Part shown: piece by piece, positions 1 through 64,000 of the stretch | How positions within the stretch are numbered: position 1 is the first letter of the stretch | Layout: every line of letters starts with the position of its first letter | Assembly (NCBI RefSeq): GCF_007004725.1 | Contig: NZ_ML660164.1 | Location: 433,501 to 497,500 of the forward strand | Origin: Aliikangiella coralliicola | GTDB taxonomy: Bacteria; Pseudomonadota; Gammaproteobacteria; Enterobacterales; Kangiellaceae | Direction: 5' to 3' | Length of the DNA stretch: 64,000 nt | Translations under genes and position numbers: made by a program | Notes under the pieces: generated by a model | What the model saw: the letters and a program-made list of their open reading frames with translations, nothing else | Databases searched by the model: none | What the model was told of the DNA's origin: nothing

Positions 1-855
1 AATCATATAATCTCGAAATTCGATTCGGCTCATCAATTTGTCGACAAACCCTTTTTCCAGGGCCAATTTCGCAGAGTCGCCTTTGTAAGTACTAAGTGAT
101 TCTTTGTAATCATTGATATAAGCGGATATGTCATCAACCTCTAAAGAGCGGTGAGTGGCAATATTTTGAGTAAAGTCGCCCCATAAATCGCCTAACCAGG
201 CTTTATTCGCTTCTTTCGCTTCCTCTGACATATTGTCTCGAATATAAGGTTCTACGGCTGATTTATAAGTACCTACTTTAAATACGTGGACATTGACGCC
301 AACTAAATCCAATAACGACTTGAAATAGGTGCCAATACGAGAAAAGCCAGTCAGGAATACGCCGCCCTGATGTCCCATATAAACTTCGTCCGCTAGTGAA
401 GCAAAGTAATATTGCCCCTGTGTGTAGTTATCGTCATAGGCAATGACTTTTTTACCGCTTTCTTTAAAGTCTTTGATTGCTACTGCCAAATCTTGCAGTT
501 TTGTAACACCACTTCCCCAAAGGTATCGTGTCGAAATCACGAGCGTGGTAATTCGATTGTCATCCTTAGCATTTTCAATCGCGTCAATTAAGTCATAAAG
601 TGAAGTTTCCGGTGGCTCTTCTCTGCCGGTCGCTTCCTGAGTTGCGACTTCGATGGGATCGCGGTAGGTTAGTTGTTCAACAATATATCCCTGAGGTTGC
701 AGTACCAGTGCCACCCCTTTTTCAACGGAGGGCTTGTCGCCGGTACTGGCGATCATTGCGATCATCCAGAACAACAGTAGAAAAAATACCAGGTTCAAAA
801 TAATTTTACGGGTTAGATCCAGCCCGTACCACAAATTCTTAATCAGCTTAGTCAT
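1..855 (-). CDS. sppA: Signal peptide peptidase SppA, 67K type (3' end outside window)
   Basis: Reading the minus strand from the ATG at 855 gives 285 codons open to the window edge, so the C-terminal half is missing here. The N-terminus (MTKLIKNLWYGLDLTRK) is followed by one hydrophobic anchor at about residues 17-32, as in membrane-bound SppA. Downstream come the ClpP/crotonase-like repeat features of the 67K family: a stretch like VISTRYLWGSGV, then KKVIAYDDNYTQGQYYFAS, where SppA carries its catalytic-lysine region, and GFSRIGTYFKSLLDLVGV. SppA degrades leftover signal peptides in the inner membrane. In Pseudomonas-type genomes sppA lies next to the HAD phosphatase and maf; here it sits upstream of fadH and faces away from it. 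Family assignment is firm; the catalytic serine lies beyond the edge. Confidence 0.93.
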   Translation of the reverse strand, partial: MTKLIKNLWYGLDLTRKIILNLVFFLLLFWMIAMIASTGDKPSVEKGVALVLQPQGYIVEQLTYRDPIEVATQEATGREEPPETSLYDLIDAIENAKDDNRITTLVISTRYLWGSGVTKLQDLAVAIKDFKESGKKVIAYDDNYTQGQYYFASLADEVYMGHQGGVFLTGFSRIGTYFKSLLDLVGVNVHVFKVGTYKSAVEPYIRDNMSEEAKEANKAWLGDLWGDFTQNIATHRSLEVDDISAYINDYKESLSTYKGDSAKLALEKGFVDKLMSRIEFRDYMI

Positions 856-1089
856 CGTATTCCTTAATAGTAAATTCAATAGATTTAAGCACTTACGCCG
901 CACCGTATATATTTTAAACTAAGCTACTCTCAAGTGTTAGTACAAATCACCAATAATAGACCATGAGCGCCGGTGTAGTGTATATCCTATTGAAATATAA
1001 GGTTTTATTTAGTTTTTTAAAGTGTTAACAGATTTTTCTTGGCGATGTTTTCACTCAGAATGGTTTAATGTCACTCTAAGGATTCCATC

Positions 1090-1106
1090 AACTGGTCTAA
1101 TCTGTT
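1090..1106 (+). promoter_or_regulatory. FadR-like operator in the fadH promoter
   Basis: The 17-mer AACTGGTCTAATCTGTT agrees at 15 of 17 positions with the gammaproteobacterial FadR consensus as I remember it (AACTGGTCNGACCTGTT). Its last base begins a TATAAA -10-like hexamer (1106-1111), so a bound regulator would block the promoter. It lies about 45 bases before the fadH start. The target gene belongs to fatty-acid degradation, which is what FadR represses. The site is seen; binding is inferred. Confidence 0.65.
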
Positions 1107-1151
1107 ATAAATAAGGCCCAATTCGAGCCAATGTTAAGTGGAAAGTACTCA

Positions 1152-3185
1152 ATGTCAGAAAACCAACATTATAAAGCACTCTTTGAGCCGTTAGAGATAC
1201 ATCAGCATACATTGCCTAATCGGGTGATTATGGGGTCCATGCATACGGGGCTTGAAGAAATGCGTGGTGGTTTTGACAAATTGGCCCAATATTACAAAGA
1301 AAGAGCCGAGGGTGGTGTTGGCTTAATTGTGACCGGAGGAATTGCCCCAAATCTTGCAGGCCGCGTTTCGCCGTTAGGTAGTCAGCTGAGCTTTTTCTGG
1401 CAAGTCGCTAAACATCGAAAAATTACCGATGCCGTTCACTCTGTCGGTGGAAAAATAGCGATGCAAATTCTTCATACAGGGCGTTACGCTTATCACCCGT
1501 TTTCGGTGGCACCTTCGGCGATTAAAGCGCCAATCACTCCTTTTAAACCAAAAGCGCTCAGTGAAAGAGGTATTCAAAAAACGATTCGTGATTTTGTTAA
1601 TTGTGCAAAAAAAGCACAACAAGCTGGTTACGATGGTGTTGAAGTAATGGGGTCTGAAGGTTATCTAATTAATCAGTTTATCGTGAGTAAAACCAACAAA
1701 CGAAATGATCGCTGGGGCGGTAGTTTTGAAAATAGAATTCGGCTGGCGATAGAAATTGTAAAAAGTATTCGGCGTGAGACTGGTGATAATTTTATCATTA
1801 TTTTCCGTTTATCAATGTTAGATTTAGTCGAGAAGGGAAGCAATTGGGAAGAGGTCGTCAAACTGGGTCAGGCAATTGAAGAAGCAGGTGCGTCAATCAT
1901 TAATACCGGCATTGGCTGGCATGAAGCGCGGGTACCAACGATCGCCACTTCAGTGCCAAGGGCTAACTTTGTCTGGGTGACTGAAAAAATCAAACCGCAT
2001 ATTAAAATTCCGGTAGTTACCACCAATCGAATTAACACACCTGATGTTGCCAATTCAATTATTGAGCAGGGCAAAAGCGACATGGTTTCTATGGCGAGGC
2101 CTTTTTTAGCTGATCCTGATTTTATGAAAAAAGCAAAGGCTGGTCAGGCGGAAAAAATTAATACGTGCATCGCTTGTAACCAGGCATGTCTTGATCATAT
2201 TTTTGAGCATAAACGCGTTACCTGTCTGGTTAATCCACGTGCCTGTTATGAGACCGAGCTCAATTTTGAAAAAGCACAGAATACAAAAAAACTTGCGGTA
2301 GTTGGCGCAGGACCTGCAGGATTATCTTTTGCGACTTATGCGGCAGAAAGAGGTCACCAGGTTACTTTGTTTGACGCTGCTGATAAAATCGGCGGGCAAC
2401 TTAATGTTGCTAATCAAATTCCGGGCAAAGAAGAATTTTATGAAACTATTCGATATTTTAAACAACGAATAGAAGATACTGGTGTAAAACTAGAACTCGA
2501 AACTTTTGTGGAAAGTCAGCAACTCGGTAGTGCCGATTTTGATGAAATTGTAATCGCTACAGGAATTGAACCCCGACTGCCACCAATTGATGGTGTAGAG
2601 CACGAAAAAGTTCTTAACTATTTAGACGTTTTAAAATTTAAAAAGGATGTTGGTCGTAAAGTCGCTATTGTCGGTGCCGGTGGAATTGGATTTGACGTTG
2701 CTGAATATTTGACTCATTCCGGTGATTCTCTCACAGAAAGACCTGGCGCCTGGGCCAATGAATGGAAAGTCGATTTGAACTATGAAAATCGTGGCGGCTT
2801 ACTCGCAAAAGCGAATATTGAAGAATCTCCCAGAGAGGTTTACCTTTTACAAAGAAAGACTTCTAAACTAGGAGCCGGTCTGGGAAAAACAACGGGCTGG
2901 ATTCATCGAAGCAGTTTAAAAAATAAAAATGTAAAAACATTGAACGGTGTTGAATATGTCAAAATCAGCGATCAGGGTTTGCATATTAATGTGAAGGACA
3001 AGCCTGAGTGTTTGGAAGTAGATAATGTGATTATTTGTGCTGGACAAACACCTTTACGTAAACTTTACGATGAATTGGCTGCGCAATCAAAACCCGTTCA
3101 TTTAATCGGTGGTGCTGATGTCGCGGCGGAACTTGACGCAAAAAGGGCCATTCGTCAAGGTGCAGAACTCGCCGCAAAAATCTGA
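1152..3185 (+). CDS. fadH: NADPH-dependent 2,4-dienoyl-CoA reductase
   Basis: FadH reduces 2,4-dienoyl-CoA intermediates so that polyunsaturated fatty acids can enter beta-oxidation. The protein has the family order: an Old Yellow Enzyme-type FMN TIM barrel (first ~330 residues), a [4Fe-4S] cysteine set (CIACNQAC ... VTC, near residues 339-358), then an FAD/NAD(P)H module beginning VVGAGPAGLSFATY and a second nucleotide fold IVGAGGIGFDVAEYL. Length 677 residues is close to E. coli FadH. The open frame reaches back to an ATG at 1131, but the ATG at 1152 has GGAAAG seven bases upstream and gives the usual N-terminus, so I chose it. A FadR-like site lies in the promoter and a strong terminator follows. 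No other fad gene adjoins it. Confidence 0.95.
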   Translation: MSENQHYKALFEPLEIHQHTLPNRVIMGSMHTGLEEMRGGFDKLAQYYKERAEGGVGLIVTGGIAPNLAGRVSPLGSQLSFFWQVAKHRKITDAVHSVGGKIAMQILHTGRYAYHPFSVAPSAIKAPITPFKPKALSERGIQKTIRDFVNCAKKAQQAGYDGVEVMGSEGYLINQFIVSKTNKRNDRWGGSFENRIRLAIEIVKSIRRETGDNFIIIFRLSMLDLVEKGSNWEEVVKLGQAIEEAGASIINTGIGWHEARVPTIATSVPRANFVWVTEKIKPHIKIPVVTTNRINTPDVANSIIEQGKSDMVSMARPFLADPDFMKKAKAGQAEKINTCIACNQACLDHIFEHKRVTCLVNPRACYETELNFEKAQNTKKLAVVGAGPAGLSFATYAAERGHQVTLFDAADKIGGQLNVANQIPGKEEFYETIRYFKQRIEDTGVKLELETFVESQQLGSADFDEIVIATGIEPRLPPIDGVEHEKVLNYLDVLKFKKDVGRKVAIVGAGGIGFDVAEYLTHSGDSLTERPGAWANEWKVDLNYENRGGLLAKANIEESPREVYLLQRKTSKLGAGLGKTTGWIHRSSLKNKNVKTLNGVEYVKISDQGLHINVKDKPECLEVDNVIICAGQTPLRKLYDELAAQSKPVHLIGGADVAAELDAKRAIRQGAELAAKI

Positions 3186-3207
3186 TTTTTGTGAAATAAT
3201 TAACAAT

Positions 3208-3231
3208 AAAGGGGCACTTGCCCCTTTTTTA
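3208..3231 (+). terminator. Rho-independent terminator after fadH
   Basis: GGGGC-acttG-CCCC type hairpin (GGGGC acttg CCCC) flanked by an A run and a T run, 23 bases past the fadH stop; the A/T symmetry would let it work in both directions. Confidence 0.88.
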
Positions 3232-3361
3232 GTTAGCTTTCCGCTAAAAGTAACGCCGTTAATGACAATTTATTTTTAAATATTAATGAGAGAAGTGGAT
3301 TCCACTGCTATATTTAGATTAGATATTCAGGAAACATCTTAATTGATTTAGGTGTAAATGC

Positions 3362-3709
3362 ATGCTGATCTATAAAGGTTTTATTGGGCAAATTGATTAT
3401 GACAGTGAAACACATCGACTGGTTGGGGAGGTAGTTAACTCAGTTGACTTGTTAGAATTTGACGGTAATAGTGCCGAAGAAATCAAACTCAATTTTCAGC
3501 GATGTGTTGATGAATATTTAGACTTTCAAAAAGAAATGATAGGAGTGAGTCCAACACCTTTTGTTGGTAATTTTACCATCTGCTTGTCGACGGATAAACA
3601 GGATAAAGTAATTAAAGCCGCGCAAAGTCAGGGAGAGAGTGTTTCCCACTGGTTGAACCGACGCGTAGATTCTTATTTAAGTAGATACTTCTCAAAAAAA
3701 ATAGCTTAG
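3362..3709 (+). CDS. HicB-family antitoxin-like protein, orphan
   Basis: The 115-residue protein has the two parts of a HicB-type antitoxin: an N-terminal HicB fold (YKGFIGQIDYDSETHRLVGEV, then the EEIKLNFQRCVDEYL helix) and a C-terminal ribbon-helix-helix-like segment (FTICLSTDKQDKVIKAAQSQ, then SVSHWLNRRVDSYL). HicB proteins normally neutralise the small mRNA interferase HicA and bind their own promoter. I looked for a HicA-sized frame on both sides (3186-3361 and 3710-3970) and saw none. It may therefore be an orphan regulator, like many HicB proteins of this C-terminal type. The ATG at 3362 has AGGTG upstream. Confidence 0.75.
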   Translation: MLIYKGFIGQIDYDSETHRLVGEVVNSVDLLEFDGNSAEEIKLNFQRCVDEYLDFQKEMIGVSPTPFVGNFTICLSTDKQDKVIKAAQSQGESVSHWLNRRVDSYLSRYFSKKIA

Positions 3710-3970
3710 TTCAGCTGCGAAACTTCGATAAGTACTCGTTTAATTTGTATCGAGCCGATAATTTTCATTAATAGTAATTCTGTTGGTTATTGGCAGGTTG
3801 TTGCTTTTTTGAACAGTTGTTAATTTTTTATTTTGATAAAACCGCTAAAGCCACTTCAAGATCTAATTTATTTTAGTCACGCCAGAGTCGAGAAAGATAA
3901 TATCAGCGCAAGACAATAAGATTAGTTCTGTTATACTTTTGTTTTTACTCATTGTTCAAAAATTATTCCA

Positions 3971-4924
3971 GTGTCAGAGTTTGATAAAGTTCAGTTTCGC
4001 GAGATAGACGCGGCCCATGAAGGGCAGCGCATTGACAATTATCTCTTTAGTCAATTAAAAGGTGTGCCTAAAAGCCGCGTATATCGTATTCTTCGTAAAG
4101 GTGAAGTGCGAGTTAACAAAAAGCGGGTTAAAGCAGAATATAAACTACAAAACGGTGATAGCCTCAGAATTCCGCCAATTAAAGTTGCCGAGAAAACTGC
4201 GGATGAAAATATCCACAAATTTGAGCGAGTCAAAGAACTTGAAGCGCAAATCCTTCATGAAACCAATCAATATATTTTACTAAACAAACCATCAGGAATG
4301 GCTGTTCACGGTGGCAGCGGATTATCTTTTGGCGTTATTGAGGCGTTAAGAGCGCTGAGGCCGAAAGAAAAATTTTTGGAACTCGTTCATCGACTGGATC
4401 GAGACACATCTGGTTGCTTATTGATTGCGAAACGGCGGAGTTACCTGACTCATTTTCATGAATTGCTTCGTACCAAAAAAATGCGCAAAGAATACATCGC
4501 GATAGTTTGTGGCGACTGGGACAATCATCAAAACCGTGTAACCGCGCCATTAAAGAAAAATCAGCCAAAATCTGGGGAAAGATATGTGACCGTCGACAAT
4601 GAAGGTAAAGCTTCTGAAACCGGATTTAAATGTTTGAAAAGGTTTGGCGACTATAGTCTGATAAAAGCTATGCCAATGACTGGAAGAACTCATCAAATTA
4701 GAGTCCACGCACAATTTGCAGGTTGTCCTTTATTAGGTGATGATAAATATAGCGAAACGAATGAACATCGTGAGTTATTAGGTTCATTGAAATTGAAAAC
4801 ATTTTTACTGCATGCTCAAAAGTTATCATTCACGACACCAGACTCTGATAAAATAGTCACTTTCGAAGCGCCGCTTTCACAAACTTTTGAGAATACCATT
4901 GAGTATTTGAGGCAGAGAAAATAG
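3971..4924 (+). CDS. rluC: 23S rRNA pseudouridine synthase RluC
   Basis: RluC makes pseudouridines in 23S rRNA (positions 955, 2504 and 2580 in E. coli). The protein has an N-terminal S4 RNA-binding domain (RIDNYLFSQLKGVPKSRVYR ... RVNKKRVKAEYKL) and a RluA-type catalytic domain with the signature HRLDRDTSG, whose second aspartate, near residue 142, is the catalytic one. The downstream motif TGRTHQIRVH is also intact. Start is GTG at 3971; the 260 bases before it hold no other gene. The HAD phosphatase starts two bases after its stop, so the two are probably cotranscribed, the same pair order as in Pseudomonas. Confidence 0.93.
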   Translation: MSEFDKVQFREIDAAHEGQRIDNYLFSQLKGVPKSRVYRILRKGEVRVNKKRVKAEYKLQNGDSLRIPPIKVAEKTADENIHKFERVKELEAQILHETNQYILLNKPSGMAVHGGSGLSFGVIEALRALRPKEKFLELVHRLDRDTSGCLLIAKRRSYLTHFHELLRTKKMRKEYIAIVCGDWDNHQNRVTAPLKKNQPKSGERYVTVDNEGKASETGFKCLKRFGDYSLIKAMPMTGRTHQIRVHAQFAGCPLLGDDKYSETNEHRELLGSLKLKTFLLHAQKLSFTTPDSDKIVTFEAPLSQTFENTIEYLRQRK

Positions 4925-4926
4925 CA

Positions 4927-5589
4927 ATGAGTGTTTTAAGAAATCGTTATTCCTTTATTATTTTTGACTGGGATGGAACCTTAATGGATTCCACCGGGCG
5001 AATTGTGTCTTCGATGCAGTCAACAGCAAAAATAGCAGACTTACCTATTCCTAGTGAAGAGTCAGTAAAGTCAATCATTGGGCTGAGTATGGACGCGGTA
5101 ATGGATACTATGTTTCCTTCTGCCAATGGTTCTTTAAGAGAAAAACTATTCGAAATTTATCGCCATCAATATGTTGAGGGCGATGATACACCATCTCCAT
5201 TATTTCAAGGTTCGCTACCGTTATTAAACTGGTTAAAACAAATTAATATTCCTATCGCCGTGGCAACGGGAAAGGCTCGTCATGGGTTAACTCGTGTGCT
5301 CAACGAAGTTAATTTAATCGACTTTTTCGATCACACTATTTGTGCTGATGAGGCAGAGTCAAAACCGCACCCGGAAATGGTCGAAAGACTTGTTGTTGAC
5401 GCGAATAAATCAAAGCAGGAAACGCTGGTCATTGGCGATAGCATTCACGATATGAAAATGGCGAATAATGCTGGTGTCGATGCTGTTGCGGTGACTAGCG
5501 GTGCCAACCAGTCTGAACAGTTGAGTGAGCACAACCCCGTATCGATATTGCCCCGAGTGTGTGATCTTCGCCAGTGGTTAGAGCAGTGA
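4927..5589 (+). CDS. HAD-superfamily hydrolase, phosphoglycolate phosphatase-like
   Basis: This 220-residue haloacid-dehalogenase-fold phosphatase has motif I DWDGTLMDS (nucleophile Asp near residue 15), motif II AVATGK, motif III lysine in ESKPHPEMV and motif IV VIGDSIHDMKMANNAG. The four-helix cap between motifs I and II makes it a subclass I enzyme of the Gph/PpaX type. The substrate is not readable from sequence; phosphoglycolate or pyrophosphate-like small phosphates are usual for this group. It follows rluC almost without a gap, a conserved pair in gammaproteobacteria. Confidence 0.88.
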   Translation: MSVLRNRYSFIIFDWDGTLMDSTGRIVSSMQSTAKIADLPIPSEESVKSIIGLSMDAVMDTMFPSANGSLREKLFEIYRHQYVEGDDTPSPLFQGSLPLLNWLKQINIPIAVATGKARHGLTRVLNEVNLIDFFDHTICADEAESKPHPEMVERLVVDANKSKQETLVIGDSIHDMKMANNAGVDAVAVTSGANQSEQLSEHNPVSILPRVCDLRQWLEQ

Positions 5590-5622
5590 TAGGCTTTCTT
5601 TGTCGCAGCAACGAAAGAATGC

Positions 5623-6537
5623 TTGTTAAACAAATTATCCTCGCTAATGAGTGAACGTACTAGCGCCGCGATTAAGCTCGTTTTCTCGATAGCGCTAGTT
5701 GCTTTGATTACAGTATTTGCAAAAAGCACACTTAAGCAAGTGAGCTTTTTCACTTTTATCTGGTTGCAATTATTATCGGCGAGCATCGCCATGATAATTT
5801 ATACATTTATTCTCAAAAAAGAAAAATTTCCTAAAAATCTCCCACGACAGGTGTGGCTAATTATTTTGGGCATTGGTGTACTAAACTTTGCCATTGTTCG
5901 AACAATATTTATCTATGCTCTTGACGTATTGCCAGTGAACACTCATGCCTACATCATGAACTTTGTCGGCATTGTGACTATGGTTTTGAGTGCCTTGTTG
6001 TTGCGTGAAAGGCCAGGCTTTGTTCAGATTGTTGGTGCTGTCATTGCGCTAGTTGGTATTCGTTTTTATTTTTATCAGTTACCAGGCGGAAATGAAATCG
6101 AAGGGATTATTTGGCTTTCCATTGCTGTGTTGTGTTTAGCGGCAACTAACATATTAATGAGGCAGTTACATTTACTTGAGACACAATATGTTTCCAATAA
6201 TATGGTGGCCACTTTATCAATCTGCGTAGGCGCTTTTCCATTAGTCATTTTGGGGGCAATCATTGATTACCCGTTACCTTCAATTGGCGCGAGAGACTGG
6301 CTTGTCATTATTCTAAACGGACTAATTGCCATAGGTCTGGTGATGGTTGTTTTTAATCAAGTGATGAAAGTATTAAGGGCGTATGAGGCGAGCATACTAG
6401 CGACTAGCGGTGTTATTTTTACTGCAATATTTGCGATGCCGATATTGGGTGATTATTTAGAGCTTCATGAAATAGTTGGTGTGTTATTAATGATTACCGG
6501 CATTGCTTTAGTTCAATTTTACAAAAATGTGAAGTGA
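5623..6537 (+). CDS. EamA/DMT-family transporter
   Basis: The protein has about ten hydrophobic segments in two EamA repeats of five (roughly residues 15-145 and 150-300), the layout of the drug/metabolite transporter family in the inner membrane. The second repeat contains RAYEASILATSGVIFTAIFA, the conserved end of EamA proteins. The substrate cannot be told. The start is uncertain: TTG at 5623 or ATG at 5647 (MSERTSAAIK), neither with a good ribosome-binding site; the ATG just precedes the first membrane segment and may be the better choice. It starts 33 bases after the HAD gene. Confidence 0.85.
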   Translation: MLNKLSSLMSERTSAAIKLVFSIALVALITVFAKSTLKQVSFFTFIWLQLLSASIAMIIYTFILKKEKFPKNLPRQVWLIILGIGVLNFAIVRTIFIYALDVLPVNTHAYIMNFVGIVTMVLSALLLRERPGFVQIVGAVIALVGIRFYFYQLPGGNEIEGIIWLSIAVLCLAATNILMRQLHLLETQYVSNNMVATLSICVGAFPLVILGAIIDYPLPSIGARDWLVIILNGLIAIGLVMVVFNQVMKVLRAYEASILATSGVIFTAIFAMPILGDYLELHEIVGVLLMITGIALVQFYKNVK

Positions 6538-6613
6538 TATTGTTTCACTAAATTTTCGGTTCTATGTCTTAAGTTCAATGTTGAATTTCGCAAGACGAAA
6601 CCAATCTATGTTG

Positions 6614-6735
6614 TCTAAATAAGTATTCCTAAAGACTGTCGAGGTAAACGGCTCTTGTCATCTCGGCTGCGCTCGAGATGACGGTTACGAATAGGGAGAG
6701 GGAAACTGCCTACAGGTTAGAAATACTTATTTAGA
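6614..6735. mobile_element. MITE-like element with 18-bp terminal inverted repeats
   Basis: The left end CTAAATAAGTATTCCTAA (6615-6632) and the reverse complement of the right end CTAAATAAGTATTTCTAA (6717-6734) match at 17 of 18 positions, with one more paired base outside. In the centre is a second inverted repeat, GTCATCTCG-gctgcgCT-CGAGATGAC (6657-6682). There is no open frame. The element ends directly against the maf stop codon and lies between convergent genes. The structure fits a short non-autonomous transposon-like repeat. No clear target-site duplication is visible. Confidence 0.7.
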
Positions 6736-7326
6736 TTAAAAGTCGACTAATGGGTTTAAGTTGCACCGATCGAATAACAAACAAAGTTCAATTAGGGGAA
6801 GCCCTTCCAGGGAAGTTGGATCGTCGCTCTGAACTTTTTCAAATAAAGTTGCACCTCTAGATTCAATCTTAAAACTGCCTGCGCAATCGTAAGGTTTATC
6901 ATGCTGAAGATATTCGGTTATTTTTTGTTGATTGAGTGTTTTAAAGTGAACTGAAGTTTTGCTTTCTTTATAGTGACAAACATTCTCAGAAATATTGACT
7001 AGAGCGAGCCCTGTCCTAAATAATACTTGTTTACCTGAAAAACTTATTAGCTGTTGTAATGCTTTGTCAAAGTTTCCAGGTTTACCAAGCATTTTACCTT
7101 CGAATTCCGCAATTTGATCCGAGCCGATCACCCAACTACTTTCGTGCTCATTAGCAATTATGTTAGCTTTTTCAATACTGAGTCGTTTCACGTAATCTTC
7201 AGGTCTTTCTTTGTTTTGCTGACTCTCATCAATTTCCGGCGCTATGGCGCTAAAATTAGTGTTCAGTCTCGATAATAAATTAGCCCGGTACTTCGAACTG
7301 GATGCGAGTATTAATTTTTGAGTCAT
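6736..7326 (-). CDS. Maf-like nucleotide pyrophosphatase (YceF-type)
   Basis: The 196-residue protein starts LILASSSKYRANLLSRL, the Maf signature, and carries the conserved acidic segment APEIDES, a KAN helix and SDQIAEFEGKMLGKPG. Maf proteins hydrolyse non-canonical or modified nucleoside triphosphates to monophosphates; the YceF subgroup prefers 7-methyl-GTP. The last part (YDCAGSFKIESRGATLFEKVQSDDPTSLEGLPL) is the subgroup's conserved pocket. The family's presence near rluC, the HAD gene and the fab block matches Pseudomonas gene order, though here it is inverted. Its stop codon abuts the MITE-like element. Confidence 0.9.
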   Translation of the reverse strand: MTQKLILASSSKYRANLLSRLNTNFSAIAPEIDESQQNKERPEDYVKRLSIEKANIIANEHESSWVIGSDQIAEFEGKMLGKPGNFDKALQQLISFSGKQVLFRTGLALVNISENVCHYKESKTSVHFKTLNQQKITEYLQHDKPYDCAGSFKIESRGATLFEKVQSDDPTSLEGLPLIELCLLFDRCNLNPLVDF

Positions 7327-7361
7327 GATTATTTCACTTAATTGTTATCGTTGTTAGCCGC

Positions 7362-9215
7362 TCAATTTCTCTGGTTCTTTTCCTTTGAAGAACCCTGATT
7401 CTGTCTTTGCCAAAGACTTGCGTACATGCCTTGCTTGTCTAGCAGTTCTTGATGGCTGCCAGACTCGACAAGTTGCCCGTCTTCTAAAACCAGAATAACA
7501 TCGGCGTTGACTATGGTTGATAATCGATGAGCAATCACCAAACTGGTGTAGTGACCGGAAATTTCTTCAATGGCTTCCAAAATAGCAGCCTCTGAATGAC
7601 TGTCCAGCGAAGAGGTGGCTTCATCAAAAATCATTATCGGCGGTCGCTTTAATAAAGCGCGAGCGATGGCGACTCTTTGTTTTTCGCCGCCGGATAATTT
7701 TAATCCTCGCTCTCCAACCAGAGTGTCTGAGCCGTTGGGTAACTGAGAGATAAACTCATCCAGATGCGCCAGATTTATGGCATTTTGAACTTCAGAGTCG
7801 TCAGCGTCTGGGTTGCCATAACGAATGTTTTCAAATATAGAGTCGTTGAATAACACTGTGTCTTGAGGAACAATACCAATCGCCTGTCTCAAAGAACCTT
7901 GAGTCACATCTTTGATATTTTGGCCACCAATTAAAATTTTACCTTCAGTAGGGTCGTAAAATCTCAGTAGCAAACGGGCTACCGTTGATTTGCCTGCGCC
8001 ACTACCACCGACAATTGCGACAGTTTGTTTTGACTCTATGGTAAAGTTGAGTCCTTTTAATATTTCTCGATCTGGCTGGTAGCCAAAACGAAGATCGATG
8101 AATTCTATTTTATTATTCTCTGAGGTTGAATCATCCAGCTGAAGAGATGCCGCGTTTTGCTGGTCTTCTACCTTGGGTTTCGTGGCCAGTAATCCGAACA
8201 TCTGCTCAATATTGACCAACGCCGCACGAATTTCTCGATAAACGAAACCAAGGAAATTCAGCGGCATAAAGAGTTGCATCATAAAAGCATTAACCAATAC
8301 AAAATCGCCGACGGTCATCTGATTGTCAGAAACACGATCTGCCGCCAGATACAATAAAGCTGCAATCGCGGTGCTGATGATAAATGCCTGTCCGCTGTTG
8401 AGCGCAAATAAACTGAGCCTGTTTTTTAATTTGGCTTTTTCCCAGGTGCTAAGATCTTTGTCGTAACGGTTAGATTCGTAGTTTTCATTAGTAAAAAATT
8501 TCACGGTTTCGTAGTTGAGCAGACTGTCAATTGCCCGGGTGCTACTTGCCGAATCAGCATCGTTTGCTGCACGAATATATTTATTTCGCCAGTTTGTGAT
8601 GATCACTGAAAAGGTAATATAAACTGCGACCGATAAAAAGGTTAATACACCGAAAATCATTCCATAGTTAGTAAGCAGTATACCGATGACCAATGATATT
8701 TCGATGAGCGTCGGCACTATGTTAAACACCATAAAACGCATCAAGAAATTGATGCCATGTGTGCCACGCTCGATATCTCTGGCTAATCCACCGGTGCGGC
8801 GATTAAGGTGAAAATTGACATCCAACGCGTGTAAATGCTGAAATACTTTTAAGCTAATGCGGCGAATTGCGCGCTCTGTCACTCGGCTAAAAAGTGTGTC
8901 TCTTAACTCACTAAAGACCGAGTTGGCGAAGCGAAGTAGTCCGTAGGCAACTACCAGGGCTGTCGGTGTCAAGACCCACAAAGGTAAAGAGGAGAAAGTC
9001 TCGGTATTTGCGGCAATCTTATCTGTCGCGCTCAATGAGTCAACGATTTCCTTTAAAATAAAAGGCAATATAACAGTTGATAATTTTGCCAAAACCAAAC
9101 AAATTAGCGCCAGAATTATGCGCGATTTAAATTCGCCCAGGTAAGGTAATAGCTGTTTAAGAATTGACCATTTTATGGTGACTTGTTGATCGACGACCTG
9201 ACCGCTACTTCTCAT
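7362..9215 (-). CDS. Atm1-type ABC exporter, fused permease and ATPase
   Basis: The 617-residue half-transporter has about six membrane segments in residues 25-320 and one ATPase domain: Walker A VGGSGAGKST near residue 400, signature LKLSGGEKQRVAIARALL near 506, Walker B PIMIFDEATSSLD near 530, and the switch histidine in IAHRLST. The membrane part (NRRTGGLARDIERGTHGINFL) is characteristic of the Atm1/HMT1 group, which exports glutathione-linked metal or persulfide compounds. Members work as homodimers in the inner membrane. The gene lies 35 bases upstream of maf and may share its transcript. Confidence 0.9.
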   Translation of the reverse strand: MRSSGQVVDQQVTIKWSILKQLLPYLGEFKSRIILALICLVLAKLSTVILPFILKEIVDSLSATDKIAANTETFSSLPLWVLTPTALVVAYGLLRFANSVFSELRDTLFSRVTERAIRRISLKVFQHLHALDVNFHLNRRTGGLARDIERGTHGINFLMRFMVFNIVPTLIEISLVIGILLTNYGMIFGVLTFLSVAVYITFSVIITNWRNKYIRAANDADSASSTRAIDSLLNYETVKFFTNENYESNRYDKDLSTWEKAKLKNRLSLFALNSGQAFIISTAIAALLYLAADRVSDNQMTVGDFVLVNAFMMQLFMPLNFLGFVYREIRAALVNIEQMFGLLATKPKVEDQQNAASLQLDDSTSENNKIEFIDLRFGYQPDREILKGLNFTIESKQTVAIVGGSGAGKSTVARLLLRFYDPTEGKILIGGQNIKDVTQGSLRQAIGIVPQDTVLFNDSIFENIRYGNPDADDSEVQNAINLAHLDEFISQLPNGSDTLVGERGLKLSGGEKQRVAIARALLKRPPIMIFDEATSSLDSHSEAAILEAIEEISGHYTSLVIAHRLSTIVNADVILVLEDGQLVESGSHQELLDKQGMYASLWQRQNQGSSKEKNQRN

Positions 9216-9363
9216 TGAATTGCGTACCTTGAAAGGTGATTAATTATCTTATGCTAGAATAAGCTCACCGATTAGAAGGTGCAATTAAAAAAGCATTAGT
9301 GATAGACAATCGGTACTTAAACAGATATTTTCCAAACTTAACCGTATCACCTGAGTAACCACC

Positions 9364-9726
9364 ATGACCGAACAAGCTCTACATTCTGTTAGAGAAGATT
9401 ATGATCGATTTATCGATGAAGCCATTGCGACTGAAATTATTTGGGGGCTTAGTCACGAAGACGGATGGGCGAGTTGTGAGTCTCACGATTTTGAAGGGCG
9501 ATCGGTTATCCCTTTTTGGTCTGATGAGAAAAATGCAGCAGCTGCCTGTTGTGATGACTGGCAGGACTATAAACCTACACCTCTTCGAATGGATGAGTTT
9601 ATTGATGACTGGTTACACGGTATGCATGAAGATGAAGTGTTAGCAGGCATTAATTGGAATCGAGAATTAGTTGGGGTAGAAATAGAACCGTTAATGCTGA
9701 TCGAAGATTTATTGGAAGGTGAATGA
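9364..9726 (+). CDS. DUF2750 domain protein
   Basis: A 120-residue, very acidic protein with the DUF2750 pattern: WGLSHEDGWASCES, then VIPFWSDEKNAAAACCDDW, then LRMDEFIDDWLHGMHEDEVLAGINWN. The fold is small and cytoplasmic; no biochemical role is established that I know of. It overlaps the following racemase gene by four bases (ATGA), so the two are likely translated together. The ATG lies just after a weak purine stretch. Confidence 0.8.
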   Translation: MTEQALHSVREDYDRFIDEAIATEIIWGLSHEDGWASCESHDFEGRSVIPFWSDEKNAAAACCDDWQDYKPTPLRMDEFIDDWLHGMHEDEVLAGINWNRELVGVEIEPLMLIEDLLEGE

Positions 9727-10445
9727 GCGTTGAGACATTAAAAAACAGGCCATTAAAAACGATCGGCTTGTTAGGTGGTATGAGTTGGGAGAGCACTCAA
9801 ACCTATTATCGAATAATTAATCAGGAAATTCGGCAGCGTCTCGGCAAGATGCATTCGGCGCAAATTGCTTTATTTAGTGTCGACTTTGAATTGATTGAAC
9901 AGTGTCAGAGGCAGGGCAATTGGACTGAGGCGGGCAATATACTGGCTGATAGTGCGAAAAAGGTTGAGGCATCCGGGGCTGATTGCTTACTGATTTGTAC
10001 CAATACCATGCATAAAGTATATCAACAGGTAGAAGAGGCGATTAGTATTCCTTTATTACATATTGCGGATACAACAGGAAAATGCTTAATAGATCAGGGC
10101 GTTACCAAGGTGGGGCTGCTCGGAACAGCGTTTACTATGGAACAGGACTTTTACAAACAGCGACTTAGCGAAACATTTAACTTACAAGTTCTTATTCCTG
10201 ACCAGTTAGACCGACAGCTGGTTCATCGAGTTATTTATGAAGAGTTATGCCTGGGTGTCATTAGTGAGGCTTCAAGGAACCAGTATCGCAATATTATCAA
10301 TAAGTTAGCTGAACAGGGAGCAGAGGCGATCATATTGGGATGTACCGAAATAGGCTTGTTGATTTCCACTGAAGATGTGGATATCCCAATTTATGACACG
10401 ACGGAGATCCATGCACTCGCTGCAGTTGATTTTGCCCTGGAGTGA
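9723..10445 (+). CDS. Aspartate/glutamate racemase family protein
   Basis: The 240-residue protein opens with TIGLLGGMSWESTQTYYRIIN, the signature of the YgeA/aspartate-racemase family. The two cysteines used for proton transfer are both present: CTNTMH (Cys92) and GCTEIGL (Cys207). So a cofactor-independent amino-acid racemase acting in the cytoplasm is expected; YgeA-type enzymes have broad amino-acid specificity, and Asp, Glu or other residues are possible substrates. Its start overlaps the DUF2750 stop in ATGA. The product could supply D-amino acids, but no cell-wall gene is in the same operon. Confidence 0.87.
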   Translation: MSVETLKNRPLKTIGLLGGMSWESTQTYYRIINQEIRQRLGKMHSAQIALFSVDFELIEQCQRQGNWTEAGNILADSAKKVEASGADCLLICTNTMHKVYQQVEEAISIPLLHIADTTGKCLIDQGVTKVGLLGTAFTMEQDFYKQRLSETFNLQVLIPDQLDRQLVHRVIYEELCLGVISEASRNQYRNIINKLAEQGAEAIILGCTEIGLLISTEDVDIPIYDTTEIHALAAVDFALE

Positions 10446-10514
10446 CTTTTTAGTTGTAGATGCCTTAATTGAATCGCTGAAACTGGATATATGGGCGATT
10501 AAAATCGAATTATT

Positions 10515-10543
10515 TTGCGTTTTATCAAACATTTGGGTAGAAT
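10515..10543 (+). promoter_or_regulatory. Promoter of the yceD-rpmF-fab block, predicted near-leaderless
   Basis: TTGCGT (10515-10520), a 17-base spacer and TAGAAT (10538-10543). Transcription would begin about base 10550, only a few bases before the yceD ATG at 10553, and no Shine-Dalgarno sequence precedes that ATG. Confidence 0.5.
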
Positions 10544-10552
10544 CGCGCGCCT

Positions 10553-11089
10553 ATGCGTGGTTCCGAAGAAAAAAATCAGCTAAATACTAGCATTCAACCT
10601 TACAAACTTGCGACTAAAAATGGCGAGGTAAGGTTTAGTTGGCCGGTTAGTGATTTTCAGCGATTGTGCGAAATGCTGTACTCAGACGCAGGAAAGATCG
10701 ATATATTGGTTAAAGGCCATAACGATCATCGCCGACGATGTTTACTGGATACCAAAATAGAGGCCGATTTGACCCTGGAATGTCAAACTAGTTTCGAGCC
10801 GATAGGCTATAAAATTAATCGCGAAGTAGTCTATTGTGCAGTTGTTTCAGAAGATTATTTCGCAGATGTTGAGGAAGAATTTGAACCGGTGCTGATGGAA
10901 GACGGTTGGTTGGACTTAAAACAGGTCATCGAAGATGAACTGATTTTGTCAGTACCTATTGTGGCTAATAAGCCCAGTGAAGAACTTGATCAGAAAATGT
11001 CCTTTGGCGAGTTAGATGAAGTCGCCATTGAAATTGAGAAAAAGGCAAGCAATCCGTTTGCCGTATTGAAGAATTTAAAGAAAACTTAA
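10553..11089 (+). CDS. yceD: YceD/DUF177 23S rRNA accumulation protein
   Basis: YceD is needed for proper accumulation of 23S rRNA and is nearly always encoded just before rpmF, as here (16-base gap). The 178-residue protein has the DUF177 pattern: [33 protein letters not shown] and, later, the acidic stretch [22 protein letters not shown]. coli YceD is of similar length (173). The ATG at 10553 has no ribosome-binding site and sits directly behind a predicted promoter, so the mRNA may be leaderless. Confidence 0.92.
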
Positions 11090-11105
11090 GTTTAGGAGTA
11101 ATAAA

Positions 11106-11276
11106 ATGGCTGTTCAAAAAAACAAAAAGACCCGTTCAAAGCGTGATATGCGACGTTCGCATGACGCACTGGTCGACAACACATCATCATTGTCAGAAGA
11201 TGAAACAACCGGTGAAATCCACCGTCGTCATCACATGACTGAAGACGGTTACTATCGCGGTCGCAAAGTCGTTTAA
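11106..11276 (+). CDS. rpmF: 50S ribosomal protein L32
   Basis: A 56-residue basic protein, [20 protein letters not shown] and so on, ending GYYRGRKVV, which is bL32 of the gammaproteobacterial type, without zinc-binding cysteines. Good ribosome-binding site (TAGGAGTA at 11092-11099). It follows yceD in the standard order. Confidence 0.97.
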
Positions 11277-11402
11277 ATTTTAAGTATCACTGGTTAAAAG
11301 CGTTTAATTTCAAGAAATGCATTAGATTGTCGATTGATATTTAGTTCATTTCAAAGAATTGCTGATAACCGATGTTACTTTCATTAAACATTTGACCCGA
11401 TT

Positions 11403-12440
11403 TTGACTCAAGTCATTATCGCAATAGATTGTATGGGGGGCGATTTCGGCCCCTCTGTTACAATTCCTGCCGTAAAAAAGGCGCTTTTGGCGCATCCGAA
11501 AGTCAGCTTTCAGTTGTTTGGCGATAGCCAATTAATTAACCAAGAACTTAATCACCACCGCGTTAAATCCCAATCTCAAATACAAATTTTTCAATCGGAA
11601 GATGATGTCAAGATGGATGATCCGCCTGCGCTTGCACTGAAAAATAAAAAGAAATCATCCATGCGACTGGCTTTAGAAGCCGTCAGAGACGGGCGTGCCA
11701 ACGCCTGCGTTAGTGCGGGTAACACCGGGGCACTAATGGGCATTTCGCGTTTTATTTTAAAAATGCTTCCAGGAATTGACCGGCCGGCTATTATTTCAGC
11801 GATCCCAACGCTGATTAATGATCATGTATATCTGTTGGACCTGGGCGCTAATGTTGAATGTGATGAGAAACGACTGGCACAGTTTGCCATTATGGGAAAT
11901 GAACTAGCTAAGTGCCTGGACAATATCGAAGAACCCACTGTTGGACTATTAAACGTTGGTGAAGAAGAAATTAAAGGGCATGAAAAGCTACGCAAAGCGT
12001 CTGAGCTGATAGGGTCTTTAGATTCGATGAATTATGCTGGATTTGTCGAAGGAAACAAAATTTTTAGCGGTGATTACCAAGTGGTCGTCACCGATGGCTT
12101 TACTGGAAATAATGTTTTGAAAGCGTCGGAAGGGTTGAGCCATTACTTGAGCATTAAAATTAAGAAAGCATTTGAAAGAAATTGGTGGACAAGGTTGTGC
12201 GGTTTGTTAGCCAAACCAGTCATTGGCGCATTTAAAGCTGAAATTAATCCGGAAAAATATAACGGTGCCTGTTTAATTGGCCTGCGGGGAATTGTCATTA
12301 AAAGCCATGGTAGTGCTAATATTAATGCCACATTTTGCGCCATTGAAGAGGCTGTGCAACAATCTCATGAGAAGTTACCGCAGAAAATTCGCGATCAGCT
12401 AGAGCGAGCGAGTGGCAAACTGTCTGATGCTTCGGCATAG
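11403..12440 (+). CDS. plsX: Phosphate acyltransferase PlsX
   Basis: PlsX converts acyl-ACP to acyl-phosphate, the first step of the PlsX/Y phospholipid route. The protein starts VIIAIDCMGGDFGPSVTIPA and contains ACVSAGNTGALMG and the C-terminal YNGACLIGLRGIVIKSHGSAN, all family hallmarks; 345 residues is normal. The only plausible start is TTG at 11403: the frame is closed by a stop at 11385-11387 and there is no ATG. There is no clear Shine-Dalgarno sequence. In E. coli fabH comes next; here a 372-base non-coding gap leads to fabD. Confidence 0.95.
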   Translation: MTQVIIAIDCMGGDFGPSVTIPAVKKALLAHPKVSFQLFGDSQLINQELNHHRVKSQSQIQIFQSEDDVKMDDPPALALKNKKKSSMRLALEAVRDGRANACVSAGNTGALMGISRFILKMLPGIDRPAIISAIPTLINDHVYLLDLGANVECDEKRLAQFAIMGNELAKCLDNIEEPTVGLLNVGEEEIKGHEKLRKASELIGSLDSMNYAGFVEGNKIFSGDYQVVVTDGFTGNNVLKASEGLSHYLSIKIKKAFERNWWTRLCGLLAKPVIGAFKAEINPEKYNGACLIGLRGIVIKSHGSANINATFCAIEEAVQQSHEKLPQKIRDQLERASGKLSDASA

Positions 12441-12812
12441 GAAAACTTACTCAGCGGAGCTAGTGAAATTCACAGCTGGTTAATGAGTTGTAATCAGAAA
12501 AAACAATTTAAAATTTTAACTAAAATTGCACCAGGTGAAATAAATTTGGTGAACAAACGATACCGAATAATAAAACAAATATGAACCGATAGGCTTAGAT
12601 GTTGGTCATAACGAAAACGGACTTTTGATACCAATTGAGTTTATCAACAGATTGATAACTGAAATGAGTCTTCGATGCCGGATGTGGTGTTTGAATTAAA
12701 AATATTTCAGGGTTCGGAATAGAATTTAAGATGGCAAAGTTGGCCGGGTGCTAAAATTGGCAGGTCAACGATAAACCAGATCAATATTAAAAGTGATAAA
12801 AAGGAACGAATA
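12441..12812. other. Non-coding gap between plsX and fabD (fabH position)
   Basis: 372 bases without a supported gene in either strand. I see no ketoacyl synthase III motif remnants. The last bases carry AAAAAGGAA as the fabD ribosome-binding site, so the region probably holds the fabD promoter. Confidence 0.6.
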
Positions 12813-13748
12813 ATGTCCAAATCTCAAGTTGCATTTGTTTTCCCCGGCCAAGGTTCGCAAGTGGTGGGGATGCTATCCGAGTTCGCAGAAGATGCTATTG
12901 TAAAACAGACATTTGAAGAAGCGTCTGACTCGTTAGGTTACGATATGTGGCAGTTAGTTTCGCAAGGTCCAGCAGAAAAGCTGAATGAAACAGAAAAAAC
13001 TCAACCCGCTTTGCTCACCGCAAGTACAGCCTTATGGCGACTATGGCTGCAAAATAATGAAACTCCTTCAGTAGTCGCCGGACATAGCTTGGGTGAGTAC
13101 TCCGCGTTAGTTGCGGCAAATGCGCTAGATTTCAGCACTGGCGTTAAATTGGTAGAGCGTCGTGGCGAATTTATGCAACAAGCAGTTCCTTCCGGTACAG
13201 GTAAAATGGCTGCAATCATAGGATTGGCAGATGACTTAATTGTGCAAGCTTGTGAAGAAGCAGCTCAAACACAGGTTGTGTCGCCGGTGAATTACAACTC
13301 ACCTGGCCAGGTCGTTATTGCCGGTAACGCGGATGCCGTTGAAAGAGCGATGGTTCTATGCAAAGAAAAAGGGGCGAAAAGGGCGCTACCACTGCCTGTA
13401 AGCGCGCCGTCCCACTGCTCGCTGATGATACCAGCGGCGGAGGCGCTTAGTGAGGTTCTAAGTGAAATAACAATAAAAGCGCCTGAGATTAAGCTAATAA
13501 ATAATGTTGACGTGGCAGCAGAAGTAGAACAATCGCGTATCAAAGATGCTTTGGTTCGTCAGCTTTATAGCCCGGTTCGTTGGACCGAGACAATTCAACA
13601 TGTTGCATCTGAAGGTATTGAAATTTTGGTGGAATGTGGGCCAGGAAATGTTCTTAGTGGATTGGCGAAACGTATTGATCGCAGTTTGACAAGTTATCAA
13701 ATGGGTAAAAAAGGCACATTCGATCAAGTGGTTGGAGCTCTTTGTTAA
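12813..13748 (+). CDS. fabD: Malonyl-CoA:ACP acyltransferase
   Basis: FabD loads malonate onto acyl carrier protein for fatty-acid elongation. The protein has the N-terminal FPGQGSQVVGM motif, the nucleophile elbow GHSLGEYSAL (Ser92), and the catalytic histidine region PVSAPSHCSLM; 311 residues is the normal length. Start ATG at 12813 has AAAAGGAAC nine bases upstream. It lies 151 bases before fabG and is read in the same direction. Confidence 0.97.
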   Translation: MSKSQVAFVFPGQGSQVVGMLSEFAEDAIVKQTFEEASDSLGYDMWQLVSQGPAEKLNETEKTQPALLTASTALWRLWLQNNETPSVVAGHSLGEYSALVAANALDFSTGVKLVERRGEFMQQAVPSGTGKMAAIIGLADDLIVQACEEAAQTQVVSPVNYNSPGQVVIAGNADAVERAMVLCKEKGAKRALPLPVSAPSHCSLMIPAAEALSEVLSEITIKAPEIKLINNVDVAAEVEQSRIKDALVRQLYSPVRWTETIQHVASEGIEILVECGPGNVLSGLAKRIDRSLTSYQMGKKGTFDQVVGALC

Positions 13749-13899
13749 AATTTTACATTAATATACGCCCCAATATTTTATATTAACCAACATTCAAATT
13801 GAGGCATGAATAGTTAATTGCGTTTCGGAACTCGGTATTATGTCGATGTCGAATAGCTTGAGCTAACATGCCGCCTAAATCGTAATTTTGGAGACCAAA

Positions 13900-14643
13900 A
13901 TGAGTGAAGCAAGATTAGCACTAATCACCGGTGCTTCTCGTGGCATCGGTAAAGCAATTGCGGAAAACTTGGGAAAATCAGGTTTTATTCTAGCGGGGAC
14001 TGCGACTTCTCAAGCTGGCGCAGATAATATCACCCAGGCATTTGCAGACGCTGATTTGCAAGGTAAGGGTTTTGTTGTTGATGTCTCAGATCCTGAATCG
14101 ATTGACCGCTTAATGACTGAATTAAAAGCAGAATTCGGTAAAACACCTGAAGTGTTGGTCAATAATGCCGGCATCACTCGCGATAACTTGCTGATGAGAA
14201 TGAGTGAAGACGAGTGGGATTCCATCTTAAATACTAATCTAACTTCTGTATTCCGCCTGTCAAAAGTATGCTTAAGAGGCATGATGAAAGCGCGATGGGG
14301 CAGAATTATTAATATTGGTTCGGTTGTTGGAACCACCGGCAATCCGGGACAGGCTAATTATTCGGCAGCGAAAGCGGCACTCATTGGTTTTAGTAAATCT
14401 CTGGCGAAAGAAATTGGGGCTAGAGGAATCACCGTTAATGTGGTTGCCCCGGGTTTTATCGACACAGATATGACGCAAGCGCTTGATGACGGTCAAAAAG
14501 AGAAGTTATCGGCGACAATTCCGCTGAATCGGCTGGGTAAGCCAGAAGAGATCGCATCGGCGGTAGGTTTTTTGGCATCTAACGGGGCTGATTATATTAC
14601 CGGCGAAACATTACATGTTAATGGCGGTATGCATATGGCTTAA
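13900..14643 (+). CDS. fabG: 3-oxoacyl-ACP reductase
   Basis: FabG reduces beta-ketoacyl-ACP with NADPH in the elongation cycle. It is a classical short-chain dehydrogenase: TGASRGIGKAIA for cofactor binding, NNAG, and the catalytic set Ser141, Tyr154 and Lys158 (IGSVVGTTGNPGQANYSAAK). The C-terminus LHVNGGMHMA is the normal FabG ending. The frame is open to 13888, but GGAG at 13890-13893 is the ribosome-binding site for the ATG at 13900, giving 247 residues. Confidence 0.97.
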   Translation: MSEARLALITGASRGIGKAIAENLGKSGFILAGTATSQAGADNITQAFADADLQGKGFVVDVSDPESIDRLMTELKAEFGKTPEVLVNNAGITRDNLLMRMSEDEWDSILNTNLTSVFRLSKVCLRGMMKARWGRIINIGSVVGTTGNPGQANYSAAKAALIGFSKSLAKEIGARGITVNVVAPGFIDTDMTQALDDGQKEKLSATIPLNRLGKPEEIASAVGFLASNGADYITGETLHVNGGMHMA

Positions 14644-14788
14644 CAGCCATCGGCGTAATAAGAAATTGTTATTCACGTGGTGAAGCGAGATTAAACCTTT
14701 ATTTTTAAGTGATTTTTGTGTTTAATATGGCTTCGCCAAATTCCGGCGTTTTGAGTTTAGATTTTATTGAAATTCGGTTTAGACTTTA

Positions 14789-14816
14789 TTGATATATAGT
14801 GGTCTGACCATATGAA
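14789..14816 (+). promoter_or_regulatory. acpP promoter with FadR/GntR-type operator core in the spacer
   Basis: TTGATA (14789-14794), 16 bases, TATGAA (14811-14816). The spacer ends with the perfect 11-base palindromic core TGGTCTGACCA (14800-14810), which is the FadR-subfamily GntR core TGGTCNGACCA. It lies about 95 bases before the acpP start. Promoter and site are seen; the regulator is inferred. Confidence 0.55.
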
Positions 14817-14908
14817 AAGGGCAGTTCGCAACTTGCAACTTTCCATAAAATGAATAAACTACACGCCTCAGCGTTTGCTGGATTAATTTTTAGAGGAAAA
14901 TATATATC

Positions 14909-15151
14909 ATGAGCACTATAGAAGACCGCGTTAAGAAGATCGTTGTCGAACAACTAGGCGTTAATGAAGAACAAGTTACAATGGAAGCGTCTTTTGTTGA
15001 TGATCTTGGAGCAGACTCACTAGATACCGTTGAGTTGGTCATGCTACTAGAAGAAGAATTTGATACTGAAATCCCCGATGATGAAGCTGAAAAAATCAAC
15101 ACTGTTCAAGCAGCCGTTGATTATATTAAGGCGAACGTGGAAGGCGCGTAA
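14909..15151 (+). CDS. acpP: Acyl carrier protein
   Basis: The 80-residue acidic protein has the phosphopantetheine site [13 protein letters not shown] with Ser37 as the attachment residue, and is a near-standard AcpP. It carries the growing acyl chain for FabD, FabG, FabF and PlsX encoded around it. Ribosome-binding site AGAGGA lies upstream with a longer-than-usual spacer. It has its own promoter and a strong terminator, so it can be expressed apart from its neighbours at a high level. The Ser37 pantetheine is normally added by AcpS; a separate Sfp/EntD-like transferase occurs at 35002-35778. Confidence 0.98.
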
Positions 15152-15175
15152 TCAGGCTCGCTGATTAGGTTTAAT

Positions 15176-15214
15176 AAAAGCTGCGATAGATATCTCTATC
15201 GCAGCTTTTTTTTT
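15176..15214 (+). terminator. Strong terminator after acpP
   Basis: A 13-base stem (AAGCTGCGATAGA / TCTATCGCAGCTT) with a tiny loop and nine T residues, 25 bases past the acpP stop. Confidence 0.93.
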
Positions 15215-15248
15215 GAGTGGTTAATTTTATAAAAAGGTATTAGCTGTA

Positions 15249-16520
15249 ATGAGTAAAACTGCGATGGAAAAATCTGCTATGAAAAACAGAGTCGTAGTCA
15301 CCGGTTTAGGAATGGTTTCTCCGGTCGGAAATGATGTTGAGACTTCATGGCAAGCTGTACTCGCCGGCCAAAGCGGCGCTGCTCAGATTGACGCTTTCGA
15401 GACTGAGGGTTTGGCAACAACCTTTGCTGCCAGCGTTAAAAACTTTGACGTAGAAACCTATATGTCTAAAAAAGAAGCTCGCAAATTTGATAGCTTTATT
15501 CAATACGGTATTGCGGCTTCGGTACAGGCTATTCAAGATTCAGAGATCGAAATCACGGATGAAAATGCCCATCGAGTAGGCGTTTGTATCGCGTCTGGTC
15601 TGGGCGGAATGCAAACCATCGAAAATAACCACAACCAATTATTACAGCGCGGACCGCGCAGAGTGTCCCCTTTTCTAATTCCTGGCTCGATCATTAATAT
15701 GGTCGCCGGTCAATTATCGATTATGTATGGTATGAAAGGCCCGAATATATCGATCGTGACCGCCTGTACTACCGGGGTGCACAATATCGGTCATGCGGCG
15801 AGAATGATTGCCTACGGTGATGCAGATGTGATGGTCGCCGGTGGCGCTGAAATGGCAACAACCCCACTGGTTATTGCTGGTTTTGCTTCTGCGAAAGCGC
15901 TGTCTACGCGTAATGACGCGCCGGAGCTCGCCAGTCGACCGTGGGATCGTGATAGAGATGGTTTTGTATTGGGCGACGGTGCAGGTGTCGTTGTTCTGGA
16001 ATCACTAGAAAGTGCGACAGCTCGCGGTGCTAATATTTATGCTGAGTTGACTGGTTTTGGTATGAGCGGCGATGCCTATCATATGACTTCTCCGCCCAAT
16101 AATGGAGAAGGGGCTGCAGCGGCGATGCAAAACGCGTTAAATGATGGGCAGATATCACCTGCTCAAGTCCAGTACATCAATGCTCACGGAACCTCGACTC
16201 CGACTGGCGATATTGCTGAAACTGAAGCCGTTAAATCGATTTTTGGTGATGATGCTAAATCTGTAAAGGTCAGCTCAACCAAATCGATGACAGGTCACTT
16301 ACTTGGCGCTGCAGGAAGCGTTGAAGCAATATTTTCTTTATTGGCATTGCGTGATCAAGTGGCACCGCCAACGATTAATCTGGACAACCCTGATGAGGGC
16401 TGTGATCTGAATTACGTTCCACACACTGCGCAAGAAACAGCCATAGACAATGTGCTGTGCAATTCCTTTGGCTTTGGCGGAACCAACGGATCGCTCTTAT
16501 TTTCTAAATTTGAAAAGTAA
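15249..16520 (+). CDS. fabF: 3-oxoacyl-ACP synthase II
   Basis: FabF condenses malonyl-ACP with acyl-ACP. The catalytic cysteine is in [13 protein letters not shown] (about residue 173 from this start), and the two histidines are in [11 protein letters not shown] and [12 protein letters not shown]. The N-terminus is ambiguous: ATGs at 15249, 15264 and 15279 are in frame; the last ([12 protein letters not shown]) matches the usual FabF beginning, has GGAAAA upstream and is a reasonable alternative. It directly follows the acpP terminator, so it may depend on read-through or a weak promoter in 15215-15248. pabC overlaps its 3' end. Confidence 0.96.
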
Positions 16521-17328
16521 TGCTCTTTTGGAATTCTACCTATTTGACAATACTGTTAATCCAGATGATTCCGCGTTAAATCTTGAACGCGGTTTTTTAT
16601 TTGGCGATGGCTTTTTTACCACCGGTTTAATTGTTCAAGGCGATTTTCTTCATCTGAAACTCCATTTGAAAAGGCTAGCGGATAGTGCACATAAGCTCGG
16701 TTTTAAGTCTTTTGATTTAGCTAAGTTAAAATCGAGATTAGAGCCGTTGTGTGAGCGCTCTACTAATGCTTGTATTCGTATAACTATTAGTCGACGGCAA
16801 TCGCAAAGGGGTTATCGCATACCCTCCGAAGAACAAGTTACCGTGGTGATTCAGTTGTCACCCTTACCGGGAATTCCAGATTTTGATTGTGAGCTACTTT
16901 TTGCCTCAACGCCAATTTCAGTTAACTCTTTTCTGGCTGGACTCAAACACTTGAACAGGCTTGATAATGTTTTGGCGGCAAGCGAAGTATCTGAGGTTTA
17001 TCAGGAATCTTTGTTGTGTGATGGAGAAACCGTTATTTGTGGTAGTCGCACCAATCTTTTTATCCACCAGGCTGGCCAGTGGTTCACGCCGACGCTAGAT
17101 AAAGCCGGTATCCACGGAATCACGCGATTGCGGTTAATAACGGCGCTACGAGCGGCTAATATACCAATCGAAGAAAGAAACCTCGACAAGAAGACAGTCT
17201 TAAACTGCGAAGCGGCATTTGTCACCAACAGCCTGTTGGGAATTTGGCCTGTCTGTAAAATTGAGAACAAAGCGCTTGCAACAGATTTAGTCGAACAACT
17301 ACAATCGCAGCTCAATTTTGTTCGATAA
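16510..17328 (+). CDS. pabC: Aminodeoxychorismate lyase
   Basis: PabC releases p-aminobenzoate from 4-amino-4-deoxychorismate for folate synthesis. The protein shows the class IV PLP fold: [14 protein letters not shown], then [21 protein letters not shown], whose Lys binds PLP, then [28 protein letters not shown]. No ATG begins the frame. TTG at 16510 (inside the last codons of fabF, giving an 11-base overlap) or TTG at 16528 are the candidates; the homologous region starts right after these. The fabF-pabC-mltG-tmk-holB order is conserved in gammaproteobacteria. Confidence 0.9.
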
Positions 17329-17335
17329 GTTGGCC

Positions 17336-18439
17336 ATGAACCTGAAGAAAATTATTTCAATTCGCTTTTTATTCGGCGCAGTCCTGTTTGCATTGTTTTT
17401 AACAACTTACTGGCATTGGTCGGCTTATAAAGCGTTTTTGCAAACGCGGTTAAATTTTGCTCAAGAACAAAACACACTAGTCGTAAAGCCAGGTCATGGA
17501 ATTAACTGGTTAGCTTATCAATGGCAGCAACAGGGCGTAATCGACAATCAATATTATCTGCGCTTTCTTTGTTGGTTAAATCCTGAATATAAGAATATCA
17601 AAGTCGGTGAATATGAATTAGAAGGTAATGAAACGCCAATTAGCCTTATGCAGAAACTCAGTGAAGGGATGGTTATACAGTATCCTTTTACTATTGTTGA
17701 GGGAACCACCAGTTTTGACATATTTAAGCAGTTAAATAATACCAGCGAGATCAAAAAAGATTGGCCCAAAGTCGGAAAAGGGAAGCGTACAACAGAAAGC
17801 CAGAACGAATTAAGTAGCGCAGAATCAAATCAACAACCATTTGACGAACAGGCATTACTTATCGAATTAAAAATTGAGCATCCAAAATTGGAAGGCTGGT
17901 TGTTTCCTGATACTTACCATTACGGTAAAAACACCAGCGCGATGGAACTGCTAAAACGCTCAGTGGCGCGAATGAGAAAGATATTAAAAGAAGAATGGAG
18001 TAACCGAGCGCCTGGGTTGCCTTATCAAAACGAGTACGAGGCTTTGATAATGGCGTCAATCATTGAAAAAGAGACTGGAATTGAATCTGAGCGGGAGCAA
18101 ATCGCCGGCGTGTTTGTGCGGCGCTTGCAGAAAAATATGCGACTTCAAACCGATCCGACAGTAATCTATGGAATCGGCCCCAGCTTTAATGGAGATATTA
18201 CCTATAAAGATTTGAGGACCAGAACGCCATACAACACATACGTGATTAAAGGATTACCGCCAACTCCCATCGCAATGGCGGGGCAAGCATCCATTCACGC
18301 GGCGCTCAACCCGGCAGATGGAGATGCACTTTACTTCGTGGCCACTGGAGACGGCGGTCATAAATTTAGCGCGACACTTGAAGAGCATAATAAGGCCCTT
18401 AAAGAATACCTGAGAAAACTACGGCAAAAAAACAACTAG
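17336..18439 (+). CDS. mltG: Endolytic murein transglycosylase MltG
   Basis: MltG cuts nascent peptidoglycan and helps end glycan strands. One membrane anchor (residues about 8-25, IISIRFLFGAVLFALFLTTYW) is followed by a LysM-like segment and the YceG domain. The signature region IIEKETGIESEREQIAGVFVRRLQ with the catalytic glutamate, and LQTDPTVIYG and YNTYVIKGLPPTPIAMAG, are intact. I use ATG 17336, seven bases after the pabC stop; TTG at 17318 would overlap pabC. Confidence 0.93.
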   Translation: MNLKKIISIRFLFGAVLFALFLTTYWHWSAYKAFLQTRLNFAQEQNTLVVKPGHGINWLAYQWQQQGVIDNQYYLRFLCWLNPEYKNIKVGEYELEGNETPISLMQKLSEGMVIQYPFTIVEGTTSFDIFKQLNNTSEIKKDWPKVGKGKRTTESQNELSSAESNQQPFDEQALLIELKIEHPKLEGWLFPDTYHYGKNTSAMELLKRSVARMRKILKEEWSNRAPGLPYQNEYEALIMASIIEKETGIESEREQIAGVFVRRLQKNMRLQTDPTVIYGIGPSFNGDITYKDLRTRTPYNTYVIKGLPPTPIAMAGQASIHAALNPADGDALYFVATGDGGHKFSATLEEHNKALKEYLRKLRQKNN

Positions 18440-18441
18440 CT

Positions 18442-18450
18442 AAGGAGGTT
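18442..18450 (+). promoter_or_regulatory. Perfect Shine-Dalgarno sequence without a gene
   Basis: AAGGAGGTT lies three bases past the mltG stop. The only start within reach is GTG at 18459 or so, followed by GTT and then TAA, so no protein is made from it. It is unusually strong compared with the weak sites of the surrounding genes. Confidence 0.4.
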
Positions 18451-18574
18451 TACTGCGCGTGGTTTAACTCGACAGAGCGAAGGGCTTTAACGTAAACTTG
18501 CATTTCATATTGAATGAATATTTTTTAGTGAATACTATTTCTTTAGAAAAATTTGGAAAAACGCATCTCAAAAT

Positions 18575-19297
18575 ATGACCATCCTACATAATACTGTCCC
18601 TGATATAGGGAGCGATGACAAAATCAACGATAAGAAAATCGCGAGTGCCGGAAAATTTATAACCCTTGAAGGAAGTGAGGGAGTCGGTAAGACAACCAGC
18701 CTGAAGTTTATCCAGTCATTTATCGAGTCTGCAGGCCATAAAGTTTTGGTGACTCGTGAGCCTGGTGGAACACCTTTAGCGGAAGACCTGAGAGCGACGT
18801 TATTGACCAATCGCGTGGAAAAGGTAGAGCCGGATACTGAGTTATTATTAATGTTTGCGGCACGCTGCCAACACGTTAATCAAGTGATTAAACCGGCTTT
18901 AGCTAGTGGAACCTGGGTGGTTTGTGACCGTTTCGTGGACGCCAGTTATGCCTATCAGGGAGGTGGAAGAGGGCTTGGTTTTGAGCGTATAAAACAGCTC
19001 GAGGATTGGAGTCTTAATGGTTTCGGCCCAGATATGACTATTTTGCTCGATATGTCGGTGGAAGACGGAATGACTCGAACCCGCTCAAGAGGCGCGCCTG
19101 ACAGGTTTGAGACCGAAAAAATGGCTTTTTATGAAAAAATTCGCAAAGCTTACCTTCAAAGAGCACGGCAAGATTCAGAACGTATTCATATTGTCGATGC
19201 TTCCCCCGATATTGAAACTGTGCAGCGTTCTCTTAAGCAGCTTTTACAGCAGACATTGCGAGAGAACTTCCGCGAAACAGCCCATGAAAGTTGTTAA
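18575..19297 (+). CDS. tmk: Thymidylate kinase
   Basis: Tmk phosphorylates dTMP to dTDP. It has the P-loop LEGSEGVGKTTSLKF, the DR motif with VCDRFVDASYAYQGGGRG, and LID-region arginines in TRTRSRGAPDRFE. At 240 residues it is about 25 longer at the N-terminus than usual (the usual protein would begin near GKFITLEG, residue 26). No closer ATG or GTG is in frame, so the extension seems real. No good ribosome-binding site precedes ATG 18575. It is followed directly by holB. Confidence 0.94.
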   Translation: MTILHNTVPDIGSDDKINDKKIASAGKFITLEGSEGVGKTTSLKFIQSFIESAGHKVLVTREPGGTPLAEDLRATLLTNRVEKVEPDTELLLMFAARCQHVNQVIKPALASGTWVVCDRFVDASYAYQGGGRGLGFERIKQLEDWSLNGFGPDMTILLDMSVEDGMTRTRSRGAPDRFETEKMAFYEKIRKAYLQRARQDSERIHIVDASPDIETVQRSLKQLLQQTLRENFRETAHESC

Positions 19298-19305
19298 CAG
19301 ATACG

Positions 19306-20310
19306 ATGCTAACCGCAGACTTGCCCTGGTTTAAACATTGTTTCGAGCACATTGAGTCGTCCTATCGGTCCGGTCGGCTGGCGCATGGTATTTTAGTTGC
19401 CGCTCCTGATGGTTCGGGCAAGACAATTTTCGCAGAAACTTTAGTTAAAAGTTTATTTTGCCGTGAAAGCCATTCGCAATTAGCATCGCCTTGTAACCAG
19501 TGTAAATCCTGTCATTTAATCGACGCTGGTACCCACCCAGATTTTCATTTAGTGGAAAGGTTAGTTGATAATAAAGGGAAACAAAAAAGTTCTATCGGTA
19601 TTGATCAAATCCGTCAACTCACTGCGAAACTAACAGACCAGGCTCAGCTGGACGGCTGGCGAGTAGCGCTGATTACTTCTGTGTCAGCGATGACTACGGC
19701 GTCGTTTAATGCATTACTGAAAACTTTGGAGGAACCGGGTGATAAAACATTACTGATTTTGTTATGTGATAATCTGCAAAAAGTGCCGGCGACAATTCGA
19801 AGTCGGTGCCAGATTTTACAACCGGAACTAAAAACCAGTATCAGTAAACCATGGATAATGGAAAAAGCCGGCGAATCTGAAGCTGTCGTTTCCGAAGCCC
19901 TGAGAAATTGTTATAACGCGCCTTTGAGTGCGCTAAATTATATTCAACAAGATGGCCATTCGACTCAACAGTCGCTTTATCAAAGCCTTGATCAGGTTTT
20001 GCAAAATCAATTAACGCCTTCAGAGTTTCTTCAGTCGGTTCCGGTTTCCGATAATGAAATGTGGGATGCGTTGGGCAATTATTTTTACTCTGCGAGCCTT
20101 TTAGCTATGGGCACGAATAAAGAGCAGTTGAATCGAGCAAATTATCAACAGCTCCCAGACAAGCTGATATTCAATCTCTATTCAAAAATAGTCGACTACA
20201 AGCGCGCACAGTTTTCTGGCAGTAATTTACAGTCAAAATTACAATTACAGGCTATACTTATACAATGGTTTGAAGCTGGCAGAAAAATAATCAATATATC
20301 AAAGGCTTAA
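19306..20310 (+). CDS. holB: DNA polymerase III subunit delta'
   Basis: HolB is the delta' subunit of the clamp loader. The AAA+ fold is visible: zinc-binding cysteines in CNQCKSCHLIDAG with the earlier CRES, Walker B-like RVALITSVSAMTTASFNALLKTLEEP, and sensor 1 SRCQIL. APDGSGKT fits a Walker A pattern, which many delta' proteins have lost. The frame opens at TTG 19291, which would overlap tmk by seven bases; ATG 19306 (MLTADLPWFKHCFEHIE) is the preferred start. tmk-holB-pilZ is the standard gammaproteobacterial order. Confidence 0.92.
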   Translation: MLTADLPWFKHCFEHIESSYRSGRLAHGILVAAPDGSGKTIFAETLVKSLFCRESHSQLASPCNQCKSCHLIDAGTHPDFHLVERLVDNKGKQKSSIGIDQIRQLTAKLTDQAQLDGWRVALITSVSAMTTASFNALLKTLEEPGDKTLLILLCDNLQKVPATIRSRCQILQPELKTSISKPWIMEKAGESEAVVSEALRNCYNAPLSALNYIQQDGHSTQQSLYQSLDQVLQNQLTPSEFLQSVPVSDNEMWDALGNYFYSASLLAMGTNKEQLNRANYQQLPDKLIFNLYSKIVDYKRAQFSGSNLQSKLQLQAILIQWFEAGRKIINISKA

Positions 20311-20540
20311 CAAATTATCTTAATGTCATTTGTCCTAAGGTTGAGGTTGCATTTAGTCGGCGAATAGGATAGTTTCTACTATTCGAATAATCGGGCGTGC
20401 ATTGTTGGGTTTACGTCAGTTCTGCAAAATAGCCGGGCTGATAAAAAGGATAAAAATTCAACGCGTATTTAAGCTGTTCAAACAATGATTGTCCAAAGCC
20501 CGACTTATCATTTCAAATTGCAGAGCGAAATCAATAATCC

Positions 20541-20894
20541 ATGGCAACACCAAGTTCTCCAAAACACGGCATACTACAATTAACGATTAAAGATAAGGGT
20601 GCGCTATACGCAGCTTATATGCCGTTTGTTAAAAATGGCGGATTATTTATTCCAACGAATAAACAATGCTCTATTGGCGACGAAGTTTTTATGCTGTTGA
20701 CTTTAATGGATGAAAAAGAGCGCTTACCCGTGGCTGGTAAAATTATCTGGGTGACGCCAAAAGGTGCTCAAGGTAACAAAGCAAGAGGTATCGGCGTTCA
20801 GTTTAGCGAACAGGATAAAGGTGTGACGCGTGGAAAAATTGAAACGCACCTTGCCGGAATTCTCGAATCTGATCGGATTACCCATACCATGTAA
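20541..20894 (+). CDS. pilZ: PilZ domain protein of the type IV pilus PilZ group
   Basis: A 117-residue single PilZ domain very like Pseudomonas PilZ: ILQLTIKDKGALYAAYMPFV, NGGLFIPTNK, GDEVFMLLTLMDEKERLPV, GKIIWVTPKGAQGNKARGIGVQF. This subgroup is required for type IV pilus assembly through PilB and FimX. It lacks the RxxxR and DxSxxG c-di-GMP contacts of other PilZ proteins (the region reads NGGLFI), as in its Pseudomonas homologue, so no direct c-di-GMP binding is expected. The gene lies between holB and tatD as usual. Confidence 0.93.
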   Translation: MATPSSPKHGILQLTIKDKGALYAAYMPFVKNGGLFIPTNKQCSIGDEVFMLLTLMDEKERLPVAGKIIWVTPKGAQGNKARGIGVQFSEQDKGVTRGKIETHLAGILESDRITHTM

Positions 20895-20979
20895 AACTGG
20901 CCATTTTTCAATTTTATTCTGACCTGTTATTCAAATTTTTTCTTTTCTTAACTCACTATCGAAATCTGATTATTAAAAA

Positions 20980-21753
20980 ATGCTAGTAGATTCCCATTGC
21001 CATCTTGATCGAATAGATTTAGCACCCTTTGACGGGCAACTAGAAAACGCTATCAGTGCTGCGAAAGAAGCCGGCGTTGAGCAGTTTTTGTGTGTTGCAA
21101 TTAACGCTGAGAACCAACCTGAAGTTCTAAAAATAGCCGAAGCTCATGAAGAAATACATGCCTCTGCTGGCATCCATCCGCTTTATACCGAAGGTCAGGA
21201 AATTGACTTTGAATATCTCTGCGAACAGGCAAAGCATCCCAAAGTTGTTGCTATAGGTGAAACTGGCCTTGATTATTTTTATGCAGAAGAATCAGCCGAA
21301 AAACAGCAAAAGTTATTCCGAACCCACGTGCAGGCTGCCGTTAAGTCTGAATTGCCATTAATTATTCATACCAGAGATGCGAGAAAAGATACGCTGGAAA
21401 TCCTCAGACACGAAGGCGCGGAAAAGGTCGGCGGCGTATTACATTGCTTTACCGAGTCTCTGGCAATGGCGGAAGAAGCCATGGAAATGGGGTTTTATGT
21501 TTCATTTTCGGGGATAGTCACTTTTAAAAATGCCTCGGAATTACGTCAAGTTGCTGCAAAAATTCCGGACGACAGAATATTGGTTGAAACCGATAGCCCT
21601 TATCTGACGCCGGTTCCGCATCGAGGTAAACCAAACTCTCCAATGTATGTTTCCGATGTGGCTAAATGCCTGGCTGAGTTGCGCGACGTTCCTTATGAAG
21701 CGTTTTGTCGGCAAACCACCAATAATTATCGGCGACTATTTTTCTCCGAGTAG
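20980..21753 (+). CDS. TatD-family metal-dependent deoxyribonuclease (YcfH-like)
   Basis: This 257-residue TIM-barrel hydrolase shows the TatD metal ligands: VDSHCHLDRI (His-x-His), GETGLDYFY, PLIIHTRDA, HCFTES and the final ETDSPYLTP. Family members act as 3'-5' exonucleases on DNA. The gene closes the conserved fab-tmk-holB-pilZ block exactly where ycfH is found in related genomes, so the orthologue assignment is likely. A hairpin lies ten bases after its stop. Confidence 0.92.
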   Translation: MLVDSHCHLDRIDLAPFDGQLENAISAAKEAGVEQFLCVAINAENQPEVLKIAEAHEEIHASAGIHPLYTEGQEIDFEYLCEQAKHPKVVAIGETGLDYFYAEESAEKQQKLFRTHVQAAVKSELPLIIHTRDARKDTLEILRHEGAEKVGGVLHCFTESLAMAEEAMEMGFYVSFSGIVTFKNASELRQVAAKIPDDRILVETDSPYLTPVPHRGKPNSPMYVSDVAKCLAELRDVPYEAFCRQTTNNYRRLFFSE

Positions 21754-21762
21754 ATTAACGAT

Positions 21763-21799
21763 GAGCTGCGCGACATAATTCTGCAGCTCGATAGTTTTG
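21763..21799 (+). terminator. Probable terminator after tatD
   Basis: Seven-base stem GAGCTGC / GCAGCTC (21763-21769 and 21783-21789) with a short T run soon after; moderately convincing. Confidence 0.5.
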
Positions 21800-21872
21800 C
21801 CCAATTCCTACCTTCACTATAATGGTCATCTTTTGATTATTTTTAAAAGTTATAAAAATATTTAAGCCTGAC

Positions 21873-21913
21873 ATGATTTAAGTCATTAAATTATCGGTCT
21901 ATTTGTTTATAAT
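21873..21913 (+). promoter_or_regulatory. Fnr/Anr-like promoter of the universal stress gene
   Basis: ATGAT-ttaa-GTCAT (21873-21886) resembles the Fnr box TTGAT-N4-ATCAA at 7 of 10 positions. A perfect TATAAT -10 lies at 21908-21913. The expected start near 21920 puts the box centre at about -41, the class II activator position. Universal stress genes are Anr targets in pseudomonads. Confidence 0.5.
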
Positions 21914-21992
21914 AAATACTGTACCTGCTGTTAACCTTCTTGGTTATTGTATTTCCATAAACTTCTTATCAACAGATAGAAAGGTGAGGACT

Positions 21993-22937
21993 ATGCAATC
22001 AATTAATCGAATTCTGGTGTGTCTTGATCCAGACAGAGAACAACAGCCTGCTTTGCAAAAAGCCATTTACCTGGCAAAAATCTACCAAGCAGAAATAGAC
22101 CTGTTATTGGTCGTTTATAAACGAAGTTTAGTCAATAATCTTTTTTTTAGCTCGGAACAATTCGAGCTGGCAAAACAAGGGTATGTTCGTTCACAAAAAA
22201 AGTGGGTGAATGGGTATTTAAAAGAAGTTGAGAAAGCTGATATCAGTTGTCGTTCTGAAGTGATATGGCATAAACCGCTTTATGAAGCGGTTCTTCAAAA
22301 AGCAGAAGAAATGAAAGCTGATTTAGTCATTAAATCGACTCATGAACACCCAACTATCAACAAAGTTTTTTTCACACCAAACGATTGGCAACTACTGAAG
22401 TCTTGTCCAGTCCCACTTATTCTTGCTAAGGCAGAAACGAGTTCTCAATACAATAAAGTGCTTTGTGCTATTGACCCAAGTCATGCTCATGGAAAACCCG
22501 AAACACTTGACCCTAAGATTTTGCAGACAGGTAAAGACGTTTGTAAGGTGCTCGATAGTGATTGTCATGTGACTCATTGTTATGATCCGATAAGCTTTCA
22601 ATTGTGGAGTGATATCGGACTAGGAATGGGCGTTGGAATGGGACCAACCGACTTTGCAATGGGCGAAGAAAATTATGATTCTTATCTTCAACAGTTGAAA
22701 AAAAATCAGGAAGAAAAGTTTGATAAAACCGTTAGAGAGTTTCAATTTGATAAAGAACAATTACATCTGGTTGAAGGGTATCCAGAAACTTTATTACCGG
22801 AACTAGTTAAACAAATGAAAATTGATTTGCTGGTTCTTGGTACGACTTATCATTCTGGTCTAGTTGGAAGTACTGCAGAAAAAATTCTGGATAATATTAA
22901 TTGTGATGTTTTATCAGTACAGATAGCGAAGAGTTAA
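21993..22937 (+). CDS. Tandem universal stress protein (UspE-like)
   Basis: The 314-residue protein has two Usp domains, residues 1-150 (INRILVCLDPDRE, DLVIKSTHEHP, CPVPLILAK) and 155-314 (YNKVLCAIDPS, DLLVLGTTYHSGLVGSTAEKILDNINCDVL). The second has the ATP-binding G-2x-G-9x-G(S/T) type loop. UspE-like proteins act in stress survival and oxygen-limited growth. The frame is open upstream to 21903, but AGGTGAGGA right before ATG 21993 marks the start. No other gene is cotranscribed; a hairpin at 23042-23077 may end the transcript. Confidence 0.9.
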   Translation: MQSINRILVCLDPDREQQPALQKAIYLAKIYQAEIDLLLVVYKRSLVNNLFFSSEQFELAKQGYVRSQKKWVNGYLKEVEKADISCRSEVIWHKPLYEAVLQKAEEMKADLVIKSTHEHPTINKVFFTPNDWQLLKSCPVPLILAKAETSSQYNKVLCAIDPSHAHGKPETLDPKILQTGKDVCKVLDSDCHVTHCYDPISFQLWSDIGLGMGVGMGPTDFAMGEENYDSYLQQLKKNQEEKFDKTVREFQFDKEQLHLVEGYPETLLPELVKQMKIDLLVLGTTYHSGLVGSTAEKILDNINCDVLSVQIAKS

Positions 22938-23041
22938 AGCTGCAATTAAGAACAATTTGAATGGCGTGAATGGAAAATTTTCTTCTGTATGTTTGCAAGA
23001 AAATTTCGATGGAAGTAAAAGTGATTTATTGATTTTTTTAT

Positions 23042-23077
23042 GTGATATTTTTTAATAAGTTTAATTAAAAATATCAC
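23042..23077. terminator. AT-rich hairpin between convergent genes
   Basis: GTGATATTTTTTAA (23042-23055) pairs with TTAAAAATATCAC (23065-23077) apart from one extra T; it may act as a transcript end or mRNA-stabilising hairpin for the stress gene. Confidence 0.4.
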
Positions 23078-23128
23078 TTGAAAAAAATTAATCGACGTAA
23101 AAAGTTGCCAATTTGATAAATAACAAAC

Positions 23129-23164
23129 AAAAAAAATCCCAGGCTCTTTCACAGATTACCTGGG
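23129..23164 (-). terminator. Terminator of the YiiX-like gene
   Basis: On the minus strand, CCCAGG, a loop and CCTGGG followed by a T run (A run at 23129-23136 on the plus strand). It faces the minus-strand gene ending at 23348. Confidence 0.65.
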
Positions 23165-23347
23165 GTAGGGGAAGTAGAAGAAGAATGTCAGATCTTCGTA
23201 ATTCGGTAAATCACTTTAAATTGAGTTCCTGTAATTAAATCTAGTAGAGTTTCTAATAATTGCCAGTTTTTTTGAGATATTTTTAGATTATTTTTTGCTA
23301 GATAACAGCAATCGATATAAATAATCTCTATGTGTAATTTTTGTCAG

Positions 23348-24160
23348 TTATTTTTGATGATAAACATCAAAATCTTGATCCCCGTGTCCTACGACTCCGT
23401 CTTTATTCCAGGGTAAATCACGATAAGGACTACTGCCAGGAGCGCCCATAAAAGGATATTTTTTTATATCAAAATAAGGGGAGTAATCGAAGTCGGCGGG
23501 AGTATAAAGACGCGTGTTTCTCGGGATGAGTTCAACGCCATCTTTACCTATTCTTCGAAACAAGGGAAGCACTGGATATCTGACGGAATAGAATGCTTCT
23601 GCAATCATTGAGGAGCAAACCGCTTTAGTCATTTCATCAGGGTTTCGTGTAAATAAACTTGAGCGCCAACGCCTCGGTAAAATTCGCCAGGGAAAAATAA
23701 AACGGGCCAGATCAAACAGTTGGCGAATGTTATAACCAACGCCGAGTTTTTCTATCGCATAATTAATAACATTTTGCGCGTCCTGCGCTGAGAGTGCAGA
23801 GGGACGACAAATTCTTAAATTGTCTTTTGCGTATTCTTCTAACGGCGTCACAATCATCCCTTTACCTAAAATTCCTTCAATAAGCAGATGTTGATCGGGT
23901 TCCGCCGAATAATGTTGTTGAAGTCTCTGTCGTTGTTCTTCATTCTGAATATCGTGAAGACGGCCAATATATAAAGCCGAATGTGACCAGCGGCTTTGGG
24001 TAATAATTCGAATCACGTCAGAGACGCGACTGCGGCCCTCAACTAAAACAACATCTCCAGGTCGAATGCCATAGCTTAATTTCTCAAAGTCGCAAATTGG
24101 GAATTTTGCCGGTGGTGTTTCGCGGTTTAGCCAGTTTTCTAATTTATTACGTATGGACAT
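23348..24160 (-). CDS. YiiX/YaeF-type permuted papain-like cysteine hydrolase
   Basis: The 270-residue protein has the circularly permuted NlpC/P60 pattern: RPGDVVLVEGRSRVSDVIRI, then SRWSHSALYIG with the catalytic histidine, and, near residue 180, MTKAVCSSMIAEAFYSV with the catalytic cysteine. There is no signal peptide or lipobox, so it appears cytoplasmic, unlike YaeF. It should hydrolyse amide or thioester bonds; lipid or peptidoglycan substrates are proposed for the family. It stands alone with its own terminator. Confidence 0.8.
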   Translation of the reverse strand: MSIRNKLENWLNRETPPAKFPICDFEKLSYGIRPGDVVLVEGRSRVSDVIRIITQSRWSHSALYIGRLHDIQNEEQRQRLQQHYSAEPDQHLLIEGILGKGMIVTPLEEYAKDNLRICRPSALSAQDAQNVINYAIEKLGVGYNIRQLFDLARFIFPWRILPRRWRSSLFTRNPDEMTKAVCSSMIAEAFYSVRYPVLPLFRRIGKDGVELIPRNTRLYTPADFDYSPYFDIKKYPFMGAPGSSPYRDLPWNKDGVVGHGDQDFDVYHQK

Positions 24161-24402
24161 TTTTGTTTGACGAACATTAATAGTTTGGAAGGTAAATTAT
24201 GTTTTATTTTCAACTAGTTAAATTATAACGATATAAATACTTTAAGCTAGTAATCTTTTTGATGGTAGATTGAGTGCGTAAATCGACTTGAGTGGCAATT
24301 ATACGATAATCAAATTCTTGCATAAGGGCACAGTTTAGCAATTTTAAAAGTCAAAGCGCCGGGAGTTGTGGTCGGTGGCTTACCTGGTGAGATGAATTCA
24401 GA

Positions 24403-24416
24403 TTGACAAGTATCAA
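24403..24416 (+). promoter_or_regulatory. Fnr-like box upstream of gcdH
   Basis: TTGAC-aagt-ATCAA agrees with the Fnr consensus TTGAT-N4-ATCAA at nine of ten positions. It also contains a TTGACA -35-like hexamer. It lies 103 bases before the gcdH start; no clear -10 can be placed. Confidence 0.4.
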
Positions 24417-24518
24417 TAGTTAAGGACATATTAGTCTTTGACACTGGTTAATTAATGAGATTTTGGCTAGACTAGGCGCCACTTTTTAGGCGACAACTAT
24501 TGATAAACGGCGACGATT

Positions 24519-25694
24519 ATGACTCTTGATATTTGGGACGATTTATTTTTACTCGATCAACAATTGAACGAAGACGAAAGAATGGTACGTGACATGGCCA
24601 GAGGCTATGCACAGGAAAAACTCATGCCGAGAGTGCAAGAGGCCAATCGAAATGAAATTTTCGATACTGAAATCATGCGCGAAATGGGCGAACTCGGTTT
24701 ACTTGGGTCAACCATTAACGGATATGGTTGTGCTGGTGTGAGCTATGTTTCCTACGGCCTGGTTGCTAGAGAGATTGAGCGAGTGGATAGTGGCTATCGT
24801 TCCGCACTCAGCGTGCAATCGAGTTTGGTGATGCATCCAATTAATGCCTATGGAACTGAAGCACAAAAAGAAAAGTATTTACCCAAGCTGGCCACCGGTG
24901 AGTGGATTGGCTGTTTTGGCCTGACTGAGCCTGACAGTGGTTCAGATCCTGCAAGTATGAAAACCCGCGCAAAGAAAGTTGACGGTGGTTATAAGTTAAC
25001 CGGTACTAAAATGTGGATAACCAATTCTCCGGTTGCTGATGTCTTCGTCGTTTGGGCAAAAAATGAAGCAGAAGATAATCGAATCTGCGGCTTTGTATTA
25101 GAAAAAGGCATGGAAGGGCTTAGTGCACCTAAAATTGAAGGCAAATTCTCCCTAAGAGCATCGGTGACAGGCGAGATTGTTATGGACGAAGTATTTGTTC
25201 CAGAAGAGAATATGTTTCCAGAAATCCGCGGATTAGCAGGTCCATTCGGATGTTTGAATATGGCTCGTTATGGTATTGCGTGGGGAGCGATGGGGGCTGC
25301 GGAGTTCTGCTGGCATGCGGCACGTAGTTATGGTCTTGATCGAAAACAGTTCGACCGTCCGCTCGCTGCAACTCAATTGTTTCAGAAAAAACTCGCCGAT
25401 ATGCAGACGGAAATCACACTTGCCCTACAAGGGGCGATACGAGTAGGGCAATTAATTGATGCTAAAGCATTTAAACCAGAGATGATTTCGTTAATTAAGC
25501 GAAATTCATGCGGTAAGGCATTGGACATTGCCAGAACTTCCAGGGATATGCATGGTGGTAACGGTATCAGTGACGAATTCCATGTGGTTCGGCACATGCT
25601 TAATCTGGAAGCAGTCAACACTTACGAAGGTACTCATGACATTCATGCGCTTATTCTTGGAAGAGCGCAAACAGGTATTCAAGCGTTCAAATAG
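24519..25694 (+). CDS. gcdH: Glutaryl-CoA dehydrogenase
   Basis: The enzyme oxidises and decarboxylates glutaryl-CoA to crotonyl-CoA in lysine and tryptophan degradation. The 391-residue acyl-CoA dehydrogenase has [15 protein letters not shown] and [17 protein letters not shown] for FAD and substrate binding, and the GcdH-specific ending [20 protein letters not shown] with the catalytic glutamate. ATG at 24519 follows a weak ribosome-binding site. The usual partner regulator is not adjacent. A terminator follows. An Fnr-like box upstream suggests oxygen control. Confidence 0.93.
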
Positions 25695-25749
25695 GGTTTG
25701 GCCATAACGTCAATTGATGTTACGGATAGTGCTCAATTAGCTTATGACA

Positions 25750-25780
25750 AACGGCCTTTAACGAAAGGCCGTTTTTCTTT
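25750..25780 (+). terminator. Terminator after gcdH
   Basis: Ten-base stem AACGGCCTTT / AAAGGCCGTT with a four-base loop, then a T run. Confidence 0.9.
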
Positions 25781-25945
25781 CTGAGATAAATGTTAAGTAA
25801 TTAACATTTCGACCGATAAAGTCTCTGGGCAGCGAGCGCAAATTTTGTACCAATGGACATTAATTCAATATCATTCAACAAAAAAACAACCAGTTACACA
25901 TTATTTTACATTGAGTTACTCTAGAAACGCTGTTTTTCTTGAGTT

Positions 25946-25980
25946 TTCCGTAATTTAAGGTTATTTATTTACTTACGGAA
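25946..25980. repeat. 8-bp inverted repeat upstream of prc
   Basis: TTCCGTAA (25946-25953) and TTACGGAA (25973-25980) are perfect inverted copies 19 bases apart, about 120 bases before prc. They could be an operator or part of a leader structure. The rest of 25781-26098 shows nothing else I can name. Confidence 0.4.
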
Positions 25981-26098
25981 GGAACAATTCCATCGAGCAA
26001 CCTGTCAAAGCAAGAAGTTAAAGCCCAATCAATTAAAAAGGGCTACTATTTAAGAAATCAGGTATTGCAATAATCACGTGAATTAGGACCCAGATGTA

Positions 26099-28225
26099 AT
26101 GGTATCGATTAAATCAGTAGTTAAAACCAGCATTATCGCTATTTCGTTGTCGACCACATGCCAGCTAATAGCAAATCCCAACCCCAATCCAAATCCGACA
26201 ATCGCTTCAGTGGAAGATCCGCAAATGTTGGATATTTCGCCAAAGGCGGTTCATCACCAGGCGAGCCGGTACATTTCCTGGTTTATTCATGACTATCATT
26301 ACGCCAAGCCAAAGCTTAGGGATAACGAGTCGGCTAAAATCCTCGAACAATACATCGAAATGCTTGATCCGAACAAAAGCTATTTTCTTGCCAGTGATAT
26401 TCGAGGATTCCAAAAGTATCGCTATAAAATGGATGATTCAATTTCTTACGGCTTATTGAACCCGTCTTTTGATATTTATGCGGTGTTTCAAAAGCGCTGG
26501 GCAGAGCGAAATGAATATGCGATGTCTTTGCTGAATAAAAAAATGGATTTCACCACCAAAGACGAGTTTCAGATTGACCGAGAAGAGGCTAACTGGGCAG
26601 TTAATAAAGAAGAATTGGATGATTACTGGCAAAAGCGGGTAAAAAATGATGCGCTCAATCTGGTTCTGGCCGATAAAAAATGGGAAGAAGCTAAAGAGAT
26701 ACTGACAAAAAGATATAAAGTCGCCATGCGGCGCGTTTCGCAAATTAATAGCGAAGATGTTTTCAGTTATTTTATGAATGCTTACACCAACACTGTAGAC
26801 CCACATACTTCTTATTTTTCACCGCGAACAGCGGAAAACTTCAATATTGATATGAAGCTTTCGTTAGAAGGCATTGGTGCGGTACTGCAGGCTGACGATG
26901 TTTACACCAAAATTAATCGCATCGTTGAAGCCGGCCCTGCAGATAAGTCGGGCGAGATTTCAGTAGATGATAAAATCATTGCCGTCGGTCAAGATAAAGA
27001 ACCCATGGTTGATGTGGTTGGTTGGCGATTGGACGATGTGGTGGATCTGATCCGCGGTGATGCTGGAAGTGTGGTTCGTCTTGAAGTGGAGCCAGCTAAC
27101 AGCACTGTTTCCGGGAAAACGAAAATTGTTTCTATCGTTAGAGAAAAAGTAAAGTTAGAAGAGCAGGCGGCTAAGTCAGAAGTCATTGAAATCGAAAATG
27201 GCGGTAAAACACAGCGTGTGGGTGTGATTGACTTACCCAAGTTTTATGTGGATTTTAAAGCGCGCTATGAAGGCAAGAAAGATTATCGCAGCACCACCAG
27301 AGATGTGCGTCGTCTCATCGAAGAAATGAAAGCAGATAAAGGTATCGATGCACTGATTATCGACCTTCGATCGAACGGTGGTGGTGCACTTGATGAAGCA
27401 ACCGCGTTAACCGGTCTATTTATCGATAAAGGACCTGTGGTTCAAGATCGTAATCGTCGCGGTCAGGTAGAAATACTGGGTGATACCGATGCCGGTACTA
27501 GTTGGGATGGTGCGCTAGCTGTATTGGTTAATGGTTCAAGTGCTTCAGCGTCGGAAATTTTCGCCGGCGCCATCCAAGATTATGGACGCGGACTTATTAT
27601 CGGTGAACAAACCTTTGGTAAAGGTACTGTTCAAACGGTGTTAGATCTCAACCAACGAGTCAGGTCCGAAGACAATGGGTTTGGTGCGTTAAAACTTACC
27701 GTGAACAAATTCTACCGAATTACCGGCAAAAGCACTCAGATGAAAGGCGTTATGCCGGATATTAATTTTCCTGACCCTTACTCAAGAAAAGATTTTGGCG
27801 AACAAAGCTACGATTCTGCACTGAAGTGGGATGTGATTAATCCTGTGGACTATGACAAGGTTGGCGATTTCAGTGATTACCTGGCAGCGCTACAAAAGAA
27901 GCATGAGCAAAGAATTGAAAATGATCGTGAGTTTCAATACTTGATCGAAGATATTGCTGAGCTGAATAAGCGCCGTGCCAAGAAAACCGTTAGCCTTAAT
28001 ATTGAAGAGCGTAAGCAAAGACGCAAAATGGATAAGCAAAAGCAACTTGATCGCGAGAATGAAAGACGCGTGGTGAAGGGGTTGAAGCCAATTCTACAAA
28101 TTGACGAAAATACTGAGTTGACAGAGCCCGATGACAGTAAGCTTCAAGAAGCTGCTAATATTTTGCTCGACTATGTCATTCTCCAGCAAACTAATAAATA
28201 CGCGGACTTGAATAATAAGTCATAA
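26099..28225 (+). CDS. prc: Tail-specific protease Prc (Tsp)
   Basis: Prc is a periplasmic S41 protease that removes proteins with nonpolar C-termini and controls murein hydrolases. The N-terminus is a signal peptide (residues 1-25, ending QLIANP). A PDZ domain covers about 250-340. The catalytic domain holds RSNGGGALDEA, the serine in NGSSASASEIFAGA (near 483) and the lysine in FGKGTVQ (Lys508). A charged C-terminal DUF3340-type region ends at 708. Just after the signal peptide there is an NPNPNPNP run, which could be a slippage-prone repeat. ATG 26099 has AGGA ten bases upstream. Confidence 0.95.
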   Translation: MVSIKSVVKTSIIAISLSTTCQLIANPNPNPNPTIASVEDPQMLDISPKAVHHQASRYISWFIHDYHYAKPKLRDNESAKILEQYIEMLDPNKSYFLASDIRGFQKYRYKMDDSISYGLLNPSFDIYAVFQKRWAERNEYAMSLLNKKMDFTTKDEFQIDREEANWAVNKEELDDYWQKRVKNDALNLVLADKKWEEAKEILTKRYKVAMRRVSQINSEDVFSYFMNAYTNTVDPHTSYFSPRTAENFNIDMKLSLEGIGAVLQADDVYTKINRIVEAGPADKSGEISVDDKIIAVGQDKEPMVDVVGWRLDDVVDLIRGDAGSVVRLEVEPANSTVSGKTKIVSIVREKVKLEEQAAKSEVIEIENGGKTQRVGVIDLPKFYVDFKARYEGKKDYRSTTRDVRRLIEEMKADKGIDALIIDLRSNGGGALDEATALTGLFIDKGPVVQDRNRRGQVEILGDTDAGTSWDGALAVLVNGSSASASEIFAGAIQDYGRGLIIGEQTFGKGTVQTVLDLNQRVRSEDNGFGALKLTVNKFYRITGKSTQMKGVMPDINFPDPYSRKDFGEQSYDSALKWDVINPVDYDKVGDFSDYLAALQKKHEQRIENDREFQYLIEDIAELNKRRAKKTVSLNIEERKQRRKMDKQKQLDRENERRVVKGLKPILQIDENTELTEPDDSKLQEAANILLDYVILQQTNKYADLNNKS

Positions 28226-28251
28226 AAAAGGGGCAGACAGCCCCTTTTTTT
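28224..28251 (+). terminator. Terminator after prc
   Basis: A run, GGGGC-agaca-GCCCC stem and T run right after the prc stop. Confidence 0.92.
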
Positions 28252-28334
28252 ATCTCAATTCACATCAATAACTCCCTGCCGAAAACAGACTAAAAATAGA
28301 CCTTGTTATCGATAACGATAAAAGTTTACTCGCA

Positions 28335-28376
28335 ATATTGTTAATTGGATATTGTTAAATGGATATTGTTAATTGG
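28335..28376. repeat. Three 14-bp tandem repeats
   Basis: Three copies of ATATTGTTAATTGG (the middle with one change) run into the stop codon of the minus-strand gene ending at 28369. Confidence 0.8.
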
Positions 28377-28914
28377 TTAGAGGCTCATTTTTATGGAAAT
28401 AAATTTCTGAAGAAAAACTATTCCGCTTTGCAAGAATTTTACGGACTGATTTGAACCTGGACTTCAGCAAAAAAATATTATGGTGACTTGGGTTGTCTTC
28501 AAAGCTTCGAATGTTAATTTTTAGCCGCTCTATATCACTCGTCAAACCGAGCAGATTAAAAGTCACTTTACTTTCATGAGAACCTAAAAAAACAGACTCT
28601 AATGACAATGGAATTCTTTTTCCTTTAGCGACTAAAGAGATAGTGTTTTCGAGGTATTGCGCGAGCCATTTTTCTTGATCGTTAACATTAGAAGTTAATA
28701 AGTTATTCTGATCGCCAGGCATTTTTTCTGAATAAGACTCGTACGCCGATTGAACTGTTGCTTGCGATAAGTTCACTGTTAACAAATACCCGGATTCTTT
28801 TTGTTGTAGCGTAAAGAATGATAAAAAACTATTGTGTGCTTCAGCAGGGGCAACTGACAATATCAATAAACAGGAAACTATCATCAAGCATCTTATATTT
28901 AATTGAGCTTTCAT
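28369..28914 (-). CDS. Small secreted protein, DUF6702-like, predicted mature N-terminal histidine
   Basis: From ATG 28914 the 181-residue protein has a signal peptide ending SVAPAEA, so cleavage would leave His27 as the first residue. An upstream TTG at 28938 is possible but has no advantage. The mature part begins HNSFLSFFTLQQKESGYLLTV and later reads IRSFEDNPSHHNIFLLKSRF. The order resembles the small periplasmic DUF6702 group, which I assign with low confidence. Histidines also occur at SHESK and SHHN. It follows the YHYH gene by 28 bases from that start, so the two probably form an operon. Function unknown; a metal site is possible. Confidence 0.55.
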   Translation of the reverse strand: MKAQLNIRCLMIVSCLLILSVAPAEAHNSFLSFFTLQQKESGYLLTVNLSQATVQSAYESYSEKMPGDQNNLLTSNVNDQEKWLAQYLENTISLVAKGKRIPLSLESVFLGSHESKVTFNLLGLTSDIERLKINIRSFEDNPSHHNIFLLKSRFKSVRKILAKRNSFSSEIYFHKNEPLTN

Positions 28915-28942
28915 ATTCTTTATTTTTTCGTTAAACAATTAG

Positions 28943-29992
28943 TCACTCAACGCGCAATTGCTCTAGAGCGAGCTCACCACGAAGGCATTTAGGGATATTC
29001 ACTGGATTATTAGCGTCGGCATGATAGTGGTATTCACTCCAGTGGTGGAATAGTGTCGGACCAAAATGTCCATTACAAGAATCTAAATTGAAGGCTGGAA
29101 CACCGTAAAATTCATCGCTGCCATAAATAGGAAAGCCATCCATTGCATACCCAATGAGTTCCCGATCTGACTTTTGAGGAACATTTTCGCAAGTGACTTC
29201 GTGAATATTATTCTTTTTCAAAACTTCATTAATAACGTCGGCGATGATATGAGAGTGATAAAACCCTTCATTTAAATGCCCGCCGCACCAATCCAAAGCT
29301 GGCATGCTACCTGGTGCGGTCGGAGCCCCTGGGATTCCTTTAGCAACTGATGGCGGCAAGCCGTTGATTGGCAACCCAAAAAAGGACAAGCCGACAATTT
29401 GCGAAGCGTCCTTTAAGTCAGTCGGTTTATCTGCAAAGCTCGGGAATAAAGGTATGCGATAAAAAAGTTTCAAGCCCGGTTCTTTTTGGGTTTCGATACA
29501 ATATGCCAGGTCTGGATCCATTTGAGGTGGTTCAGGGGGAGCGGCTAATACAAAATGAACATTTCCTTCATCATCAATAATATCGTATCCGTCAGCTTCC
29601 ATATCTTCAAATAGAGAGCGGTTGAGTACTCTCAATCCCGGGTTGGTTTTTCCGTCATATGGATAAAGCCCGCCGACATCATTGACGGTTGCGGGACAAT
29701 AGGGACCGTCTTCAATGGGCGTACTAATTACCCCAACTTCCATGCACCATGATTCGACTTTGTTTCTTAAAGTGCATTTTACCAATTTGGGTAAACCAAT
29801 CATATTTTGGGGATTGAACAGATAAACACCCGAGTTAATTAAAATTTTATCAAAGTGAGCTAAGGCGGGATAAGAATGTGCGACAGGAGTCGTCTGAGTC
29901 GATCGAACTGGAAGGTTAGTCGCTTCGAGGTTAATTGAGATTGCCAAGACCAGGTGTAGAGCATTGACGAAAAACAGGTGTACTGCTTTCAT
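28943..29992 (-). CDS. YHYH-domain secreted protein
   Basis: The 349-residue protein begins with a signal peptide (MKAVHLFFVNALHLVLAIS) and has the YHYH-domain features: AMDGFPIYGSDEFYGVPAF, then HHWSEYHYHADANN, which gives the family its name, and HIIADVINEV after GGHLNEGFYHSH. Several histidines and cysteines (CTLRNKVESWC, NLDSCNGH) suggest metal or disulfide content. A strong ribosome-binding site (GGAGGAT) precedes ATG 29992. The enzymatic role of YHYH proteins is not known to me. It is the first gene of a two-gene unit. Confidence 0.8.
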   Translation of the reverse strand: MKAVHLFFVNALHLVLAISINLEATNLPVRSTQTTPVAHSYPALAHFDKILINSGVYLFNPQNMIGLPKLVKCTLRNKVESWCMEVGVISTPIEDGPYCPATVNDVGGLYPYDGKTNPGLRVLNRSLFEDMEADGYDIIDDEGNVHFVLAAPPEPPQMDPDLAYCIETQKEPGLKLFYRIPLFPSFADKPTDLKDASQIVGLSFFGLPINGLPPSVAKGIPGAPTAPGSMPALDWCGGHLNEGFYHSHIIADVINEVLKKNNIHEVTCENVPQKSDRELIGYAMDGFPIYGSDEFYGVPAFNLDSCNGHFGPTLFHHWSEYHYHADANNPVNIPKCLRGELALEQLRVE

Positions 29993-30284
29993 TTTCTTAT
30001 CCTCCAGTATTAATAGTAAACCCAGTATAGAAGGCTTCAGGGCATGAAATCATGACGGTAAATAGACTTATTTTGTCTATGATTTCAAGAGATATATTGC
30101 ACTCTATATATTTTATTTGGTATAAAATATAAGGTTTTTCTTGGGGTAAGGAAAGTCATCTGAAACGGTGAGATAATTTTTAAAGTTCGCTACTCTCATT
30201 GGTATAACCTCAAATTATTTGGTATCAATGAAAGCCAAACCATAGAATTCACACTCAACCATAGAAACAACAAAGAATTTTTAC

Positions 30285-31199
30285 ATGCAAGTATCAGCAA
30301 TTCGTAAAAAAAGCCTAATTACTGCGATTAAGACGCCTTTCGATCAGCAAGGAAAAATAGACCTCAAAGCCTATGACTATTTGGTCGAGCAACAGTTAAA
30401 AGCTGGTGTTGACGGGCTCGTTGTTGGCGGCACTACAGGGGAAGGGCACTTGCTCGATTGGGAAGAGCATTTAATGTTGATTGCGCATACCGCTAGCAAA
30501 TACGGTGATCGACTATTAGTTATCGGCAACACCGGTAGCAATAACACAAGAGAAGCGGTTAAAGCGACTGAGTATGGGTTTGCCTCGGGGATGCATGCCG
30601 CATTACAAATTAATCCTTACTACGGTAAAACAACGCAACAAGGCGTACAAAAACACCTGGAAACTGTTTTAGCAATCGGTCCCGCGTTTATCTATAACGT
30701 GGAAGGCCGGACGGGACAAGATATTGAACCATTCGTTATGGAAAATCTGGCCAAACACCAGAATTTTGTCGGTGTGAAAGAATGCGCTGGTAATGAACGA
30801 ATTAAATACTATGAAGAGCGGGGGATTGCATGTTGGTCTGGCAATGACGACGAATCTTTTGCTGGACGCCATCAATACGGCAGTCATGGCGTTATTTCGG
30901 TGACGTCAAACATAGTCCCCGCGCTAATGCGTCGGTTGATGGACGAGAATCAGGAAGCACTAAACCAACAGTTAGTTCCTCTGATGCAATGGCTGTTTTG
31001 CGAACCCAATCCGATCTGTATCAATACTGCTCTTGCAATGACAGGCGCAGTTCAACCTGTTTTTCGATTACCTTATTTACCACTCGATCAAGAAAAGCGC
31101 CAGCAAGGCGTCAGTATTTTAAACGAACTTGAGCCGTCATCTGCTGTAGGAAATCAAATTCAGTCATTGTCGGACGAAGACTTTACTGTCCTGGTTTGA
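30285..31199 (+). CDS. Dihydrodipicolinate synthase family, plant-type
   Basis: The enzyme should condense pyruvate with aspartate semialdehyde, the first step of lysine synthesis. The 304-residue TIM-barrel protein has Schiff-base Lys165 (GVKECAGN), Tyr137 (IYNVEGRTG) and GGTTGEG. It is unlike the usual bacterial enzyme. Runs such as LITAIKTPF, VIGNTGSNNTREA, MHAALQINPYYGKT, GRTGQDI, WSGNDDE and WLFCEPNPI match plant DHDPS very closely. The plant allosteric tryptophan is also present (Trp59 in LLDWEEH). The usual YNVP is YNVE here. It stands alone and convergent to the next gene, so a second, ordinary dapA may exist elsewhere. Confidence 0.85.
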   Translation: MQVSAIRKKSLITAIKTPFDQQGKIDLKAYDYLVEQQLKAGVDGLVVGGTTGEGHLLDWEEHLMLIAHTASKYGDRLLVIGNTGSNNTREAVKATEYGFASGMHAALQINPYYGKTTQQGVQKHLETVLAIGPAFIYNVEGRTGQDIEPFVMENLAKHQNFVGVKECAGNERIKYYEERGIACWSGNDDESFAGRHQYGSHGVISVTSNIVPALMRRLMDENQEALNQQLVPLMQWLFCEPNPICINTALAMTGAVQPVFRLPYLPLDQEKRQQGVSILNELEPSSAVGNQIQSLSDEDFTVLV

Positions 31200-31225
31200 A
31201 CGGAATAAAAATTCTTCCCAAGAAA

Positions 31226-31260
31226 AAACGATCAGGGAAATGAAGACTCTCTGATCGTTT
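31226..31260. terminator. Bidirectional terminator between convergent genes
   Basis: AAACGATCAG (31226-31235) and CTGATCGTTT (31251-31260) pair perfectly, with A/T runs on both sides; it overlaps the 3' end of the minus-strand lipoprotein gene. Confidence 0.8.
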
Positions 31261-32539
31261 GAAAAACTAATTGGCCATCTTGTTCAACTATTTCCCAAAA
31301 AATATAGTTGCCTGAAGTAACGTCGCCGTTTTCATCAAAATCAATGCTGCCGGCAGCCCCTTCCAGGTTGAGATCGGCTCCCAGGTTTTGTAAAGCCGTT
31401 GCGTAACCTTGTGGCCCAACATTCACAATAACTGCGTTTGCAGAATCTGCATTAGAGAGTGAACTTAAGTTATTTTTTATCGCTAAAGCAGAGTTTTCAC
31501 CGCCAACACTCATTGCTAACGCAATCAGGTAAACCGCATCATAAACTGATTCAGTAAAGACTGGTGGCGGTTTATTAAACAAAGCCCGGTAAGTTTCGCT
31601 GAAGTTAATATAATTTTCGAAAGTGCTAGGTGCCGTCGGCGAACTGCCTCGCATACCTAAAATGACCTGGGCTGGCGAGTTGCCAATAAATTCAGTGCGA
31701 TTGTTACCATCGACGCCATATAACCTGGGTAAAGTCGGCAGGTTCGCATTGGCCAGCGAGACCATGATATTGGCGCCGTCAATGATAAAACTAATAACAA
31801 CGATTGCGTCGGGTACGCCGCTGACAAAGAGTTGGTTAACCTCAAAATCGAACTCGCTAGATTTATCTGCAGGGTAACTGATAGCAGACATTACCTGTCC
31901 GCCGGCTTGTTGAAAACGCTGCGTAACTGCTTGTTGTAATCCATCACCGTAAGCATCATCACGATAGATAATACCAATGCTGTTAACTTGTTCCTGAACT
32001 AATTGATCAGCCAGAAAAATTCCCTGGAATGCGTCAGAGGCAACAGAGCGCCAAACCAGGTTATTATCATCCAGAGCAGAAATCGCAGGAGAGGTTGCTG
32101 ACGGTGAAATTATTGGAATATTGCTGGCGGTGATTGTTGGTGTAATGGCAATGGTTGTTCCGCTGCCGGCCGGGCCGATAATACCGACGACCCCTTCATC
32201 GATAAGCTGTTGGGCCATTAACACACTAACGGTCTCTGAGTCGTCCAATCCAAGCCGAGTATCACGAACCAGAAATCCGATTTCCTTACCGTTGACACCG
32301 CCGGCGCGATTGATTTCCTGAGCCGCTAGTCTTGCAGTTGCTTCCATATCTTGCGCAAAGCCCGCTAACGGGCCTGTAACCGGTGCTAGAAGTCCAATTT
32401 TGATTTGGTCGTTAGTGACCTCGGGTATTTTGTCATCAACGCTTGTATCGCAGCTAGCGAGGAAAACCAGCGAGAAAACCAGCGCAATGGTCGATGTCAG
32501 GCTGGTAGTCGTCAGACTGCGTCGTTTTCTAAAGTTCAT
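31232..32539 (-). CDS. LivJ-like periplasmic-binding lipoprotein
   Basis: The 435-residue protein has a lipoprotein signal peptide with lipobox FLASC (Cys30) and the type I periplasmic-binding fold of the Leu/Ile/Val family: IKIGLLAPVTGPLAGFAQDMEATARLAAQEINRAGGVNG, IIGPAGSGTTIAITPTI, IIYRDDAYGDGLQQAV. Such proteins deliver small ligands to ABC importers, but no ABC permease or ATPase of the Liv type lies in the window. It overlaps the upstream TonB-receptor gene by eleven bases, which points to cotranslation and a shared ligand. Confidence 0.87.
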   Translation of the reverse strand: MNFRKRRSLTTTSLTSTIALVFSLVFLASCDTSVDDKIPEVTNDQIKIGLLAPVTGPLAGFAQDMEATARLAAQEINRAGGVNGKEIGFLVRDTRLGLDDSETVSVLMAQQLIDEGVVGIIGPAGSGTTIAITPTITASNIPIISPSATSPAISALDDNNLVWRSVASDAFQGIFLADQLVQEQVNSIGIIYRDDAYGDGLQQAVTQRFQQAGGQVMSAISYPADKSSEFDFEVNQLFVSGVPDAIVVISFIIDGANIMVSLANANLPTLPRLYGVDGNNRTEFIGNSPAQVILGMRGSSPTAPSTFENYINFSETYRALFNKPPPVFTESVYDAVYLIALAMSVGGENSALAIKNNLSSLSNADSANAVIVNVGPQGYATALQNLGADLNLEGAAGSIDFDENGDVTSGNYIFWEIVEQDGQLVFQTIRESSFP

Positions 32540-34595
32540 AACGTAAGTTTAGATACCAGGATCTAGATTTGCCAGGAATGTCGATGCCAACAAAACCTGG
32601 TTCAGCATAGTCTTCATCGAAGAGATTATTAATGTTTAGCTGCAACGAGAGAGCGTTCCAGGTGGTAAGATAACTGAAATTAAACAGTGAGTATGCTTCT
32701 AATTGATAAGGTTGTAACAAATTTTCTCTAATGTTTGAATTGGTCGCTCTACGTTCCGAAGCATATTTCGTTGAAATGCCGATGGTGTCTCCGTTGCTGA
32801 ATTGATATTGAAACCTGATATGACTTGTCAGGCGAGGGTACATCGCTGTTGGTGCAACCTGTGTTCCTTGAAATAAAGTATTAGTCTTGTTATCGGTGTT
32901 CTGATAGGCAAAGTTGGCAATTAGTGAGAAGTCTCGGTCAATCCACTTCAATTCCGATTCTAGCCCTTTACCTTCTTGTTTACCTGAATTAGTCGGTTGA
33001 ACATTTGCACCTTGCGGGAGTAACTCCACTTTATTATCGATCTGGTTCAGCCATAGACTCAAATTCAGTGCAAACTTCGCAGAGATTAACCAGCTCACTT
33101 CCGCTTCTACGGTATCTGCTTTTTCTGCAGATAAATTGGCGTTACCAATGATTTCTCCGGGATAAAGTGGTTGTGCATAAAGTTGCATTGCTGCAGGCGC
33201 TTTGTATGAGCTGCCAAATAAAAATTTAGCTGAGATTGGTTTTGAAAACTGTTTAACCAAACCGAACCGGTAGTTAGTGTTAGTTCCGTATATATTATGA
33301 TCGTCACTACGCAGATTAAGAGTCAGCAGTGTGTCTTTGTTGATTGAATTCAAATATTGAACATAAGCACCAACATTTTTTAAGGTCACTTTACCTGTGG
33401 GCGTACTCAACAGAGTTATATCACCGGTGGTTGAATCGACGCTCGATATTTGAATTAGCGATTCTTGATCATTGGCAAAATCAACGCCAAAAATGTAGGC
33501 GCTTTGATTGTTAGACTGGTAATGGATCTCAGAAGAAAAATCAAATACTTCGAACTCAAACTCTCTTTTCGGAAAACTCACCGGAGAGTTTAAACTGAGT
33601 TTTTCGTCGCTACTTGGTTTACCACGAGTAAAAGAAAAATTCAGATGAGCCTCGAGATTCTGGCTGTATTTCCAGGCAAGTTTATAGTTAGTTAACTGTT
33701 GGTTAAGTGCAATTCGGTTTTCATGGCTCAGTGTACCAAAATCGAGAAATTCAGCGACGGTATCTAGATGTGAGTAATTAATAAGCAGTTCATGAGTAAA
33801 GTCGCCGGACTGGTAAATCCACTGAGAAAAAAATGATTCCGGTAAGGTTTCAGAATTATCCGAGCTGAGGCCGGTAAAGTCATCGGCTTTTGGCGAGGTT
33901 GAAGGTAGAGTTAGTCCGTCATTGTTTGCTTTCTCCCCGTTTGCCGCAATAATAAAAGACCAATTTTGTTGTTTTTCGCTCAACACGGCGGAGACTGACA
34001 TGTGTTGGTTTTTCCCGAGCCGTAAGCGATATTGCTGTTGGGCATTCTTTTCCGCTGGCCTTGTGATAATGTTAACTATTCCCATAAAGGCGTTCTCTCC
34101 ATAGAGCGCAGAGCCCGGCCCCCTGACAACTTCAATACGCTCAACAATCTCTATCGGCAACAGTTCCGGCCCGAGAAAGTTTGTTGAATCTGAGCGAAAT
34201 GATACTGCCGTTCCGTTGATCATGACTTTCAATATTTTGTTATAAGCCCTTTGCCCGCCGTTAATTCCTCTTACGCCATAATTATAACGAGCATAGTCAT
34301 TTATTCCGTAAAGTCCCGGAACCTGTTGTAAAGCCTCTGCCACAGATTGATAACCCCAGGCAAGGATATCTTCATGGGTAATCACCGATACGATGGCGGG
34401 TGTCTTAGTTGCTTCCTGGGTATTTTTTGTCGCAGTGTTTATTTTAATATTCATTAACTCTTCAAGGCTCATATCCAACAGATTAACTTTCTGTTGTTCG
34501 GCACAGTGCGCTGGTATCGACGAGAGGCAATAGAGGGCTGTCGCTAATAACGCATTAGTCGTGCACTGCATTAGTAAACTTGTTATTGTTTTCAA
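32529..34595 (-). CDS. TonB-dependent outer-membrane receptor
   Basis: The 688-residue protein has a signal peptide (ending near PAHCA), the TonB box region LDMSLEELMNIKINTATKN, a plug with SVITHEDILAWGYQSVAEALQQVPG and VRGPGSALYGENAFMGIVNIIT, and a beta-barrel ending in RSWYLNLRYEL with an aromatic final pair. The plug begins in the style of the vibriobactin/colicin-type small receptors. The start is TTG at 34595 or ATG at 34571; neither has a good ribosome-binding site. The partner downstream is a substrate-binding lipoprotein, an unusual pair. The ligand is unknown. Confidence 0.88.
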   Translation of the reverse strand: MKTITSLLMQCTTNALLATALYCLSSIPAHCAEQQKVNLLDMSLEELMNIKINTATKNTQEATKTPAIVSVITHEDILAWGYQSVAEALQQVPGLYGINDYARYNYGVRGINGGQRAYNKILKVMINGTAVSFRSDSTNFLGPELLPIEIVERIEVVRGPGSALYGENAFMGIVNIITRPAEKNAQQQYRLRLGKNQHMSVSAVLSEKQQNWSFIIAANGEKANNDGLTLPSTSPKADDFTGLSSDNSETLPESFFSQWIYQSGDFTHELLINYSHLDTVAEFLDFGTLSHENRIALNQQLTNYKLAWKYSQNLEAHLNFSFTRGKPSSDEKLSLNSPVSFPKREFEFEVFDFSSEIHYQSNNQSAYIFGVDFANDQESLIQISSVDSTTGDITLLSTPTGKVTLKNVGAYVQYLNSINKDTLLTLNLRSDDHNIYGTNTNYRFGLVKQFSKPISAKFLFGSSYKAPAAMQLYAQPLYPGEIIGNANLSAEKADTVEAEVSWLISAKFALNLSLWLNQIDNKVELLPQGANVQPTNSGKQEGKGLESELKWIDRDFSLIANFAYQNTDNKTNTLFQGTQVAPTAMYPRLTSHIRFQYQFSNGDTIGISTKYASERRATNSNIRENLLQPYQLEAYSLFNFSYLTTWNALSLQLNINNLFDEDYAEPGFVGIDIPGKSRSWYLNLRYEL

Positions 34596-35001
34596 TCGAT
34601 TGAGCTTTGGAATGAATATATGTTTTAGTTCTAATAGTAGTAGAATCTAATTATTTATCAAAAATACTCTGATAATAAGCTTTTGTTTTGAGAGTTATTC
34701 TCGACACCGTTATCGTGGCCAGTTAAAAATTTTCCAGGGTGATTTCGTGTTTGATGTTAGCGGCAGTTTGCAGTGTTTTGGTTAAAGGCATATGACAATT
34801 CTTTGGGACAATTTATTGAGTAAATATTTAATTAGTGTAAAAGTAAATCATCTGCAAGCGTGTTAGTGAGATTCTCTTTATTTTAATAGCGCCTTATTTA
34901 TTCGGGCTAAAAGAGTGGTCGCTCAATCGAAAAATACTCAAGTCGATTCTTGTAAAAACAAAACGAAAAGCCAAACGACCAAGAACTATTATTTGATGAA
35001 C
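34596..35001. other. Non-coding region upstream of the TonB receptor
   Basis: 406 AT-rich bases without a supported gene. It should hold the receptor promoter. I see no Fur box or riboswitch-like conserved elements. Confidence 0.5.
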
Positions 35002-35778
35002 TTAAATTGCAATCAGGGTTGTTACGCTATTTTTTTCCAGCACAAATTGTCCATCAAATCGACAACCAGCTGTCAGGTCTTCAGTCAGATCTTCGACTAG
35101 CGTTAACTCAAAGCGTTTACTTTCCGGTGAAATTTGTGTGATTTCCGCCGCAGTAAAGTCAAAATAAAATCCGGTATTGGGATATAGCGCTTTAAACAGA
35201 CACTCTTTTGCAGAAAACGTCAGGGTTAACGCTTTGTTAAAATCAATTGAATTTTGTCTTAATCGTTTTTCTTCAGATCCCTTGATCACAATTTCTTTGA
35301 CTTGCTCAACGGTATCGGGCTTTATCCAGTCTTCTCTGTCGACTCCGAGGAAAGTAATATATTGACTTAATCCGACCACCGAAAGGGCCGTGTTATTCGT
35401 ATGAGTGATTGAGCCGTTAACGCCTTTCGGCCACACCGGCGAGCGATGATTTCCAATAGGAATGTGAGTCGCGTTAATGCCTAACTTTCCCAGTGCCGTC
35501 GCTGCGGCATATCGACCAGCTAAAAATTCAGCTTGACGTTTTACTACTGCCTTGTTTAAAGCGGAAGGGCGTTGTATACCGAGTTGATGAAACAGGTTCT
35601 CGTGAAAATGTTCTTTATCAAATTCGCAACAATAAGTGGCTATCTTTCCTGGATTTCGGAAAGCGATAACTTCGCGAGCCTTGATGAACATTTTTGTTGG
35701 TTTTAACTCGCTGTCTGGTTTGTTATCGACATTTGGTTTGTTATCGGTGTTGTCTAAATTATCGCCGGTTTTAAGCAT
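35002..35778 (-). CDS. 4'-phosphopantetheinyl transferase, EntD/Sfp superfamily
   Basis: The enzyme would transfer phosphopantetheine from CoA to carrier-protein serines. The 258-residue protein has GRYAAATALGKLG, SITHTNNTALSVVG, the metal-binding GVDREDW and FSAKECLFKALYP, all in EntD order. It differs from AcpS, the usual ACP enzyme. It lies 24 bases downstream of a type II thioesterase gene, the pairing typical of NRPS/PKS loci, yet no synthetase is in the window. The N-terminal 30 residues are low-complexity (DNTDNKPNVDNKPDSE). Confidence 0.85.
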   Translation of the reverse strand: MLKTGDNLDNTDNKPNVDNKPDSELKPTKMFIKAREVIAFRNPGKIATYCCEFDKEHFHENLFHQLGIQRPSALNKAVVKRQAEFLAGRYAAATALGKLGINATHIPIGNHRSPVWPKGVNGSITHTNNTALSVVGLSQYITFLGVDREDWIKPDTVEQVKEIVIKGSEEKRLRQNSIDFNKALTLTFSAKECLFKALYPNTGFYFDFTAAEITQISPESKRFELTLVEDLTEDLTAGCRFDGQFVLEKNSVTTLIAI

Positions 35779-35802
35779 GATTTTTATTTGAGAAGGATCC
35801 AG

Positions 35803-36591
35803 TTATACCACTCGAAGCATTGAAGAGGCATCTTGCATCTCAAGATTATCCAATACTGATTTTGCAACTTTTATGACTTGACGTAATACAGCGGGCTTAT
35901 TACTTTCAATAAAAAAATGATCGCCGGAAATCATATAGACGTTAGCAGAGTGAGTAAATAAATTTTCCCAGCATTGTAAGTCTGACAAAGTAATTAAATG
36001 ATCCTCACTACCACCTAGTACAGTTATTTTGGTGTTCAGTATTTTCCTTGAAGCACAGTAGGTGTCTGCTATCTTAAAATCAGCTCTTAGTAATGGTAAA
36101 CACAGCTCCATTAATTCGTCGTTCTCAAGTATCTCCTTCGGTGTACCATTGAGTGATTTGAGTTCCGCTACTAGCTCATTATCTGGCAAGTCGTAAATAG
36201 CGTCTTCTCGGCTGGATAAGTAAGCAGCACGGCTTCCAGATGCAATAAAATGTTCAGGTAGCCGAATGTTCATCGCTTGACATCTGAGCATCAACTCAAA
36301 GGCTATTTTACTGCCTAAGCTGTGACCGAATACCAGGTAAGGGCGATCAATCATTTGTGAAAAATCAATGACTAGATCGTCGATTAACGGAGTCATTTCG
36401 CTGTAGGGCGCCTCTAACATTCGAGAGGAGCGACCGGGCGGTTGTACGGCGATCAAGTCTATTGTATCGGGCAGATAGTTTACCCAAGATAAATAAGTTG
36501 ATGCGTTTCCACCAGCGTAAGGAAAACAAAGTAACTTGATCTTTGCGTTTGGCCGGGGCCTTGGACGTAAGAACCAGTTTGAGAGTGCCAT
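35803..36591 (-). CDS. Type II thioesterase (alpha/beta hydrolase)
   Basis: The 262-residue protein shows the type II thioesterase layout: LLCFPYAGGNASTYLSWV, PPGRSSRMLEAP, the nucleophile elbow FGHSLGSKIAFEL and the catalytic histidine in MISGDHFFIESN. These enzymes clear mis-primed thiol groups on NRPS/PKS carrier domains. It is followed at 24 bases by the phosphopantetheinyl transferase, in the same direction. No carrier-domain gene other than acpP is in the window. Confidence 0.87.
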   Translation of the reverse strand: MALSNWFLRPRPRPNAKIKLLCFPYAGGNASTYLSWVNYLPDTIDLIAVQPPGRSSRMLEAPYSEMTPLIDDLVIDFSQMIDRPYLVFGHSLGSKIAFELMLRCQAMNIRLPEHFIASGSRAAYLSSREDAIYDLPDNELVAELKSLNGTPKEILENDELMELCLPLLRADFKIADTYCASRKILNTKITVLGGSEDHLITLSDLQCWENLFTHSANVYMISGDHFFIESNKPAVLRQVIKVAKSVLDNLEMQDASSMLRVV

Positions 36592-36875
36592 TAATATTCC
36601 AATGAAACTTTATTCGCTATTTTTCTAATAGCGCCAAGCATACCACTGAAATTTGCTTAGAGAAACTACCTTGTTCTTATTACCATGATATCGCAATAAT
36701 CAATCTTAATTATTGAGAACTTGAATGGTCAATGAGTCGACTGAATGAGCTACTTTTCAATAATCATTACTAGCCATTTTGTTGCTGATTTTTACCGAGA
36801 GCTTTAATCTCACATTGAAATTTTTTATTGATTGAAATTGAAGTTTGTTATCGAATGCATCGCGATAAAATGATA

Positions 36876-38426
36876 TCACCAGATGGTTGGTTCGATTCCG
36901 GCTCGGGTTAATGTTTCTGACAAACCTTCCAATTGCTTTTCATAATGACGCCAACGATTAATGGATGTTTGATAAATATTTCCCCTGACCTGGGCAGCAC
37001 TTGCGGTTGCAGTGCTAGATTCGTTTTTATTGATTTGTAAAAAATCCGGCTTCCAGGTAAGTCCACAAAACTCAAATACTTGTTTAGCAGTTATTGCCGG
37101 CTCAGTGACTAGCTGTTCGTAATTGACTTCAATTAGTTGACTTTTATTTTGGCGATGCCAATGAGCCATCAGCTTTCTGTAGGCAATGTAATATTGACCA
37201 ATTTGCTCCAAACTATAAGAAAACGGGTAAGCTTGTTCAAAGTAAGTTTTATACATGGCGTAACAGGCTGCCATTGGTGCACGTGTGAGGTGAATGATTT
37301 TTGCATTGGGGAGTGCTCGTTGAATGAGCCCGATGTTGAGGAAATTGAGTGGCAGTTTATCGATAAAATATTTGCTATGACCAGTTAAAGGTCGAGTACT
37401 CTCGATATAATCAAAACCCAATTGGTCGAAGTCAAGTTCAGCAGATTTTTTGATTAATTCGAGTTTGTTGTTTATTTTTCCGGCGAATTTAGAATTAGCC
37501 AATCGAGTTAAACAATTCGAAAAGTTGTAAAGTTCTCCCGCTGAATAAACCTCGGGGTGATTAGTCATAATTCTCTCTAGCAGAGTGGTGCCTGTTCTAG
37601 GTAACCCAACAATAAAAATAGCTTCATTATTTGTAAAATCGCCAGCTTCTTTTGCTGCTTTGGAGATGTCAAAAGTTGCTTGTAAATGTTTCATTGCTTC
37701 GAGATCATGTTCAACTTGATACCGACTTACTTGCAAACGCAGCTCGTTGGCTTTTTTCAGCGAGGTGAAAGATGCTTCGTACTCAGCACAATCTTCCTGT
37801 TCTTTTGCGATGGAAAAATACAGCTTGATTTGCGCGGCGATATTCTCGGAGTTTGTTTTGGCTTGTTGATTCAGTTGGGGTAGATGATTATTTTTTGCGG
37901 TGGCTGTTTTTAATAGTGAACGAGCCAAATAAGCATCCCAGTCAGTCGGGTTTATTGCTAAAGTCTCGTTGAGTTTTGCGTAGGCTTTGTTAATTTCTCC
38001 CCGGTTTCGATAGCTAGTCGCCAAGCTATATTTGAAGTGAGCGTTTTGTGGATTTAACAAGACCGCTTGTTTCAAACAGTAATGAGATTGGTCATATGCG
38101 TTAAGTTGATGAAGTATTATACCAAGTTGATACCAGTCTTTTGCTAACAACTCAGGTTGAGTATCCATTAGCGCTATAGCGTTTTTGAGGGCGGACTGGC
38201 TATCACCCGAGAATAAATAACATCGGCTTTTTAAGATCTGAATTTGAGGTTGTTTGCCATCAATTTTTTCAGCTTGCAAAGCACTTTCTAACGCGCTCTG
38301 ATATTGTTTTAACTGCAAGCTAATATCGGCAAGCATAAACCAGCCGATCAAATTCTCGGGTTGTTGTTGAGTGAATTGGTAACTAACCTTTTGGGCTTCC
38401 CTCAACTTTTTTTGTCGCACCAACAC
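36876..38426 (-). CDS. TPR-sulfotransferase
   Basis: The N-terminal half (to about residue 250) is a series of tetratricopeptide-like helix pairs (AEKIDGKQP, NAHFKYSLATSYRNRGEINKA). The C-terminal half is a P-loop sulfotransferase: IFIVGLPRTGTTLLERIM near residues 270-287 binds the 5'-phosphosulfate part of PAPS. The GTG at 38426 has no ribosome-binding site, and the same frame continues upstream with a good helix; an ATT at 38459 has AAGGAG nine bases before it and may be the real start. The gene follows a large TonB receptor in the same direction, an arrangement common in marine gammaproteobacteria. Confidence 0.82.
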   Translation of the reverse strand: MLVRQKKLREAQKVSYQFTQQQPENLIGWFMLADISLQLKQYQSALESALQAEKIDGKQPQIQILKSRCYLFSGDSQSALKNAIALMDTQPELLAKDWYQLGIILHQLNAYDQSHYCLKQAVLLNPQNAHFKYSLATSYRNRGEINKAYAKLNETLAINPTDWDAYLARSLLKTATAKNNHLPQLNQQAKTNSENIAAQIKLYFSIAKEQEDCAEYEASFTSLKKANELRLQVSRYQVEHDLEAMKHLQATFDISKAAKEAGDFTNNEAIFIVGLPRTGTTLLERIMTNHPEVYSAGELYNFSNCLTRLANSKFAGKINNKLELIKKSAELDFDQLGFDYIESTRPLTGHSKYFIDKLPLNFLNIGLIQRALPNAKIIHLTRAPMAACYAMYKTYFEQAYPFSYSLEQIGQYYIAYRKLMAHWHRQNKSQLIEVNYEQLVTEPAITAKQVFEFCGLTWKPDFLQINKNESSTATASAAQVRGNIYQTSINRWRHYEKQLEGLSETLTRAGIEPTIW

Positions 38427-38486
38427 TTTTATGGCATCGATGGATATGGTTTGAGAAATGTTTAAGTTCTCCTTAACAACTTTAAT

Positions 38487-38508
38487 ACCCTCCTTAATTA
38501 AGGAGGGT
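38487..38508. repeat. Perfect 22-bp palindrome between the TonB receptor and the sulfotransferase gene
   Basis: ACCCTCCTTAA followed at once by TTAAGGAGGGT. On the minus strand it contains AAGGAGG, a complement to 16S rRNA, about 40 bases ahead of the sulfotransferase start region. There is no T run after it, so it is more likely an operator, a processing site or an mRNA hairpin than a terminator. Confidence 0.85.
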
Positions 38509-38554
38509 TGGATTCAAGCGGTTGATGTTTTTCTAAAAGATTAAAAACAAAATC

Positions 38555-41074
38555 TTATTCAAAAACATATTGCACATTGACACCAATCGTTCTGGGGCGA
38601 GAAATTAACTCGTTACGTCTGGGACCATTTGGCCCAAGGCTAGGCGTGTTAATAATGCCTTCTTCGTTGGCCAGGTTATTAACAAACAACCTGATAGCCC
38701 AGTTATCATTTTCGAAACTGACATAGCTATTCCACATGGAAAAACCTTCCGTCGTAGTACTCGTCGCCGGATTAAGTTGAGAACGTGAATCGCTGCGATA
38801 ATTACCATTAACACCGTAAATCACAAACCAATTGCCCACTTCCGTCAGATAACTCACATCGATAGACGCCGTATGTTTGGGGACGCCAGGTAAACGCTGA
38901 CCTCTAACGGTTGCTGGATCAATTGCCGCTTCGGTTAAGCCAAAAGTATCGGGTTTGTCCAGCGTTGCGTCGACGTAACTATACCCGAAGGTGATCTCTA
39001 GCTCGTCATTAAACACGGTATTTAATTCTGCTTCAAGGCCCTGACTTTTCGCTGTTCCTGCATTGACCACTGCGTTCAATAAAAACGGTGTAACCAGACT
39101 GTCTAATTGTACTTTGTCCCATTCTATATCGAACAATGCTGTACTGTAGCGGAAATCACCGATCCTTCCTTTAAGACCGAGCTCGCGGTTGGTTACTTGA
39201 TCTGGTGCATAACTTAGCAGGTTCGGGTTGGTCTGTACCACGGTAGCATTGCCCAGATCATCGAACACGGTAACTGAGTCGGGGAGTGCGTTCGCGCCGC
39301 CTCGACGGAATCCTTCTGAGTTGGTGAAGTAAATCATTGAGTCTTCACCAATTTGATACGAGGTATTGAATTTAAACAGTACATCATCCTCGCTTGAAAC
39401 TTGTCTGGAACGAGAGGCGGTGTCGACGAAGAAGGCCGCGTTGACTTGTTCATTGTCAAATTCCTGATCAAAAGCACGTATGCCACCGGTAATTTGCCAG
39501 TCATCGCTAACATGCCAAGTGAGTTCTCCGAATATGGCTCTGTCGGTAAACTTGGCTGTTGATCCGCTTAAGAAGTTTTGATCCTTGAGAACCGGTAAGC
39601 CAGCTGCGTCAGCAACTGGGTGAGTACCAGGGTCAAAAATCAGGCTGAAGGCGCCGGTTGTTGTTCCCAGACCGCAATCGTCACGACCTGCCGCGGCGCA
39701 GGCGTCAGCCCAGTCAGCATACCCGCGGAAAAATTGAAAGTTGCTAATTTCAATATCTTGTTCCATATAAAATGCACCAACGACCCAGCTGAAATCACCA
39801 TCATCTTGGGAAACCAATCGCATTTCCAATATATTGGCAGAGTCATTATTTGTCGCAAAGTCAGCAATATAAGGGCGCGGCATAGCGCCATAGCTGGCAG
39901 CATAGAAATCAAAAGCCTGGTAAGCACCGGTCTGGTCGCTTTGTAATTCTTGCTCAGATTCATAGTTTGAAGCTGACGCGGTAAATGTTGCGAATCCCAG
40001 GTCGACTTCTACGTCGAGTGAAAGCAGATCGGTATCACCGGCGTATGGCTCTCGTGATAAAGCCGCCGACTCGTATTCTCCCAGATCCAGGTAGTCTACT
40101 GCACGAGATGGGTTACCACCTGAATCATCTTTCTGGCTGTTATAGGCGAGCAGAACTTCAACATCACTGGTGGCTTCCCATAGCAGCGATACTCGGCCAT
40201 AAGTCGACTCTTCGTCGTTGGTGCCTTCAAATCGCTGAAATACTGATGGACTGTTGAGTGCGTCGGTTGTGTCTGCGGCAACAGGAATGCCTTGTGCATC
40301 TAGTTGATAAGCGCGAGGTTGATCGATCCAGCCTGCCGATTCGGACCGACCGACGTTTGCTCTGAGGGCGACAGTATCACTAATTGGCAGGTTATAAACC
40401 AGGTTTAGTTCAGAGTTCAGGCCATCGCCATTGTCAGTTTGTCCGAGTTTATAGGATATTTCGCCGTCAGTTCCCATTAAATCAGGACGATTTGGAATAA
40501 ACCTGAGAGTCCCACCTAAAGAACCAGAACCATAAAGCGTCCCTTGTGGGCCACGTAAAATTTCAACTCGGTCAATGTCATAGAATCGAATATTTGAAAA
40601 TAGCGGAGTTTCACCAACATAGGTGGAGACACCAGGTGCAGTATAGAGTGGACCAGAAACACGCCCATCCTCAAGACTAAGACCGCGCATTGCAATACTG
40701 GTAGAAAATGCGCCGGTACGCGCCCCTTTATCGGTGTAGGAAACACCTGGAATTCTTTGTGTGAGTTCGCCGAGGTTTGAAATACCAATCTGTTTTAGAT
40801 CACCACCACCGATAGCCGAAATATTATAGGGAACACTTTCTATTGATTGAGAGCGGCGGTTAGCGGTAACCAGAATTCGTTGCTCTTCTTGTTCCGGCGA
40901 ATCAGGTTGCTGCTGCTCAGAAGTAGAACTGGAGCCGCTGTCTGTTGTTGACTGAGAGTCTTGCGGCGCCTGGTTTTTTTCCACCTGTTGATCTGCAACG
41001 ACATTGTTACTGCACGCCAACGAAATTGCCGTTGCTATCAACGTCAATTTAAATCGAGGACTCACTTGTTTCAT
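38555..41074 (-). CDS. Large TonB-dependent receptor
   Basis: The 839-residue protein has a signal peptide (ending NNVVADQ), a low-complexity Ser/Gln/Glu linker (DSQSTTDSGSSSTSEQQQ), then ILVTANRRSQSIESVPYNISAIGG, a plug with VEILRGPQGTLYGSGSLGGTLRFIPN, and a barrel ending in VNVQYVFE with an aromatic at the penultimate position. I chose ATG 41074 because AGAGGT lies seven bases before it; ATG 41092 is alternative. The plug type is that of the large siderophore/sugar/vitamin receptors. It is the first gene of a likely unit with the TPR-sulfotransferase. Confidence 0.9.
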   Translation of the reverse strand: MKQVSPRFKLTLIATAISLACSNNVVADQQVEKNQAPQDSQSTTDSGSSSTSEQQQPDSPEQEEQRILVTANRRSQSIESVPYNISAIGGGDLKQIGISNLGELTQRIPGVSYTDKGARTGAFSTSIAMRGLSLEDGRVSGPLYTAPGVSTYVGETPLFSNIRFYDIDRVEILRGPQGTLYGSGSLGGTLRFIPNRPDLMGTDGEISYKLGQTDNGDGLNSELNLVYNLPISDTVALRANVGRSESAGWIDQPRAYQLDAQGIPVAADTTDALNSPSVFQRFEGTNDEESTYGRVSLLWEATSDVEVLLAYNSQKDDSGGNPSRAVDYLDLGEYESAALSREPYAGDTDLLSLDVEVDLGFATFTASASNYESEQELQSDQTGAYQAFDFYAASYGAMPRPYIADFATNNDSANILEMRLVSQDDGDFSWVVGAFYMEQDIEISNFQFFRGYADWADACAAAGRDDCGLGTTTGAFSLIFDPGTHPVADAAGLPVLKDQNFLSGSTAKFTDRAIFGELTWHVSDDWQITGGIRAFDQEFDNEQVNAAFFVDTASRSRQVSSEDDVLFKFNTSYQIGEDSMIYFTNSEGFRRGGANALPDSVTVFDDLGNATVVQTNPNLLSYAPDQVTNRELGLKGRIGDFRYSTALFDIEWDKVQLDSLVTPFLLNAVVNAGTAKSQGLEAELNTVFNDELEITFGYSYVDATLDKPDTFGLTEAAIDPATVRGQRLPGVPKHTASIDVSYLTEVGNWFVIYGVNGNYRSDSRSQLNPATSTTTEGFSMWNSYVSFENDNWAIRLFVNNLANEEGIINTPSLGPNGPRRNELISRPRTIGVNVQYVFE

Positions 41075-41392
41075 ACTATTACCTCTTTTCATTATTGCCC
41101 CTTCTCATGAGTAATTTATCAATATTATTGGTACGACTAACGGTTTTTATGTTGTTACTCGTTGCTACCTGGTTAGTCGTATCGATTTTTATATTTTGAG
41201 ATAACTTACCCTACAAGGTTTATGAAATGAGTTAAAACAAAGTTTTTTCATTAAATTGATGAAAATTTTTATTACACCGTAAATCCCGTGGCGTGCGGTG
41301 TGTGTATTAAAAATGTTAATGAAAGTAGCCAAAATATTTCAATTGTGAAAGTTTACCTTTCAATGTTAATTTTTTAAGTACGCTCATTGAAC

Positions 41393-41476
41393 GTTACCTT
41401 ATTTGGTTTCGGCAGGGCGGCCAGTTATAACAGTTTACTAGTTACCGTCGAGTTGTTACCTGACTGTTACCTGACT
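41393..41476. repeat. GTTACC repeat array upstream of the NhaC-type gene
   Basis: Two perfect 11-base direct repeats GTTACCTGACT (41455-41476), a related copy GTTACCGTCGA (41441-41451) and a further GTTACC (41393). They lie between the divergent TonB receptor and NhaC-type genes. The spacing of about one helical turn suits a repeated protein-binding site. Nothing else was found in 41075-41565. Confidence 0.55.
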
Positions 41477-41565
41477 AATATTAAACTTGGTATTTAAAAA
41501 TAAGCGACGCTGTTGTTAAAAATAGAAGCTTATTGATAAAAATAAAAGTAACGAGAAGTGAAACT

Positions 41566-42918
41566 ATGCAAGAATTTGGTGTACTGAGTTTAATACCTGC
41601 CGCTGTTGTTATTTCTTTAGCAATTTTTACGCGTAGACCAATTGAATCTTTAGTTGCTGGTAGTGTGGCCGGGTTGTTGATGTTGTATCCCACTGACTTG
41701 GTGACAAAATTTTCAGAGCTGGTGCAAAAAACAATTCTGGATGAAACCATTGGCTGGATTATTCTGGTGTGCGGTTTTATGGGTAGCTTAATAGTACTTT
41801 TGTTAAGAAGTGGCGCAGCGTTAGCGTTTAGCATCATCGTTTCTAGTCGTGCCAAAAATAGAAGGGTTGCATTGTTAAGTACCTGGTTTTTGGGGCTGGT
41901 AATCTTCATTGATGATTATCTAAATGCGCTTGCGGTAGGCACTTCAATGCGCAAAATCACTGACAAATACAAAGTGTCTCGAGAAATGTTGTCTTACGTT
42001 GTTGACTCAACTGCCGCACCTATTTGTATTTTGCTACCCGTTTCAACCTGGGCGATATTTTTCGTCGGCGTGCTTGAGTCTAATAGTATCGTTGAAAAAG
42101 GGCAGGGGATGTCTCTTTACATCGAATCCATCCCTTACATGTTTTACGCCTGGGCTGCTGTGATTATTGTGCCGCTGGTTGCTGCAGGGATCTTTCCTGT
42201 GATCGGGCCGATGAAAAAAGCAGAGCGTAGAGCGGCAGAAGGTCTAGCCGAATATCAACAAAAAATAGCTGATAAAGCAGAGCCCGAATTAATCGAGCAA
42301 TCAGCTAAAGTGAATGTGTGGAGCTTTTTAATTCCGATGCTGAGTTTGCTCGGGATTTCCTGGTTTTACGATATTAATGTGCTGATTGGCGTAATCTGTG
42401 CGGTGGCGATCACGGTTTTAATGTTTGGTGTACAGGGCGTGATGAAATGGGCAGAACTTTTTGACGCAGTGTTTGATGGAATTCGTTTAATGGTGCCTGC
42501 GCTGGCGGTAGTTTTTACCAGTTTTATGCTGAAAGATGTGAGTGAGCAGTTAGGGCTTTCAGCATTTGTAATAGAGTCCGTAAAACCCTTAATGACAGCC
42601 AGCATGTTACCGATAGTTGCCTTTATAGCAATTGCACTTGTCGCATTTTCGACAGCCGCTTTTTGGGGAGTATTAGCGATATCCGTTCCTATTATTTTGC
42701 CTTTAGCCATTGAAGTGGGCACACCGATTCCAGTGGTGGTCGGCGCGATGATGTCAGCAGCGGCTTTCGGTAGTCACGCATGCTTTTACAGTGATTCAAC
42801 TGTGCTGGCAGCTCAAGCAAGCGAGGTTGGTGTGATGGAACATGCGTTAACGCAATTGCCTTACGTATTCATCAGTGCGGCTATCGCAATTATCGGTTGG
42901 TTAATTTGGGCGATTTAA
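41566..42918 (+). CDS. NhaC-type Na+/H+ antiporter family transporter
   Basis: The 450-residue protein has about eleven membrane segments and the NhaC/MleN signature stretch: FIDDYLNALAVGTSMRKIT, then DSTAAPICILLPVSTWAIFF and, near the C-terminus, AAFGSHACFYSDSTVLAA. Family members exchange sodium for protons or for small organic acids (malate/lactate, amino acids). The substrate cannot be told; the position before a secreted amidohydrolase suggests an organic product. The frame is open back to 41533; ATG 41566 has GAGAAGTG before it. Confidence 0.87.
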   Translation: MQEFGVLSLIPAAVVISLAIFTRRPIESLVAGSVAGLLMLYPTDLVTKFSELVQKTILDETIGWIILVCGFMGSLIVLLLRSGAALAFSIIVSSRAKNRRVALLSTWFLGLVIFIDDYLNALAVGTSMRKITDKYKVSREMLSYVVDSTAAPICILLPVSTWAIFFVGVLESNSIVEKGQGMSLYIESIPYMFYAWAAVIIVPLVAAGIFPVIGPMKKAERRAAEGLAEYQQKIADKAEPELIEQSAKVNVWSFLIPMLSLLGISWFYDINVLIGVICAVAITVLMFGVQGVMKWAELFDAVFDGIRLMVPALAVVFTSFMLKDVSEQLGLSAFVIESVKPLMTASMLPIVAFIAIALVAFSTAAFWGVLAISVPIILPLAIEVGTPIPVVVGAMMSAAAFGSHACFYSDSTVLAAQASEVGVMEHALTQLPYVFISAAIAIIGWLIWAI

Positions 42919-43028
42919 GATTTTAACTTCTATTTCAATCATTTTCTGTGAGTATTAACGCGACTTGAGAAATGCATTTTGAAAAAGACATATTAAAATA
43001 ATTTATATTGAATAATTAAGGTAAAACT

Positions 43029-44834
43029 ATGAGTATTACGCACGATATTAAACGTCATTTAAAATTGGGTTGTTTGTTTCTTTTTTTATTTTCAGGCATT
43101 TCCTGTGCAGAACAGAATACTCAAAAAGTTACAGCAGATAAGGTACTGATAAAAGCTCGAGTTTACACTGTTGATGTGAATAATCCATGGGCCGAGGCTG
43201 TTGCAGTTAAGAACGGAAAAATAATTTTTGTCGGCTCCAATCGGGAAGCACAAGATTATATTGCCAAGCAAACTAAAGTGATCGATCTTCAAGGTCGTAT
43301 GGTTGTTCCCGGTTTTCAGGATGCGCATGTCCATCCTTTGGAGGGGGTTAGCCTGACAACTTTTATGGGATGCGACTTGATTCCGTTAAGTGATACAGAA
43401 ACTAATCCAGAAACCTGGATTGACGAGTTAAAAAAGTGCAATAAAATCGATTTTCCACACGACTGGATATTAGGCGGCGGTCACGCGATACAAGATGTGC
43501 TCAAACTAAAACGTATGCCCAAATTGGTACTCGATGAAGCATTTCCAGATAAACCCGCCGCGTTTATGGAAAAGTCTTCTCACTCTATGTGGGTCAATAG
43601 TAAAGCGCTTGAAATTGTTGGCATCACCAAAGATACGCCTGATCCACAAGGGGGACTTATTTTCAAAGATCCTCAAACGGGCGAACCGACAGGATTATTA
43701 TCTGATAGCGCTGGTGATGAACTTATGCATAAGGCGTTGCAACGCTCGCCTAAGCTGCAACAGGCAAGATACGAAGCTTTGATGTTATCACAGGATTTTA
43801 TGGCAAAATACGGATTAACTTCGATCACCAATGGTCGTGTTTATTGGGAAAGAGGCAATTTAGAACCCTGGCTTAGGGCTGAAAAAGAAGGTACGCTAAA
43901 AGCGCGAAGTATTATGGCATTGTGGGCCTATCCTCACTTACAGGATGATTTTCAATTGCCGAAATTGAAGTCCATGTACCGAGATGATCGCGACAGTTTA
44001 TTAAGGCTTTCACAAATTAAATTTTATTCCGATGGCGTGGTGATTAATAACTCCGCAGCAGTGGTAGAAGCCTATAATCATTTAATTCATCCATTTGCAA
44101 AACCCTTTGGCTTGAATTATTTCACCGAAAAAAGATTAGCGAAATATATCACTGAATTAGAAAAAGTTGGTTTCGATGCGCATATTCACGGTTTGGGAGA
44201 CAGAGCAGTCAAAGAATCATTAAATGCTATTGAAAGTGCACAAAAAGCGAACTCAAAACTTAAACTCCAAACTCGTCACCAAATCACACATGTTGCGCTC
44301 GCCAGAAAAGAAGATATTCCACGTTTTGCGAAACTTAATGTGACAGCCAACATTCAGATTAATCACGATACTGGTGATTATGGTACCGGCGTTGAGCTGG
44401 ATAAGAAAATTGATTACAAGCATGTTCACATTGACGACCCGGATTACTGGTTCAAAATTGTTGGCGATGTGGACGTAGAGTTTTCTCCCGTACATCCGAT
44501 TATCGAATCTGGCGGACGAATGGTTTTTAGTAGTGACTGGGATGTTTCCAGTATTGATCCAATCGTTAGTATTCAAAATGCGGTGAATATATTGGATGGC
44601 AAAATGTCAAAAGATGAGGCTATTGCAACTGCAATTAAAGGGTATACCTTAAATCCAGCCTACATCATGCGGCACGATGATATGACTGGATCGATCGAAG
44701 TCGGTAAATATGCTGATCTGGTTGTGTTGGATAGCAACTTATTTGAATTACCTAAACAAAAAATTAAACAGGCGAAGGTTTTGTTGACATTACTATCCGG
44801 CAATGAAACTTATCGAGCCAAAGAGTATCGATAA
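43029..44834 (+). CDS. Secreted amidohydrolase (YtcJ/Amidohydro_3 type), paralogue 1
   Basis: The 601-residue protein has a signal peptide (residues 1-27; ISC could be an atypical lipobox) and the amidohydrolase TIM barrel: VPGFQDAHVHPLEG (metal-binding His100-x-His102), IKFYSDGVVI, HIHGLGDRAVKE, RHQITHV and SDWDVSSIDP for the last metal aspartate. Members of this group hydrolyse amides or imides. The partner at 52965-54683 shares the same motif order, including the SSHSMWVNSKAL region. It lies 110 bases after the NhaC-type gene and 32 before the MOSC fusion gene, in one direction, likely an operon. Confidence 0.87.
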   Translation: MSITHDIKRHLKLGCLFLFLFSGISCAEQNTQKVTADKVLIKARVYTVDVNNPWAEAVAVKNGKIIFVGSNREAQDYIAKQTKVIDLQGRMVVPGFQDAHVHPLEGVSLTTFMGCDLIPLSDTETNPETWIDELKKCNKIDFPHDWILGGGHAIQDVLKLKRMPKLVLDEAFPDKPAAFMEKSSHSMWVNSKALEIVGITKDTPDPQGGLIFKDPQTGEPTGLLSDSAGDELMHKALQRSPKLQQARYEALMLSQDFMAKYGLTSITNGRVYWERGNLEPWLRAEKEGTLKARSIMALWAYPHLQDDFQLPKLKSMYRDDRDSLLRLSQIKFYSDGVVINNSAAVVEAYNHLIHPFAKPFGLNYFTEKRLAKYITELEKVGFDAHIHGLGDRAVKESLNAIESAQKANSKLKLQTRHQITHVALARKEDIPRFAKLNVTANIQINHDTGDYGTGVELDKKIDYKHVHIDDPDYWFKIVGDVDVEFSPVHPIIESGGRMVFSSDWDVSSIDPIVSIQNAVNILDGKMSKDEAIATAIKGYTLNPAYIMRHDDMTGSIEVGKYADLVVLDSNLFELPKQKIKQAKVLLTLLSGNETYRAKEYR

Positions 44835-44866
44835 AAAAGACTATTGGCTCTAAAGGAATCATTTAA

Positions 44867-46597
44867 GTGGCAACAATTGCATCAATTCACACGGGTAAGA
44901 TTCGCACTTATGAAGAGCAGGGAGGGCGCTTTCAAACTGCGATTTGCCAACAGTCAATTGAGACTCCGGTTAAAGTGACTAAACGTGGGTTGGAAGGAAA
45001 TGAAGTTGCTAATCATAAAAATGCGATTTATGGCTATTGTGCAGAAAATTATGATTATTGGAATGACACCTTGCATTCAAAAGCGCGATGGAAACATGGA
45101 TTGCTTGGCGAAAATTTAACTTTTCTCGGGCTGGATGAAAAACAGATCAGTGTCGGTGATCGAATTCAAATCGGTGAAGTATTACTGGTGGTATCTGGTT
45201 GCCGTACACCGTGTAAAAATTTGTTGTGGCGAGTGAAGATGCCTAATGAATTTTTACAACTTTTTGAACAGTCAGGTCGAACTGGATTTTACCTGGAAGT
45301 TTTGCAAACGGGAACTGTTAAAGCGGGCGATACGGTTACTCATTTACCGACGAGCGTTAAGAGTATTTCAATACCAGATTTAGCGCGCTTTTTTCAGGCT
45401 GCTACAGTTGATGAGTCGGAGCTGCAACGTCTAATTGAGCTGCCTGAAATGGGACAGCAAATGTTGAGCATGTTGGTCGCCATACGCAACAGGCAAAAAG
45501 ATAAACTCTTGATTAGCCGCAACCGCTGGTCTGGTTGGAAGCCATTTTTTATTAGTAACATCGTGCAAGAAACAAGAGATGTTAAATCTTTTTTCCTCAA
45601 GCCTGCGAAAGGGCTGGAACCAGTAGCGGGTTATCGAGCCGGTCAATTTCTAAGCGTCAGGCTAAGGCTTGCCGGTGGAGAAGTGATGGTGCGTTGCTGG
45701 AGTATTTCAAGCTACGACGAAAACTTGTCTCGGTATCGGATTACGATTAAGCGAGAACCAAACGGAAAAGCTTCAAGATTTATGCATGATCAGGTAGAAA
45801 TTGGTGATCAAGTCGAAGTGCTGCCGCCTAACGGCCAGTTTACTTTGAATCGGGCAAGTGTCGCTACGCCTGTGGTTTTAATTAGTGCAGGTATCGGCAT
45901 CACACCGATGATTAGTATGTTACAAGCTCACGCTGCTAGACTGGATAAAAAGTTGCCGACACTTTATTTTATTCACTCAACACATAATGCGCGTACTCAT
46001 GCTTTTCATAATGAGGTTGAGCGCCTTATTGAAAAACATGCTCAGTTTCACTCACATTACATTTATACCCGAGCTGATGCAGGGAGTAAGCAAGGAATTG
46101 ACTACGATAGCCGTCACCGATTGAGCCAGGAACAACTAAAAAATTTACTGGAAAACATGGGCAGTTGGTTTGCCAATAAATGGGTCGAGATGGCGCCTGG
46201 TGAGTGTGAGTATTACATATGCGGACCCGAGCCATTTATTGTTGATGTCAAAAAAATGCTGGTTAACCTGCACGTTCCTTCAAACCATATTTTTTTCGAG
46301 TCTTTTTCAGCTGGCGATATTAAAGTGAATAATCAATTAACTCGCGACGCCAATGTTTTTTTTGGTGACCGAAAGACTCGTTGGGTTTGTCACGATAACT
46401 TGACACTACTTGAGCACGCAGAAGAAAATGAGATGACTCCTGTGTTCAGTTGTCGTCAGGGAATTTGTGGTTTGTGTAGTGTTGATCTGGTTGATGGTGA
46501 AGTTGTTTATACACGCCGTCCCAATGTCGCTGTTGCAAAAGAGCAAGTACTATTATGCTGTGCTCAACCTAAGGGCGATGTGACATTGAAGATTTAA
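44867..46597 (+). CDS. MOSC-ferredoxin reductase-[2Fe-2S] fusion enzyme
   Basis: The 576-residue protein joins three parts. Residues 1-160 form a YiiM-like MOSC domain with the Moco cysteine in GCRTPCKNLL (Cys112/Cys116, Cys116 aligning with the family Cys). About 225-470 is a ferredoxin reductase: RAGQFLSVRLRL, VRCWSISSY for FAD, LISAGIGITPMISML for NAD(P)H, and YYICGPEPF. The C-terminus has a [2Fe-2S] set SCRQGICGLCSVDLVDGEV and a last Cys in LLCC. It looks like a self-contained NAD(P)H-to-molybdenum reductase. YiiM-type MOSC proteins reduce N-hydroxylated bases. GTG start at 44867 follows AAAGGA. Confidence 0.88.
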   Translation: MATIASIHTGKIRTYEEQGGRFQTAICQQSIETPVKVTKRGLEGNEVANHKNAIYGYCAENYDYWNDTLHSKARWKHGLLGENLTFLGLDEKQISVGDRIQIGEVLLVVSGCRTPCKNLLWRVKMPNEFLQLFEQSGRTGFYLEVLQTGTVKAGDTVTHLPTSVKSISIPDLARFFQAATVDESELQRLIELPEMGQQMLSMLVAIRNRQKDKLLISRNRWSGWKPFFISNIVQETRDVKSFFLKPAKGLEPVAGYRAGQFLSVRLRLAGGEVMVRCWSISSYDENLSRYRITIKREPNGKASRFMHDQVEIGDQVEVLPPNGQFTLNRASVATPVVLISAGIGITPMISMLQAHAARLDKKLPTLYFIHSTHNARTHAFHNEVERLIEKHAQFHSHYIYTRADAGSKQGIDYDSRHRLSQEQLKNLLENMGSWFANKWVEMAPGECEYYICGPEPFIVDVKKMLVNLHVPSNHIFFESFSAGDIKVNNQLTRDANVFFGDRKTRWVCHDNLTLLEHAEENEMTPVFSCRQGICGLCSVDLVDGEVVYTRRPNVAVAKEQVLLCCAQPKGDVTLKI

Positions 46598-46628
46598 ACT
46601 TCTATTTTATATTTGGAACTCAATAAAC

Positions 46629-46692
46629 TATAGATAGTTAAAAGCATAGATGGTTAAAAACATAGATGGTTAAAAACATAGATAATAAAAAT
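46629..46692. repeat. Four 16-bp tandem repeats
   Basis: Four copies of a 16-base unit like CATAGATGGTTAAAAA between the MOSC fusion gene and the acetyltransferase gene; copies two and three are identical. Confidence 0.85.
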
Positions 46693-46726
46693 AGTTAACC
46701 AACAAATAAACTCAAGGAGCCGTATT

Positions 46727-47182
46727 ATGAGTCAAATTATTAGACGCCCAGCCTTAAATGAACAATCACAATGGCAGAGGCTTTGGGAAGGTTATCTCCA
46801 ATTTTACCAGGCAAAGAATTTCTCGCCCGAGCTCACTGATTTATTGTGGTCTCGTATTCATGATCTGCAACATCCTATTCAGTGTTTTGTTTCGGAAGAC
46901 ATTACACGAAATCAGTTATCGGGTTTAGTTCACTTTTTTCCGCACACCAACACCTGGAAAGCGGGACAGGTTTGTTATCTTGAAGACCTGTATGTGGATT
47001 CAACTTACCGCGGCAATGGTGTTGGGCGAGCATTAATTCAAGCGGTGATTAATTATGCCAAAGAGCAAAGCTGGGAATACGTTTATTGGCATACGCAACA
47101 TGATAATCATAATGCCAGGGAGTTATATGATCGCCTGACAGGCGGCACAGATGGATTCGTGACTTATAGAATCTCGTTTTGA
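46727..47182 (+). CDS. GNAT-family N-acetyltransferase
   Basis: A 151-residue GNAT protein with the acetyl-CoA-binding motif A LYVDSTYRGNGVGRALIQAV and motif B DNHNARELYDRLTG. The acceptor is not readable; small amines or amino acids are common. AAGGAG with good spacing precedes ATG 46727. The last 19 bases overlap the convergent DUF3422 gene. Confidence 0.88.
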   Translation: MSQIIRRPALNEQSQWQRLWEGYLQFYQAKNFSPELTDLLWSRIHDLQHPIQCFVSEDITRNQLSGLVHFFPHTNTWKAGQVCYLEDLYVDSTYRGNGVGRALIQAVINYAKEQSWEYVYWHTQHDNHNARELYDRLTGGTDGFVTYRISF

Positions 47183-48480
47183 TCTCTTAACCCCCACCAG
47201 CGCCGCTTCAATTTATGAAGCAAAAACCAGACACCGAAAATAACCAGGGGGACGCTGGCGGCGACAACTAATTCTTTACTCACTTTCTCCTGCCAATGTT
47301 GCGGCAAAACTAATGTGTAACTAATGAGTTGAATGATGTAATAACTGATCGCAAACATAGACACACTTTCAACAAGCTGATGGAGTTTTAGCTGAATGTG
47401 ACTGCGACGGTTAATGGCTTTTAACAGGTCTTGATTTTGTTCTTCCAAATCAAGGTTAATCCTGGTTTGTAACAGATCGCTGGCTTTATCGATGCGATTT
47501 GAAATGTTCAGCGTCCGTTGAGTGACACTTTTTCCGGTTCGAAAGGCAGGAATCATTCGCCGATTTAGAAAGTCACTGAGCATTTCTTTACCGGGAATTT
47601 CAGTTTCATTTAACTCGGCGATACGATTGGTTACCAGCTCAAAATAAGCATTAGATGCATCAAAGCGAAATTGGTTATCGGCAATGATACTTTCTAGTCT
47701 AGCGGATAAGGCAGATAACTGGCTCAGTAAGTTTTTCTCACCGCACTCTTCTTCGTCCAGACGGCTTAACAAAAGCGTTATCCTGGCAAGTTCGCTTTCC
47801 ATTTCTGCGACCTGGGGCATCAGTTCTCGGCTCACCGGTAGCGATAACAGCGCCACCATACGATAACTGGAAAGTTCTAACAAGCAGCGCAGCAGGCGTC
47901 CAGTTTGACTCTGAGTGAGCCCCTGGTCGATTATTAAAAGTCGCTCGAAACCATCATCGCTGGTTTTAAAAGAAGTCCAGACTTGTGCATTATTTTCTGC
48001 GACTACACTGGCCAAAAGGGAGTGGCCGAGAAATATTTTTTGTAAACCACTGGCTTCGGGTAAATTTTCCCTTACATCCAGATGGATAGCTGCGATCAAT
48101 TGTCCCGGGAGTGATTGACGCCAGTTAAGCGGTAGCAAATGCCATGGTGGACATTCGAATGCCTGCTCATTATTGTTAAGCCGAATAACGGTGTAAGTGG
48201 AAAATTCAGAGTGATGTTCCCAACGAATATCTAACTCTCCCAGATCGGCATAGTAGCAGGATGTCTCCTGGTTAGGCAGGTTAGCATCGTACTTTTCTGC
48301 AAGAAGTTTGAGGTGATTAATTTGTGCTTGTTTATCGCTGTTATAATGTAACATGGTCGCTTGAGAAACAATCACCGCTCCTTGAATTCTTGGGAAACTT
48401 CGACTGTGAATCTCATTAGCCAAATGACTCATCAAAGGATGTAATTGAGGCAGTTTCTTATTGGATTTTGCTTGAATCAT
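47164..48480 (-). CDS. DUF3422 membrane protein
   Basis: The 438-residue protein matches DUF3422: HPLMSHLANEIHSRSFPRI, then RWEHHSEFSTYTVIR, and two C-terminal membrane segments (MFAISYYIIQLISYT and VVAASVPLVIFGVWFLLHKL) after a long coiled-coil helix region around residues 210-370. The protein should be anchored in the inner membrane with the helical part in the cytoplasm. No function is established that I know of. Its start region carries a 14-base duplication that creates a five-codon frame overlapping the start (see findings). Confidence 0.82.
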   Translation of the reverse strand: MIQAKSNKKLPQLHPLMSHLANEIHSRSFPRIQGAVIVSQATMLHYNSDKQAQINHLKLLAEKYDANLPNQETSCYYADLGELDIRWEHHSEFSTYTVIRLNNNEQAFECPPWHLLPLNWRQSLPGQLIAAIHLDVRENLPEASGLQKIFLGHSLLASVVAENNAQVWTSFKTSDDGFERLLIIDQGLTQSQTGRLLRCLLELSSYRMVALLSLPVSRELMPQVAEMESELARITLLLSRLDEEECGEKNLLSQLSALSARLESIIADNQFRFDASNAYFELVTNRIAELNETEIPGKEMLSDFLNRRMIPAFRTGKSVTQRTLNISNRIDKASDLLQTRINLDLEEQNQDLLKAINRRSHIQLKLHQLVESVSMFAISYYIIQLISYTLVLPQHWQEKVSKELVVAASVPLVIFGVWFLLHKLKRRWWGLRDQNEIL

Positions 48481-48597
48481 TTGGCTTGAATCATTTTGCT
48501 ACAATAAAAAAGTGGACTTGTCGGGGAGAGCAAGTCCTAAATGGGAATGTTATTGATAATGGTTGCAAACAACTTGAGGGTTTTCAAAAGTTAGTGA

Positions 48598-49995
48598 CTA
48601 AAGAAAACCGTCTCGTTTTAAATCATCCATCGTTTTTTCGATGCTGGTTCGAAAAGTTTTCGTGGCGAAGTCTGATTCTTCACGACTGATTGTCAATGGT
48701 GGTGACATTACAATAATGTTTCCGATAGGTCTCACTATGAGCCCCAGTTTTGCGCAATGCTCAAATAGTCTTTTGGAAATTTCCGCCTCCATTGGGAACG
48801 GCGTTTTATTCGTTTTATCAGCGACAAACTCGACTCCCATCATCAAGTGACTCCCACGACAATCACCGACAATTGGTAAGTCAGCAAGCGAGCAGATTTG
48901 CTCTTGAAAATAAGCGCCGACTTGCTGAACGTGTTCGCAAATGTTTTCACGCTCCATAATTTCAATATTTTTTAGTGCAGCGGAACAAGCTACCGGGTGG
49001 CCTGTATAGGTGAAGCCCATGCTAAAAAGCCCACCTTCGCATTGTGGCTTGCTGATAACCTGGTAAATTTTTTCTGAAATAATTGCAGCACCCAGGGGGA
49101 TGTAACCTGAGGTGATTCCTTTGGCGGAAATAATAATATCTGGTTGCATGTCATAGATGGCTTTTGACGCGAAAAAGTGACCTAACCGACCAAAACCGGT
49201 GACCACCTCATCCGCGATATAGAGAATATCGTACTTCTCGCATATTGCTTTCATGGCCTTATGGTAGCCTTCAGGCGCGACCAGCACTCCACCGGCTCCC
49301 ATAATGGGTTCTGCAATGAAAGCGGCAACACTATCAGCACCCAGCTGTATAATTCTATTTTCAAATTCATTCACCAGAAATTGCGTGTATTCCGCTTCGC
49401 TGAGGTTTTCTGCACCGAGTGGCCGACGATATAGATTGGCTGCAGAAACATGATTAATCCAGTCGTTGGCAATTCGATCAAAACTGTATTTGGTTGCGTG
49501 AATGCCTGTGAGGTTTGCGGCAACATAAGTTGAGCCATGATAAGCGTCATTTCGAGAAATAATTTTTTTCTTATCTGGTTTTCCGCGCACGTTGTTGTAA
49601 AAATGAATCAGCCGGATGGTTGAATCAATTGCGGTAGAACCACCACAAGTGTAAAACACATGATTGAGATCGCCGGGCGCAAGCTCAGCTAACTTAGCGG
49701 CGAGTATTGAACCCGGTGTATTGGTACTGTGCCCGAATGGATTAAAGTACTCCATTTGCATCACCTGATCGGCAATTGCATTTGCCATTTCTTCCCGGCC
49801 ATGTCCAATATTGACACACCAAAGACCTGCGATACCATCGAGATAACTTTTCCCGCTTGAATCTGTGATAGAAGTTCCTTTTGCACCGGTCACAACTTGA
49901 CTACCTTCGTCTTTAAAAGTCGCGAAGTCGGTATAAGGATGAATAAAATGGTTTTTATCCATTTCCCAAATTTGTTCTGGAGAATATGATTTCAT
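48598..49995 (-). CDS. Class III aminotransferase (omega-amino acid/polyamine:pyruvate type)
   Basis: The 465-residue PLP enzyme has GIAGLWCVNIGHGREEMA, the VFYTCGGSTAIDSTIRL cofactor loop, IAEPIMGAGG, ADEVVTGFGRLG and SAKGITSGYIPLGAA with the PLP lysine. It resembles omega-amino acid:pyruvate or putrescine:pyruvate aminotransferases, so it probably deaminates a diamine or omega-amino acid. The LysR gene diverges from it (265-base gap) and an aldehyde dehydrogenase follows that, which fits conversion of an amine to an acid. Confidence 0.85.
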   Translation of the reverse strand: MKSYSPEQIWEMDKNHFIHPYTDFATFKDEGSQVVTGAKGTSITDSSGKSYLDGIAGLWCVNIGHGREEMANAIADQVMQMEYFNPFGHSTNTPGSILAAKLAELAPGDLNHVFYTCGGSTAIDSTIRLIHFYNNVRGKPDKKKIISRNDAYHGSTYVAANLTGIHATKYSFDRIANDWINHVSAANLYRRPLGAENLSEAEYTQFLVNEFENRIIQLGADSVAAFIAEPIMGAGGVLVAPEGYHKAMKAICEKYDILYIADEVVTGFGRLGHFFASKAIYDMQPDIIISAKGITSGYIPLGAAIISEKIYQVISKPQCEGGLFSMGFTYTGHPVACSAALKNIEIMERENICEHVQQVGAYFQEQICSLADLPIVGDCRGSHLMMGVEFVADKTNKTPFPMEAEISKRLFEHCAKLGLIVRPIGNIIVMSPPLTISREESDFATKTFRTSIEKTMDDLKRDGFL

Positions 49996-50260
49996 AAATA
50001 TTCAACTCACCTGGTTAATTTGTTATCAAATGCTTTGCGAGAACGGTTTGTTCTGTGGCAAAGATAGAAGTTACAGCTACAGAATTTAGCGATAAATGCG
50101 TAAGGTTACAAAGGATAAAAATTCAGTGTTTTGATTAGTAATTTTAATGAATTGATACACTAACAGCGGGATTGAACGGTTATTTTCAAAATATTGCTTA
50201 AAATTTTTAATGTGTTATCTTTTAAAGAGCGAATACAAAAGATTGACCCGGAGTAAAATA

Positions 50261-51211
50261 ATGTCCCAAAAACGAGGATTTAATCGGCTACCTCCCTTAT
50301 CAGCTCTAAGAGGATTTGAAGCGGCGGCCAGGTTGAATAGTTTTTCGAAAGCATCCAGCGAATTGTTTATGACGCAATCGGCAATTAGTCATCAGGTGAA
50401 ATTATTAGAAGACTATTTCGGTCAGCCATTGTTTAAACGAGTGAACCGAACCGTTGAAGTGACTGATGCCGGGATCGATTTTTTAAAAACGACTCAGTTG
50501 GTATTAGGGCAGTTACAAAAAGGCGCGATTCGATTAGAGTTTTTTAACAAGCCAGGGTTAGTTGTTCTTACGACGCCGCCATCTTTCGCCAATAAGTGGT
50601 TGATGAGCCGGTTGCATGAATTTAATTCTCAAAATCCAGATTTAAACGTCTGGGTTTATACAAAATATTCACAAGAAGAACTGGAACATGCAGAGGTTGA
50701 TCTGGCTATTTGGCATGGTACCGGAGAATGGACCGGCGTCGAAAAAATAAAACTTTTTGATGATAAAGTGACGCCGCTTTATTCGCCAAAACTATTAACG
50801 GGTGAACAACAAATTAGTGAGCCGGAAGATCTTAAAAATTTTCCGTTAATTCACGTCGAGCAGGTAGAGCGCCGAGAAGATTGGCAGGCCTGGTTTTCTA
50901 TGTTGGGTTTAGGCGAGGTTTCAACGGTACTCGGATATAACTTTAATGATTCAAGTTTAGCACTAGACTACGCAGTTTCGGGACAGGGAGTTGTGTTGGG
51001 TAGCACCATTTTAGCAAAGGATTTGATCGAGTCCGGTGAATTGATAAAACCTTTCGACTCATATTTAAATACCGAGCTAGATTATTACCTGGTATACCGA
51101 AAGGAAAAAGTTGAGTTTGAAAATGTTGAGCGATTTAGACGCTGGATTTTGGCTGAATTTAATATTGATTCGTGCTTTGTACCTGAAAAAATAATTGATG
51201 ACGCCGAATGA
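50261..51211 (+). CDS. LysR-family regulator, GcvA-like
   Basis: The 316-residue protein has the winged-helix LysR domain LPPLSALRGFEAAARLNSFSKASSELFMTQSAISHQVKLLE and a co-inducer domain. The opening sequence is typical of the GcvA subgroup. The frame is open to 50210, but ATG 50261 has GGAG nine bases upstream. It is divergent from the class III aminotransferase gene and is therefore the likely activator of that gene, and perhaps of the aldehyde dehydrogenase downstream of it. The co-inducer is unknown. Confidence 0.9.
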   Translation: MSQKRGFNRLPPLSALRGFEAAARLNSFSKASSELFMTQSAISHQVKLLEDYFGQPLFKRVNRTVEVTDAGIDFLKTTQLVLGQLQKGAIRLEFFNKPGLVVLTTPPSFANKWLMSRLHEFNSQNPDLNVWVYTKYSQEELEHAEVDLAIWHGTGEWTGVEKIKLFDDKVTPLYSPKLLTGEQQISEPEDLKNFPLIHVEQVERREDWQAWFSMLGLGEVSTVLGYNFNDSSLALDYAVSGQGVVLGSTILAKDLIESGELIKPFDSYLNTELDYYLVYRKEKVEFENVERFRRWILAEFNIDSCFVPEKIIDDAE

Positions 51212-51412
51212 ATAATAAGTAGGTTAGGTTGATTGCTAAAATTCAAACGCTTTCCAATTTTTTGGAGGCCTCCTGCTTCCTTCAATTTTAATCGATGAAA
51301 ATTGTTTATCAATTCCATGAATATTTTGCGGCACTTACGCCATTGCAGATTGATTGTGCGAAAGGCACAATAAAATGAGAATTTAACAGATGATTAATAG
51401 TTGGAATATGCG

Positions 51413-52888
51413 ATGACAAACGGACACCTGCACGGCGATAAATTACCTGGCGAAACCTATTACAATTACCACATGGCTTACATCAACGGACGTTGGCAAA
51501 CCATTGAGGGGGGAGAATCTTTCAAGGTGATTCAACCGGCGACGGAAAGAGAAATTGGTTGTATTACTCTGGCCAACTCTCCAGTTGTTAATCTTGCGGT
51601 AGAGGCAGCTAAAAACGCATTTACAAGTTTTTCTCAAACCAGTATTGATGAGAGAGTTGAGCTGCTGGAAAACATTATTCGGATTTATAAAGATAAGTTT
51701 TCTTTAATGGCTCGCCACATTTCTGATGAGATGGGAGCGCCCATGTGGCTGGCAGAAGGGGCCCAAACAGGTTCTGGCTTAGCACATCTTGAGCAGACTC
51801 TGATTGCGCTAAAAGAGTCCAAAGCACAACAGGAAATTGGCGATAGTTTATTGTTTCACGAACCTGTCGGTGTATGCGCGTTAATCACACCGTGGAATTG
51901 GCCGGTTAATCAGATTGCCTGCAAGGTTGCGCCTGCATTAGCAGCGGGTTGTACAATGGTGTTAAAACCCAGTGAAATTGCACCGCTAAGTGCTTACCTG
52001 TTTACCCAGATCCTCGATGAGGCCGGCGTTCCTGCCGGTGTTTTTAATATGATTAACGGTGATGGCCCAAATGTAGGTTCGCAACTTTCTCGTCATCCTG
52101 ATATTGATATGGTTTCTTTTACCGGGTCGACTCGGGCCGGGGTGGCAGTTGCTAAGGCTGCAGCTGATACAGTGAAAAGAGTCTCCCAGGAACTGGGTGG
52201 AAAGTCAGCCAATATATTGTTGGACGATGTTGATTTAGAAATGGCGGTCAGTGAAGGTGTCAAGGCATGCATGCATAATACCGGGCAATCCTGTAATGCG
52301 CCAACCAGAATGTTAATTCCTGAGAATTTGTATCAACAGGCGATTGCCGTTGCACAAGAAACCGTTGCGAAAATGAAAGTGGGGCATGCTGATGATCCCG
52401 AAGCATTTGTTGGGCCGGTCATTAGCCAGCAACAATATAATAAAATTCAAGGCATGATTCAGGATGCGATTGAAGAGGGGGCTGAACTGGTTTGCGGCGG
52501 ACTTGGCAAACCGCAAGGGCTTGAACAGGGTTTTTTTGTTAAACCAACGATTTTTGCCGAAGTGACCAATGGTATGTGTATTGCACAGCAAGAAGTGTTT
52601 GGTCCGGTGCTGGTATTGATCGCTTATCAGAATGAAGAGCAGGCGATCGAAATTGCTAATGATTCTTTGTATGGATTATCGGGATATGTTTCTTCAACCG
52701 ATCCACAGCGCGCTTTAAAGGTAGCCAAAAAAATTCGTTCGGGAATGATCCACATTAATAACGCCTGGACCGATCCAGCGGCACCATTTGGTGGTTACAA
52801 ACAATCGGGCAATGGTCGCGAGTGGGGAAAGTTTGGTCTTGAGGAGTTCCAGGAAGTGAAGGCAGTGATGGGAGCTAAGAATTTTTAG
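51413..52888 (+). CDS. Aldehyde dehydrogenase (NAD(P)+)
   Basis: The 491-residue enzyme has TPWNWPVNQIACKVAPALAAG, SFTGSTRAG for NAD, the general base in QELGGKSAN and the catalytic Cys in NTGQSCNAPTRM. The context is a LysR regulator and class III aminotransferase, so an aminoaldehyde or semialdehyde is the likely substrate. ATG 51413 is chosen; TTG 51401 is also in frame. It has the small-aldehyde substrate pocket of general family members; the exact substrate is unknown. Confidence 0.88.
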   Translation: MTNGHLHGDKLPGETYYNYHMAYINGRWQTIEGGESFKVIQPATEREIGCITLANSPVVNLAVEAAKNAFTSFSQTSIDERVELLENIIRIYKDKFSLMARHISDEMGAPMWLAEGAQTGSGLAHLEQTLIALKESKAQQEIGDSLLFHEPVGVCALITPWNWPVNQIACKVAPALAAGCTMVLKPSEIAPLSAYLFTQILDEAGVPAGVFNMINGDGPNVGSQLSRHPDIDMVSFTGSTRAGVAVAKAAADTVKRVSQELGGKSANILLDDVDLEMAVSEGVKACMHNTGQSCNAPTRMLIPENLYQQAIAVAQETVAKMKVGHADDPEAFVGPVISQQQYNKIQGMIQDAIEEGAELVCGGLGKPQGLEQGFFVKPTIFAEVTNGMCIAQQEVFGPVLVLIAYQNEEQAIEIANDSLYGLSGYVSSTDPQRALKVAKKIRSGMIHINNAWTDPAAPFGGYKQSGNGREWGKFGLEEFQEVKAVMGAKNF

Positions 52889-52964
52889 GCTATTAAAATC
52901 AACAATGCACAAGCGACTTAATTAGTCGCTTTATTCCGGTTTGCGATGAACTTTTTAAACTTTG

Positions 52965-54683
52965 CTATTCATCAACTGATACATAGACGACTTCTCCTTG
53001 TAAAATAGTAATGACAATTTCCGTTTCCAAAATTTGTTGCGGAGAAAGTTGCGTGATGTCATCGCTTAGTACAACCAGATCTGCAGATTTTCCAACTTCA
53101 ATTGACCCAGTAATTTTGTCGATTCCTAATGCTTTGGCTCCATTAATAGTTGCCGCTTTGATCGCGTCATGAATGTTTGGCAACCCAGATGTATGCTTGA
53201 GTCTGGTGGAATTAGCAATGGCGACAAGGGGATTTAACGGGTTAACTGTCCAGTCGCTGCTAAAAGTGACGTTTGCGCCGGTATCAAATATTTTTCGCAT
53301 AGGTAAAAGTTTGCTCGCTCGCTTTTTTCCAATTAGGTTATAAACCCAACTGTGGTCGCCAAAAAATTCTGCACCGGCCTGGAAGTCTGCATCGACATTC
53401 AGTGACTTGAAACGAGCAATATCTTTGTCGTTAACCATTTCGAGATGAGTCAATGCGTATTTTTGTTGACTGCCTTGTTTTCTTGATTGCTCGATTGCGT
53501 TCAACGCTTCATTGATACCTGCGTCACCCACCGCATGAATATGGGCGCCGTAGCCAATCTTATTCAATTGTTTCAACCACGCAGAAAGCTGATCCGGTGG
53601 GATATAATTGAGGCCCGATGGTATATCTGTTTGCCACGACGTCTGGTAAGGTTGGCTTAGTTTGGCAGTACCAAAATGAAGTACGCCATCGGCATACATT
53701 TTAACTTGATTAACGATTAGCAGTTCTTCGGGATCAGGTTGATAAATTTCCTCCAAAAATTTCAGTTGTTTGCTCATGGATAGTTCTGGATAAATCCATG
53801 GACGAATCGACGTTCTGACTTTGACTTGATCATCTTTTAACGCCTGTTGCCAAACTTCATACCAATTGCGGCGCCAGTACATTCTTCCATCGCCTATGGT
53901 GGTAATACCGTTCGCGATGACTTCGTTCATACCGGCAAGCAACCCAGCATAGCTTTGATTAAACACGTCAGGCGCGCTATTCCAGGCTATTTCCATGACG
54001 ATATCGCCGGCATTGTCAAATAAGATACCGTTAGGCTCTCTTGTGTCAGGGTCTATCATGATTCTCCCACCAGGTGGTGGTGTAGCACTTGAATTTAATT
54101 TTGCCAGGTGAAGTGCATAGGAATTGACTAACATCGCATGGGAAGACTCTTCCATGATAACCACAGGGTTGTTTGGAAATACTTCATCGAGTAATCGGAT
54201 TGGCGTAATTTTTAATTGATGATCCATTAATGCGTCGAGTTGGAAACCGTGTCCAATGACCCATGCACCTTTTTTGGATATATTTTGTCGGCAGATTTTC
54301 AGACTGGGGATCTGCTCCTTGAGATTAGCGTTTTTCTCTAACTGGCAATTTCCGCCAACTTGTGAAGCACCTTCAAAAATATGACTGTGCGTATCGATAA
54401 AGCCGGGTAACAACATTTGCTGTCTTAATGAGATAACTTTGGTTTGGTCATCGATAAAATCTTCTAGCCCGTCGTTTTCGCCAACGTAGATAATCGTGCC
54501 GTCGGCAATGGCAACTGCCGTTGCGAAAGGTTGCTTTTCATTAACGGTATAAATCACCGCATCGATTAAAGCGAGATCGGCCATTTTTAACTGCGCTTGA
54601 GCGCCTGCCAGATTGTTTAATTGTGGGTAAAGAAAGATACAGATAATTGCTGTCGTTTTCTTAAACCAATTTCTATTAGACAT
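52965..54683 (-). CDS. Secreted amidohydrolase (YtcJ/Amidohydro_3 type), paralogue 2
   Basis: A 572-residue relative of the gene at 43029, with the same landmarks: LIDAVIYTVNEKQPFATAVAI, LLPGFIDTHSHIFEGA (metal-binding His-x-His), GYGAHIHAVGDAGINEAL, HLEMV and SDWTVNPLNP. A signal peptide (residues 1-29, cleavage AGAQA) sends it to the periplasm. It diverges from the paralogue in the region after the metal His pair (CQLEKN versus CDLIPL). The two copies are 8 kb apart on opposite strands, suggesting related but different substrates. Confidence 0.87.
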   Translation of the reverse strand: MSNRNWFKKTTAIICIFLYPQLNNLAGAQAQLKMADLALIDAVIYTVNEKQPFATAVAIADGTIIYVGENDGLEDFIDDQTKVISLRQQMLLPGFIDTHSHIFEGASQVGGNCQLEKNANLKEQIPSLKICRQNISKKGAWVIGHGFQLDALMDHQLKITPIRLLDEVFPNNPVVIMEESSHAMLVNSYALHLAKLNSSATPPPGGRIMIDPDTREPNGILFDNAGDIVMEIAWNSAPDVFNQSYAGLLAGMNEVIANGITTIGDGRMYWRRNWYEVWQQALKDDQVKVRTSIRPWIYPELSMSKQLKFLEEIYQPDPEELLIVNQVKMYADGVLHFGTAKLSQPYQTSWQTDIPSGLNYIPPDQLSAWLKQLNKIGYGAHIHAVGDAGINEALNAIEQSRKQGSQQKYALTHLEMVNDKDIARFKSLNVDADFQAGAEFFGDHSWVYNLIGKKRASKLLPMRKIFDTGANVTFSSDWTVNPLNPLVAIANSTRLKHTSGLPNIHDAIKAATINGAKALGIDKITGSIEVGKSADLVVLSDDITQLSPQQILETEIVITILQGEVVYVSVDE

Positions 54684-54957
54684 CGTGAGGGCCCCTTAAG
54701 CAGCCTAATGGGAGTTTTATTGAATTATTAAAATAAATATAGCTTATCTTGATAGGGTAATGTGGGTTTTGTTAAGTAACCAGGTTTCGTTATGTATCTA
54801 AGAACAATTTCGTAGTTGATTATGATTGACAATTCGCGTTATTAGCTGATCTTTAACATCCAAAACCCAATCCACAAAGTTCGATCTTCAATACACTGTT
54901 TGAATTCATACGGCAGGAAAAAACAGATTCAAACAAAGAAAGAAAGGTAAACATGCC

Positions 54958-57303
54958 TTAGAGAGGTGGTTTAATTTGCGACTGAAGATGGCGGTAGAAA
55001 TCTCTCGCCATATTAATGCGTTTTTTTAACAAAGGAAGCTGCTGAGAATAAAGGTTTTTTATTTTTTCACTTTCCCAGAACTCCAGTTCTTTACTTAAAC
55101 TAACCGTTGAGTTTTCCATTTGATCTAAACGGGTCATCATAGTCGCAATTGTTGCACTTGCCTGATTTTTACAGGCACTTAGCGCTGAGTGGTTTTTCAG
55201 GTAAACTGCGCCGGTATGGGCAAAGGTATAGTTTTTTCCATAGGCTCTTAGCGCGATCCAGCCGCTGTCCCGGGTTGACAATTGGTAATTCAAACTCAAC
55301 TGGGTTTTGTTGTCTGCAGTATCAGGTGTTATCGTTTTAATGACTTTGCCACAGCGAATGAGTTCTAATCTATCAATCGAATCAAAATCAGAATTAATAC
55401 TGACTTTGCCTTCAATTTTCAATGGGGATTGGTCTGTAATCTCAAGGATACTACCTGGTTCATTATTGTTAACTGAAAGTTGAATGAAAGGGCCATTAGT
55501 TATCAGTGTTCGACCTCGTTTTAGACCATCAAACCATTTTTGAGTAGAAAGAAATGGTTTCGATTTTTCCGTTGTATTTTCAATTTTAACGTAACTTCTG
55601 ACCGCGCCAGGTTGATCAAAGTAGGGGAAGTCGGACCCTGCTGCTGGAGAAATTCTAAAGCCAAGGTTGAGCAGCTCATACCAGAGTTTGGTGCGTAACC
55701 GATTAGCTTGCATAATTTCCACAAAGTCGACTAAACCAAATGGTGCATCCAGCGCCAGTCCCCATGCTGCATTAAACTCACCAGAGCCGACGTGCGCGTA
55801 CCCGGTCAGCGCGTTTTGCTGTTGATAAAATGCCAGGTATTTGTGATAGAGAAAGTACTGTTCGCTAGCCAGTAAAGTATTAGCGACATTGAGCGCAAGA
55901 ATGTGGCCTCGGTGAGCTGTTCTTGGTCCTTCTGTACCGGGAACTATGGCGTTATTATCTATCTGAATTTTGCCTTTTTCGCCCATCGCAAACTGGCGAA
56001 AGTGAGTTTGCTCTGTATTCGTCATTTCCAGCAAGTTGGACACATGAATATCTTCGGCTTTTAATATAGAAAAAATAGAACGGTGATCTTTTTGTCCGCG
56101 TTGCATATGAATGTGAACATCACCTGAAAACCAACCTTTTTCAGGCAGGTTAATCCAGCGTTTCATATCGATTTCAACAATTTGATTGATCGGTTTTCCT
56201 GCAGAGACAGTAATCTCTTTTTGAGCAATTTTATATTCAGGACCCTTGGTCGCTATGATGGTGTAAGTGCCTGCAGATAATTCGACCTGGTACTCGCCAT
56301 CGGAGTACACGAAGTAACGATTAGCATGAGGCCAGTATTGGTAAGGTGCGAAGTAGGACTTTAAGTTCAGGTGTTTGACTTCACGTTCGTAGTATTTAAT
56401 TGGGACTGCGCTTTCAGACGCTAGCACAGAAGAACCACGACTGTTGTAAATACCAAGCCTCACAGGAGTTTTGGAGTCAGTGTTATGGTCAATAAATTTA
56501 AAAGTAATGGTTTGACGAGACGTTTGCGTTTGATTCGGTTGTGGCCGAGTTATTTTGATATCACAAAGGGTAAAAGTTGTCTGGGTCTTTGGGCCGAGCT
56601 CGGCTAAAGGCAACATCGTTTCCAGTGTAGTTAAAACAAAATCTGTACCACCGATACCTCGGTTGATAAATCTGGCTCGGTCTAAATCCAGACTAAGCCA
56701 GAAAAGTTGATTGTCATTAAGGTTTTCACGCGTGTTGTCTAAAGAAACTGTTGCGTTTGCATCGGCTCTTCCATGACGGTCATAGCCGTAAACCAGGGAG
56801 TTGCTATTAGAAGATTTGACCAACAATTTCAGTTGGATTTTTTCATCGATGTCAAAAGCAAAATTATCATCAATATCGAATGCAAGATAATTCGCTTTGA
56901 CACAGTTATTTCCGTTGATCGATTGATATTCTGGGTTTTGCCTGCGAGTAAACGCAAAGGTTCCAAAAGATTCTGGATAGCCTGCAGTGAGAACCCGATT
57001 GATAGATTCTCTTGTCCAATTTAATGTTTTTATTCCGCGCGGATTATCTAAATTAGAGTCGCCTGAAATTGAACTATCGGACTTTGAAGTCTTATTATTA
57101 TCCTTGGTGTTGTCCTTGGTGTTATTCGAATGATTATCGAAGTGATGGCGAGAGCCAGCTATGGTGTCGTGTGCTTGCAGCTCGACATGACTTAAGCCAG
57201 CAATGAACAATAAAAAAAATGGGAGACGGTTAAGTCTCCCCAACAAGCTCTTCCACGAAGTAGGAGCCATGACAAATTCTGTGTGTTGTTGGTGAGTTAG
57301 CAT
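54958..57303 (-). CDS. Secreted CehA/McbA-type metallohydrolase
   Basis: The 781-residue protein has a signal peptide (PFFLLFIAGLSHVELQA; start ATG 57303 or ATG 57270), a low-complexity Asn/Lys/Asp stretch with NTKDNTKDNN, a beta-rich middle with a carboxypeptidase-like repeat near residue 365 (YQVELSAGTYTIIATKGPEYKIA), and a PHP-like metal-dependent hydrolase from about residue 390 (GWFSGDVHIHMQRGQKDH, LLEMTNTEQTHFR). CehA/McbA enzymes cleave carbamate esters. The acceptor substrate is not known. It lies 52 bases downstream of the carbamoylase-like gene, on the same strand. Confidence 0.75.
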   Translation of the reverse strand: MLTHQQHTEFVMAPTSWKSLLGRLNRLPFFLLFIAGLSHVELQAHDTIAGSRHHFDNHSNNTKDNTKDNNKTSKSDSSISGDSNLDNPRGIKTLNWTRESINRVLTAGYPESFGTFAFTRRQNPEYQSINGNNCVKANYLAFDIDDNFAFDIDEKIQLKLLVKSSNSNSLVYGYDRHGRADANATVSLDNTRENLNDNQLFWLSLDLDRARFINRGIGGTDFVLTTLETMLPLAELGPKTQTTFTLCDIKITRPQPNQTQTSRQTITFKFIDHNTDSKTPVRLGIYNSRGSSVLASESAVPIKYYEREVKHLNLKSYFAPYQYWPHANRYFVYSDGEYQVELSAGTYTIIATKGPEYKIAQKEITVSAGKPINQIVEIDMKRWINLPEKGWFSGDVHIHMQRGQKDHRSIFSILKAEDIHVSNLLEMTNTEQTHFRQFAMGEKGKIQIDNNAIVPGTEGPRTAHRGHILALNVANTLLASEQYFLYHKYLAFYQQQNALTGYAHVGSGEFNAAWGLALDAPFGLVDFVEIMQANRLRTKLWYELLNLGFRISPAAGSDFPYFDQPGAVRSYVKIENTTEKSKPFLSTQKWFDGLKRGRTLITNGPFIQLSVNNNEPGSILEITDQSPLKIEGKVSINSDFDSIDRLELIRCGKVIKTITPDTADNKTQLSLNYQLSTRDSGWIALRAYGKNYTFAHTGAVYLKNHSALSACKNQASATIATMMTRLDQMENSTVSLSKELEFWESEKIKNLYSQQLPLLKKRINMARDFYRHLQSQIKPPL

Positions 57304-57354
57304 GTTTCAAATAGCGTTAATATTTCATGAGTGCCTGAACGGTTAATTCTCAAC

Positions 57355-58599
57355 TTACTTAACGATTGCAAGTTCTAAAATAGAATGAAGTAACACGTTA
57401 GCCCCAGCGGCCAGGTCTTCGGATTTCGCATTTTCGGCTTCGTTATGTGATAGTCCGTTTTCACAAGGAATAAAAATCATCCCGGTCGGCACTTTTTGTG
57501 ATACATAAAGGGAGTCATGGCCGGCACCACTGTAGATTTCCATGTGTTGATAATCGAGGTTTTCAGTCGCGTTTTTTATCGTATTAACACAAAGATCATC
57601 GAACTGAGTCACTTCCATCCGCCAGGTTTCCTCTAACGTGTATTCAATCTGATTTGCCTTACAAACTTCATCAACATAGACGCGAAATATTTCATCTATT
57701 TCGTCGAGTGTGCCAGCATCCGGGTGACGTAAGTCGATGCTAATTTTCAATTCTTCTGGAACCGTGTTTCGAGAACCGGGAATTGCTTCAATGCATCCAA
57801 TTGTGGCTCGACCCCATGGACTAAATTTTTCAGCCAGGTCATAACAGCATGCCAGAATAGGTAACATGCTCTGAACAGGATCACGGCGTGATGACATCGG
57901 TGTAGGTCCAGCATGACAAGGTTCACCTTTCAGGCTTAAGTCAAACCATCGTAATCCTTGAATGCCCGTGACCACGCCAATTTGTTTAGCCTCGTTTTCG
58001 AGAATAGGGCCTTGTTCGATATGAAGTTCTATCGCCGCTTTCGCAGGCCGCGGCTTTGCAGGGAGCAGACCTTTATACTCAATTTTAGTGAGCTCGTCTA
58101 ACACGCTCTGCCCGTCGTTATCCGTTATCTGATAGATATCCTCTAATTTAAATTCACCACTCCAAACTCCTGAACCCATGCAAGCGGGCGAAAACCTTGC
58201 ACCTTCTTCGTTGGTCCAGACAACGATTTCAATGGGATGACTAGTAGAAATATGATTGTCGTTGAGGGTTCTGATAACTTCCAGTCCTGCCAGTACGCCA
58301 TAAACACCGTCAAATTTACCGCCGGTTGGCTGAGTATCCAGGTGGCTACCGGTGAGTATGGCTGATTCTTCCTCGGCATCCCCGGAGCGACGAGCGAAAA
58401 TATTTCCGATTTCATCGATCATAATTTCGCAGCCTGCACTGATGCACCAACTCACAAAAAGATCGCGTCCCAACTTATCGAGTTCGGTTAATGCTTGACG
58501 ATTACACCCACCTTTATTTGTTGCTCCGATTTCCGCCATTTCCATTAACGAATTCCAAAGCCTTTGTTGGTTGATGTGTAGGGAAGAATGCTCTGACAT
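57355..58599 (-). CDS. M20-family N-carbamoyl amino acid/allantoate amidohydrolase
   Basis: The 414-residue protein has the M20 hydantoinase/carbamoylase motif set: ILTGSHLDTQPTGGKFDGVYGVLAGLEVI, VVWTNEEGARFSPACMGSGVWSGE, AIELHIEQGPILE and YSGAGHDSLYVSQ. Members hydrolyse N-carbamoyl-amino acids or allantoate to the amino acid or ureidoglycolate with CO2 and ammonia. No hydantoinase or allantoinase lies beside it. A CehA-type gene follows in the same direction. The exact substrate needs biochemical proof. Confidence 0.87.
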   Translation of the reverse strand: MSEHSSLHINQQRLWNSLMEMAEIGATNKGGCNRQALTELDKLGRDLFVSWCISAGCEIMIDEIGNIFARRSGDAEEESAILTGSHLDTQPTGGKFDGVYGVLAGLEVIRTLNDNHISTSHPIEIVVWTNEEGARFSPACMGSGVWSGEFKLEDIYQITDNDGQSVLDELTKIEYKGLLPAKPRPAKAAIELHIEQGPILENEAKQIGVVTGIQGLRWFDLSLKGEPCHAGPTPMSSRRDPVQSMLPILACCYDLAEKFSPWGRATIGCIEAIPGSRNTVPEELKISIDLRHPDAGTLDEIDEIFRVYVDEVCKANQIEYTLEETWRMEVTQFDDLCVNTIKNATENLDYQHMEIYSGAGHDSLYVSQKVPTGMIFIPCENGLSHNEAENAKSEDLAAGANVLLHSILELAIVK

Positions 58600-58769
58600 T
58601 GTATGCTCGATTGTTACTCATTGGTTGAGCGGCTGCTCCCATGAGACTTCAAATTTGTATTAATTTAAGACTCATTGTCAGCCGGACTTGATGTTTTAAC
58701 CAGCATATAAAAATAGAGAGAGGAGAACTACCCACATTTGTGGGTGATCTCAAAAATAAATAGCGAAAA

Positions 58770-59630
58770 TTATTGATTGAGAAACAAAACAAGCGGATCG
58801 CAGTCAAGTTCATTATCAGCGTATCCCAGACAAGAAAAAAGCAGATTGAATAATTCAGATTGTGAGTTTATGTTGAGTTTTCCATAAGCGGATTTTCGAT
58901 ATGAGCGTTCAGTATCGACACTGATCCCCAGGATTTTGGCTGCGGATTTCGATGAGTGTCCCTGCATCAGCTTTTGAATAACGGTTCTTTCTCTTTCTGT
59001 TAAAACTGAGCTGGCAAATAGATCAAACGCGCGTTGTAATTGATTAGACAAATCATTATTTTGTTTGGTCAGTGTCGACCACTGTTTGTTTACAGCGGCG
59101 TTTATGATTGGGTAGAGTTGTCTCGTCATAGTGATATCATCCTGACTAAATTCTCCACTTAACAGACCGATAGAAATAGCGACCGCTTTGGTTTCATTAA
59201 TCTGGGAAATCATAATCAGTTGATCTTGCAGGCCACTCTTAGAATAATAACTTAAGTAGTATTCGCTATTGTAAAAATCATCGGGAACAATTTCTCTAAT
59301 TGGAAAAAAACCATAGTCACCCCGTTTATAAGCGCTGTATATTGGGCTTATTAAAAAAGCGCCGCCGAGATAAATGTCATAAAACACGTCATTTTTTTCT
59401 TTAATTTCGTCATGAAGAATTTCCGGGGCAGACTCATTGGTGTAAAGCATAATGACGAAACTATCGAAAGTTAAGTTCGCTTTCAAAATTTGAAATAGTT
59501 TTTGACCAAAGTCAGGTTGATTGAGTGAACGAATGAGTTCTGCTGCAAATTCAGATACCCAGAAAGGGGAGTTGGAAAACTGGAGGTCGGAAAATTGAGG
59601 CTTGGAAAATTGTGAATCGGAAGTTTTCAT
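58770..59630 (-). CDS. LuxR-family regulator
   Basis: The 286-residue protein ends with a LuxR HTH (LTERERTVIQKLMQGHSSKSAAKILGISVDTERSYRKSAYGKL, near 215-260). The N-terminal 160 residues form a GAF-like sensor part. The first residues carry short repeats of QFS(K/D/N) with 15-base period. ATG 59630 is used; the frame reaches TTG 59636. It lies between carbamoylase and gabT genes on the same strand, so it may control one of them. The signal is unknown. Confidence 0.82.
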   Translation of the reverse strand: MKTSDSQFSKPQFSDLQFSNSPFWVSEFAAELIRSLNQPDFGQKLFQILKANLTFDSFVIMLYTNESAPEILHDEIKEKNDVFYDIYLGGAFLISPIYSAYKRGDYGFFPIREIVPDDFYNSEYYLSYYSKSGLQDQLIMISQINETKAVAISIGLLSGEFSQDDITMTRQLYPIINAAVNKQWSTLTKQNNDLSNQLQRAFDLFASSVLTERERTVIQKLMQGHSSKSAAKILGISVDTERSYRKSAYGKLNINSQSELFNLLFSCLGYADNELDCDPLVLFLNQ

Positions 59631-59839
59631 CGGCAAATAGGTTCAATCGCAAAACATCAATAGCTGTTGGTTGATACTGCCCTGATTAAAACCATCCAAG
59701 GTGTTTTGAAAACCTTGAAGACAGGCAGATATCTTACAATATCATTGTGTTCTGCGATGAAACCTTTTGCAAGCCTATTTTGCTGAGTCTTGTGTCTAAA
59801 AGTTAACTTTTGGCGTTTGGATTATGGGTTTTCAGATAT

Positions 59840-61129
59840 TTATCCGTCCTTATGAAGTATGTTAAAGCACTCTGTTAAAATCGCCATTCCTTCATCAATG
59901 AGTTCGTCACTGATTGTCAAGGGTGGTAAAAAGCGGATCACATTACTTCGGCTTCCACAACTCAACAAAATAAGCCCCTGTTGACTGGCTTGTTGTACCA
60001 GTTTCCTGGTCATCTCTGCGTTGGGTTGGTTTGCATCGCCGTCAACGATCAACTCGATCGCAATCATTGCGCCACAAACGCGAATTTCTCCGACCGTTTG
60101 GCTAAACTCTCGTCTTAAAATTTCTAATCTGGCAGCAAATTGTTGGCCGATCAAAACAGCTCTTTGAACCAGTTTTTCCTGCTCAATAACGTCTAGTACC
60201 GCTAGCGCCGCGGCACAGCCGACCGGTGAGCCTCCGTAGGTTCCACCGAGACCACCTGGTAATGAAGAATCCATAATCTCCTGCTTACCGACAACTGCCG
60301 CTAGTGGAAAACCACCGGCGATTCCTTTCGCCATTGTTATTAAGTCTGGTTCAATATCATGGTGATCCATGCAAAACATTTTGCCGGTTCTGGCAAAGCC
60401 GGTTTGAATTTCATCGGCGATCATAACAATACCGTGTTGATCACAGATCGCTCGTAATGCTTTTAAAAAACTGGTTGATGCAGCATAGAAACCACCTTCG
60501 CCCTGGACAGGTTCAATGATAATAGCAGCGACGTCACTGGGATCTATGTCGACTTTGAATAATGTTTGCAAGGCGCCAAGACTTTGTTGCTCGCTGATCC
60601 CGTGATAGGCAATAGGGAAGGGGATATGGTAAATTTCATTTGGGAATGGGCCGAACAAATTTTTATAAGGGGTTATTTTTCCAGTGAGTCCCATTGTCAT
60701 ATTTGTGCGACCGTGAAAGCCGCCGTTAAAAGCGATAATGCCACGACGTCGGGTGTGAGCGCGGGCAATTTTGACACAGTTTTCGACGGCTTCGGCGCCG
60801 GTGGTTACAAATATCGCTTTCTTCGGTGTTTGCCCCGGTGCAATTTCGGTTAATCTTTCTGCTAACGCTACTGCATTTTCATAAGGTGTTACCATTACGC
60901 AAGTATGGCTAAAATTATCGAGTTGTTGCTTTACTGCTTCAACGATTTGAGGGTGGCTGTGTCCTGTATTAGAGACTGCAATACCACTACCGAAATCGAT
61001 ATACCGGTTGTTTTCAATATCCCAAAGCTCGGCATTTTTTGCTCGTTTTACATAAATAGAAGTGAGATTTCCCTGTCCTTTGGCGATTACTTTCTCTTTT
61101 CGTTGTTGCATTTGTGAGTTGCTTGTCAT
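59840..61129 (-). CDS. gabT: 4-aminobutyrate aminotransferase
   Basis: GabT converts GABA and 2-oxoglutarate to succinate semialdehyde and glutamate. The 429-residue enzyme has the GabT landmarks FGSGIAVSNTGHSHPQIVEAV, VTTGAEAVENCVKIARA, EPVQGEGGFY, ADEIQTGFARTGKMF and MAKGIAGGFPLAAVVG with the PLP lysine. gabD lies 204 bases upstream in the same direction and makes the next step. Good agreement over the full length. Confidence 0.95.
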   Translation of the reverse strand: MTSNSQMQQRKEKVIAKGQGNLTSIYVKRAKNAELWDIENNRYIDFGSGIAVSNTGHSHPQIVEAVKQQLDNFSHTCVMVTPYENAVALAERLTEIAPGQTPKKAIFVTTGAEAVENCVKIARAHTRRRGIIAFNGGFHGRTNMTMGLTGKITPYKNLFGPFPNEIYHIPFPIAYHGISEQQSLGALQTLFKVDIDPSDVAAIIIEPVQGEGGFYAASTSFLKALRAICDQHGIVMIADEIQTGFARTGKMFCMDHHDIEPDLITMAKGIAGGFPLAAVVGKQEIMDSSLPGGLGGTYGGSPVGCAAALAVLDVIEQEKLVQRAVLIGQQFAARLEILRREFSQTVGEIRVCGAMIAIELIVDGDANQPNAEMTRKLVQQASQQGLILLSCGSRSNVIRFLPPLTISDELIDEGMAILTECFNILHKDG

Positions 61130-61269
61130 TACTTTACTCCCGATCTTCCGACAGATTATTTCGTGTTTTAGTGATTTGTCAGTTTGATCAAGGGACTCTT
61201 AACTTAAAACCGAGATGGCTATGAGTTAAACGATTTTTGAGCCAATGGGATATCAAACCGAACCAAGTA

Positions 61270-61333
61270 TCAATTGAATTAAAAATCAACTGAACTAAGA
61301 ATCAACTGAACTAAGGGTCAACTGAACATGGGT
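61270..61333. repeat. Four 16-bp tandem repeats between gabD and gabT
   Basis: Four 16-base units like TCAACTGAACTAAGAA (the first and last degenerate) reach the gabD stop codon. The rest of the 204-base gap carries no gene. Confidence 0.85.
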
Positions 61334-62784
61334 TAAATTCCGCCCATGCACATGTATTTAATTTCCAGGTAATCATCCAGGCCATACTTGGAACCCTCTC
61401 GACCAGAACCCGATTCTTTAATCCCGCCAAACGGGGCCATTTCGTTTGAGGTGATCCCTTCGTTGATGCCGACAATGCCGTATTCCAGTTCTTCGGCAAT
61501 ACGCCATACTCGACCGATATCGCGGGTATAAAAATAGGCAGCCAGCCCAACATTGGTATCATTCGCAATCGCAATTGCCTGCTCTTCGTTGTCAAATGAG
61601 ATTAGCGGAGCAACAGGGCCGAATACTTCTTCACGCGCGACAGGCATATCGTTAGTCACATTGGTTAATACAGTCGGTGGGTAAAAACATGAACCTAAAG
61701 TGCTCGGTTGTCCGCCCAACTTAACCACAGCACCTTTGGCGATTGAAGTTTGGACCAATCGATCAACGGCGTCACAGGCAGACTTAGTAATGAGTGGGCC
61801 GTTAGTCGCTTTTTCATCATCTCCTGAGCCAAGTACCAGTCGTTGTTTTACGGCGCTCACTAATTTGTCTGCAAATTCCTGGTAGATATCTGAGTGAACT
61901 AAAACTCGATTGGTGCACACACAGGTTTGCCCGCTGTTACGAAATTTTGAGGCCATTACACCGTCAATTGCAGCATCAAGATCGGCATCGGGAAAAACGA
62001 TGAAAGGTGCGTTGCCGCCGAGTTCCATAGTCATTTTTTTAAGTGTTTCGCTACATTGTGAGACCAGTTTCTTGCCAACTTCGGTTGACCCGGTAAAGGT
62101 AAGCTTTCTGACTCGTGTACTCGACAATAAACGAGTACCTATGTCGTGGGCATTACCGGTCACGATGTTAATGACGCCTTTAGGTATGCCGCTACGATCA
62201 GCAAGTTCAGCAAGCGCGAGTGCCGATAGTGGTGTTTCAGAAGCAGGCTTACACACAACGGTGCAACCGGCAGCAAGCGCCGGGCCGATTTTTCGAGTGA
62301 GCATTGCGTTCGGAAAGTTCCATGGCGTAATGCAAGCAACCACGCCAACCGGTTGTTTAATGCAGACAATACGTTTGTCGTCAGAAGGCGCCGGAATCGT
62401 GTCTCCATAAACGCGTTTGGCTTCCTCGGCAAACCATTCGATGTAACTTGCACCGTAAGCGATTTCGGCACGCGCTTCGGCCAGCACTTTGCCTTGTTCA
62501 GCAGTCAGAATTTGCGCCAGATCTTCCTGGTTTTCGAGGACCAGTTGATACCATCGGCGCAATAATTGAGAACGCTCCTTAGCTGGCATTGAACGCCAGG
62601 ATTTTAAGGCGTTGTGAGCGGCATCTATGGCTGCTTCGGTTTGCTCAGCACCGAGTTTAGCGACTTTGGCTACGGTCTCGTGGTTACAGGGATTCAACAC
62701 ATTTATGGTATTTCTTGAACTTACCCACTCACCATCAATATAGGCGTCAGTTTTTAGCAAACTTTGGTCGGTTAAATTTAACAT
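61333..62784 (-). CDS. gabD: Succinate-semialdehyde dehydrogenase (NADP+)
   Basis: GabD oxidises succinate semialdehyde to succinate. The 483-residue protein has the GabD pattern [64 protein letters not shown] with the catalytic cysteine, and the usual length. The frame starts at TTG 62793 but ATG 62784 is preferred. It lies upstream of gabT and a Lrp/AsnC regulator is divergent... actually on the same strand, 216 bases upstream, so regulation by it is plausible. Confidence 0.94.
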
Positions 62785-63000
62785 CGTTTTCAACTCTCGT
62801 ATTAATCTTCAATAAGAAAATAATACGCGCAAAGTTGAAAAATAGGCTTTTGAATTTAGATCCTGCGAAAGCAGAAAATGCCGTCCAGGTTTAGTGCAGA
62901 AGCAGAAAATTTCTTTCGCTAAAAAATTTAGATTTTAACAACATTCTAAGGTCTGGACACTTGTAAACAAGCGTTGACTGATCCCGGTTATTTGGCGCAG

Positions 63001-63507
63001 TCAGCTGCTGGAGGCAGGGAGGTTTTTGGTTAAATGAGAAATAGGGTATTCTCTTTTAGAAGCGATTGTTTTCATCACCACATAGCTATGGTATTTAAAA
63101 ATACCGAGCTCTGAGTCTAGCAGTTGTTGAATAGTATTTTGATAATGGATAATGCTGCGGCAAGTAAACTTAACCAGGTAATCATAGCCACCACTCACCA
63201 GATAACACTCCATGACTTCCGGTATTTTAGTAATTTCTCTTTCAAAATAGCTGTGGTCTTCAAGAGTATGTTTAGATATTGTTATCTGTGTGAAAACCTC
63301 AACCACCTCGGTTATTTTGTTAATTTCTATCTCGGCGCAGTAGCGGGTAATAAAGCCCATTTTTTCCAGTCGTTTAACTCGTTGTAAGCAAGGGCTGGCA
63401 GACAAAGCAACTTTTTCAGCGAGATCAACATTTTTAATTCGGCCATTGCGCTGAAGCTCGGCCAGTATGGCGATGTCAATACGATCCAGTTGTTGACTAT
63501 TGTTCAT
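63001..63507 (-). CDS. Lrp/AsnC-family regulator
   Basis: The 168-residue protein has the AsnC HTH at the N-terminus (LDRIDIAILAELQRNGRIKNVDLAEKVALSASPCLQRVKRLE) and an amino-acid-sensing RAM domain (ITISKHTLEDHSYFEREITKI, GGYDYLVKFTC). It is on the same strand as gabD and gabT and just upstream of them, so it may sense an amino acid such as GABA or a precursor and control the gab genes. Confidence 0.9.
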   Translation of the reverse strand: MNNSQQLDRIDIAILAELQRNGRIKNVDLAEKVALSASPCLQRVKRLEKMGFITRYCAEIEINKITEVVEVFTQITISKHTLEDHSYFEREITKIPEVMECYLVSGGYDYLVKFTCRSIIHYQNTIQQLLDSELGIFKYHSYVVMKTIASKREYPISHLTKNLPASSS

Positions 63508-63810
63508 TGAAAACTCGGCTGTTAATTTGCGGAATGAAAAGATCGAAATAAAGTTGTTAGTTGCTTATAAAAGAGTATAACAAATACCGACTCGTTGTCG
63601 CCGATAAAAAATGCGATTCAAAGAAATTACTATTATCTGTGTTGACATTCATGATTGAACTCCCGTTATCGAAACGCCGGCGGCCTTTTAAAGTATTAAT
63701 TGGCACGGCCTAATTGACTGATACAGTTTGCTAACCGAAGCATATTCAGTGCAGGTTGGGCACTCATAAGCTATGCTCAATTAAGTAAAAGGTTTTCCTG
63801 TCGTAGGTTT
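63508..63810. other. Divergent promoter region between the Lrp gene and the sensor gene
   Basis: 303 bases without a gene. The region should hold the promoters for both genes; TTGACA (63642-63647) is a clear -35-like hexamer on the plus strand. I see no conserved RNA element. Confidence 0.45.
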
Positions 63811-64000
63811 ATGAAGTACTTTATTAATACTTGTGTTGTTCTCATATTGACATCACTGGTCGCTCATAGATTAGCAAACGCAGGGAGTCATGACAGTTTT
63901 TATCATTCTGCTCCGCTGCATTTTGAAAGCATATCTGTTGACCAAGGTTTGTCTCAATACTCTGTGATTGATATTTTAAAGGACAGAGAAGGTTATCTTT
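63811..64000 (+). CDS. Two-component-propeller sensor (start only, 3' end outside window)
   Basis: Sixty-three codons are in the window: a signal peptide (MKYFINTCVVLILTSLVAHR) and then HFESISVDQGLSQYSVIDIL and DREGYL. That is the first blade of the Reg_prop propeller of hybrid sensors and diguanylate cyclases (usual form: GLSQNSV, DxxGYLW). The output domain lies outside the window. Confidence 0.75.
   Translation, partial: MKYFINTCVVLILTSLVAHRLANAGSHDSFYHSAPLHFESISVDQGLSQYSVIDILKDREGYL

Follow-up and report, generated by a model that had tools for sequence, protein, structure and literature searches.

A TonB-dependent receptor gene recurrently paired with a TPR-sulfotransferase gene: a candidate unit for tyrosine sulfation of an outer-membrane transporter

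The 64,000-nucleotide stretch of DNA analysed here (the window) carries on its minus strand a gene for a TonB-dependent receptor followed by a gene for a TPR-sulfotransferase. The first-pass annotation had described the pair in this way, and both the open reading frames and their order were borne out. The features of the locus are as follows.

38555..41092, minus strand: ORF of the TonB-dependent outer-membrane receptor, 845 aa (PF00593, 127.8 bits; PF07715, 64.3 bits), of a subfamily tied to TPR-sulfotransferases
39830..39967, minus strand: tyrosine-bearing receptor loop, residues 376-421 (Tyr 377, 391, 397, 401 and 408), presumably extracellular, as discussed below
38487..38508, minus strand: perfect 9-bp hairpin between the receptor and enzyme genes, without a T run, from folding
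38427..38459, minus strand: putative in-frame N-terminal extension of the TPR-sulfotransferase, from the reading frame
36876..38426, minus strand: ORF of the TPR-sulfotransferase, 516 aa from a GTG (PF13469), with a TPR N-terminal half and a TPST-like PAPS-dependent sulfotransferase domain at about residues 264-516

The Plug and beta-barrel domains of the receptor (PF07715 and PF00593) both scored above cut-off. Position 41074, previously taken as the receptor start, is an in-frame ATG downstream of the ORF start at 41092. The receptor and enzyme ORFs are separated by 128 bp. The ATT at 38459-38457, situated behind an AAGGAG, is a possible true start of the enzyme; with initiation at this codon, the first TPR would regain its helix A, and the start in aligned relatives lies further upstream than the GTG of the window. 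The intergenic hairpin was absent from the terminator listing, and the whole 141 nt containing it gave a fold z of −1.83. The neighbours of the enzyme gene in the window are the receptor and the genes for a thioesterase and a phosphopantetheinyl transferase, the last two of which follow it. The closest second copy of the enzyme in the same genome (C13) adjoins the closest paralogue of the receptor, in divergent orientation.

The enzyme contains TPR repeats and matched PF13469 with 158.2 bits (cut-off, 27). The PAPS-binding P-loop, previously described as intact, is indeed so (GLPRTGTTLLERI). An alignment of 28 sequences, including the enzyme of the window, showed no variation at R277, T281, E298, K357, R382 and S476, the Arg and Thr of the loop among them. 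The best catalytic match among PDB sequences was human TPST2 (E 2.5e-9); the alignment ends at residue 463 of the enzyme, with S476 lying beyond it. E298 aligns with the second Glu of the GEET of TPST2, a residue which we take to be its catalytic base, E99. When the predicted structure of the enzyme (AF2, pLDDT 88.6) was compared with known structures, TPST entries ranked first, with Z of 19.2-19.9 over 237-245 residues, and two polyketide-type sulfotransferase domains reached Z 15.9. The TPR half of the model resembled that of O-GlcNAc transferase (Z 16.8), one among many TPR proteins. In a PDB profile search with the enzyme, the 60 matches listed were taken up by TPR proteins and were uninformative about the catalytic half. 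By sequence and predicted fold, the catalytic half is closest to protein-tyrosine sulfotransferases. The combination of TPST-like and TPR domains points to polypeptide substrates.

The pair had been thought to recur in marine gammaproteobacteria. Recurrence was confirmed over a wider range, Gamma- and Alphaproteobacteria, which we take to be the classes of the organisms in the record titles. Neighbours were tallied across loci by six-frame HMM searches: 68 of the 80 best named loci, and 47 of 80 relatives' loci, had a receptor no more than 4 kb from the enzyme. The receptor was directly upstream, on the same strand and within 400 bp in 47/80 and 27/80, respectively. Since the genome of the window has 57 Plug matches in 7.04 Mb, we estimate that about 1% of genes would have a receptor in that position; at p = 0.01, the chance of at least 27 in 80 is 9e-34, a figure that ignores kinship. 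The adjacency is thus far above chance expectation, in two proteobacterial classes. No receptor was found within 4 kb in 33 of the 80 relatives' loci, and 20 of those 80 enzymes are encoded close to the end of a contig. Across differing neighbourhoods, the commonest partner of the enzyme was the receptor, drawn from two receptor families. Both window proteins belong to the subfamilies that occur in the MocR/CN-hydrolase/TBDT/TPR-ST/beta-lactamase-fold/MFS clusters discussed below (957 bits for the receptor, 614 bits for the enzyme). In 149 genomes, 19 receptors of the window's subfamily were found, 15 of which had themselves been in the query; the enzyme lay no more than 4 kb from 18 of them and 6.5 kb from the remaining one. 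Sampling 185 genomes across the class gave five receptors above 800 bits, every one of them paired and two belonging to the genome of the window; the next best receptor scored 416. Of 398 genomes sampled from the phylum, 152 encoded a relative of the TPR-sulfotransferase at E<=1e-60. Enzyme fragments shorter than 400 aa were excluded from one comparison and from the enzyme tree. A single 1317-aa frame at one locus (L181) was considered as a receptor-enzyme fusion and rejected, as the C-terminal part of the receptor reads, by eye, as frameshifted.

Paired receptors often carry a tyrosine-rich loop. It is probably extracellular, because long loops alternate with short turns in the receptor sequence. 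At the position of Tyr401 (39890-39892), all 65 paired subfamily receptors have a Tyr; the paired receptor L066 has no Tyr in this column. In a first set, loops contained 6.9 Tyr in 16 paired receptors against 2.1 in 17 unpaired ones, and DY was present in 13/16 and 3/17 loops, respectively. A prediction fixed beforehand then passed on 40 fresh receptors, with 8.79 loop Tyr in the 19 paired and 2.52 in the 21 unpaired (p 2e-7) and [DE]Y at 1.84 against 0.24 per loop (p 4e-7), although these p-values overstate the difference because of kinship: the paired label changes about 6 times on the receptor tree, giving about 4 paired lineages. DY, counted afterwards in this fresh set, was found in 18/19 paired and 4/21 unpaired loops. 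The loop counts leave out receptors without locatable loop anchors, one duplicate and all rows scoring under 150 bits. Of 61 paired receptors, 41 had their Tyr-richest stretch of 25 residues directly in front of the E-x-R strand, as did 4 of 40 unpaired ones. Over the whole receptor, [DE]Y hardly differs (0.60 versus 0.49 per 100), which places the effect in the loop.

In metazoan TPST substrates, Asp mostly immediately precedes Tyr (PMC9372746). For the receptors the picture is mixed: beside the DY counts of the wider family given above, Asp-Tyr was present in 17 of the 65 subfamily loops and absent from the loop of the window's own receptor. There were also loci that departed from the pattern. 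The loop of L316 is Tyr-rich, with 7 Tyr, yet in the genome of that locus there were only matches to the TPR part and no full-length TPR-sulfotransferase; L252 is Tyr-rich with no enzyme within about 8 kb, and its genome has four enzyme copies; and two paired receptors are Tyr-poor in the loop (L310 with 2 Tyr and L154 with 3). In the other receptors, 54 paired and 21 unpaired and mostly of the TBa family, pairing went with more Tyr overall (4.67 versus 3.93%) and with no rise in [DE]Y.

The first-pass annotation had suggested that the enzyme could sulfate the receptor or another exported protein before secretion. This suggestion gains indirect support from the TPST-like domain, the TPR domain and the Tyr-rich loop of paired receptors. 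We propose, with about an even chance of being right, that the two genes form a unit dedicated to modifying an outer-membrane transporter, in which the enzyme adds sulfate to tyrosines of the partner receptor ahead of its export. The TPR half would hold the unfolded receptor precursor in the cytosol, while the TPST-like half would move sulfate from PAPS to one or more Tyr in the future surface loop. The sulfated precursor would subsequently be exported by Sec and inserted by BAM, and the mature receptor would display sulfotyrosine at the opening of its barrel, with negative charges that may aid ligand binding there. In the window receptor, Tyr401 would be the likeliest acceptor, together with its neighbours 377, 391, 397 and 408.

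As the same annotation also suggested, the enzyme might instead act on an imported ligand; it would sulfate the ligand, or a breakdown product of it, in the cytosol after uptake through the receptor and an inner-membrane carrier, with the Tyr-rich loop merely binding that class of ligand. We regard this as unlikely, although many relatives have the pair within a cluster of amide/GABA catabolic genes. At least two of a MocR regulator, a CN-hydrolase, a beta-lactamase-fold hydrolase and an MFS carrier lay within 9 kb in 37 of the 80 named loci, and GabT was counted in 18 and SSADH in 15. The model of the cluster hydrolase was nearest to PIB-1 (Z 29.1), with 6-aminohexanoate-dimer hydrolases at Z of about 26-27, and in the window itself GabT and SSADH are encoded some 19-22 kb away from the receptor. 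However, at least two of the four cluster genes were found in just 5 of 80 relatives' loci, the enzyme also occurs beside the second receptor family and in quite different neighbourhoods, and its domain composition suggests polypeptide substrates. Sulfating a nutrient would moreover be costly, and the Asp-Tyr pattern of the loop would be left unexplained. In the genome of the window, there was only a distant CN-hydrolase match (88 bits at best). At one locus (L204), the hydrolase occurs with MocR, GabT and SSADH, and neither a receptor nor the enzyme lies within 18 kb; four weaker members (L209-L212) likewise lack both, so the beta-lactamase-fold family is independent of the enzyme. Our literature searches, none of them aimed at the hydrolase, returned no description of this conserved amide/GABA-type cluster.

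Sulfation of another exported protein, such as a secreted hydrolase, flagellin or secreted repeat protein, with the receptor only co-expressed, appears improbable to us. Relatives of the TPR-sulfotransferase do adjoin a pair of flagellin genes (L087, L092), and others stand next to type I secretion genes accompanied by giant repeat proteins (L102, L105, L111), with Pfam applied to L087 and L105 only, and the gene for the beta-lactamase-fold enzyme often comes directly after that for the sulfotransferase. But that hydrolase had no match at E<=1e-30 in the genome of the window, within the clustered neighbour families no second kind of exported protein turns up beside the enzyme as often as the receptor, and the loop tyrosines would be unaccounted for. 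Inspection of these flagellins and of the repeat proteins for Asp-Tyr sites was uninformative; each of four flagellins (L087/L092) contains one DY, in what we take to be a general flagellin motif. We consider it very improbable that a self-made sulfated compound is exported and then retaken by the receptor, in the way that methanobactin is self-made, exported and taken back: receptor, sulfotransferase and carrier do occur together in many clusters, but annotation of the cluster members gave a regulator, hydrolases and a carrier together with a transaminase and a dehydrogenase, and no biosynthetic core among them. In the window itself, the pair is followed by the thioesterase and phosphopantetheinyl transferase genes. 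Least credible in our judgement is that the genes are chance or hitch-hiking neighbours and that shared descent within a few receptor lineages alone accounts for the Tyr pattern; the genome is rich in TonB receptor genes and the paired receptors fall into about four lineages, but the adjacency far exceeds expectation in two classes.

Returning to sulfation of the partner receptor, we extend the proposal tentatively, and with somewhat less confidence than for the pair itself, to bacterial tyrosine sulfotransferases fused to TPR repeats, as a large family of which many members may sulfate a Tyr-rich surface loop of a neighbouring receptor and thereby tune ligand capture in many environmental Proteobacteria. 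Sulfotyrosine has been described chiefly in animals and plants and in a single plant pathogen. Sulfation of TonB-dependent transporters by a common enzyme family, if real, would add a new layer to the modification of surface proteins and would change ligand prediction for these receptors. The analysis yields concrete candidate sites, namely the loop and Tyr401. The pairing had been said to lack an explanation; consistent with this, the literature retrieved, as far as its available parts extend, included papers on RaxST and sulfotyrosine and none on this pairing. Bacterial protein tyrosine sulfation is described for RaxST/RaxX of Xanthomonas (PMC9372746).

Metazoan TPST1 and TPST2 provide the best sequence and structure match to the catalytic half, including the aligned Glu, and share the acidic residue before Tyr with candidate sites of the wider receptor family; in contrast to them, the window enzyme has no Golgi anchor, is presumably cytosolic, is fused to TPR repeats and has a candidate substrate only. 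RaxST is similarly a bacterial, cytosolic TPST-like enzyme with an exported polypeptide substrate, known in its case and proposed here. RaxST, however, lacks a TPR and acts on RaxX, a small peptide that leaves the cell through a type I system, whereas the window enzyme carries TPR repeats and has a TonB receptor as its neighbour; no raxA/raxB-like type I export genes adjoin the pair in the window. O-GlcNAc transferase and SPINDLY also join a TPR superhelix to a transferase domain, but they transfer sugars rather than sulfate, and the match is confined to the TPR half. Siderophore-type TonB-dependent receptors share the Plug and barrel, while the window receptor belongs to a subfamily tied to TPR-sulfotransferases and falls below the cut-offs of all 23 NCBIfam models matched. 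In the nylon-oligomer pathway, a transaminase and a dehydrogenase act after NylB; the clusters of relatives resemble it in having a NylB-like hydrolase fold, GabT and SSADH, but the hydrolase was not found in the genome of the window, and the clusters add a TonB receptor, a sulfotransferase, a CN-hydrolase and MocR.

The first-pass annotation had described a TonB receptor gene followed by a gene for a TPR-sulfotransferase with an intact PAPS-binding P-loop. The pair proved real and correctly placed, as established by the open reading frames, the Pfam domains, the intact P-loop and residues R277, T281, E298, K357, R382 and S476, which were identical in 28/28 aligned sequences, the window enzyme among them:

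38555-41092, minus strand: TonB-dependent receptor, 845 aa (open reading frame; Plug and barrel by Pfam)
36876-38426, minus strand: TPR-sulfotransferase, 516 aa from GTG (open reading frame; PF13469 and TPR repeats by Pfam)

The enzyme gene comes second, after a gap of 128 bp. Its frame contains no ATG, GTG or TTG upstream of 38426, and its relatives begin earlier; an ATT is located at 38459 on the minus strand (extension 38427-38459), with AAGGAG 9 bases ahead of it. Judging from the sequence, the gene would either begin at a rare ATT or have undergone a change of start codon. An inverted repeat between the two genes (38487-38508, minus strand; perfect 9 bp, 4-base loop, no T run) may set unequal expression of receptor and enzyme. 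The closest other enzyme copy in the same genome (C13) adjoins the closest receptor paralogue in divergent orientation. Directly downstream of the window enzyme, at 35002-36591 (minus strand), are a type II-like thioesterase and a phosphopantetheinyl transferase; genes of these two kinds are commonly found alongside NRPS/PKS.

The pairing, which the same annotation had thought recurrent, was conserved across genomes. A TPR-sulfotransferase was detected in 53 of 149 genomes of relatives at E ≤ 1e-20, the window's own counted. Eighty relative loci were fetched around part of all the matches, 20 of them with the enzyme close to a contig end, and a six-frame HMM tally placed a receptor within 4 kb of the enzyme in 47/80 and directly upstream on the same strand in 27/80. 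The corresponding values for named genomes were 68/80 and 47/80, in a set skewed towards the window's type because it comprised only the best 80 out of 587 relatives that had been confirmed. Receptor abundance (57 Plug hits in the 7.04 Mb of the window's genome) is too low to account for the pairing frequency, by a calculation assuming independence, an assumption that does not fully hold. Nineteen receptors of the window's subfamily were detected at E ≤ 1e-120, spread over 18 of the 149 genomes, no more than six candidates having been scored in each genome and 15 of the 19 belonging to the query alignment; the enzyme was found within 4 kb of 18 of them and at 6.5 kb from the remaining one. The subfamily stands apart among 185 genomes sampled across the class, where five receptors exceeded 800 bits (two being the window genome's own), the next best reached 416, and all five were paired, that is, had a TPR-sulfotransferase gene close by. 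In a phylum-wide cross-check by listed coordinates, which drew on at most three enzymes per genome, the 45 best receptors from genomes other than the window's included at least 28 with an enzyme no more than 4 kb away; three receptors scored unpaired there are paired by the 40-receptor test described below.

The best catalytic match of the enzyme among PDB sequences was human protein-tyrosine sulfotransferase 2 (TPST2; E 2.5e-9, residues 269-463). E298 aligned with the second Glu of the human GEET motif, the catalytic base E99, and K357 with the Lys of the NKDP stretch. When the AlphaFold2 model (pLDDT 88.6) was compared with Foldseek's top chains, seven TPST entries ranked first (Z 19.2-19.9, 2.9-4.0 Å, 237-245 residues), followed by two sulfotransferase domains of polyketide-type synthases (Z 15.9), and the TPR half was similar to many TPR proteins, O-GlcNAc transferase included (Z 16.8). 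The combination of TPR repeats and a TPST-like domain would suit a polypeptide substrate, a fold shared with TPSTs by itself being no proof of function.

Candidate target tyrosines were found in a receptor loop between one strand and an E-x-R strand (residues 376-421 of the window's receptor), which should be extracellular given that long loops alternate with short turns. Tyr401 was invariant in 65/65 paired receptors of the subfamily, the rest of the loop being highly variable, save mostly for a Pro a few residues further. In a first set from the wider superfamily (16 paired, 17 unpaired), loop tyrosines numbered 6.9 versus 2.1 and Asp-Tyr was present in 13/16 versus 3/17; repeats such as DYSDYSDYY and VDYTDY occurred in paired loops and were absent from most unpaired ones. 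The first count had been 7.1 versus 2.4 (15 and 19 rows), before one identical row was removed and two receptors were relabelled as paired, one because wider flanks revealed an enzyme 1.6 kb away, the other because its own locus contained one at a distance of 4.3 kb. A prediction on loop tyrosines was recorded ahead of fetching 40 new receptors, picked by hand in descending rank from a search of 398 genomes across the phylum and coming from 34 genomes with no locus fetched earlier, some of which had been searched earlier; the exact left loop anchor was set in the counting script of this test. The 19 paired and 21 unpaired receptors differed in loop Tyr (8.79 versus 2.52, p 2e-7) and in acidic-Tyr pairs, [DE]Y (1.84 versus 0.24, p 4e-7), although such tests count relatives, because the paired label falls in about four lineages (about 6 changes on a tree of 101 receptors). 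In a constant 50-residue stretch ahead of the E-x-R strand, the values were 7.58 versus 2.71 for Tyr and 1.37 versus 0.29 for [DE]Y (p 1e-4); Asp-Tyr, a measure chosen afterwards, was present in 18/19 paired versus 4/21 unpaired receptors.

According to passages of a review (PMC9372746), Asp mostly directly precedes Tyr in metazoan TPST substrates and sulfotyrosines are often clustered; the loop pattern is thus what a TPST-like enzyme would need. Our best reading of the window pair, of moderate confidence, is that the TPST-like, presumably cytosolic enzyme would sulfate the loop tyrosines of its partner receptor ahead of export. The main rival, that the enzyme modifies a ligand, appears unlikely to us. 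With regard to receptor sulfation, the window loop contains five Tyr and no Asp-Tyr, which 48/65 of the subfamily likewise lack. The two unpaired receptors within paired clades (L252, L316) retain Tyr-rich loops; the genome of L252 carries four enzyme copies elsewhere, and no full-length enzyme was found in that of L316. L310 is paired yet has only two loop Tyr, L154 is paired with three, and the paired L066 has no Tyr in the Tyr401 column. Among other receptors (mostly TBa, a second receptor family; 54 paired, 21 unpaired), Tyr was somewhat higher in the paired ones, but [DE]Y was not.

Many of the closest enzyme relatives lie in a conserved cluster of a MocR-type regulator, CN-hydrolase, receptor, TPR-sulfotransferase, beta-lactamase-fold (NylB-like) hydrolase and MFS carrier, often also with GABA transaminase (GabT) and succinate-semialdehyde dehydrogenase (SSADH); L205, L206, L126, L131, L156, L174 and L197 are examples with or without the latter two. 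At least two of the cluster's four accessory genes were found within 9 kb in 37/80 named loci (GabT in 18/80, SSADH in 15/80), these being the best 80 of 587, versus only 5/80 relative loci. The cluster may act on a large amide to liberate amino acids resembling GABA. The hydrolase family is uncommon (10/295 relatives, 1/369 class genomes at E ≤ 1e-30), and its model was nearest PIB-1 (Z 29.1), then 6-aminohexanoate-dimer hydrolases (Z about 26-27); one member (L204) occurs with MocR, GabT and SSADH, without receptor or enzyme. No such hydrolase was found in the window's genome at E ≤ 1e-30, and its CN-hydrolases are only distant ones. The window itself includes:

59840-61129: GabT
61333-62793: SSADH

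Both belong to an amine/amide catabolism stretch (48598-62793) with two aminotransferases, of which GabT is one, two aldehyde dehydrogenases, of which SSADH is one, an allantoate-type amidohydrolase, a CehA/McbA metallohydrolase and a second amidohydrolase resembling that at 43029.

A search of open-access papers found no description of the TonB receptor/TPR-sulfotransferase pair. Other TPR-sulfotransferases occur together with TBa receptors, DUF3450/ExbB/TonB genes, methyltransferases, 2OG-Fe oxygenases or tryptophan halogenases. DUF3450/ExbB/TonB energising operons were seen near the enzyme in L055, L058, L069, L107, L110 and L118, where 2OG-Fe oxygenases or tryptophan halogenases accompany some of them, and two flagellin genes adjoin it in L087 (3268-9345; Pfam) and L092 (3813-9916). 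A nearby receptor was missing from 33/80 relative loci, many of these having no obvious partner. A surface or exported protein is a common thread of these neighbourhoods; a similar point is made in one sentence of the review, from unpublished observations (PMC9372746), and part of another paper describes RaxST homologues without RaxX in varied contexts (PMC6637879). In L102, L105 and L111, TPR-sulfotransferases of ~900 aa are flanked by a giant repeat protein on one side and type I secretion genes on the other (Pfam for L105); a window ORF far from the pair (7362-9215, minus strand) falls into one BLAST cluster with these loci's ABC transporters. The layout of L102, L105 and L111 is similar to that of RaxST-RaxAB.
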